A stretch of 32,612 bases of DNA, taken from positions 1 to 32,612 of the forward strand of contig NZ_JAVIKH010000021.1 of NCBI RefSeq assembly GCF_033962415.1. The letters are read 5' to 3'. The DNA comes from Candidatus Cetobacterium colombiensis (lineage in GTDB: Bacteria > Fusobacteriota > Fusobacteriia > Fusobacteriales > Fusobacteriaceae). Positions 1-32,612 of the stretch are shown piece after piece (the stretch's first letter is position 1; every line of letters begins with the position of its first letter). The translations under genes and the position numbers were made by a program. Under the pieces are notes generated by a model, which had not been told where the DNA came from, did not search any database, and worked only from the letters and a program-made list of their open reading frames with translations.

Positions 1-38
1 TAGACAAAATCGAATTCTATGAAAAAGTAATAATACTT

Positions 39-68
39 TTGACTTTATATATTTTATTAAAATAATTA
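39..68 (+). promoter_or_regulatory. Putative sigma70 promoter for the NSS transporter
   Basis: TTGACT at 39-44 is followed after 18 bases by TAATTA at 63-68. This lies about 35 bases upstream of the GTG start at 103, and GGTGGGA just before that start serves as ribosome binding site. The -35 box is one base off consensus; the -10 box is weaker. Confidence 0.45.
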
Positions 69-102
69 TAGAGTTTTATAAGTATTTGGTAACGGTGGGA
101 AA

Positions 103-1416
103 GTGAACGAAAGTAGAGAAAAGTTTAGTAACAAAATCGGATTTATTTTATCATGCGTAGGAGCAGCCATAGGGTTAGGAAATATTTGGCTTTTCTCTTG
201 GAAGCTAGGAACGTATGGAGGAGCAGCTTTTTTAATACCATATTTTATATTCATGGGATTATTTGCTTATATAGGTTTAGTTGGAGAGATATCTTTTGGA
301 AGAATGATGAAAAAGGGTGTTTTAGGTGTAGGAAAGCTAATGGAGAAAAAGAAAATTCCTTTGGCAAAACTCTTACCAATTGTGCCAATTATTTCTGTAG
401 CGGGGATATTTACCTTTTATGTTATAGTGTTTGGATGGATAATAAAATATTTTGTGACATATTTAACTGTGGATATGAATGCCCTAAATTATGAGGAGTA
501 TTTTGGAAGTTTTGCAGGAAATAGTGAATCAATTTTATGGCATCTACTTGCTGTTGTAATAAGTGTAGGAGTAATCTCACTAGGAGTTATAAAGGGAATT
601 GAAAAGATAAATAAAATTGTAATGCCACTTATGTTTTTAATTTTCTTTGGATTAATGATAAAGTCGTTAAGTCTTCCAGGAGCTATGGAAGGAGTAAAGT
701 TTCTTTTAAATCCAGATTGGGAAAAACTTTTAAATCCAGTGACTTGGGTAATGGCCTTAGGTCAGGCATTTTTCACAGTGGGAGTTAGTGGATCAGCTCT
801 TTTAGTGTATGGAAGTTATTTAGATAAAGATGTAAATATATCTGTAAGTGTAGTACAAACATGTATATTAGATACTTTAGCAGCACTGATGGCTGGATTT
901 ATAATTATCCCAGCAGCTTTTGCTTTTGGATATGGACCAGGAGCTGGACCAAGTTTACTATTTATAACTTTACCATCTGTTTTTAGTAATATGGCTGGTG
1001 GAAAAATTTTAGGAATAATATTTTTCTTAAGTGTTATATTTGCTGCAGTATCATCAGCTATAAATCAGTTAGAGGTTCCAGTTGAAGCTGTGATGGAAAA
1101 GTTTAATTTCTCTAGAGTAAAGGCCAGTGTTATTGTTGGAGGAGTACTTTTTCTAGCGGGATTACCACTAGATTTAAATATGAATCTATTTGGAACTTTT
1201 GCAGATTTAATGACAATCTATTTGATTCCATTAGGTGCAATTATAATTTTAGGATTTTACTTCTATGGAATTGATTCTAAAGCTATTGAGTATGAAATAG
1301 ATTTAGGAGCTAAACATAAAGTTGGAAAGTATATAATAAAAATAGGAAGATACATATTTGTTCCTGGAGTTTTAATAATTTTAATACTAGGTGTACTTTA
1401 TGGAGGAATAGGGTAA
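103..1416 (+). CDS. Sodium-dependent neurotransmitter-symporter (NSS) family transporter
   Basis: An inner-membrane carrier that would import an amino acid or related solute with Na+; the substrate cannot be read from sequence. The N-terminus carries the NSS signature: an unwound TM1 region GAAIGLGNIWLFSWKLG and then GGAAFLIPYF (about residues 20-50). The usual WRFP arginine position is Leu, as in many bacterial 11-12 TM relatives of the family. About eleven hydrophobic segments span the 437 residues, a normal length for bacterial NSS proteins. The start is GTG at 103, chosen because GGTGGGA lies at 94-100; no nearby ATG in frame has a better site. It stands alone on the plus strand, with a promoter directly upstream, and is followed by the toxin-like locus on the opposite strand. 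Family assignment is firm; substrate unknown. Confidence 0.93.
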   Translation: MNESREKFSNKIGFILSCVGAAIGLGNIWLFSWKLGTYGGAAFLIPYFIFMGLFAYIGLVGEISFGRMMKKGVLGVGKLMEKKKIPLAKLLPIVPIISVAGIFTFYVIVFGWIIKYFVTYLTVDMNALNYEEYFGSFAGNSESILWHLLAVVISVGVISLGVIKGIEKINKIVMPLMFLIFFGLMIKSLSLPGAMEGVKFLLNPDWEKLLNPVTWVMALGQAFFTVGVSGSALLVYGSYLDKDVNISVSVVQTCILDTLAALMAGFIIIPAAFAFGYGPGAGPSLLFITLPSVFSNMAGGKILGIIFFLSVIFAAVSSAINQLEVPVEAVMEKFNFSRVKASVIVGGVLFLAGLPLDLNMNLFGTFADLMTIYLIPLGAIIILGFYFYGIDSKAIEYEIDLGAKHKVGKYIIKIGRYIFVPGVLIILILGVLYGGIG

Positions 1417-1427
1417 GAAATAGTATT

Positions 1428-1453
1428 AAAAAAGGCAAGGTGTAATCCTTGCC
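1428..1453 (-). terminator. Rho-independent terminator of the small toxin-like transcript
   Basis: Read on the minus strand, GGCAAGG (1453-1447), loop ATTACA, CCTTGCC (1440-1434), then six T (1433-1428). It is a perfect 7-bp stem followed by a U tract. The upstream 3' UTR carries a second hairpin, AGGTTAG/CTAACCT (1478-1472 with 1462-1456). GCAAGG occurs twice in the UTR, so alternative pairing is possible. Confidence 0.75.
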
Positions 1454-1491
1454 ATAGGTTAGGTGTCCAGTCTAACCTTGCAGTTTTCTCT

Positions 1492-1520
1492 TTGTTCTAG
1501 TAAGTATATCTAGCTACTAA
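1492..1520 (+). promoter_or_regulatory. Putative promoter of the antisense RNA
   Basis: TTGTTC at 1492-1497 and TACTAA at 1515-1520 are separated by exactly 17 bases, on the strand opposite the toxin-like frame. Predicted start is near 1527. The boxes are each off consensus by one or two bases. Confidence 0.4.
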
Positions 1521-1553
1521 AATGAAAACTATTAACATATAAATTTTTATCAT
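1497..1553 (-). CDS. 18-residue hydrophobic peptide, candidate type I toxin
   Basis: The peptide is MIKIYMLIVFILVARYTY: one hydrophobic membrane-length stretch with a short polar or aromatic tail, as in type I toxins that insert in the inner membrane. No named family is recognised. Support for expression is unusually strong for so short a frame. There is an ideal AGAAAGGAGG ribosome binding site (1571-1562) eight bases from ATG, and an extended -10 promoter (TGCTATACT, 1620-1612). A hairpin CCTTTC-ATA-GAAAGG (1579-1565) would hide that binding site, and a 3' stem-loop plus terminator end the transcript. A plus-strand promoter within the frame would make an antisense RNA covering the start region. 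It could instead be a regulatory leader peptide, but no gene in the same direction follows before the terminator. Confidence 0.6.
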   Translation of the reverse strand: MIKIYMLIVFILVARYTY

Positions 1554-1611
1554 TGAATAAACCTCCTTTCTATGAAAGGGCTAATTTTCCAAAGAGTAAA
1601 ACCGCTTTAAT

Positions 1612-1620
1612 AGTATAGCA
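1612..1620 (-). promoter_or_regulatory. Extended -10 promoter of the small toxin-like mRNA
   Basis: On the minus strand TGCTATACT fits the extended -10 pattern TGnTATAAT with one mismatch. No good -35 box lies 17 bases upstream, as is common for extended -10 promoters. The predicted start near 1605 gives a 5' UTR of about 50 bases. Confidence 0.5.
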
Positions 1621-1635
1621 CTAAATACAAAAAAT

Positions 1636-1670
1636 AAAAAGAGGATAACTGGACTTGTTATCCTCTTTTT
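1636..1670. terminator. Bidirectional terminator
   Basis: GAGGATAAC (1641-1649) pairs with GTTATCCTC (1657-1665), with an A tract on the left and a T tract on the right. Leftward it would end the MATE gene transcript; rightward it would end the antisense RNA. Confidence 0.8.
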
Positions 1671-1725
1671 GGTTTACTCAATTAATTTATATGTTAAGAA
1701 ATTATACCTTTTATTTTTGAAAATG

Positions 1726-3063
1726 TCAATATCTATAAAATTTATCACGGTATATTTTAATAAATATAGCTGCTTCTACAGTCCATTGTAAAGATGTAAT
1801 CCACCAAAAGTATGTAACTGGCATTCTTTTTAAATAGATAAAGTAATACATTAAAGGAAGTCTAATACACCAGTTACAGAATAAAACAATTCTAAATGGA
1901 GTCTTTGTGTCTCCCATTCCCTTTAAAGCACCAGAAAGTACCATATCTATAGCAGTTGGAATCTGTTGAATAGAACCAATCATAAGACAAGCAGCTCCAA
2001 GGGCGATAACTTCAATTTCATCACTTTTTATAAACAGTCGCACTAAATTTTCTGAAAAAAATAGAAAAATCAAAGAGAAAAATCCCATTACAATAGAAGC
2101 TAAAAGTAGTGATGTATTAGCGTATTCACGAGCACTTTTAATATCTTTTTCGCCGATACTGTGTCCCACAAGGGAAACAGCTGATATTGCAAATCCCCAC
2201 CCAGGCATAAAAGATATACTCTCAATTGTAACTGAAATCTGGTTTGCAGAAAATGCTAAACTTCCAAGTTTCATAACCATCATAACACTTAAAAGTCTTA
2301 CAATACTAAAGGCAGCTTCTTGAAGACCAGATGGAATAGCTAAATCTAAAAGCTCTTTTAAATAACTTAAGTCAATGCCTCCTTTTAGAGATATTTTAAA
2401 TGGTAACTTTTTAAGCTGACTTAAAATAAATAAAAAAGCAAATATATTACCAGTGGTAGTGGCAATGGCAGCTCCTTCAACCCCTAATTCAGGAAAACCA
2501 AATTTACCAAAGATAAGAACATAGTCTAAAGAAAGGTTTACAATATTTAAAATAGCAGCTCCATAAAGGGGAGTTTTTGTATTTTTACATCCACGAAAAA
2601 CTCCATTTAAAAGATTTGTAATCATATTGAAAAATAAACCAATAGAACAGATTCTCATATATTTATAACCTAAATTTAAAACATCTCCCTTAGCTCCAGC
2701 AATACCAAGAATATTTTTTGAGAAAATAAAGAAGATTAGAAAAACTACAACTGCAATGATACCCCCAATTTTAACACCTAAATCTCCCATCTCCTCAGCT
2801 TTTTGACTCTCTTTTGCCCCAAGACAACGAGCCACTATAGAAGTTATAGAGATTGAAAGCCCCATACCTATTAGGATGTTAATAAAGGTATACATAATTT
2901 CAGAACTAAAGCCAACTGCTGAAACAGATATTTGACCACCGTATTGTCCAACCATCAGTGTGTCAAAAACCCAGATAAGCATATAAAGAATCATCTCTCC
3001 AACAGCAGGAATAGCCAATTTTATAATCTCTTTTGACCGATTTAAAAACTCACTTTTTATCAT
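1726..3063 (-). CDS. MATE family multidrug/toxin efflux transporter
   Basis: A cation-driven antiporter of the inner membrane that exports drugs or metabolites; its cargo is unknown. The 445 residues hold about twelve membrane segments in two similar halves, the typical MATE length. Recognisable family stretches include the start of TM1-TM2 (KLAIPAVGEMILYMLIWVFDTLMVGQ) and the internal repeat around DLAIPSGLQEAAFSIVR near residue 240. ATG at 3063 is preceded by GAGGGGCGTGAG. A strong promoter of its own lies at 3093-3122, so it is probably not dependent on the phosphatase/Phn operon upstream, although no terminator separates them. Transcription ends at the hairpin near 1650. Confidence 0.93.
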   Translation of the reverse strand: MIKSEFLNRSKEIIKLAIPAVGEMILYMLIWVFDTLMVGQYGGQISVSAVGFSSEIMYTFINILIGMGLSISITSIVARCLGAKESQKAEEMGDLGVKIGGIIAVVVFLIFFIFSKNILGIAGAKGDVLNLGYKYMRICSIGLFFNMITNLLNGVFRGCKNTKTPLYGAAILNIVNLSLDYVLIFGKFGFPELGVEGAAIATTTGNIFAFLFILSQLKKLPFKISLKGGIDLSYLKELLDLAIPSGLQEAAFSIVRLLSVMMVMKLGSLAFSANQISVTIESISFMPGWGFAISAVSLVGHSIGEKDIKSAREYANTSLLLASIVMGFFSLIFLFFSENLVRLFIKSDEIEVIALGAACLMIGSIQQIPTAIDMVLSGALKGMGDTKTPFRIVLFCNWCIRLPLMYYFIYLKRMPVTYFWWITSLQWTVEAAIFIKIYRDKFYRY

Positions 3064-3092
3064 AACTCACGCCCCTCATTTAAAGTTTCTAA

Positions 3093-3122
3093 ATTCTATC
3101 ACAAAGGGATTAAAGAAGTCAA
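3093..3122 (-). promoter_or_regulatory. Promoter of the MATE gene
   Basis: On the minus strand TTGACT (3122-3117), 18 bases, then TAGAAT (3098-3093) preceded by TGA, giving an extended -10. It sits in the 71-base gap directly upstream of the MATE start. Confidence 0.65.
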
Positions 3123-3134
3123 AAGTTAGATTTT

Positions 3135-3980
3135 TTATTTTTCGTAGTGAAGTTTCATACCATCATAAGCTACAGATATATTAAAGTTTAAAAGTTTCAT
3201 AAGCTCTCTTATCTCTTGGTGAGTTTTTTTAGGATCATGACCAAAATGAGTTACTGTTATAGGTGTTTTTTCATCAATACATTTAAACTCTTGAAGCTGA
3301 TTTAAAACTTTATTTAAACTTAAAATATCTAGATGATCTGAATTGTCCTTTTGAAAATCTAGGAAAGTACACTCAATAATAATATCATCAAATTTAAAAT
3401 CTTTTAAAAATTGGAATGTATGATCAGGATAAACTCCTGTATCAGAAGCATGAAGTCTAGTTAATCCATCTTTTCTTATAACGAAATTAGTTCCTCTTTC
3501 TCCAACGTTTAACCCTGTGTGCTTAGCTTCAATGGGTATAATTTCAAACTCGTCAATGGCAAAAGGTTTGTGATACTCCATTGGAACAATATTTAAATGT
3601 CCAATTTTCTCTTTAAGATTCTCTTGATGTTTTGGTTTAATTCCAACTTTAATCTGCTCTTTTAACCAATTTTCAGATGATTTATTAACATATATATCCA
3701 TTGGATTTTTAATTTTAATGAGCTCTTGAATATCTAAATGATCATTGTGAGTATGAGACAAAACAACACCTTTAATTTTAGTAAAATCAATTTCATTTTC
3801 TAAAATTTGTGTTCTAATGTCAGGGGAAAAATCTAATAAAATTTTTTCTCCTAATAAAAATGTGGATCTTTTTCTAATGTTTTTACCTTTAAATTTTCTT
3901 AGAAAGTTACAGTAGTTGCAAGAACAAAAAACATCAGGCAATCCGTTGGCAGAACCTGTTCCTAAAAAAATAGTTTTCAT
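3135..3980 (-). CDS. PhnP-like metallo-beta-lactamase-fold phosphodiesterase
   Basis: Likely hydrolyses a phosphodiester; E. coli PhnP opens 5-phosphoribosyl 1,2-cyclic phosphate. The MBL motif HTHNDHLD is at residues 76-83, with further metal ligands in HASDTG (middle) and THFGHD (near the C-terminus). A PhnP-like cysteine cluster C19-x-C21-x2-C24 follows the opening GTGSANGLP and would bind a structural zinc. Length, 281 residues, suits the family. It is the last gene of the phosphatase/PhnDCEE operon: its ribosome binding site AAAGGAG lies within the last codons of the upstream permease gene, and the gap is two bases. No C-P lyase core gene (phnG to phnM) is present in the window, so a role in C-P bond cleavage is not supported here. 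It could act on cyclic sugar or nucleotide phosphates instead. Confidence 0.82.
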   Translation of the reverse strand: MKTIFLGTGSANGLPDVFCSCNYCNFLRKFKGKNIRKRSTFLLGEKILLDFSPDIRTQILENEIDFTKIKGVVLSHTHNDHLDIQELIKIKNPMDIYVNKSSENWLKEQIKVGIKPKHQENLKEKIGHLNIVPMEYHKPFAIDEFEIIPIEAKHTGLNVGERGTNFVIRKDGLTRLHASDTGVYPDHTFQFLKDFKFDDIIIECTFLDFQKDNSDHLDILSLNKVLNQLQEFKCIDEKTPITVTHFGHDPKKTHQEIRELMKLLNFNISVAYDGMKLHYEK

Positions 3981-3982
3981 AG

Positions 3983-4762
3983 TTAACTCCTTTCAGTATA
4001 AGTTTTAAGTAACGACCCTAGACGCTCTACAGCAACAGAAATAATCATTAAAACAATTAAAGCAGTTCCAGCAGCGTTAAAGTCATAAGATTTTATAAAT
4101 TTAGAGACAATGTATCCAATCCCCCCAGCTCCAACCACTCCTATAATAGATGATTGAGCCATATTAGATTCAAATCTCAAAGCTGTCCAACCAGTTACAA
4201 CTCTTTTTATATTGGGAAAAATTGCTGCTTTCATAACGTTTAGCCAAGAAGCACCAGTAGCTCTAATAGCTAAAATGCTCTCTTCTCCTAAATCTTCAAT
4301 AGATTGAAAGAACGCTTTAGTTAAATACGCCACTGTATGAACAGAAAGACCTAAAATTCCAGAAAAAGGCCCTAGACCAACAGATGAAACGAAAATTACA
4401 GCCCAAATTAAAGATGGAACAGCTCTAACAAAAGAGATGTAAGATTTAATTGCTAAAGACAAAGGTTTCCAAGGAGTTGTATTGGCAGCAGTTAAAAAAG
4501 CCAGTGGTAAAGAAAAAACAACTCCAACTAATGTGGCCATAAAGGCTATTTCAAAAGATTCCCAAACTGCAATTAAAACAAATTTAAATACAGATGTGTC
4601 AGGCTTTCCAAACTCCAATAAAATATTTCCAAGTTTTCCCATCCCTCTCATAACTCTTCCAAAGTCTAAGTTTAATTTGAAAAAAGAAAGTATAAAAAGA
4701 ATAGTAATCCCCAGCATAATTCTATTTAAAAACTTATCATCTTTATGATTTTTTATTTTCAT
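3983..4762 (-). CDS. phnE: PhnE-type ABC transporter permease (second copy)
   Basis: Membrane subunit of a phosphonate/phosphite/phosphate-type ABC importer. About six membrane segments in 259 residues. The EAA-type coupling loop for the ATPase is around AIRATGASWLNVMKAAIFPNI, and the family signature FESNMAQSSIIGVVGAGGIGY follows. ATG at 4762 follows directly on the TAA of the preceding permease, with AAGAGGAT upstream, so translation is coupled. It resembles its neighbour (4763-5539) in layout and the VGAGGIG loop, so the two probably pair as a heterodimer, as in other Phn systems with two permeases. Substrate is inferred from the family only. Confidence 0.9.
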   Translation of the reverse strand: MKIKNHKDDKFLNRIMLGITILFILSFFKLNLDFGRVMRGMGKLGNILLEFGKPDTSVFKFVLIAVWESFEIAFMATLVGVVFSLPLAFLTAANTTPWKPLSLAIKSYISFVRAVPSLIWAVIFVSSVGLGPFSGILGLSVHTVAYLTKAFFQSIEDLGEESILAIRATGASWLNVMKAAIFPNIKRVVTGWTALRFESNMAQSSIIGVVGAGGIGYIVSKFIKSYDFNAAGTALIVLMIISVAVERLGSLLKTYTERS

Positions 4763-5539
4763 TTAAATAATCCTCTTTCTTAAAATATTTGATATTATTT
4801 CAGTGACTATAGCACAAGTGACAATTAAAACAATTCCCATAGCTGCAGTGTTGTATTTCATTAAACTTAAATTGTTACTGATATACATACCGATTCCTCC
4901 AGCACCAACTAACCCTATTACAGCTGAAGATCTAATATTACTTTCTAAAGAGTAAATAGTCCAAGAGATAAACCCAGGGATAGCTTGTGGCACAGCACCA
5001 AATCTAATAACTTGAAGGTGAGACATTCCAGTAGCTTTTAATGAACTTAAGAGTTCTAAATCCACTTCATCGATAGTTTCGTAGTAAAAACGAGTCATAT
5101 CTCCAATATTTCCAACAGTTAAGGCAATGATTCCAGTGGTGATTCCAACACCAAAAGCTGGAACAAACATAAGAGCCCATATTATATTTGGGATATTTCT
5201 TAAAATTGTAGCAAAACTTTTAACTATATTTCTAACCCATTTAAAATGCATAGTTTTTTCAGAGCATAAAAACCCTAAACATAGAGATATAATAGATGAA
5301 AAAACTAAGGACACAATGGCCACACAAAAAGTATCTAAAAGGGGAGTTAGATAGTTGTTGTAACTTCCCCAGTTTATAGGTAGCATCTCTTCAGATATAA
5401 AAAATAGTGCAGAGGGTAGTTCACTTAAAAAAGATAAAAAAGTAAACTCCAATCTATAAGCTATAAACAGATATATTATAGATATTAATCCCAATGCAAA
5501 CACATCATTTTTATTAAATGTTTTTACCATAGATTTCAC
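4763..5539 (-). CDS. phnE: PhnE-type ABC transporter permease (first copy)
   Basis: Membrane subunit of the same importer. It has about six membrane segments in 258 residues, a coupling loop around SLKATGMSHLQVIRFGAVPQ, and the signature SLESNIRSSAVIGLVGAGGIGMYI. The start is read as GTG at 5539, because GAGGAG (5552-5547) is seven bases upstream; the in-frame ATG at 5530 would leave a 16-base gap. With this start the gene overlaps the end of phnC by 26 bases in another frame, suggesting tight translational coupling. Confidence 0.9.
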   Translation of the reverse strand: MKSMVKTFNKNDVFALGLISIIYLFIAYRLEFTFLSFLSELPSALFFISEEMLPINWGSYNNYLTPLLDTFCVAIVSLVFSSIISLCLGFLCSEKTMHFKWVRNIVKSFATILRNIPNIIWALMFVPAFGVGITTGIIALTVGNIGDMTRFYYETIDEVDLELLSSLKATGMSHLQVIRFGAVPQAIPGFISWTIYSLESNIRSSAVIGLVGAGGIGMYISNNLSLMKYNTAAMGIVLIVTCAIVTEIISNILRKRII

Positions 5540-6260
5540 TGATCATCTCCTCTGTTAATTTTTCTGGTGAATCATCAAAGACAACAACACCTTTTTTCAT
5601 TCCAATAATTCTAGTGGCATATGCTTTAGCAAATTCAACTTGATGAAGATTTACAATACAAGTGATATTATCTTCAAGACAGATATTCTTTAAAGTATCC
5701 ATAACAATTTCAGAGGACTTTGGATCTAAACTAGCAATAGGTTCATCAGCTAAAATTAGTTTTGGATTTTGTGCAAGAGCTCTAGAGATTCCAACTCTTT
5801 GTTTTTGTCCACCACTAAGCTCAGAAGCTTTTTTGTAGCAGTGTTCATCTAGTCCTAGTCTTTTTAAAATATTAAAAGCTTTAGCTTTATCTTGTTCAGA
5901 ATAAAGTTCAAAGAAACCTTTAAAATCAGACATATAACCAAGTCTTCCGTGAAGAACATTTTGCATTACAGAGAGTCTTTCAATTAAGTTGTAATGTTGA
6001 AATATCATTCCAATTTCCCTTCTAACTTTTCTCAGTTTCCCCCCAGAAAGTTTAGATATATCTTCACCATCAAAAATCATATTCCCACTAGTAAGTGGGT
6101 TCATAGCGTTTATAGATCTAAGAAGAGTTGATTTTCCAGCTCCAGAAGATCCAATGATTGCTACAAACTCACCTTTTTTAATAGAAAGATTTATATTTTT
6201 TAAAGCTAAAAAGTTATCATAATTTTTAATTCCATTTTTAATATTTACAATGTAATCCAT
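5514..6260 (-). CDS. phnC: PhnC-type ABC transporter ATP-binding protein
   Basis: Cytoplasmic ATPase that powers the PhnE permeases. Walker A GSSGAGKS is at residues 37-44, the Q-loop in IGMIFQHYN near 83-91, the ABC signature LSGGQKQR at 148-155 and Walker B LILADEP at 168-174, followed by SLDP and an H-loop (NLHQVEFA). The insert LSGGKLRKVRREIG before the Q-loop is typical of the PhnC subgroup. 248 residues is the usual size. AGGAGG precedes the ATG at 6260. Gene order PhnD-PhnC-PhnE-PhnE supports a complete importer. Confidence 0.93.
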   Translation of the reverse strand: MDYIVNIKNGIKNYDNFLALKNINLSIKKGEFVAIIGSSGAGKSTLLRSINAMNPLTSGNMIFDGEDISKLSGGKLRKVRREIGMIFQHYNLIERLSVMQNVLHGRLGYMSDFKGFFELYSEQDKAKAFNILKRLGLDEHCYKKASELSGGQKQRVGISRALAQNPKLILADEPIASLDPKSSEIVMDTLKNICLEDNITCIVNLHQVEFAKAYATRIIGMKKGVVVFDDSPEKLTEEMISEIYGKNI

Positions 6261-6274
6261 TATTCCTCCTAAAA

Positions 6275-7195
6275 TTAATCCTCTTTAATCTCTGTTAAGT
6301 TTAAATTTTTCATAACTTGTCCAATTATTTTAAAATCATCTTTTGTAACTTTTATATGTTGTTCACCATTTTTTTTCCCGTAAAAGTTTTCCATGAAAAA
6401 CTTATCGTTATAGTTTAAGAAAAAGTTTTGTAGTTTATCTTTTAAATCTTGGGGCATACTCTCTTGAACTAACCAAAGGTTATCTGGAATAACAGAACTT
6501 TTGTAAATTATTTTGTGGTTGTCAGGAGTAAAAAACTTTTGATTTTTAACGTAAGAGTTAGATGAGATAACTCCAATATCTGCATCTTTATCTAAAAGAG
6601 CTCTAACAGTATTAGTTGTAGAACCAGTTTCATAAGGTTTAAATTTAATTGTGAAATCGTTTGAATCTTTGATTATATTACTTGTGATTAAATCATTAAC
6701 AGGCCATAAATATGTAGAACCAGAAGATTGCTTTGTATATGCAAAAGTATATGGAGTTTTAGGATTGATTAAATCCTCTTTAGTAAATCCATTTATATTA
6801 GTGTCTGGTCTAGTTAAAAAGTAAGAAAATTTCCCCCAGTTTTCTAACTTTCCATCTTTGGCAAAAGAAACAAGAGGTTCGATTTTACTTTTAGTGGCAG
6901 CCATAAAATATGGCATAGCTCCAGTATAAGCAACATCTGTTCTATTTTTCTTAGCTTTTAAAGATTCTGTTAAAGCCATATCAGAAGATGGCTCAAACCA
7001 TTCAACTTTCATTCCCACAGCTTGTTCTAGATCTTTTAAAAATTTATCTTTTGCCACAACTTTAGATTCTAAATCTTCATCAATTCCAAAGGCAATAACA
7101 AGTTTTTTCTCTTTTGTATCTTTCTTTTCACACCCTGTCATAAAAAGTCCAGCACCAATTAATCCCAAAGTAAATACTTTATTTAAATTTTTCAA
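6275..7195 (-). CDS. phnD: PhnD-like phosphonate/phosphate-binding lipoprotein
   Basis: Periplasmic or membrane-anchored solute-binding protein delivering ligand to the PhnC/PhnE transporter. The N-terminus is a lipoprotein signal: two Lys, a hydrophobic core and the lipobox FMTGC, with Cys22 as the lipid attachment site. The mature part opens with LVIAFGIDED and contains DVAYTGAMPYF and the ligand-loop-like YTKQSSGSTYLWP, features of the PhnD/phosphonate-binding family. 306 residues fits. Ribosome binding site CAGGAGG precedes ATG at 7195; the phosphatase gene ends 26 bases upstream, with no terminator between. The ligand could be phosphate, phosphite or an organic phosphate rather than a phosphonate. 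Confidence 0.88.
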   Translation of the reverse strand: MKNLNKVFTLGLIGAGLFMTGCEKKDTKEKKLVIAFGIDEDLESKVVAKDKFLKDLEQAVGMKVEWFEPSSDMALTESLKAKKNRTDVAYTGAMPYFMAATKSKIEPLVSFAKDGKLENWGKFSYFLTRPDTNINGFTKEDLINPKTPYTFAYTKQSSGSTYLWPVNDLITSNIIKDSNDFTIKFKPYETGSTTNTVRALLDKDADIGVISSNSYVKNQKFFTPDNHKIIYKSSVIPDNLWLVQESMPQDLKDKLQNFFLNYNDKFFMENFYGKKNGEQHIKVTKDDFKIIGQVMKNLNLTEIKED

Positions 7196-7221
7196 TTTTT
7201 TATCCTCCTAATTTTTAGTTT

Positions 7222-8496
7222 TTAGTTTAACTTTTCAGTATAAAACTTTTTTATATCATCCCATTTGTAATATGGTTTTGTTGAACTAGCTATAGGTAGC
7301 TCAGCATCTTTTTCGTTGTGTAAAATTTTAACTAAAACATCCCCACTATTATTTTTATAAAAAATCCATTGAATGTTAGTAGACATACCAGATATATTTC
7401 TTCCTAACCATTTATCATAAACTTTGTTTAAATCGTTTTCTTTCACAGAGTAACCATTGATCTCTAATAAAGTTATAAATGGAATTAAAGTTTCTGCATG
7501 GGCAAATCTTAAATTAGCAGATGTATTTTGATTTTTAATAGCTTCATCACTTGTAACTATAAAGTTTTCCAACAGAGGGAAAGCTATGTTTGTAGCAATA
7601 TTTTCACCTTTTTTTCCAGGACCTTTTTCGTAGAAGTCACTTAAGTTGTCAACTTCTTCATACCATTTTAGTTGGTCTTCAGTGAAGTATTTTCCAAAAC
7701 CTAAATCTTTTCCAATATTAGATTGAATAATATATAGATCATATAAATTTCTTACAGCAGTTGTAGGATTTTTAAGAACAACTTTTCCTTTTTGATCTTT
7801 TAGCTTAAACTCACCATTTTCTAATCTTTGAATAAACTCTTTAGTGAAAAGTTGATTTAAAACTTCGTTGTTAAAGTTTTTACTTTTAGAGTATTTGTCT
7901 AACTCTTTTTTCCAAGAACCATTTTCTGAGAACTCTTCATATTCAGGAGACAGATCAAAGAATCTTAAAAGAATATCTTTTTTCTCGTTAGTAGAAACTT
8001 TAAAATTCATACTAGGAGTGTATTGTCCAAGCTCTTGTAAAAAAGCGTCTCTACTTTGTTGGGCTCTTTCAACATAAGTGGATGTGGCAATAATATCCTT
8101 CCCAAAGATTTCAGGGTTGCTTTCATAAAATCTTTTGGCAATATCTTTTTGTTCTTGTGCACCAACTTCAGTTAAAAGTCCATAGTTTCCCTTTTCAATT
8201 TCCATAAGTTCTGCAATGGAATTTTTTAATTTTAATCCCTCTGGTGTAATAGCGTTATCTTTTTCTGCAATGGAAAGTAACTCATAAAGAGAAACATCAT
8301 ATTTTGGAGAAGAAAGGTGTCTTGAACCGTGTCTTCCTAAGTGATTGATGAAAAATGGTTTGTATCCATTTGGAGCAGGAGCAGTGGAAACCTCTTTAAC
8401 TTTATAAGGTTGCTTTGTTCCCAAGTAATTTAAATCAGTTGCTAAAAGTGAAGTTGTTAAAGTGAAAAAAATTCCTAAAAGTGTTGTGGTGTTCAT
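7222..8496 (-). CDS. Secreted MINPP-type histidine phosphatase (phytase-like)
   Basis: Predicted to remove phosphate from inositol phosphates or other phosphate esters outside the inner membrane. It has an N-terminal signal peptide of about 19 residues, then the branch-2 histidine phosphatase motif RHGSRH at residues 55-60, carrying the nucleophilic His. The proton-donor motif is HAE at 333-335. HAE rather than HD marks the multiple inositol-polyphosphate phosphatase (MINPP) group. 424 residues fits that group. It is the first gene of the operon feeding a PhnDCEE importer and a PhnP-like hydrolase, which suggests that released phosphate or a small organophosphate is taken up. GGGAGG precedes ATG at 8496. 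A TATAAT at 8547-8542 may be its -10 box, but no good -35 is seen. Substrate is inferred. Confidence 0.85.
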   Translation of the reverse strand: MNTTTLLGIFFTLTTSLLATDLNYLGTKQPYKVKEVSTAPAPNGYKPFFINHLGRHGSRHLSSPKYDVSLYELLSIAEKDNAITPEGLKLKNSIAELMEIEKGNYGLLTEVGAQEQKDIAKRFYESNPEIFGKDIIATSTYVERAQQSRDAFLQELGQYTPSMNFKVSTNEKKDILLRFFDLSPEYEEFSENGSWKKELDKYSKSKNFNNEVLNQLFTKEFIQRLENGEFKLKDQKGKVVLKNPTTAVRNLYDLYIIQSNIGKDLGFGKYFTEDQLKWYEEVDNLSDFYEKGPGKKGENIATNIAFPLLENFIVTSDEAIKNQNTSANLRFAHAETLIPFITLLEINGYSVKENDLNKVYDKWLGRNISGMSTNIQWIFYKNNSGDVLVKILHNEKDAELPIASSTKPYYKWDDIKKFYTEKLN

Positions 8497-8615
8497 ATAA
8501 AATCCTCCCTGTAAAAAATTATATAAATACTTTTAAAAGAGATTATATAACACTAATGTTAAATAGAAATTAATTTAAAGTAAAAGAAATGTTATTTTAT
8601 ATACATAAAAATAAA

Positions 8616-8649
8616 AAAACACAGAGGTTTCAAAAAAACTCTGTGTTTT
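8616..8649 (-). terminator. Terminator of the APC permease gene
   Basis: AAAACACAGAG (8616-8626) pairs with CTCTGTGTTTT (8639-8649). On the minus strand the stem is followed by a run of T. It sits ten bases after the permease stop codon. Confidence 0.85.
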
Positions 8650-8658
8650 AATAAAAAA

Positions 8659-10089
8659 TTATTTATTTGTTTTTCTCGCAATTTTAGGGAAGATAAGTCC
8701 TAATCCAACTAAAACTATTGGTGTAAGAATGTTAAGAGTAATTTGGAAGAACCACTCAGAACTAAATGTTTCAATGTTTTTAGGGAAGATACCCATTAAA
8801 CATGCAAAAGATGTAAATGCAAAACACCAAACTCCAATCATAGTTGCAACTTTATCATTTTTAACAAACTTAAATCCTGGTGTAGAATTTAATTCTTTAT
8901 TTTTCATAAATCCTCTAAGTCCAATGTACGCTAAGAATACCCAAAGATATCTAAGTGGCATAACAATTGAATTTAAATCTAGTAACCAGTTGTAAAGGTT
9001 ATTCATATCTCCAATTCCAATTGCAGGAATTATGATTAAGATTCCAACTAATACAGCAGTTAACTTGTATCCATTTATAGGAGCTCCATTTTCATTTACT
9101 TTAGTAAATGCAGCAGGGATAAAGTTTTTGTCCCCTTCTCCAATTAATATTTTAAGTGGAGCGTCAATAGAGAACATCAGTGCTGATATTTGTGATAATG
9201 TATTAGCTACAGCATATAAAACCATAAGAGCGTTTCCAACTCCATAGTACTCACCAAGAAGTTTAAATGCATAGTACTGTCCATTCATCTTTAAGTCTGC
9301 TGGGATGTTTCCACTGTTAAACATAATTCCCATTGCAAATGATCCAAGAAGTGCTGACATACCAACCATTACAGCAAGAGCTAACATACCCTTAGGGAAG
9401 TTTTTGTGAGGATTTTCCACATCTCTAACATATGGAGAAATTTTCTCACATCCACCAACAGCAAACACTAACATAGATATAGTAGTGAAGTATGTAAAGT
9501 CAAACTTTGGTAAGAATGTAGACAGTGACCAATCAGGCGTAGCAGGACTAACTGCCATAAGTGATGGTGCAGCCACTGTTAAAAGTATATATAAAATACC
9601 CATAAAGAACATTGATGTTCCTGCAAGGGCTCCAATTTTCTTTAAAGAGTTCATTCCCTTAGATGATAACCAAAGGAAAAGTAGGAAAATTCCTAAAACA
9701 ATACTTTGTAAAACTAGTGGATTAAAAGTTTTTATAATATCTCCACTTTGGAAGAAAACCCAACTTAAAGCAACAAGTGCACTTTGAGGTTTCTGTGCTA
9801 GGTATGGTATATGAACAACCCAATATGTCCATCCAGCAAGGTAAGCTATCATAGGTCCATAAGTTGATCCAACCCAACTTGAAACTCCTCCAGCTTTGTG
9901 ATCGAAAACAGATCCCATCTCTCCAACCATAAGAGCATATGGTAAAAAGTAAAGAGAAAGAATTAAAACCCAAGAAACTACAACTGTTAGACCTTGATTT
10001 GCATAGTTATTAACAACATTACCAAATCCCCAAACAATTGTGAATCCCATCATGGCAAGCATACGCCAGTTTAATTTTTTTGATTCCAT
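8659..10089 (-). CDS. APC superfamily amino-acid permease, YjeM-like
   Basis: An inner-membrane amino-acid transporter or antiporter; substrate unknown. About twelve membrane segments in 476 residues. The first helix (MMGFTIVWGFGNVVNN) and the stretch GSVFDHKAGGVSSWVGSTYG are typical of the APC amino acid/polyamine branch that includes YjeM and glutamate/GABA-type antiporters. The frame remains open for 29 codons further upstream, but ATG at 10089 is preferred. AAAGGAG lies nine bases before it, the similarity begins there, and the longer start would overlap the promoter and operator. It is a single-gene unit ending at the 8616-8649 terminator, probably controlled by the palindrome at 10128-10143. 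Confidence 0.88.
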   Translation of the reverse strand: MESKKLNWRMLAMMGFTIVWGFGNVVNNYANQGLTVVVSWVLILSLYFLPYALMVGEMGSVFDHKAGGVSSWVGSTYGPMIAYLAGWTYWVVHIPYLAQKPQSALVALSWVFFQSGDIIKTFNPLVLQSIVLGIFLLFLWLSSKGMNSLKKIGALAGTSMFFMGILYILLTVAAPSLMAVSPATPDWSLSTFLPKFDFTYFTTISMLVFAVGGCEKISPYVRDVENPHKNFPKGMLALAVMVGMSALLGSFAMGIMFNSGNIPADLKMNGQYYAFKLLGEYYGVGNALMVLYAVANTLSQISALMFSIDAPLKILIGEGDKNFIPAAFTKVNENGAPINGYKLTAVLVGILIIIPAIGIGDMNNLYNWLLDLNSIVMPLRYLWVFLAYIGLRGFMKNKELNSTPGFKFVKNDKVATMIGVWCFAFTSFACLMGIFPKNIETFSSEWFFQITLNILTPIVLVGLGLIFPKIARKTNK

Positions 10090-10119
10090 TGTAAATACTC
10101 CTTTTTTGTTAAATGTTTC

Positions 10120-10149
10120 ATTATAATATGTACAATTGTACATGAAATT
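10120..10149 (-). promoter_or_regulatory. Putative promoter of the APC permease
   Basis: A perfect TATAAT (10125-10120 on the minus strand) lies about 30 bases before the ATG at 10089. The -35 position holds only ATTTCA or AATTTC, so the promoter may need activation or be set by the palindrome in its spacer. Confidence 0.45.
10128..10143. promoter_or_regulatory. Perfect 16-bp palindrome, candidate operator
   Basis: ATGTACAATTGTACAT is its own reverse complement and fills the spacer of the APC permease promoter. A related partial copy, ATGTACAATTAG, lies at 10273-10284 over the -10 box of the rightward promoter. I do not recognise the regulator. Confidence 0.55.
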
Positions 10150-10252
10150 CGTACAAAAATCAAATAATTTTCTCAAAAAGTACTAAATGAAAAGTATTTT
10201 TCAAAATGAAAACTATGAATTTCTTTCAAAATTTCATGAAAAAGATTATGAA

Positions 10253-10281
10253 TTGAACAAATGTGTTTTTATATGTACAAT
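10253..10281 (+). promoter_or_regulatory. Near-consensus sigma70 promoter pointing into the TnpB element
   Basis: TTGAAC (10253-10258), exactly 17 bases, TACAAT (10276-10281). The -10 box is embedded in the half-operator ATGTACAATT. Transcription would run into the TnpB element about 25 bases downstream. Before insertion it probably served the helix-turn-helix gene at 11679. Confidence 0.55.
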
Positions 10282-10434
10282 TAGTTTGTAATGAAAATTT
10301 AACAGTGTTTGGGCAAGAATTCTCCCACCTCTTTAGGTGGTGAGATGAATTGCCTTTCTTTTTTGTTTTTTATTGATTTTTATTGTAAAAGCCTTTATAA
10401 TATTGGGGTAATCAATATGAGGAGGTGTAAAACT

Positions 10435-11532
10435 ATGAAGAAATATAATTTAGCTTTTAGATTTAGAATACATCCAAATGAAGTTCAAGTGAACTTGATT
10501 TTACAAACTTTTGGTTGTGTTAGGTTTGTATATAACAAAATTTTAGCTAAAGCTGATGAAACATACAAATTAGAGGGTAAAAACAAAATCATTACTCCAG
10601 CTTCTCTTAAATCTGAATTTCCATTTTTGAAAGAAGTTGATAGTCTAGCCTTAGCTAATGCTCAAATGAATGTTAAAACTGCTTTCGCTAATTTTTTTAG
10701 AACTAAAAAAGGTTTTCCTAAATTCAAATCTAAAAAATCTGCTAGAAAATCTTATTCTACAAATAGTGTTAACAACTCTATTAGAATTGAGAGTACTTTC
10801 TTAAAGCTCCCTAAATTAGGATTAGTTAAAGCTAAATTTCATAGAGATATACCTCAAAATTATAAAATTAAATCTGCCACTATTAGCCAAGAACCTAATG
10901 GGGCTTTTTACGTTTCTATTCTTACTGAATTTGAAAAAGATATAAAAGAAGTACCAAGCGATAATAATATCGTTGGGCTTGATTTTTCTATGAAAGAACT
11001 TTTTGTCAGCTCTGATAACCAAAGAGCTGACTATCCTAGATTTTTCAGAAAATTAGAAACTAAATTAGGTAAAGCTCAAAGAGAACTATCTCGTAAAGTT
11101 AAATTCTCAAGCAATTGGAATAAGGCTAAATTAAAAGTCGCTAAAATCCATCAATCTATCAAAAATAGTAGAAAAGATTTTTTACATAAGTTATCAAAAA
11201 AATTAGTTACAAAGTATAATGCGATTATCATTGAAGACCTAAATATGAAAGGTATGAGCGGAGCATTAAACTTTGGTAAATCTGTCGCTGATAACGGGTG
11301 GGCAATGTTCACAACTATGCTTCAATATAAGGCTATATTTTTAGGAAAACAAGTAATAAAAATAGATAAATGGTTTCCTAGTTCTAAAACTTGCTCTTCT
11401 TGTGGGAATATAAAAGATTCACTTTCTTTAGGAGAGAGAGCATATAACTGTGAATGTGGTCATACTATGGATAGAGATCTTAATGCTAGTATAAATATTC
11501 GTGAAGTTGGTAGAACTCTACTAGCTTATTAA
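10435..11532 (+). CDS. tnpB: TnpB RNA-guided nuclease
   Basis: TnpB proteins are RuvC-type nucleases guided by an omega RNA taken from the element's right end; they help retain the element at its site. All catalytic residues appear intact: RuvC-I Asp183 in GLDFSMKEL, RuvC-II Glu267 in IIIEDLN and RuvC-III Asp348 in MDRDLNAS. The zinc finger is Cys320, Cys323, Cys339 and Cys341. The N-terminal WED/REC-like part begins KYNLAFRFRIHPN. With ATG at 10435, nine bases after GGAGG, the protein has 365 residues, normal for the family. The frame is open further left (to 10309), but that region is the element's left-end hairpin and lacks a binding site. Confidence 0.95.
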   Translation: MKKYNLAFRFRIHPNEVQVNLILQTFGCVRFVYNKILAKADETYKLEGKNKIITPASLKSEFPFLKEVDSLALANAQMNVKTAFANFFRTKKGFPKFKSKKSARKSYSTNSVNNSIRIESTFLKLPKLGLVKAKFHRDIPQNYKIKSATISQEPNGAFYVSILTEFEKDIKEVPSDNNIVGLDFSMKELFVSSDNQRADYPRFFRKLETKLGKAQRELSRKVKFSSNWNKAKLKVAKIHQSIKNSRKDFLHKLSKKLVTKYNAIIIEDLNMKGMSGALNFGKSVADNGWAMFTTMLQYKAIFLGKQVIKIDKWFPSSKTCSSCGNIKDSLSLGERAYNCECGHTMDRDLNASINIREVGRTLLAY

Positions 11533-11636
11533 ACATATATCAGGTTAGGGACTAGCCGTAGAGCGTGATTAATATATCTTAGATTACTAAGATACTTCCC
11601 ACGAAGCCCCATCCTCTTTAGGGTTGGGTAGTTCAC
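11533..11636 (+). ncRNA. Presumed omega RNA (right-end RNA) 3' portion of the TnpB element
   Basis: In this family the guide RNA spans the end of tnpB and the right end, and its guide is the flanking DNA beyond the terminal TTCAC. Here the region holds a perfect 8-bp stem TATCTTAG/CTAAGATA (11575-11594) and the right-end hairpin, ending at 11636. The guide would then begin TAGTAAGTTCAGCTTC at 11637. The 5' end, probably inside tnpB, cannot be set from sequence. Confidence 0.5.
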
Positions 11637-11678
11637 TAGTAAGTTCAGCTTCTAAAACATTTAACACGCCAGCATTAG

Positions 11679-12341
11679 GTGGATGAATTAAATGAGTATC
11701 TAACTAAAAATTGTGAATACATGCTAGATAATTTAAACTTTTATTTGAAAAAACTACTTCATAAGAATATACAGAAAGATAAAAAGTTATTAAAAATCTC
11801 TCTCTCAGAAAAAGAAGAGAAGTTTTTCTATGAGGAGATTTATAAAAATAGTTACACATTAGAGCAAGAGGAGAGGACAGAGTTTATACTTATGGCCTTT
11901 CTTTTCATAAAGGGAGTAAAACTTAGTGACATTGAAAAAAAGTTAGAGATAACAAGGGCAACTTTAAAAAAATATGTAGATGAAGATTTAAGTTATGAAC
12001 TTGTACATATAACAGAGTATTTTATCAGTGGTGGAGTAAAAGAGAATATAGATGAGCTAAAGGAAAGTATTGAAAAATATATCCATGAATTAATTTTACT
12101 TTTAGAGGAAAAGTTAGATATATCTTTAAAAGAAAGATATCTTCCTGAAAAACTAACAGAGAACGAGATTTTCCATATTGCTAAAGAGATAAAAAGTGAA
12201 ATTGAAGCTGAAAAAAATAGAGTTATCAGTTTAAAAAAATTACTCTGGATTGTAGAGAGAAATAGTGAAAAGCTAGATAGAAAAAAAATAGTGGAAGAGT
12301 TGCTATTAGAGTTTGGAAAAGTAATAAAAAAAGATATATAG
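11679..12341 (+). CDS. Helix-turn-helix and coiled-coil protein of unknown function
   Basis: 220 residues, highly charged and helical. A likely DNA-binding helix-turn-helix spans about residues 70-105 (VKLSDIEKKLEITRATLKKYV). By eye this resembles the corresponding segment of the convergent Mga/BglG-like regulator (LNLQSLSESLDVSRRTLNGDL), so a distant relation to that family's N-terminal HTH is possible. The rest is predicted coiled coil with no recognised effector domain. The start is doubtful: the frame opens with GTG at 11679 directly after an in-frame TAG, with no ribosome binding site, and the next ATG (11721) has none either. The TnpB element lies just upstream and separates the gene from the promoter at 10253-10281. 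It may be silenced, driven from the element, or have lost its natural 5' end. Confidence 0.6.
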   Translation: MDELNEYLTKNCEYMLDNLNFYLKKLLHKNIQKDKKLLKISLSEKEEKFFYEEIYKNSYTLEQEERTEFILMAFLFIKGVKLSDIEKKLEITRATLKKYVDEDLSYELVHITEYFISGGVKENIDELKESIEKYIHELILLLEEKLDISLKERYLPEKLTENEIFHIAKEIKSEIEAEKNRVISLKKLLWIVERNSEKLDRKKIVEELLLEFGKVIKKDI

Positions 12342-12361
12342 AAATTTTCCATATATCTTTT
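12330..12361. terminator. Bidirectional terminator between convergent genes
   Basis: AAAGATATAT (12330-12339) pairs with ATATATCTTT (12351-12360), flanked by A and T runs. The stem begins within the last codons of the left gene. AT-only pairs make it weak, but it sits exactly between two convergent stop codons. Confidence 0.55.
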
Positions 12362-12371
12362 AAGATTAAAA

Positions 12372-13778
12372 TTAAAGTGGGAAAGTTAGGTGTCGTACCT
12401 CTAAATTTCCTAGGGAGTTTTTAAGAGCTCCTTCAAAAACTCCAACACATTCAATATTATGAGATTTTTTAAAATCTTCAAATAGATTTATATTGATAAA
12501 ATTAGTTATAGTTACATTGTTATCATTTTCAATTTTACCTTTTAATTGTTCTAAAAGGTGTTTTGGAATTGTGTTGTATACTATGACTAATTTTTTTTCA
12601 TCCTCTTTTTTACTATTGGAGTTTACATACAGATAAAGAGACACAACATCTGTAAAAGATATATTCCAATAAGACTTTCTTAACTCTTTAAATAGCTTTA
12701 TACATTTTTCAATAGTTGAATCATCTAAATTTAAATTTAAAAAAGACATTTCAAATATTGGAAGATAGTGTGCTTGTTTACTGGCAAATGAAGTTCTAGA
12801 TAGAAATTTATCTAAAAATTTGTCACTTGAAATATCCAGATTAAGTGTATTTTTTAAAATTCTTTTGAAAACTGTATAATGATTTTTTAAAAAAACTGTT
12901 TCTTCTGGAAATAAACCTTTGCAAATTTTTAAAATATTTTGAAGATACTTAATATCTTCAAAGGAAATTTCTCCTAAAAGTGAAGTTTGAAAAAATTCAA
13001 AAACACAATTTAAAGAGTTTCTGTTAAAAATATTCTCAAAATAAATTTTAAAACTATCTAAAGAATTAAGATTATTTTTTATTTTATTTTCAGAAGATGT
13101 ATCATCATCTAAAAATTTAAAGCTTATATAAAAGCTTTTTAGCAGTTCTCTATTATAAAAAAAAGAATCACAGTTGCCAATGGAAATAAAGTATTCAATT
13201 TGCCTTTGCAAAACTTCGTCAATCTCTTCATTATGAAAAATATGTGAAAAAGACTTTTTAAAAAGTTCTGGCATATATTTTTCTTCTACGAGATATTTAT
13301 ATATATATGTACAAAGAGCTCTTTTTCTATTTATGAACTCACCCTCTAAGAAAACCCCTTTTCCAGAGACACTGTGCACATCTAAAGAATAAATTTCTAT
13401 ATTTTTTTTAATGGTTACAAGATCTCCATTTAAAGTTCTTCTAGAAACATCTAGAGATTCAGAAAGACTTTGTAAATTTAAAGTACTTTTTAAAAGTAAG
13501 TGCAAAGTCAAATAGAAAATTCTATCATCTTTTGAAATAGTTTGTTCTTTTTTTAAAAAAGAACGAAGGGTGTTGGTGTTCAAAATACATTTAATAATCT
13601 CATCAGTTTTTGTAGTATTTTTACCGTATGGTACCCCTTTATAAATTTCTTTTAAGTATGAACAAATATTAGCTTTATTACTGTCCAAAAACATCTCTAA
13701 AAAGTCCAAGCTATTACCTTTTGTAAATTCTAAAAGCTCCAACAATCGCAAGTGTTTTGTATTTACACTTATTGTCAT
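12372..13778 (-). CDS. Mga/BglG-like transcriptional regulator
   Basis: A DNA-binding regulator of the Mga/AtxA/BglG-antiterminator superfamily. The best-preserved part is the HTH and following wing at about residues 95-150 (SLSESLDVSRRTLNGDLVTIKKNIEIYSLDVHS, then GKGVFLEGE), a family hallmark. The central helical region would correspond to PRD-like domains, but I see no clear conserved phosphorylatable His pair, and the C-terminal part resembles an EIIB-like alpha/beta fold (KLVIVYNTIPKHLLEQLKG). 468 residues fits the family. The start is taken as ATG at 13778, because AAAGGGG lies about nine bases upstream; an in-frame ATG at 13799 is within that leader and lacks its own site. A consensus promoter is upstream. 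Its target may be the divergent exported-protein genes, which is inference only. Confidence 0.78.
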   Translation of the reverse strand: MTISVNTKHLRLLELLEFTKGNSLDFLEMFLDSNKANICSYLKEIYKGVPYGKNTTKTDEIIKCILNTNTLRSFLKKEQTISKDDRIFYLTLHLLLKSTLNLQSLSESLDVSRRTLNGDLVTIKKNIEIYSLDVHSVSGKGVFLEGEFINRKRALCTYIYKYLVEEKYMPELFKKSFSHIFHNEEIDEVLQRQIEYFISIGNCDSFFYNRELLKSFYISFKFLDDDTSSENKIKNNLNSLDSFKIYFENIFNRNSLNCVFEFFQTSLLGEISFEDIKYLQNILKICKGLFPEETVFLKNHYTVFKRILKNTLNLDISSDKFLDKFLSRTSFASKQAHYLPIFEMSFLNLNLDDSTIEKCIKLFKELRKSYWNISFTDVVSLYLYVNSNSKKEDEKKLVIVYNTIPKHLLEQLKGKIENDNNVTITNFININLFEDFKKSHNIECVGVFEGALKNSLGNLEVRHLTFPL

Positions 13779-13818
13779 AAAAACATCCCCTTTTTCCATT
13801 TGTTACAAATCCAGAATT

Positions 13819-13847
13819 ATTATAACTGGTTTTTATCCTAAAGTCAA
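13819..13847 (-). promoter_or_regulatory. Strong sigma70 promoter of the Mga/BglG-like regulator
   Basis: On the minus strand TTGACT (13847-13842), exactly 17 bases, TATAAT (13824-13819). It is 41 bases upstream of the chosen ATG at 13778. The rest of the 209-base gap to the rightward gene is A/T runs, with a possible rightward TATAAT at 13943-13948 lacking a good -35. Confidence 0.75.
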
Positions 13848-13987
13848 ACATTGTGGAAACTTTTTTAAAAAAAATTAAAAAAATTTCAAATAGAAAAAAA
13901 AAAGGAAATGTAATATAGTTTTAATATACACAAGGAAAATTATAATTTTATTCTGATACTTTAATTAAAAAAGCACGGAGGGGGATA

Positions 13988-14809
13988 ATGACAAAAAAAA
14001 TTTTACTAGGAGCTTTAGCCCTAAGCTCACTTAGTTTTGCATCTGAGATATCAACGACTGCTGGAGAAAGTGCTGTTTTTGCTAAAAAAACTGCAGAAAA
14101 CAACAAACCTCTATTGTATTTAGCTGAAAATTTCCATGAAATGGCTATTTTACCTGGATTTACTATGGGAGCACCATCAGGACTAGTTTCTGGTTATGGA
14201 GTTGCTTTTGCAGGTATTGCTGGAAGAAGAGATAGTGACACAACAGATGGTGCTATGGCTTTTGGAATGGGATTTGGAAATCCAGATACTATAGGTGGAT
14301 CAGTAACTTTAGGAATTGGAAGTGTTGATCCAAGAGATGGAGGATCTTTTAACAGAGGAAACTTAAATTTAACTGTGGGACACCACTTTAAAGAGTATGG
14401 ACTTGGATGGTCTGCGGGTATGACTGGACTTGACCTTTGGCATGCAAAGAGTATAGATGGAGATTATCAAGATCCAAGTTTTTATACTTCTTTGACAAAA
14501 TTATGGGCAAATGATTTTGTTCCTTTTTCTGTAACAGCAGGATTTGGAAATAACTCTTTTGCAGATATAAACAGAAGCAAGGATAGAAAAGATAAGATAG
14601 ATGGATTTGGAGCAATATCTTTCTATTTAATACCTCAATTAAGTGTAGTTGTAGATTATACAAGCAATATTTTAACAACAGGAATCAGTGTGGTTCCATT
14701 CCCAGATTACCCTATTTCAGTTAACTTAGGAGCTACTAATTTAAATGAACAAGGACCAAATGATAAAGTAGCTGCAATTGGATCTATCGCTGCAGCATAT
14801 GTATTTTAA
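13988..14809 (+). CDS. Exported protein, probable outer-membrane beta-barrel
   Basis: No named family recognised. A clean signal peptide (KKILLGALALSSLSFA, cut before SEIS) sends it across the inner membrane. The 273 residues are rich in Gly and alternating polar/hydrophobic strands (for example SVTLGIGSVDPRDGG and FSVTAGFGNNSF), and the chain ends in AAAYVF. A terminal aromatic residue is the usual outer-membrane barrel insertion signal. GGAGGGGG lies just before ATG at 13988. It forms a two-gene unit with the small exported protein 13 bases downstream, ended by the 15183-15210 hairpin, and lies just before the polysaccharide locus. Possible roles are a porin-like channel or a surface-polysaccharide partner; neither is shown by the sequence. 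Confidence 0.72.
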   Translation: MTKKILLGALALSSLSFASEISTTAGESAVFAKKTAENNKPLLYLAENFHEMAILPGFTMGAPSGLVSGYGVAFAGIAGRRDSDTTDGAMAFGMGFGNPDTIGGSVTLGIGSVDPRDGGSFNRGNLNLTVGHHFKEYGLGWSAGMTGLDLWHAKSIDGDYQDPSFYTSLTKLWANDFVPFSVTAGFGNNSFADINRSKDRKDKIDGFGAISFYLIPQLSVVVDYTSNILTTGISVVPFPDYPISVNLGATNLNEQGPNDKVAAIGSIAAAYVF

Positions 14810-14822
14810 TGGGAGGTAAATA

Positions 14823-15116
14823 ATGAAAAAAATTATATTTATGACAATGTCATTACTTATGATGAGTAGTTTAGCTTTTGGAGCTGAAGGAGATCAAAAT
14901 GCTCCTCAAAATGAGGCACCAGTAGCTCAAGAAACTACGGAAACACCTGAGAATCTATCTAAAGGTGATTCATTTATGACAGCTTTTGGAATGAAAGGTT
15001 CAAATTTAGTTGTTAGAAGAAGAGTGAGATTAACAGCAGCTCATACAAATACTCATTCAACAGCAGTAAACTTAACTCATTCACAAAATACACCATATAC
15101 ATATGGAAATAGATAA
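14823..15116 (+). CDS. Small exported protein of unknown function
   Basis: 97 residues with a clear signal peptide (KKIIFMTMSLLMMSSLAFGA, cut before EGDQ), leaving about 75 residues in the periplasm or outside. The mature part starts with a Gln/Glu/Pro/Thr-rich stretch, then a basic patch (VVRRRVRLTAA) and a His/Thr/Asn-rich tail (HTNTHSTAVNLTHSQNTPY). No family is recognised. GGGAGG precedes its ATG, and it follows the beta-barrel gene closely, so the two are probably co-expressed and may work together. His/Thr spacing in the tail could allow metal binding, but this is speculative. Confidence 0.7.
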   Translation: MKKIIFMTMSLLMMSSLAFGAEGDQNAPQNEAPVAQETTETPENLSKGDSFMTAFGMKGSNLVVRRRVRLTAAHTNTHSTAVNLTHSQNTPYTYGNR

Positions 15117-15182
15117 ATTGAAAAATTAAGAAAGAAACACTGAAGGCAACACATTAAAATTATTTTATAATTATAATATGAA

Positions 15183-15210
15183 GGGCAGTTCAGTTGAACT
15201 GTCTTTTTTT
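15183..15210 (+). terminator. Terminator (or attenuator) ahead of the polysaccharide locus
   Basis: CAGTTCA (15186-15192) and TGAACTG (15195-15201) form a perfect stem extended by flanking G/C pairing, followed by seven T. It would end the exported-protein unit. Two overlapping-style TATAAT boxes (15166-15171, 15172-15177) lie directly before it, so it might instead act on a transcript entering the Wzz operon. Confidence 0.75.
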
Positions 15211-15238
15211 ATGAAAATATTACATTATGGGGAGAGGT

Positions 15239-15982
15239 ATGAGGAGAAAAGAGGATTTTTACGAAGATGATTTTTATGAAGACGAGGAAGAATTAGATTT
15301 AATGGATCTTGTCTTTACACTACTTAGAAGATGGAAATTAATAACATTAATAGCTATACCAATATTTGGACTTGGAGTTTTCTTTGCTATGACAAGACCA
15401 ACAGTTTATAAGGCTGAGATGACTATGATGGTATCAAGTGGAAGAAACTTTAGTGCTACTTCATTAGATGGCGGAGAGTTATCAGTAAACCAAAAGTTAG
15501 CTACAACTTATGCAGAAATAGCTAAAAGTAACGCTATTTTAAAAAATGTTATAAAAAAATATGATTTAGATACATCACTAGGAGGATTAAGAGGAAGTGT
15601 AACAATTGCTCCAGTTGAAGATACAGAACTAATGCAATTGACATATAAAAATTCAGATCCAGCTTTAGCAGCAGCAGTGGTAAACGAAATTGGAAATGAG
15701 TTTATGTTAAAAGTTCGTGAGGTTATGAACTTTCAAAATATAAAAGTTGTTGAACCAGCTGAGATTCCAAAGGAAGCGTTACCTAAAAAGCGTGTACTAA
15801 TACTTGCAATATCTGCAGTACTATCAGTTATGGTAGGATGTATGGCGGCCTTTATAGTGGAGTTTTTCTTCTGTAAACTGCGTAAACCTAAAGACATAGA
15901 GAAAATTTTAGGGACAACTATGTTAGGAATGGTTCCTGATTTTAGTCTTTCTTTAGTGGAAGGGGGAAAAGATGGAAAATAA
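15239..15982 (+). CDS. Wzz-type polysaccharide co-polymerase (chain-length determinant)
   Basis: An inner-membrane protein that, with the BY-kinase, controls polymer length and assembly of the surface polysaccharide. The layout is typical: an acidic cytoplasmic start (EDFYEDDFYEDEEELDLMDL), TM1 near residues 30-55 (KLITLIAIPIFGLGVFFAM), a periplasmic domain, and TM2 near 180-205 ending in a short basic tail (CKLRKPKDIEKILG). Proline before TM2 (PKEALPKKR) matches the family. The start is set at ATG 15239, because GGGGAGAGG lies just upstream; an in-frame ATG at 15227 has no binding site. It has no fused kinase domain: the kinase is the next gene, overlapping by 11 bases. Confidence 0.9.
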   Translation: MRRKEDFYEDDFYEDEEELDLMDLVFTLLRRWKLITLIAIPIFGLGVFFAMTRPTVYKAEMTMMVSSGRNFSATSLDGGELSVNQKLATTYAEIAKSNAILKNVIKKYDLDTSLGGLRGSVTIAPVEDTELMQLTYKNSDPALAAAVVNEIGNEFMLKVREVMNFQNIKVVEPAEIPKEALPKKRVLILAISAVLSVMVGCMAAFIVEFFFCKLRKPKDIEKILGTTMLGMVPDFSLSLVEGGKDGK

Positions 15983-16796
15983 AAGACAGATATTTTTTAA
16001 AGATGCAAACAATCACGAGATGAATGAAGCACTTAGAATTATTAGAACAAACTTACACTTTTTAAATGAAAAAGAGAGCGGAAGAACAGTTCTAGTTACA
16101 AGTACTGTTCCTAAAGAGGGGAAAAGTGTTATAGCTTCAAACTATGCAATGAGTATAGCTATTACAGGAAAAAAAGTATTACTAATAGATTGTGATATTA
16201 GAAGACCAAGAGCTCACGAAAGTTTTGGAGTATCTTTTAATAAAGGATTAGAATCAGTGCTTTCTGGTGAGTGTAAAGTAGAGGATGTAATTTTAAAAAA
16301 CGTAGAGAAAAATTTAGACATACTTCCTACAAGAAATGTGGCACACAATGTAACAGAGCTTTTTTTAGGGGATAAAATGAAAGCTTTACTAGAGGAGTTA
16401 AAAGAGGAATACAATACAGTGGTACTAGATACACCACCACTTATAATTGTAAGTGATGCAGCAATACTTTCTAAGTACTGTGATGGAGTTGTTTATATTG
16501 TAGCTTATGATCAAGTTGCAAAAAGAGAGTTGGAGTTTGGAAAAACTATGCTAAACAATGCCAAGGCAAATATATATGGATTTGTTGTAAACAAGGTGGA
16601 TAAAAATGGACTTTCTTATGGAAACTATGGATATTATAACAACAACTATTCATACTATAAAGATTACTACACAGAAGAGGGAGAAGCTTTAGCAAGGGAA
16701 TATAAACCTCAAAAAGGGTTTAAGGGATTTATTGAAAAGTTGAAAAGAGACTACAAGAGACAACTAAGTGGAGATCAAAAGGGGAAAAGATGGTAG
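15972..16796 (+). CDS. Bacterial tyrosine kinase (BY-kinase, CpsD/Wzc-C type)
   Basis: Cytoplasmic autophosphorylating kinase that cycles with the Wzz-type activator and the CpsB-type phosphatase to run polymer synthesis. Walker A TSTVPKEGKS is at residues 43-52, Walker A' LLIDCDIRRP at 70-79 and Walker B VVLDTPP at 150-156. The C-terminus carries a dense tyrosine cluster (Tyr216, 219, 221, 222, 226, 228, 229, 232, 233), the usual phosphorylation sites. 274 residues is slightly longer than CpsD because of a basic tail after the cluster. ATG at 15972 is preceded by AGGGGG inside the end of the Wzz gene. Confidence 0.93.
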   Translation: MENKRQIFFKDANNHEMNEALRIIRTNLHFLNEKESGRTVLVTSTVPKEGKSVIASNYAMSIAITGKKVLLIDCDIRRPRAHESFGVSFNKGLESVLSGECKVEDVILKNVEKNLDILPTRNVAHNVTELFLGDKMKALLEELKEEYNTVVLDTPPLIIVSDAAILSKYCDGVVYIVAYDQVAKRELEFGKTMLNNAKANIYGFVVNKVDKNGLSYGNYGYYNNNYSYYKDYYTEEGEALAREYKPQKGFKGFIEKLKRDYKRQLSGDQKGKRW

Positions 16797-17545
16797 ATAT
16801 CCACAGTCATATACTCTTTGGAGTAGATGACGGACCAGAAACTTTGGATGAATCTATTGAGATGATCAGAAAGGGAATGGAACTGGGTTTTCGTGAGTTT
16901 TACTTAACTTCTCACTATGGAAAAGGGCGATTTCGTAATGAGAACTACAATGAAAACTTTGAAATTTTAAAAGAAAAGTGTCAGAACTTAAATTTAGATA
17001 TAGAGTTACATAGGGGAAATGAAATATATTTAGATGAAAATATTTTAAAAACACTGGAAGAAAAAAACTACAATGTTATGAAAGAAAAGTATCTTCTAGT
17101 GGAGTTTTCACCAATGACGCTACCAGTTGTAGGCAAGCATATGGTGAAGAAAGTTTTAGAAAAAAATTATATTCCAATAGTTGCACATGTGGAAAGATAC
17201 AACCATTTTCGTGGGAGTGATCTTATGGAGCTAAAGAGGTTAGGGGCTTTGCTTCAGCTGAACATTGGTGGGGAAAAACCAAAACATATTAAAAGACTAT
17301 TGAAAGAAGGGAAAATTGACTTTTTAGCTAGTGATGCTCATAGATTGGAGAAAAGGGGTTATAATTTAGAGGAGTTAAAAAGATTAAATGGATTATTGGG
17401 AGAGAAAAGGATAAAAAGAATGACTAACTTTTTAGAGTTAGTAGAGGAGGGAGAAAATAGTGAGAAGATACAATCTAATAGCAAGTTTTTTAGTTCTTTC
17501 TTTAGGGGCATACTCACAGGGACTTGGTTTAGAAGAGATTCTTAA
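16790..17545 (+). CDS. CpsB/YwqE-type PHP-domain tyrosine phosphatase
   Basis: Manganese-dependent phosphatase that removes phosphate from the BY-kinase tyrosine cluster. PHP metal-site motifs are present: DIHSHILFGVDDGP at residues 3-16, TSHYGKGR, HVERYNHF and ASDAHR. 251 residues. It overlaps the kinase gene by 7 bases, with GGGGAAAAG before the ATG. The last 28 codons run over the start of the TolC-like gene in another frame, an 86-base overlap. Those residues (SEKIQSNSKFF onward) go beyond where the family fold usually ends, so the tail is probably dispensable or reflects loss of an earlier stop. Confidence 0.92.
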   Translation: MVDIHSHILFGVDDGPETLDESIEMIRKGMELGFREFYLTSHYGKGRFRNENYNENFEILKEKCQNLNLDIELHRGNEIYLDENILKTLEEKNYNVMKEKYLLVEFSPMTLPVVGKHMVKKVLEKNYIPIVAHVERYNHFRGSDLMELKRLGALLQLNIGGEKPKHIKRLLKEGKIDFLASDAHRLEKRGYNLEELKRLNGLLGEKRIKRMTNFLELVEEGENSEKIQSNSKFFSSFFRGILTGTWFRRDS

Positions 17546-18698
17546 AAGAGTTGAAACAGGAAACCCTGAAGTAAAAGTTAAAGAGTTAGATGTAATGATA
17601 AAAGAAAAGGGAAAGAAAAAAGCATTTAGAAACCTTATTTTACCACCAATTACAATGGAAAGTGAAAATGATTGGGAAACAGCTAAAAAAGAGGGGTTTG
17701 GATTTGAGAAAATAGAAGCAGTAATTCCTATTTTTCAAGGTGGAAAAATAATGAATACATATAAAAGATCAAAGAGTGAATTAGAGTTAGCTAAAGAGGA
17801 GAAAAAGCTAGCTGTTTACTCTTGGCAAGAAACTGCTGTAAATGCATATTTTACTAATTTAAACTACAGAAAGCAAAAAGAGATTACAGATTCAACAATA
17901 GATGCTCTACAAAAACAGCATAATAGATTAAATGGATTATATGAGGAGAATAAATTAATTGCTAAATCTGAAATTTTAAAAGTGGAAGCGAACTTAGAAA
18001 ATAATAAGGCGTTAAATTATGAAAATTCTCAAAAAGAAAGAGCTGCAAAAGAAACGTTAATGCAACTTTTAGGTTATGATTTAGATAGGCAGGTAAATTT
18101 AGATGAGTTTAATACAACGAACTATTTAAAATCACTTGGAGCTATAAAAAAAGTTGAAGATCCTAAAAATACAACTTTGGGAAAAGCTCAAAGTTTAATG
18201 GTAGAGTTAGCAGAGTATGATTTAAAAATTGCAAAGGCTGATTTATATCCAACACTTTATGTAAAACCATCTCATACTTTTAAAGAGGAAAATTTGAATA
18301 CAAACAAATATGAAACTGTAAATGAGGGAAGAGTTGAAGTTGGAATAAGATATACCTTTGCATGGGGAGCAACTTTAGATTCTGTAGATCAAAGTGAATA
18401 TCAGTTAGATCAAGCTAAAATAAAATATGACAACAATATTTCAGGAATAAAGTTAGATATGAGAAACAAACTGGGAGAGATTGAATCTCTTGCTGGTCAA
18501 AGTGAAGCTCAAAAGAAAAGAGTGGAGTTACTGAGAGAAAACTTAAAAATTGATAACTTAAGATACGACAGTGAATTAGTTACAACTTTTGATTACTTAA
18601 ACTCAGTAAATCAACTAAAAAGTGCAGAGGAAGATTACTATAAACTTCAAAGATCACTTGTTTTAGCGGTGATTGAGTATGAGAATCTATATAAATAG
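17460..18698 (+). CDS. TolC-like outer-membrane efflux/secretion protein
   Basis: Outer-membrane channel-tunnel of a tripartite exporter. It has a signal peptide (about residues 1-20, ending in LSLGAYSQG), then the family opening LEEILKRVETGNPEVK, and long amphipathic helices in two repeats, the second ending with TTFDYLNSVNQLKSAEEDYYKLQRSLVLAVIEYENLYK. 412 residues fits TolC relatives. The start is GTG at 17460 after GAGGAGGGAG; this overlaps the CpsB-type gene. It is followed directly by membrane-fusion and MacB-like permease genes, so the three likely form one machine within the polysaccharide locus. Confidence 0.88.
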   Translation: MRRYNLIASFLVLSLGAYSQGLGLEEILKRVETGNPEVKVKELDVMIKEKGKKKAFRNLILPPITMESENDWETAKKEGFGFEKIEAVIPIFQGGKIMNTYKRSKSELELAKEEKKLAVYSWQETAVNAYFTNLNYRKQKEITDSTIDALQKQHNRLNGLYEENKLIAKSEILKVEANLENNKALNYENSQKERAAKETLMQLLGYDLDRQVNLDEFNTTNYLKSLGAIKKVEDPKNTTLGKAQSLMVELAEYDLKIAKADLYPTLYVKPSHTFKEENLNTNKYETVNEGRVEVGIRYTFAWGATLDSVDQSEYQLDQAKIKYDNNISGIKLDMRNKLGEIESLAGQSEAQKKRVELLRENLKIDNLRYDSELVTTFDYLNSVNQLKSAEEDYYKLQRSLVLAVIEYENLYK

Positions 18699-18707
18699 GG
18701 GATAAAT

Positions 18708-20027
18708 ATGAATAAAAAAATAATGATAGGTGCATTGGTAGCAGCTTTAGCTCTTGGAGGTTATCTAGCAGTTGATAAAGTAACTGGAAAAAATGTCAAA
18801 GTATCTAAAATAGAGATAGGAAATCTTTCAAGCTCTTTACTTTACTCTGGAATGGTAGCTGCAGGAGAAGTTGTACCTGTATATGTGGAAGCACCAGTGC
18901 TAGTGGAATCAGTTTTAGCCCGTGTGGGACAAGAGGTTGAACCTGGAGATAAACTGATGACTTTTAGTAGTAAAAGTGTAATTGAAAATGATAAAGAACT
19001 GAGAATAAATGAGTTAGACATAAAGGATGTTAAACTTAAAATAGCTGACTTAGATGGGGGATCACTAAAGTTAGAACTAGACAACAGAAAGTTAGAGATG
19101 AGAAACCTTGAAGAAAGAATAAAGGGAGATGAAAGAAGACTTCCAGTTTTAGCGTCAGAGCTTAGAACTTTAAAAGAAAAAGCTGTGGCATACAAAAGAC
19201 TTTTAGATGCTGATGGAATCTCTAGTACAGAGGCCAATAGAGCTGCAACAGAGGCTGAAGGAAAAGCTGTGGAGTTTGAAGATTTAAAAACTAACTTAGA
19301 GTTAAATAGACAAAAGTTTGAGCTATCAGCAGTGAGCTTTGAAAGTTTAACAAGACAGTTAGCAATAGAAGAGGCTAAATTAAAATCAAACTTAGAGAAG
19401 TTACAGCTAGGAAATGAGATTTTAGTTCGTCGTGCAGAACAACTGAAAAAACCACTAGAAGCACCAGTGGCTGGAGTTATAACAGCAATAGATGTAAGTG
19501 AAGGAAGCAACGCTTTTAGTGGACAGAGATTACTTGCCATTTCTCCAAAGGGAGAGAGCGTAGTTAAAGTGGAAGTTCCAATGTATGGAGCTAACAGTGT
19601 ACTAAAGGGACAAAGGGCTATGGTTAGATCATCTTCATCAGGGGGAGATCTAATATATTCTGGTGTTGTTTCTAGAGTTTCAAGTGTGGCTCGTGAAAGT
19701 GTACTAGGTGGAAAAAATGATAAGGTTATAGAGGTAGAGGTAAAAATTTCAGAAAAAAATGAGTTGAAACCTGGATTTATAACTGATGTGGAAATAAGTA
19801 GCGAAAGTAGTCGTAGTGTTGCAACAGTTTCATCTTTCTCTGTTATAGAAGAGGGAGATAAAAGTTATGTTTATATAGTGGATGAGGGAAGAGTTCGTAA
19901 AACTGAGATTAAAGTGGGAACAAAAACTGCCACAGACTATGAAGTGCTAAACTTGCCTTTAGGAACTGAAGTTATTGTAAATCCATTTAAAGTTTCAAAT
20001 GGAGAGAGAGTAAAGGCTGTGATTTAA
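18708..20027 (+). CDS. HlyD/MacA-type membrane-fusion protein
   Basis: Periplasmic adaptor joining an inner-membrane transporter to the TolC-like channel. One N-terminal membrane anchor (residues about 4-22), a first lipoyl half (APVLVESVLARVGQEVEPGDKLMTF), a long coiled coil (about residues 95-240), a second lipoyl half (LEAPVAGVITAIDVSEGSNAFSGQ), then beta-barrel and membrane-proximal domains. 439 residues, typical. GGGGAT precedes the ATG, and its TAA overlaps the permease ATG by one base. Confidence 0.9.
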   Translation: MNKKIMIGALVAALALGGYLAVDKVTGKNVKVSKIEIGNLSSSLLYSGMVAAGEVVPVYVEAPVLVESVLARVGQEVEPGDKLMTFSSKSVIENDKELRINELDIKDVKLKIADLDGGSLKLELDNRKLEMRNLEERIKGDERRLPVLASELRTLKEKAVAYKRLLDADGISSTEANRAATEAEGKAVEFEDLKTNLELNRQKFELSAVSFESLTRQLAIEEAKLKSNLEKLQLGNEILVRRAEQLKKPLEAPVAGVITAIDVSEGSNAFSGQRLLAISPKGESVVKVEVPMYGANSVLKGQRAMVRSSSSGGDLIYSGVVSRVSSVARESVLGGKNDKVIEVEVKISEKNELKPGFITDVEISSESSRSVATVSSFSVIEEGDKSYVYIVDEGRVRKTEIKVGTKTATDYEVLNLPLGTEVIVNPFKVSNGERVKAVI

Positions 20028-21103
20028 TGAGATTTTGGATGGCAGCTAAGTTTTTAAAAGGAAATATCACAAGAGCTATGTTTCCACTTTTAGCAGTGGT
20101 AATTGGAGCTATGACTCTTATTATGACACTGTCTTTGGGGGATGGAGCGAAAAATATTATAAATAAAGATTTATCTGCCATTGGAGGTAACAGAATTCTT
20201 TTGGGAGATACAACTTTAACTAAAAGAGACTTAGAGCTAATGGAAAGGTTGCCATTTGTAGAATATGCAGTTTTTCCAGAGGAGAGAGTTTTAATTAACA
20301 ATACATTGTTTAGGGGATACAGTAAAAAAGCTTTGTTATCTATGAATTTACCAATTTTAAAAGATAATGAGGTAGTACTTGATAAAATACAGTTTCCAAA
20401 TGGAAAAGTTGGAGACACAATTGATTTAGAAACAAAATTGGGAAAAAGGAAATTTACAATTAGGGATTACTATCAAGAGGAAAGTCCATTTGAAACTATG
20501 AGAATGGGTAATAGAGTCATAGTTAGTGACGAAACTTTTGAAAGAATCTTTGGAAGGAGTAACTACAATAGCTTAGTAGTCTCCTTTCCACAAGATGAAG
20601 ACGGAGAGGAATATATACCAGTTGTACTAAGAGAGCTTAACAGGTCTCGGTTTAGTTACAGTCAGGTGCGTGTTTTAGAAACGCCAGCAGTCTATAAAAA
20701 AGTGGAGAGGATAAAAAGCTTTGTAGGAAAAAGTTTATTTATCCTCTCTTTTATTTCTTTAATTGTTGGTGGAGCTGGGATTTTAAATCTAATAGCTGCG
20801 GCAGTGAGAGAGAGAACATCATATATAGGGATACTGAGAACAGTGGGGATGGATAAAAGAAGTTTGATGGAAATATTTTTAATAGAGGCAGCAGTGGTGA
20901 TAACTTTAGGAGCTATTATAGGAATAATCCTTGGAGTGGCGGTGTCGTACCTAGCTGGAAATTTACTAAAAATACCACCATATTTTAACTTTTTAAAGAT
21001 GGTAGGAGCGCTAGTTCTTACAATGGGTGTTGGTCTAATATTTGGAGTTTTCCCAGCTAAAAGAGCAGGAGAGTTAGAGATAGTAGAGGCACTGAAAATT
21101 TAA
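20027..21103 (+). CDS. MacB/FtsX-type ABC permease without ATPase domain
   Basis: An inner-membrane subunit of a type VII (MacB-like) ABC transporter that moves substrate through the adaptor and TolC-like channel by mechanotransmission. TM1 is at about residues 18-37, followed by a periplasmic MacB core domain and three C-terminal TMs in an FtsX domain. The tail holds RERTSYIGILRTVGMDKRSLMEIFLIEAA and FPAKRAGELEIVEALKI. 358 residues matches a permease alone: MacB itself carries an N-terminal ATPase, which is absent. No separate ABC ATPase occurs in this locus; the only one in the window is phnC. Confidence 0.88.
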   Translation: MRFWMAAKFLKGNITRAMFPLLAVVIGAMTLIMTLSLGDGAKNIINKDLSAIGGNRILLGDTTLTKRDLELMERLPFVEYAVFPEERVLINNTLFRGYSKKALLSMNLPILKDNEVVLDKIQFPNGKVGDTIDLETKLGKRKFTIRDYYQEESPFETMRMGNRVIVSDETFERIFGRSNYNSLVVSFPQDEDGEEYIPVVLRELNRSRFSYSQVRVLETPAVYKKVERIKSFVGKSLFILSFISLIVGGAGILNLIAAAVRERTSYIGILRTVGMDKRSLMEIFLIEAAVVITLGAIIGIILGVAVSYLAGNLLKIPPYFNFLKMVGALVLTMGVGLIFGVFPAKRAGELEIVEALKI

Positions 21104-21119
21104 GGGAGGGGAAGCGACT

Positions 21120-22370
21120 ATGAAACATAGTCAGAACAGTAAAGGAAGAATTATTTACACAATGACGCTACTTTTACTATTTGAAATAGTTAGAGAAAAT
21201 TTTAGACTAGATAGAGAATTAATATTTTATTCGTTATTTCCAATTATGATTTTTTCTTACTATATATTTGATACTTTTTCATTTAATAAAAAATATAGAT
21301 ATCGGGAGTTTATAATATCTGGAGTTATAAATGGATTTGTTTTCTATGTTTTGGCGATTTTTTATGAAAAACCTACTATGATATTTGGATGGGCATTCTA
21401 TACATTGATGCAAAATATTGTTAAGTATTTTTATAACTCAACTTTTAGTCCAATGGAAAGAGTGGTTTTACTTACAGACAAAAAAGAAGAAGTACTTGAA
21501 AGAGTTATTGAAAGAAATGAGAAACTTTGCTTTGAAGGATGTGTGAACTTAGGTGAAATAAATAGAATAAAAGAGATAAATCCTAGTGAAGTTATATATC
21601 CAATAGAGATGACAGATCGAGTTGTAGATGATATTTTTGATTTGAAAATGTCAGGAGTAAAGGTAAAGGATTCTATGGCATTTTTACAAGAGGTTGAAGG
21701 AAAGATTGATGTAGATAGTTTATCTAAAGATTGGGTTATAAAGGCTAAAGGTTTTGAAGTTTTAAGTTCTGGTGTAGAGCAAAGAATAAAAAGATTTTTA
21801 GATATAGCTATGTCAGTAGTTATAGTCTTAGTTGGAGCTCCTTTTATGGTATTTACATATTTTCTTGTAAAGTTAGATAATCCTAAAAACTTTTTAAATA
21901 ATCCAGCGTTTTTTAAACAAAAGCGTATAGGAAGTGGTGGAAAAGAGTTTGAAATAGTGAAGTTTAGATCTATGAGATTACATGATCCAAAAGAACACTC
22001 AAAATATGCAAGCAAAAAAGATGATAGAATTACTAGAGTAGGAAAGTTTATAAGAAAAACAAGGTTAGACGAACTACCTCAAATTTTAAATGTGTTAAAA
22101 GGGGATATGAGTTTTGTTGGACCTAGACCAGAGTGGAATGAGTTGGGCAGAGAGTATGAGAAAGAAATAAATATGTACAAGGTACGTTATGCAGTAAAAC
22201 CAGGGCTAACAGGTTGGGCTCAAGTTATGTATCCATATGGAGCTAGTTTAGATGATGCAAAGAAAAAGTTAGAATATGATATCTATTATATAAAACACCA
22301 AAATGTTATCTTAGATATAATGATATTATTTAAAACAGTTAAAGTAGTACTGTTTGGAAAGGGGATGTAG
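21120..22370 (+). CDS. Polyprenyl-phosphate sugar-1-phosphate transferase (initiating enzyme)
   Basis: Starts the repeat unit by moving a sugar-1-phosphate from a nucleotide sugar to undecaprenyl phosphate at the inner membrane. The N-terminal half has about four to five membrane segments and a CoA-binding-like middle. The catalytic domain from about residue 225 has RFLDIAMSVVIVLVGAPF, KQKRIGSGGKEFEIVKFRSMR, RKTRLDELPQ, VGPRP and KPGLTGWAQV, all typical of the WbaP/EpsE sugar transferase family. 416 residues fits. GGGAGGGG precedes the ATG, 17 bases after the permease stop. The sugar (Glc, Gal or an amino sugar) cannot be told. Confidence 0.94.
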   Translation: MKHSQNSKGRIIYTMTLLLLFEIVRENFRLDRELIFYSLFPIMIFSYYIFDTFSFNKKYRYREFIISGVINGFVFYVLAIFYEKPTMIFGWAFYTLMQNIVKYFYNSTFSPMERVVLLTDKKEEVLERVIERNEKLCFEGCVNLGEINRIKEINPSEVIYPIEMTDRVVDDIFDLKMSGVKVKDSMAFLQEVEGKIDVDSLSKDWVIKAKGFEVLSSGVEQRIKRFLDIAMSVVIVLVGAPFMVFTYFLVKLDNPKNFLNNPAFFKQKRIGSGGKEFEIVKFRSMRLHDPKEHSKYASKKDDRITRVGKFIRKTRLDELPQILNVLKGDMSFVGPRPEWNELGREYEKEINMYKVRYAVKPGLTGWAQVMYPYGASLDDAKKKLEYDIYYIKHQNVILDIMILFKTVKVVLFGKGM

Positions 22371-22371
22371 A

Positions 22372-23169
22372 ATGTATGATATTACTTCTAGTATTGTAAC
22401 TTACAATACTAAAATAGATGAATTACAAAAAGCAATAGAAAGTTTTTTAAATACAGATTTAAATGTTCAACTATATATATCAGATAATTCACCTACTGAT
22501 GATTTAAAAGAATTTATAAATAAATTTAATGATAAAAGAATAAATTATACTTTTAATGATAGAAATGGTGGATATGGCTGGGGACATAATCAAATAATAA
22601 AAAAAGTGATGGGAAAATCAAACTATCACTTAATATTAAATCCAGATATTTATTTTAAAAATGGAGTTTTGGAAGAGTTGTTTTCTTACATGGAAAAAAA
22701 TAGAGATACTGGAAATATAATGCCAATGGTGAAATACCCCAATGGTGAAATTCAATATTTATGTAAAAGAATTCCCAGTCCAAAAGATCTATTTTTAAGA
22801 AAGTTTTGTCCAATTAAGTGGATTATAGAGAGAAATAATTTGAAATATGAAATGAGAGAAACAGGATATAATCAGATAATGAATGTTCCTATTTTATCTG
22901 GATGTTTTATGTTTATAAGAACAGAGGTATTTGAAAATGTAGGATTATTTGATGAAAGATATTTTATGTATATGGAGGATTTTGATTTAAGTAGAAGGAT
23001 ACATGAAAAGTATAAAACAATTTTTTATCCTAAAGTTGAAATTACTCATGCTCATGCAAAAGAGTCTTTTAAAAATAAAAAAATGGCTAAAATACATTTA
23101 AAAGCAGCAATAAAATATTTCAATAAATGGGGTTGGCTATTTGATAAAAAAAGGAGAACAACGGCATGA
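22372..23169 (+). CDS. GT2-family glycosyltransferase
   Basis: A cytoplasmic or membrane-associated transferase adding one sugar to the repeat unit. The GT-A fold is shown by an N-terminal ITSSIVTYNT strand, SDNSPTDD, DRNGGYGWGHNQI, the metal-binding LILNPDIYF, and LSGCFMFIRTEVFENVGLFDERYFMYMEDFDLSRRI. This pattern is common among rhamnosyltransferases. Start ATG 22372 is chosen because AAAGGGG is seven bases upstream; an upstream in-frame ATG at 22354 lies inside the previous gene and before that site. 265 residues. The donor is perhaps dTDP-rhamnose, by locus context only. Confidence 0.9.
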   Translation: MYDITSSIVTYNTKIDELQKAIESFLNTDLNVQLYISDNSPTDDLKEFINKFNDKRINYTFNDRNGGYGWGHNQIIKKVMGKSNYHLILNPDIYFKNGVLEELFSYMEKNRDTGNIMPMVKYPNGEIQYLCKRIPSPKDLFLRKFCPIKWIIERNNLKYEMRETGYNQIMNVPILSGCFMFIRTEVFENVGLFDERYFMYMEDFDLSRRIHEKYKTIFYPKVEITHAHAKESFKNKKMAKIHLKAAIKYFNKWGWLFDKKRRTTA

Positions 23170-24197
23170 AAATTTTATTAGATGGAAGACTAATATCGGA
23201 TAAACCAACAGGAATCTCAAGATATTCTAGAGAGTTGGTAAAAATTTATCAAAATCATTACGGCTATGAAAATGTAGAAGTTATCATAAATGAAGATTTA
23301 AAAGAAAAACCGTTTAAAGATATAAAAACAAAATTAAAACCTTTTAGTATGATTAATTTTTTTAGATTTCATAAATTTTTACAGGAGAGAGATGCTGAGG
23401 TATATCATAGCTTATATCACAGTAATAGTTTTTTTAAGGATAAAAAGAAAAAATATATAACAACATTTCACGATATAGGGCACAAAATTTTAAAAGGAAA
23501 AATTCATCACAATTATTTTAAAGATATTTTAGTTAAATTGGGAATTGAAGTTATTATAAGAAGAACTTTAAAAAATTCAGACATAGTTGTCTCAGTTTCT
23601 GAAACAACAAAAGAAGATATAAAAAGCGTATATAATTATAACTCTATTGTTATACCTGAAGGAATAAATGTTATATTAGTGGAGGATAAAGAAGTAGAGT
23701 GCTTAAAAAATACAAAATTTTTTTTATACGTTGGAAACTCAAGACCTAATAAAAATTTGAAATTTTTGATAGAAACATTTTTGACTTCAAACACAGAGTA
23801 TAAATTAGTTTTAGTTGGAAATAATAACAGTTTAGAAATAAATGATTCTAGGATAAAAAGTTTAGGATTTGTTTCTGATAATGAATTAAGCTGGCTATAT
23901 AAAAATTGTGAAGCCTTTATCTTTCCATCTTTATATGAGGGATTTGGGCTGCCAGTTTTAGAAGCTATATATAAAGGCAGCAAGGTTTATTGTTCCACAG
24001 GTGGATCACTAAAAGAATTTTCAGAAAAATTGGTAAAAAAATTCAGTCCACATAATGGAAGTGAGTTAAGATATCTTTTGGAAAATACAGATAAAATAAA
24101 ATTTGATGAAAAAGAGCAGTTGGAAGAGTTGGGAAAATATACTTGGAAAAATATAGAGATTTTAACTAAAGAAAAACTATTTAGTAAAATCTATTGA
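23166..24197 (+). CDS. GT4-family glycosyltransferase
   Basis: A GT-B fold retaining glycosyltransferase, often mannosyl or glucosyl. The N-terminal part has LLDGRLISDKPTGISRYSRELV, the linker region YVGNSRPNKNLKFLIETF, and the nucleotide-binding FPSLYEGFGLPVLEA motif with the paired Glu residues. 343 residues fits GT4. Its ATG overlaps the previous gene's TGA (ATGA), showing translational coupling. With manC in the same operon, GDP-mannose is a reasonable donor, but this is not shown. Confidence 0.9.
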   Translation: MKILLDGRLISDKPTGISRYSRELVKIYQNHYGYENVEVIINEDLKEKPFKDIKTKLKPFSMINFFRFHKFLQERDAEVYHSLYHSNSFFKDKKKKYITTFHDIGHKILKGKIHHNYFKDILVKLGIEVIIRRTLKNSDIVVSVSETTKEDIKSVYNYNSIVIPEGINVILVEDKEVECLKNTKFFLYVGNSRPNKNLKFLIETFLTSNTEYKLVLVGNNNSLEINDSRIKSLGFVSDNELSWLYKNCEAFIFPSLYEGFGLPVLEAIYKGSKVYCSTGGSLKEFSEKLVKKFSPHNGSELRYLLENTDKIKFDEKEQLEELGKYTWKNIEILTKEKLFSKIY

Positions 24198-24212
24198 AGG
24201 GAGGGAGAAAAA

Positions 24213-25055
24213 ATGGAAAAAATATGTGGTGTAGTTGTACTTTATAATCCTCCAAAATCGATTCTTGAAAATATAGAAAGTTACATAAAGTATTTAGATA
24301 AATTATATATTATTGATAATTCAGAAAAAATTAATGAGCAAGAAATTAAAAAAATTAAATTATTTTCAAATAAAATAGAATACACAAGTTTTAGTGAAAA
24401 TAAAGGAATTGGAAAAGCTTTGAATTTAAGTTTAAAAAAATTTTTACTATCAGATGCTGAATGGATTTTAACAATGGATCAAGATAGCAAATTTGAAAAA
24501 AATGATTTCAAAATATACTTAGATAAAGTTTTTGCTGAAGATGAGAAAAATAAAATTGGTATTTTTTCACCAAATCATTTATTAAAAAATAAAAAAAAAA
24601 TAGAGAAAAATAAATACGCTAAAAGAGTTATGTGTTCAGGAAATATAATATCAAAAAAAATAATAAAAGAAATAGGCAAATATAATGAAGATTTTTTTAT
24701 AGATGAAGTTGATCATGAATATTGTTACAGAGTTTTAAAAAAAAATTATAAAATAAAAGTATTTGGAGATATTATTTTAAATCATAATTTAGGTGAAATA
24801 AATAAAGAAGTAAGAATACCCAAATTTATGCTTCCTACTAATCACAGTGCACTAAGAAGATATTATATTACAAGAAATAAAATGTATGTTTTTAAAAAAT
24901 ATCCAGAAGTAAGATTAAAATACATTTTAACTTTTATCAATGATTTTTTTAAAATAATGTTTTTTGAGAATAATAAAAAAGAAAAATTGAAGATGATGAA
25001 AATCGGTTTTATGCATTATAAAAAAAATATAGTAGGAAAATATAAAGAAGCATAA
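24213..25055 (+). CDS. GT2-family glycosyltransferase, rhamnosyltransferase-like
   Basis: Adds a sugar during repeat-unit assembly. Motifs are GVVVLYNPPKSILENIESY, LYIIDNSEK, SENKGIGKALNLSL and ILTMDQDSKFEK, as in RfbF-type rhamnosyltransferases, followed by a DEVDHEYCYRV acceptor-side acidic motif. 280 residues, a little short for the subgroup (about 300). AAGGGAGGGAG precedes ATG. The DNA is notably A-rich, with long poly-A stretches, compared with the flanking wzz and rml genes. Confidence 0.88.
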   Translation: MEKICGVVVLYNPPKSILENIESYIKYLDKLYIIDNSEKINEQEIKKIKLFSNKIEYTSFSENKGIGKALNLSLKKFLLSDAEWILTMDQDSKFEKNDFKIYLDKVFAEDEKNKIGIFSPNHLLKNKKKIEKNKYAKRVMCSGNIISKKIIKEIGKYNEDFFIDEVDHEYCYRVLKKNYKIKVFGDIILNHNLGEINKEVRIPKFMLPTNHSALRRYYITRNKMYVFKKYPEVRLKYILTFINDFFKIMFFENNKKEKLKMMKIGFMHYKKNIVGKYKEA

Positions 25056-25083
25056 ATATAAAGAAATTAAGGAGAAAATTAGA

Positions 25084-26163
25084 ATGTTAGCAGCTATAAT
25101 TATGGCAGGAGGAAGTGGGGAAAGATTTTGGCCACTATCTACTCCTGATAAACCAAAGCAGCTTTTAAATATATTTTCAGATAAAACAATGATAAGAGAA
25201 ACTGTGGATAGAATAGCACCAATAATTTCAAAAGAAAATATATTTATAGCAACAAATGAATTACAAGTAAATACAGTAGAACAAGAGCTAAATGATATAC
25301 CAAAGGAAAATATAATAATTGAACCAGCTTTTAAAGATACTGCAGCAGCAATAGGATACTCAACATTATTGATTGAAAACAGATTTAAAGATAAATTAAG
25401 AGAAGGAGAGAAAATAGAGATTGTAGTTTTAGCTTCAGACCATTTAGTAAGAAAAGAGGATGAATTTCGAGAGGCTATTAAACTAGCAGCGGAAGAAGCT
25501 TCCAAAAGTGGAGTTATAGTTACATTAGGAATAAAACCTAATAAACCAGAAACAGGATATGGTTATATTGAGATAAAAGAAGATAGTACTTTAGAATTAA
25601 ATAAAATATATAAAGTTAAAAGATTTCGTGAAAAACCAAATCAAGAAACAGCGGAAGATTACTTAGCTTCTGGAAGATACTTATGGAATTCTGGAATGTT
25701 TATATTTACAACTGAAACTATTTTTAAAAATTTTGATGTATTAATGGAAGAACATACAGAAATTTTTTCTAATATTAAGCAGAAAATTAATAACAATGTT
25801 CAAGGGATAGAGCTCGCTAATTTAATAAGGGAAGACTTTGAAAATTTTGAAAAAATTTCTATAGATTTTGGAATAATGGAATATTCAAGAAATATCAGAG
25901 TTATACCAGTTGATATAGAATGGAATGATATAGGATCTTTCAATGCATTAGAAGAGGTTTTTGATAAAAATGATTCTGGAAATATTGTGAGATATTGTAA
26001 TGTTAGGGAGTTGGACTCTTCAGATAATATAGTTATAGGAAAAGATGTGACAATCTCTCTTTTAGGAGTAAAAAATTTGGTAGTTGTTAAAAATGGTGAC
26101 AATATTTTAATAGCAAATAAATTTAGAACTCAAGATATAAAAAAAATAATAAAGAAACATTAA
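25084..26163 (+). CDS. manC: Mannose-1-phosphate guanylyltransferase
   Basis: Makes GDP-mannose from GTP and mannose-1-phosphate in the cytoplasm. The nucleotidyltransferase signature GGSGERFWPLS is at residues 9-19, followed by KPKQLLN. Further motifs are ASDHLV, GIKPNKPETGYGYIE, VKRFREKPN, YLWNSGMFIF and IEWNDIGSF. 359 residues equals the single-domain form; the C-terminal phosphomannose isomerase domain found in long ManC/AlgA proteins is absent. AAGGAG precedes ATG. No phosphomannomutase gene is seen in the window, so mannose-1-phosphate must come from elsewhere. Confidence 0.92.
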   Translation: MLAAIIMAGGSGERFWPLSTPDKPKQLLNIFSDKTMIRETVDRIAPIISKENIFIATNELQVNTVEQELNDIPKENIIIEPAFKDTAAAIGYSTLLIENRFKDKLREGEKIEIVVLASDHLVRKEDEFREAIKLAAEEASKSGVIVTLGIKPNKPETGYGYIEIKEDSTLELNKIYKVKRFREKPNQETAEDYLASGRYLWNSGMFIFTTETIFKNFDVLMEEHTEIFSNIKQKINNNVQGIELANLIREDFENFEKISIDFGIMEYSRNIRVIPVDIEWNDIGSFNALEEVFDKNDSGNIVRYCNVRELDSSDNIVIGKDVTISLLGVKNLVVVKNGDNILIANKFRTQDIKKIIKKH

Positions 26164-26173
26164 AGGATAAAAT

Positions 26174-27421
26174 ATGATAACAAATAAAATCAATAAATAT
26201 TTTCCATATATTTTAATATATATGTGTTATTACACAAATCTTCCTATAAAGTTAGAAGAGTTAACAATGATTAGCTTTATTATTTGGTGTATTTTAGAAG
26301 AAAAAATTTTTCGATTTAAATTAAACTTAAATTTAATAGGACTAATTTCAATTTTTGGGAGTGTTTCTTTAATACAGTCATATAAAAATAACTACCCAAT
26401 TGATAGAGTTTTAGAGCAATTATTGATAATAACAGTAATGTTTATAGGATACGATTTACTTTTTAAAAAATATGGTTATAAAAAATTATTTAGAATATAT
26501 TTAAAGATAAGTTATTTTATTTGCTTATTGGCGTTATTACAATTTGTAGTTTATTTTTTTCTAAAAATAGATATTTTAAGATATCCAATAGGTTGTAATA
26601 GTAGGATGTTGCCTGCTTTAACAGCTAATATAGCTAGAGTACGAAGTATAGCTTATGAACCAGGATGGTTTGCTCAAACATTGATTCCTTCTGTAGTTTA
26701 TAGTTTTGAAGTATTAATAAAATCTAAAAGATTTCAAAAAAAATATATAATAATAATAACAGTTTTTTTTATGACAATGTCAAGTGGAGCATTAGTGATA
26801 ATTCCTATTTATTTTATATTGAAGAAAATAAAAACTATAAAGCAAATTGTTATTTCTATCCCCTTACTAATTGGTGCTACATATTTAACTCAAGGAGTTT
26901 GGTATTCAAGGGTTCAGGAAACAATTACAAATTTTCAAAGTTTAAAAACTGGAATATTTTCTAATATTAATGCAAGTTCTTTTGCAATTTTATCTAATTT
27001 ATATGTTGCTTTAAATAATAATAATTTACTTTTAGGCGTTGGTCTAGGAAATCATCCATATAGTTATTTTAGAAATTTTATTGACAGAAAAGTGGGAATA
27101 TATCATTTTTATGGATTAAATGCTATGGATGGTTATTCACTTTTAACAAGAATGATATCTGAAGTAGGAATTATTTTCTGTTTTTTATTTTTATTATTTA
27201 TAATTAGAAATTTATATTTAAGAGACAATACGAGATCGATTATAAATATAGGAGCTTTTTGTGGAATATTAAGTTATCTAATAAGAGGTGGGCTTTATAC
27301 TAGGTTTGGAACAACATTTATAATTATGTTATTTTTTTATACAGGAAAAAATATGAAATATGTAAAAAAATATAATATAAAAAAGAGCGAGGTAAAAAAT
27401 GGTTGCAATAATATTGGTTAA
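26174..27421 (+). CDS. Wzy-like polysaccharide polymerase
   Basis: A predicted multi-pass membrane protein, about ten to twelve segments in 415 residues, that would join repeat units at the outer face of the inner membrane. Sequence in this group is poorly conserved; assignment rests on topology, the large periplasmic loop (including ARVRSIAYEPGWFAQTLIPS and LLLGVGLGNHPYSYF), and position among glycosyltransferases. A Wzx-type flippase would be larger and lack that loop pattern, so polymerase/O-antigen-ligase family is preferred. AAGGAT precedes ATG. It overlaps the next gene by 23 bases. Confidence 0.75.
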   Translation: MITNKINKYFPYILIYMCYYTNLPIKLEELTMISFIIWCILEEKIFRFKLNLNLIGLISIFGSVSLIQSYKNNYPIDRVLEQLLIITVMFIGYDLLFKKYGYKKLFRIYLKISYFICLLALLQFVVYFFLKIDILRYPIGCNSRMLPALTANIARVRSIAYEPGWFAQTLIPSVVYSFEVLIKSKRFQKKYIIIITVFFMTMSSGALVIIPIYFILKKIKTIKQIVISIPLLIGATYLTQGVWYSRVQETITNFQSLKTGIFSNINASSFAILSNLYVALNNNNLLLGVGLGNHPYSYFRNFIDRKVGIYHFYGLNAMDGYSLLTRMISEVGIIFCFLFLLFIIRNLYLRDNTRSIINIGAFCGILSYLIRGGLYTRFGTTFIIMLFFYTGKNMKYVKKYNIKKSEVKNGCNNIG

Positions 27422-28268
27422 TTATGGCTGTTTTCAAGATAGTTTAGAAGCAATAGAGTCTTTGAAGAAACAAAAAACTCAGCATAATTATAAAATTATA
27501 TTAGTGGATAATTGTTCTAAAGATGATTCATACGAAAAATTGAAAAAAAAATATTCTTCAGATAAAATGGTGGATATAATATTATCAGATAAAAATGGTG
27601 GATTTTCATATGGGAACAATTTTGGAATAAAGTATGCTATAGATAAGTATAATTCACAATATTTTCTATTAATTAATAATGATACAATATCTAGTGAAGA
27701 TATTATAGAAAAGTTTATGGATTATTTTTTAAAAAATAAAGAGAAAAAAATTGGAATATTAACTGGAAAAATATATTATTTTAATGAACCAACGACTTTT
27801 TGGTATGCAGGAGGAATTTTAGATAAAGAAAGAGCAGGAGGAAAACATTTAGGTACAAATGAAATTGATAATAAACAATATGATGAAGAAAAAGAAATTG
27901 ATTTTGCAACAGGTTGTTTAATGTTTTTTAATAAAGAATTACTTCAAGAGATTGGATATTTACCAGAGGAATATTTTATGTATTTTGAAGATGTAGATTT
28001 CTCTTGGGCCACAATTAATAAAAATAGAAAAATTATCTATTTACCAGAAATAAAAATTTGGCATAAAGTTGGAAAAAGTTCAAGTTTATTACAAGCAAAA
28101 AATAGTTATAAATTATTTAATAGAAATAGATCTATTTTAGCTAAAAAATATATGAATACTTTTAAATTCTATAAATTTAAAATATTTATGTATAGTAGAA
28201 GCAGTGTTAAGTTTATTCTTCATCTACTTAAAGATAGAGAGTTTGTAAATACATTTGAAGGATTATAG
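27399..28268 (+). CDS. GT2-family glycosyltransferase
   Basis: Another inverting GT-A transferase of the locus. Motifs are VAIILVNYGCFQDSLEAIESL, LVDNCSKDDSYEKL, DKNGGFSYGNNFGI, LLINNDTI, and FATGCLMFFNKELLQEIGYLPEEYFMYFEDVDFSW, a layout shared with many rhamnosyltransferase-like GT2 proteins. 289 residues. ATG at 27399 follows GAGGT within the end of the polymerase gene, giving a 23-base overlap. Acceptor and donor unknown. Confidence 0.9.
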   Translation: MVAIILVNYGCFQDSLEAIESLKKQKTQHNYKIILVDNCSKDDSYEKLKKKYSSDKMVDIILSDKNGGFSYGNNFGIKYAIDKYNSQYFLLINNDTISSEDIIEKFMDYFLKNKEKKIGILTGKIYYFNEPTTFWYAGGILDKERAGGKHLGTNEIDNKQYDEEKEIDFATGCLMFFNKELLQEIGYLPEEYFMYFEDVDFSWATINKNRKIIYLPEIKIWHKVGKSSSLLQAKNSYKLFNRNRSILAKKYMNTFKFYKFKIFMYSRSSVKFILHLLKDREFVNTFEGL

Positions 28269-28279
28269 GGAGGAATTAA

Positions 28280-29146
28280 ATGAAAGGAATAATATTAGCT
28301 GGAGGATCAGGAACAAGATTATATCCAGTAACAAAAGCAATAAGTAAGCAAATAACACCAATTTATGATAAGCCACTTATCTACTATCCAATATCAGTTC
28401 TTATGTTAGCAGGAATTAAAGATATTTTAATAATATCTACTCCTAGAGATATAGGTACTTTTGAGGAGTTATTAGGTAATGGAAGTAATCTAGGGCTTAA
28501 AATAGAATACGCTATACAAGAACATCCAAACGGACTTGCAGAAGCATTTATTATAGGAGAAAATTTCATAGGAAATGATGCGTGTGCATTAGTTCTTGGG
28601 GACAATATGTTCTATGGTCATGGACTTACAGGTATAGTAAAAGAAGCAGCTAAAAGAGATACTGGTGCTACAATATTTGGTTACTATGTAAATAATCCAA
28701 AGGCTTTTGGCGTGGTAGAGTTTGATGAAAATGGAAAGGCTATCTCTTTAGAGGAAAAGCCAGAAGTACCAAAATCAAATTTTGCAATTCCAGGACTATA
28801 TTTCTATGACAATACAGTTGTAGAAAAAGCTAAAAAAGTAAAACCATCTCATAGAGGAGAGTTAGAGATAACAACACTAAATGAGATGTATCTAAATGAA
28901 GGAACACTAAATGTTTTAAGTTTAGGTAGAGGAATGGCATGGTTAGATACAGGAACTCACGATGGACTTTTAGAAGCTTCTAACTTTGTAAAAACAATTC
29001 AAAGTAGACAAGGTGTAATGGTTGCTTGTTTAGAAGAGATAGCATATAAAAATGGATGGATAAGTGCTGACAAAGTAAGAGAATTAGCAAAACCACTATT
29101 AAAATCTCACTATGGTGAGTATCTAATGAATCTAATAAAGGAGTAA
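28280..29146 (+). CDS. rmlA: Glucose-1-phosphate thymidylyltransferase
   Basis: First enzyme of dTDP-L-rhamnose synthesis, making dTDP-glucose from dTTP and glucose-1-phosphate. The N-terminus has the signature [17 protein letters not shown] (from residue 8), then [27 protein letters not shown], and [27 protein letters not shown]. The C-terminus has [18 protein letters not shown]. 288 residues is the standard length. GGGAGG precedes ATG; rmlC follows after two bases. The operon order here is rmlA-rmlC-rmlD; rmlB is not in the window. Confidence 0.97.
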
Positions 29147-29148
29147 TC

Positions 29149-29730
29149 ATGAGTAAATTTAAAAGAGTTGAAACAGGAATAAAAGATTTAATTGTAATAG
29201 AGCCAACAGTGTTTGGAGATAATAGAGGATTTTTTATGGAAAGCTATTCTAAAAAAGATTTTTCTGAAATTGGAATGGACATTGAATTTGTTCAAGATAA
29301 TCATTCTAAATCTAAAAAGGGTGTTTTAAGAGGTCTTCACTTTCAAACAAAACATGTTCAAGGTAAGCTTGTAAGAGTTACTGCAGGGGCAGTTTTAGAT
29401 GTGGCAGTGGATCTTAGAAAAGATAGCCCAACTTTTGGAAAATATTTTTTAGTAGAATTAACTGGAGATAACAAAAAAATGTTTTATATTCCACCAGGGT
29501 TTGCCCATGGATTTTTAACATTAGAGGATAATACAGAGTTTCAATATAAGTGTACAGACTATTATGCTCCAGAATTTGATTCAGGAGTGTTATGGAATGA
29601 TTTTGATATAGGAATTGAATGGAACTTAGAGAAATATGGATTATCACTAGATACAATTTTACTTTCAGATAAAGATAAACAACAACAAACTCTAAAAGAG
29701 TTCATTGAAAGTGGAGTGATAATAGGATGA
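29149..29730 (+). CDS. rmlC: dTDP-4-dehydrorhamnose 3,5-epimerase
   Basis: Third enzyme of dTDP-L-rhamnose synthesis, epimerising C3 and C5 of the 4-keto sugar. The cupin fold is marked by GVLRGLHFQ with catalytic His64, GKLVRVTAGAVLDVAVDLR, and PPGFAHGFLTLED. The C-terminal DFDIGIEWNLEKYG and LLSDKDKQQ also fit. 193 residues, standard. GGAG precedes ATG. The TGA stop overlaps the rmlD ATG by four bases (ATGA). Confidence 0.97.
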   Translation: MSKFKRVETGIKDLIVIEPTVFGDNRGFFMESYSKKDFSEIGMDIEFVQDNHSKSKKGVLRGLHFQTKHVQGKLVRVTAGAVLDVAVDLRKDSPTFGKYFLVELTGDNKKMFYIPPGFAHGFLTLEDNTEFQYKCTDYYAPEFDSGVLWNDFDIGIEWNLEKYGLSLDTILLSDKDKQQQTLKEFIESGVIIG

Positions 29731-30204
29731 TACTTATAACAGGAGCCAATGGACAACTAGGACACGATCTTCAAAAAATATTACATGCTGAAAACTTAGA
29801 GTTTATAGCTACAGACTATAAAGAGTTAGATATAACAAATATAGATGCAGTTAGAGAGTTTGTAAAAGATAAAAATATAGATTTGATTATAAACTGTGCT
29901 GCTTATAATAATGTGGATAAAGCAGAAGAGGAAGTTGAAATGTGTTATAAACTTAATGCATATGCCCCTAGAGATTTGGCTTTAGTTGCTAAAGAAATCG
30001 GTGCAGAATATATAACATATTCTACAGACTTTGTTTTTGATGGAAGTAAAAAGACACCTTATACTGAAGAGGATAAAGTGTCTCCACTTTCTGTGTATTC
30101 TAAGGCTAAAGCTGAGGGAGAAAAGTTAGTGTTAGAAGCATATGATAAAAGTTTTGTAATAAGAACATCATGGGTATTTGGTATAGCTAATAATAACTTT
30201 AATA
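29727..30204 (+). pseudogene. rmlD: rmlD, first exon, split by a group II intron
   Basis: dTDP-4-dehydrorhamnose reductase, last enzyme of dTDP-L-rhamnose synthesis. The 5' part encodes the Rossmann motif TGANGQLG (residues 5-12), AAYNNVDKAEEE, the STDFVFDG stretch and the catalytic Tyr124-x3-Lys128. Coding agrees with the family through SWVFGIANNNFN, residue 159, then the intron starts after the first base of codon 160. Reading through would add only 16 unrelated residues and stop at 30254. A full RmlD is about 285-300 residues, so roughly 45% is missing and should lie beyond the window. The intron is in the sense orientation, so RNA splicing could restore a working protein; it is therefore interrupted rather than proven dead. 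Confidence 0.92.
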
Positions 30205-30931
30205 GTGCGACACGTTTCGTAATGAAAAGTTACGACATGTTAAAAGTAGCTTAGTATAAAGCGAATTAACAGAGAACTATATTTTCGAGAAGTAGAATGA
30301 AGGAGTAACGCCCTGAAATGCTTCCTCTGATACTCCGATATGCGATTAGATTCTAACTAAATCTAATGGTGTAAAGCTCGGTGAAGTCGGTTGAGAGTTA
30401 TCCCTAACAGGTTAGGCTGAGGAAATGCGAACCAGAGGTGGTCGAGATAATGATAGATCGGGAGTCAAATCTATATGGTAAGAATGCACGGAAGTGCTGA
30501 CGAAGTTTCGAATGTACAGCTCTAAAAGTTGATATAACAGAAATGTTGTAACCACAAAATTGTGGGGTAAGTGGCGATTAGTAAAACTTGTTGATATGAA
30601 ACTCGCTATACTGTTAAAGGCAGTATCTAGCTTACAGGGCTACAGAAACTACCTAAGTAGATTTAATGATAGAAAGTATGGAACGTGGAAAGCAAGACAC
30701 AACAAGAACCTAGTTAGAGGGTTGGTGAATATAAGTTAAGGATTTAACGAAATTTCTTTAGTCTTGTGAGAGTAGGGGTACAGTACGGATGAAACCATGA
30801 TAATAAGTGGTGGACGGATAGCCCCAAGTCAATAATTTTAAAATTGTTTTAATTTAGAATTAATAGATGAATGGTCGTAAACCAAGAAAATAAAGTTTCC
30901 TAATTCTTAGGAAGAGGGAGGCGTACAATCT
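30205..30931 (+). ncRNA. Group II intron ribozyme domains I-III and start of IV
   Basis: The stretch of about 700 bases between the rmlD exon and the maturase gene has no coding pattern and many short stems. EBS1 (30612-30619) is displayed by the hairpin ATACTG/CAGTAT (30608-30626) and pairs over eight bases, one G-U, with the exon end. A possible EBS2, TTGTTG at 30588-30593, can pair with TAATAA at 30191-30196, but AT-richness makes this weaker. Domain boundaries are approximate. Confidence 0.75.
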
Positions 30932-32542
30932 ATGAGTTTAATAGACTGCATAATTGATGAATCAAATATTTACCAAGCGATTCACACGCTAAAAAGCAAC
31001 AAAGGAAGTAAAACTCCTGGAGTGAATGGCGAAACCATAAGCGATATATTAAAAATTGAAGATGAAATAGTAAAACGAATTAAATACGATTTAAAGGGCA
31101 GATACACACCTGGAATGGTAAAAAGAGTAGAGATTCCAAAAGAAGATGGAGAGTTTAGACCGCTAGGAATACCTAATATCTATGATAGATTAGTACAACT
31201 ATGTTTCAAACAGATTTTAGAACCAATAGTTGAAAAGAGCTTCTATAAAAATTCCTTTGGTTTTAGACCAGAACGTAGTACGGAACATGCGATAGGAACC
31301 TGTTATCATATGGTAAATATAACGAAACTACATTTTGTTGTAGACATTGATATAAAAGGATTTTTCGATAATATAAATCATAAAAAGTTGATAAAACAAC
31401 TTCAGCGATTTAAATCTATTGATAAGAAAACCTTATCAATAGTAAAACGTATGTTGAAAGTAGAAACTGTATTACAAAACAAAGATATTATTCAATCTGA
31501 GAAGGGAACTCCCCAAGGAGGAATACTTTCGCCATTATTAGCCAACATAGTCTTAAATGAACTTGACTGGTGGATATATAAACAATGGTTAGGATTAAAA
31601 ACCAAAAGAGAATATTCCACTCTTGGAAATAAAGAAAGAGCTCTTAGAGATACAAACTTAACAGAAGTTAGAATTGTTAGATACGCAGATGACTTTAAAC
31701 TCTTTTGTAGAGATAGAGGTTCTGCGGAAAAGATGTTCAAACTTGTTAAAATATTCTTGAAAGATAGATTGAAATTAGAGATTTCTGAAAAGAAATCCAA
31801 AATAGTAAATCTAAGAAAAGAGTTTAGTATCTTTCTAGGAATAAAATTCAAAGCTGTTAAGAATAGAAAGAGATTAACTGTAAGGTCATATGTATCTGAC
31901 AAAGCAAGAAAAGCTATCTTAAACTTAATCAGACAAGAGATAAAAGAACTTCAAAAAAGACGAACAGCCCTGCAAGTCTTAAAATTTAATTCAGTAATAC
32001 TAGGAATCCAAAACTATTATCGCATAGCAACAATGGTAAATATGGATTTTAGAAAAATTGGCTATATAGTTAATAAATCCTTAATGAACAGAATAGGGAA
32101 ACCTTCTGGGAAAGAGGATAATAAATACAAACTCCGCTATAAAGGGTACAACTTTCAAGTATGGAATGTAGCAGAAACCACAATCTTCACGCTACAAGCT
32201 ATAAAGTTTAAAATACCTAAACTATTTTCAGCGAAAAAGAAAATACAGAAAGAAGAAAAACAAATTGAGATAATTGAAATCGAAGACCCTCAAATAAGAG
32301 CTATCTTGAGACTCCAAAGAAACTCAACTTGTGAAGTAACAGGAAAATACATCGCAGGAAATGACAACTTTTATGTTCATAGGCTAGTTCCAAAAGAACA
32401 TGGAGGAAGTGATGACCTTGAAAATTTAATGTTGCTAGATTCTTCATTCAAAACCTTACTGAAAAGCGAAAATAGAGAGGATTACTATAAAGACAATGAG
32501 AATTATGCAAAAATATTAAAAACACTTTCTAAATATAAATAA
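30932..32542 (+). CDS. ltrA: Group II intron reverse transcriptase/maturase with HNH-like tail
   Basis: Intron-encoded protein that aids splicing and copies the intron into new sites. The order is as expected. The RT domain carries GVNGETI, RPLGIPNIYDRLVQ, the metal-binding VVDIDIKGFFDNI, SEKGTPQGGILSPLLANIVL and the catalytic YADD at residues 251-254. The maturase/X region follows (about 330-440), and last an HNH-like segment (CEVTGKYI, VHRLVPKEHGGSDDLENLMLL). 536 residues, normal for introns with an endonuclease domain. In that segment the usual His-His reads His-Arg and a final His is not apparent, so second-strand cleavage may be impaired. GGGAGG lies ten bases before ATG. Confidence 0.95.
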   Translation: MSLIDCIIDESNIYQAIHTLKSNKGSKTPGVNGETISDILKIEDEIVKRIKYDLKGRYTPGMVKRVEIPKEDGEFRPLGIPNIYDRLVQLCFKQILEPIVEKSFYKNSFGFRPERSTEHAIGTCYHMVNITKLHFVVDIDIKGFFDNINHKKLIKQLQRFKSIDKKTLSIVKRMLKVETVLQNKDIIQSEKGTPQGGILSPLLANIVLNELDWWIYKQWLGLKTKREYSTLGNKERALRDTNLTEVRIVRYADDFKLFCRDRGSAEKMFKLVKIFLKDRLKLEISEKKSKIVNLRKEFSIFLGIKFKAVKNRKRLTVRSYVSDKARKAILNLIRQEIKELQKRRTALQVLKFNSVILGIQNYYRIATMVNMDFRKIGYIVNKSLMNRIGKPSGKEDNKYKLRYKGYNFQVWNVAETTIFTLQAIKFKIPKLFSAKKKIQKEEKQIEIIEIEDPQIRAILRLQRNSTCEVTGKYIAGNDNFYVHRLVPKEHGGSDDLENLMLLDSSFKTLLKSENREDYYKDNENYAKILKTLSKYK

Positions 32543-32561
32543 AATTTAAAATTATGATGGA

Positions 32562-32595
32562 ACGCCGTGTGCGGTGAAAGTCGCATGCACGGTGT
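32562..32595 (+). other. Group II intron domain V
   Basis: A 34-base hairpin aligning position by position with the bacterial domain V: lower stem CGCCGTG/CACGGTG, bulge region, upper stem with a GAAA tetraloop (GGTGAAAGTC). The catalytic triad position reads CGC rather than the more common AGC; a CGC triad is also known in the Oceanobacillus iheyensis intron. It starts 19 bases after the maturase stop. Confidence 0.88.
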
Positions 32596-32612
32596 GGAGC
32601 AGGGGAAAAGGT

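Follow-up and report, generated by a model that had tools for sequence, protein, structure and literature searches.

What is the function of a TolC-type channel, adaptor and MacB-type permease that are encoded in a putative polysaccharide locus with neither an ABC ATPase to energize them nor the Wza-type exporter expected beside them? The question is raised by a window of 32,612 nucleotides, the whole stretch of DNA analysed here, from Candidatus Cetobacterium colombiensis. The genes of the locus are on the plus strand. A Wzz-type chain-length protein of 251 residues (15227–15982; PF02706, 3e-14) is separate from the BY-kinase, a tyrosine autokinase (15972–16796; TIGR01007, 5e-47, over the cut-off) that is tyrosine-rich near its C-terminus, with 11 tyrosines among the last 60 residues. 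They are followed by a CpsB/CapC-type (PHP) phosphatase (16790–17545; PF19567, 1e-44). The preliminary description placed the three export genes in operon order between the phosphatase and the initiating transferase, and the search for open reading frames in the window recovered all three exactly there, each with matches to Pfam families. The TolC-type outer-membrane channel of 412 residues (17460–18698; PF02321 (OEP), 7e-31) has a GTG start codon with GGAGGG a little upstream. The HlyD/MacA-type periplasmic adaptor of 439 residues (18708–20027; PF13437 (HlyD_3), 1e-13; HlyD_D23, 5e-9) also matches TIGR01730 at 4e-22, which is below the cut-off of that model. The stop codon of the adaptor gene overlaps by one base, position 20027, with the start of the gene for the MacB/FtsX-type permease of 358 residues (20027–21103; PF02687 (FtsX), 9e-19; PF12704 (MacB_PCD), 3e-7; both over the cut-offs). 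Downstream are the initiating transferase, a polyprenyl-phosphate sugar-1-phosphate transferase (21120–22370; PF02397, 1e-64), and a segment with glycosyltransferases, nucleotide-sugar genes, a multi-span protein, an rmlC-like gene and a truncated rmlD (22354–30254).

The Wzz/PCP protein, BY-kinase and initiating transferase are all present in this one locus, which may well serve a Wzx/Wzy-type pathway for capsule or exopolysaccharide in an outer-membrane bacterium, with a polysaccharide as the presumed substrate. The multi-span protein (26174–27421) has no match to any family and may be the polymerase. There is no flippase-type match downstream of the cassette before the end of the contig, and the MatE protein at 1726–3063 is outside the polysaccharide locus. 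Upstream, a 273-residue protein of no known family (13988–14809) has a signal-peptide-like start and a terminal phenylalanine; it is possibly an outer-membrane protein, and its relatives occur in 14 of the 28 related loci that were read. The structure model of this protein has a pLDDT of 28.7, and its fold is uninformative. Of two scans of genome contigs, the first had no match and the second gave 19 loci, four of which are true relatives (L122–L125). The other 15 loci are weak C-terminal matches, 14 from Idiomarina/Pseudidiomarina and one from an archaeon. Promoter and terminator patterns at the locus are no more common than in shuffled sequence.

The locus resembles the Wza–Wzc (OPX and PCP/BY-kinase) capsule exporter in combining a Wzz-type protein, BY-kinase, phosphatase and initiating transferase. 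However, Wzz and the kinase are separate short proteins, and a TolC-type channel and adaptor are encoded where Wza would be expected. The source genome contains no match to the Wza profile PF02563, in agreement with the preliminary description. Judged by this profile, with Wza (OPX) as the outer-membrane exporter family searched, Wza is present in four of the 61 genomes of the family and absent from the other 57, including 25 of the 27 genomes with a BY-kinase. Two genomes (G053 and G058) contain both the cassette and Wza.

The adaptor is encoded within 5.5 kb of the BY-kinase in 32 of its 37 copies. Nine of these 32 copies have neither a permease nor CpsB nearby, and the channel was found in eight of the nine reduced loci. 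Since this pair persists in the nine reduced Wzz/BY-kinase loci, with the channel seen in eight, it looks like a replacement for the Wza exit. The earlier suggestion that the exporter takes the place of Wza fits the channel and adaptor better than the permease, which tracks CpsB. A caveat is that eight of the nine reduced-locus genomes encode the permease elsewhere, which leaves G043 as the one genome with channel and adaptor in which no permease was found. In most loci the channel and adaptor genes touch the permease gene, an arrangement typical of tripartite pumps. Among the reduced loci, the adaptor gene is followed by a Wzy_C- or EpsG-like gene in G040, G041 and G019; in G002 a gene for a DEAD helicase, not a sugar gene, comes next. 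Among open-licence PubMed Central papers, none was found on a TolC-for-Wza system in Fusobacteria, and the available part of PMC9603273 has no passage on TolC or Fusobacteria.

It is conceivable, if distinctly unlikely, that these genes encode a conventional MacB-type pump with another substrate, such as a protein, lipid or glycolipid, which lies in a polysaccharide locus and borrows its ATPase. The substrates of MacB relatives are varied. According to the passages available from PMC8277102, DevBCA–HgdD of heterocysts is a MacB-like exporter that, together with a TolC relative, serves a surface glycolipid; it differs from the set described here in having its own ATPase, DevA, and, as far as described there, in not being part of a Wzz/BY-kinase locus. 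Similarly, the sphingan gum clusters described in part of PMC9197254 include AtrB/AtrD, a type I secretion pair with unsettled substrate, in which an HlyD-family adaptor is tied to gum production, but in which the type I secretion permease/ATPase is present. A pump for another substrate is, however, at odds with the absence of Wza from 57 of 61 genomes and with the recurrence of the channel and adaptor beside Wzz and BY-kinase in the nine further loci.

No ABC ATPase is encoded among the cassette and neighbouring genes from Wzz to the initiating transferase, as had been noted before, and the locus contains no type I secretion-style ABC exporter with a fused ATPase beside the adaptor. The sole ABC_tran match among the scanned proteins of the window is at 5514–6260, beside phosphonate-transport-type genes. 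A survey for the same ATPase-less cassette beside wzz and a BY-kinase, proposed in the preliminary description, showed that it recurs in relatives, and none of the 28 related loci that were read has a MacB-type ATPase beside the cassette. Recognition of ABC proteins in the flanks relied on motifs and on similarity to the one ABC ATPase of the window, and this absence applies to the stretches read, because the flanks extend for up to about 10 kb and are shorter at contig ends.

The source genome, assembled into 92 contigs with a total of 2.80 Mb and 98% complete, encodes three FtsX-domain permeases, including that of the cassette. At E ≤ 1e-44 its MacB/LolD-class ATPases number two, each adjoining one of the other two FtsX permeases. 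The search for an orphan MacB-type ATPase thus found none of the MacB/LolD class. A dedicated ATPase elsewhere in the genome is very improbable: both ATPases of the class adjoin other permeases, although the assembly is a draft of 92 contigs at 98% completeness and the third-best match (C7, 378 residues, 5e-43) remains. The MacB/LolD class itself is present in all 61 genomes of the family.

The permease occurs in 29 copies in 28 of the 61 genomes (E ≤ 2e-116; the next match is at 3e-57), and no member of its clade was found in 35 genomes of three other families. An assembly or strain artefact is ruled out by these copies. Of two scans of genome contigs, the first had no match and the second gave 19 loci, four of which are true relatives (L122–L125). 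The other 15 loci are weak C-terminal matches, 14 from Idiomarina/Pseudidiomarina and one from an archaeon. The set is not a chance arrangement, because its gene order recurs in relatives and the dN/dS of the permease is 0.07–0.30 (eight pairs, with high dS in several). These values also rule out a dying gene, and they are looser than those of the adjacent adaptor in all eight pairs. The copy of G030 has an in-frame TAA; it was left out of alignment A1, the tree and the docking-helix comparisons because of this internal stop codon, leaving 28 of the 29 copies. The copies form one clade adjoining the ATPase-linked MacB-type permeases in an unrooted tree, in which "adjoining" refers to the midpoint drawing and which carries long-branch warnings, for example for cas25, cas26 and cas13. 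The permeases of G006 and G009 share a long branch (1.86) and may be decaying.

The structure model of the permease has four long helices (residues 14–50, 220–262, 277–314 and 322–348), and its best structure matches are MacB 5lil (E 5e-15) and 5gko (Z 20.0, rmsd 11.3, 345 residues aligned). The set resembles MacAB–TolC, a type VII ABC system, in its channel, its adaptor and a four-helix permease with a MacB-type periplasmic domain and both coupling regions. It differs in that no ATPase is fused or linked and in that its coupling helix no longer bears the MacB signature. The major coupling-helix region (residues 260–288; 20804–20890, plus strand) is conserved without this signature, and residues 343–358 at the C-terminus (21053–21100, plus strand) match the minor coupling helix of MacB, the role of which is treated in an available passage of PMC5985334. 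In the 31 MacB-type permeases compared, from which the false pick L067 (644 residues) was removed, E266, K271, A275 and Q283 are present in all 31 and R270 in 29. Among 28 cassette permeases, K271 is kept in one and A275 in three, and E266, R270 and Q283 in none.

The docking helix leans instead towards the Lol permease. R261, R271, M273 and I283 match the genome's own Lol-type permease, although residues 263, 275 and 287 depart from it, and the lean is modest, at 2 of 330 windows over all 29 residues, yet 40 of 322 when narrowed to the 16-residue core. The likeness to the LolCDE lipoprotein extractor, also with a type VII permease, comprises these four docking-helix residues; no LolD is linked to the cassette, and outside the docking helix the permease is closer to the MacB type. 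A borrowed ATPase, one of the possibilities raised earlier, is still the likeliest energy source, and the docking-helix resemblance hints at the LolD type, most likely as a shared one. Mechanical drive by another partner, also raised earlier, is conceivable. Use of the ATPase of a MacB-type set is quite improbable. The permease clade adjoins the MacB-type clade, and in G011 (94% complete), which has the cassette, a single ATPase of the class passes E ≤ 1e-44, and it belongs to a MacB set and is not LolD. However, the docking helix no longer carries the MacB signature, and for G010 (93% complete) one ATPase of the class is listed, which is of the LolD type.

The steadiest partner of the permease is CpsB. 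Both are present in 27 genomes and neither in 31 (Fisher 7e-14, with relatedness ignored), and the three exceptions are all at contig ends. G054 has two of each, and the CpsB–permease pair stands alone in G002, G006, G009 and G019. This pairing is compatible with an ATPase-free gate, in which CpsB, BY-kinase or both act at the cytoplasmic face of the permease and the kinase–phosphatase cycle opens and closes the adaptor–channel route. The loss of the MacB signature at positions 266, 270 and 283 in all 28 permeases agrees with such a gate, but it is unlikely, given that both docking regions of the permease are conserved. Moreover, the tyrosine tails of BY-kinases are not lost where CpsB and the permease are missing: 12 of 14 such kinases keep 9–13 tyrosines in the last 60 residues, and five are present in each of two others, the kinase L107 and L110, a fragment at a contig edge. 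Tail loss was therefore rejected as a tie of the permease to the phospho-cycle. A link of the C-terminal extension of BY-kinase to the permease was likewise rejected; L108 has the extension without a permease. Many CpsB copies end in a hydrophobic basic tail. It was not used as evidence, because its coding sequence runs, in a different frame, into the beginning of the channel gene at several loci, and because the copies of G002, G006 and G009 lack it. Elsewhere, CpsB serves BY-kinases without such a permease. In the part of PMC6759763 available, the PHP/CpsB-type phosphatase of the Ptk1–Php1 operon of P. gingivalis matters for exopolysaccharide. Here, too, an outer-membrane bacterium has a BY-kinase beside a phosphatase of this type, but that operon has three genes, with no channel, adaptor or permease named in the same passages.

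We tentatively favour a Wza-less Wzx/Wzy-type exporter that uses TolC and a CpsB-linked accessory permease sharing a LolD-type ATPase. The Wza exit would be replaced by the dedicated TolC channel and HlyD/MacA-type adaptor, working with Wzz and the BY-kinase. The permease would not itself be the motor of export but an accessory that belongs with CpsB. In its clade, the loss of a gene-linked ABC ATPase may predate the radiation of the family, with both ATPase-docking regions kept. The permease would most likely dock in trans onto the shared housekeeping LolD-type ATPase, which might power the opening, loading or resetting of the adaptor–channel conduit. A version in which the family has the TolC and adaptor exit in place of Wza, but in which the permease exchanged its ATPase for phosphotyrosine gating by CpsB and BY-kinase, appears improbable.

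If the favoured reading is true, a TolC-kind channel–adaptor route would be an added one for Wzz/BY-kinase loci. It would explain how the polymer exits in a lineage that has Gram-positive-style capsule regulation together with an outer membrane. The permease lends itself to asking whether ABC permeases of type VII can work with an ATPase shared in trans, or with none at all, and its case ties such a permease to a phosphatase.

The window corresponds to contig C21 of a draft genome of 2.80 Mb, which is 98% complete. A Cetobacterium is the most likely host, because the permease relatives found that bear a name belong to Cetobacterium (two uncultured members and Cetobacterium sp. 2A) and to Propionigenium maris. 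The genes for the TolC-type channel (17460-18698), the HlyD/MacA-type adaptor (18708-20027), and the MacB/FtsX-type permease (20027-21103) lie where the preliminary description had placed them. They are preceded on the 5' side by genes for Wzz, BY-kinase, and the phosphatase CpsB, and followed by the gene for the initiating transferase and then sugar genes. The CpsB gene overlaps the channel gene by 86 bases, and the adaptor gene overlaps the permease gene by one base.

The region 13988-15116 encodes a small secreted-looking protein and a 273-residue protein of no known family, with a C-terminal Phe as in many outer-membrane barrels. Relatives of the latter occur in 14 of the 28 relative loci read, and in L102 and L108, two reduced loci that contain the adaptor without permease or CpsB nearby. 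Adjoining the locus on the minus strand (12372-13799) is the gene of a 475-residue HTH_11-domain protein, a possible regulator, with relatives in the same position in L036, L037, and L038. A gene for a TnpB-type RNA-guided endonuclease (10309-11532; OrfB_IS605 and Cas12f1-like TNB) has no matched TnpA alongside it within the window. The minus-strand run 3135-8496 contains phosphonate-transport-type genes (binding protein, ATPase, and two permeases), an MBL-fold hydrolase, and a branch 2 histidine phosphatase. A group II intron in the region 29727-32612 (Rfam matches 30272-30472 and 32560-32612; maturase 30932-32542) is positioned directly 3' of a shortened rmlD frame of 175 residues, compared to 284 in L045. 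The contig stops within the intron, the probable cause of the assembly break.

The absence of an ATPase encoded with the exporter, noted previously, is real and old. Profile A1 of the permease identified 29 copies of the clade at E<=2e-116 in 28 of the 61 family genomes, and none in the 35 genomes of the order's three other families; the best match outside the clade had an E-value of 3e-57. No ATPase of the short MacB/LolD kind was recognised in the 28 relative loci read, where the only ABC-type proteins recognised have 581 residues (L050) and 517 residues (L054). The host genome encodes three FtsX-domain permeases and two MacB/LolD-class ATPases at E<=1e-44, each adjoining one of the other two permeases; the third-best ATPase match is a 378-residue protein on contig C7 (5e-43). 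In a maximum-likelihood tree of 86 permeases, all 28 aligned copies form one group (support 100/98), which joins the order's 31 MacB-type permeases (100/99; midpoint root, with long-branch warnings). An ATPase is present within the fetched locus of 30 of these 31. The simplest history would be that the permease group lost its linked ATPase once, at its base. The dN/dS values of 0.07-0.30 in eight pairs, looser than those of the adaptor in all eight, indicate that the permease is still maintained by selection. Another permease-adaptor set with no ABC ATPase in its fetched locus (L182 6737-10630, G039 contig C10) has a normal MacB coupling signature, and the same genome contains an ATPase-bearing set on C11.

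The adaptor has 37 copies at E<=1e-20, and a BY-kinase is located within 5.5 kb of 32 of them. The permease lies within 1 kb of 23 of these 32 adaptors, but not of the remaining nine (G002, G007, G019, G033, G040, G041, G042, G043, and G052). The channel was found in eight of the nine loci; none was seen in G033, and that of G043 is split in two pieces. A separate Wzz gene is present in six (G002, G007, G033, G040, G041, and G052), and Wzz is fused to the kinase in G019 (Pfam) and, judged by length, probably in G042; the G043 locus is interrupted by a contig end. The G019 fusion is a single 464-residue protein (L103 3476-4870) encoded 5' of channel and adaptor, and kinase frames of 472-497 residues suggest Wzz-kinase fusions in L104 and L113 as well. 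The gene directly 3' of the adaptor resembles Wzy_C in G040 (over the family cut-off) and G041 (just under it), EpsG in G019, and a polysaccharide-synthesis gene in G052; the exception is G002, with a DEAD helicase. No Wza was found in the host genome or in 57 of the 61 family genomes, and among the 27 genomes with a BY-kinase it occurs in G053 and G058 only. The Wza search was repeated across the order, where BY-kinase exceeds the family cut-off in 26 of 96 genomes, all from the host's family f1. Channels and adaptors of these Wzz/BY-kinase loci match the window's proteins with mostly 150-780 bits, lower for fragments, and the MacB-type sets read with at most 93 bits. Because of this tie to Wzz/BY-kinase loci, the scarcity of Wza, and the scores above those of MacB-type sets, channel and adaptor seem to fill the part that Wza plays elsewhere as the exit. 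The proposal that the exporter may replace Wza was a good guess; it fits channel and adaptor, which recur in nine loci without the permease, better than the permease, which tracks CpsB.

CpsB has 30 copies over the cut-off in 29 genomes, and the permease 29 copies in 28. Both are present in 27 genomes and neither in 31 (Fisher 7e-14, relatedness ignored); G054 contains two of each. The permease shares 25 genomes with BY-kinase and 25 with the adaptor. The three CpsB-permease exceptions are unscorable either way because they are located at contig ends: the contig stops 32 bases past the CpsB end in G021, is just 3.4 kb long in G060, and ends beyond the side towards which the permease opens in G057. 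CpsB and permease occur without channel, adaptor, or kinase nearby in G002, G006, G009, and G019, and no cassette-type adaptor or BY-kinase was found anywhere in G006 (67% complete) or G009 (98%). Against a strict interpretation, the permease could act in trans on the reduced locus, since it is encoded elsewhere in eight of the nine genomes that have such a locus; only in G043 (96% complete) was none found. In the window (16790-17545) and among relatives, many CpsB copies have a hydrophobic, basic C-terminal tail, which might reach the membrane and whose coding sequence, in several copies, runs into the beginning of the channel gene in a different frame.

In MacB, two coupling helices contact the ATPase domain: a major one, which follows TM2 and precedes TM3, and a minor C-terminal one (PMC5985334). 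Both coupling regions are conserved in the permease clade. The 31 MacB-type sequences have E266 in 31, R270 in 29, K271 in 31, A275 in 31, and Q283 in 31 (window numbering); the 28 clade sequences keep them in 0, 0, 1, 3, and 0. At positions 261, 271, 273, and 283 the commonest clade residue matches the Lol permease, whereas residues 263, 275, and 287 differ from the Lol pattern. Identity to the MacB type exceeds that to Lol in the N-terminus (0.30 versus 0.23), the periplasmic part (0.16 versus 0.14), TM2 (0.30 versus 0.10), and TM3-4 (0.36 versus 0.24); the coupling region is the sole reversal (0.40 versus 0.48). This lean over 29 residues is reached by 2 of 330 windows, the coupling window counted, and that over the 16-residue core by 40 of 322. 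The earlier idea of a borrowed ATPase was a good guess, to which the coupling region adds a lead, not proof, that the partner may be of the LolD type; an ATPase-free gate is the alternative. The MacB/LolD ATPase class is present in all 61 family genomes, and single-ATPase genomes pull both ways: the only listed ATPase of the class in G010 is LolD type, and that of G011 adjoins a MacB-type permease. A permease model from five sequences (pLDDT 71.4, pTM 0.44) has structural matches in MacB, LolCDE, FtsX, and the Gram-positive MacB relative 5xu1, with large overall rmsd; it supports family membership and says nothing on function.

No such system was found in the open-licence PubMed Central literature searched. 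The comparison splits the cassette: channel and adaptor would take the place of Wza, and the permease would belong with CpsB and may work via a shared ATPase or as an ATPase-free gate.
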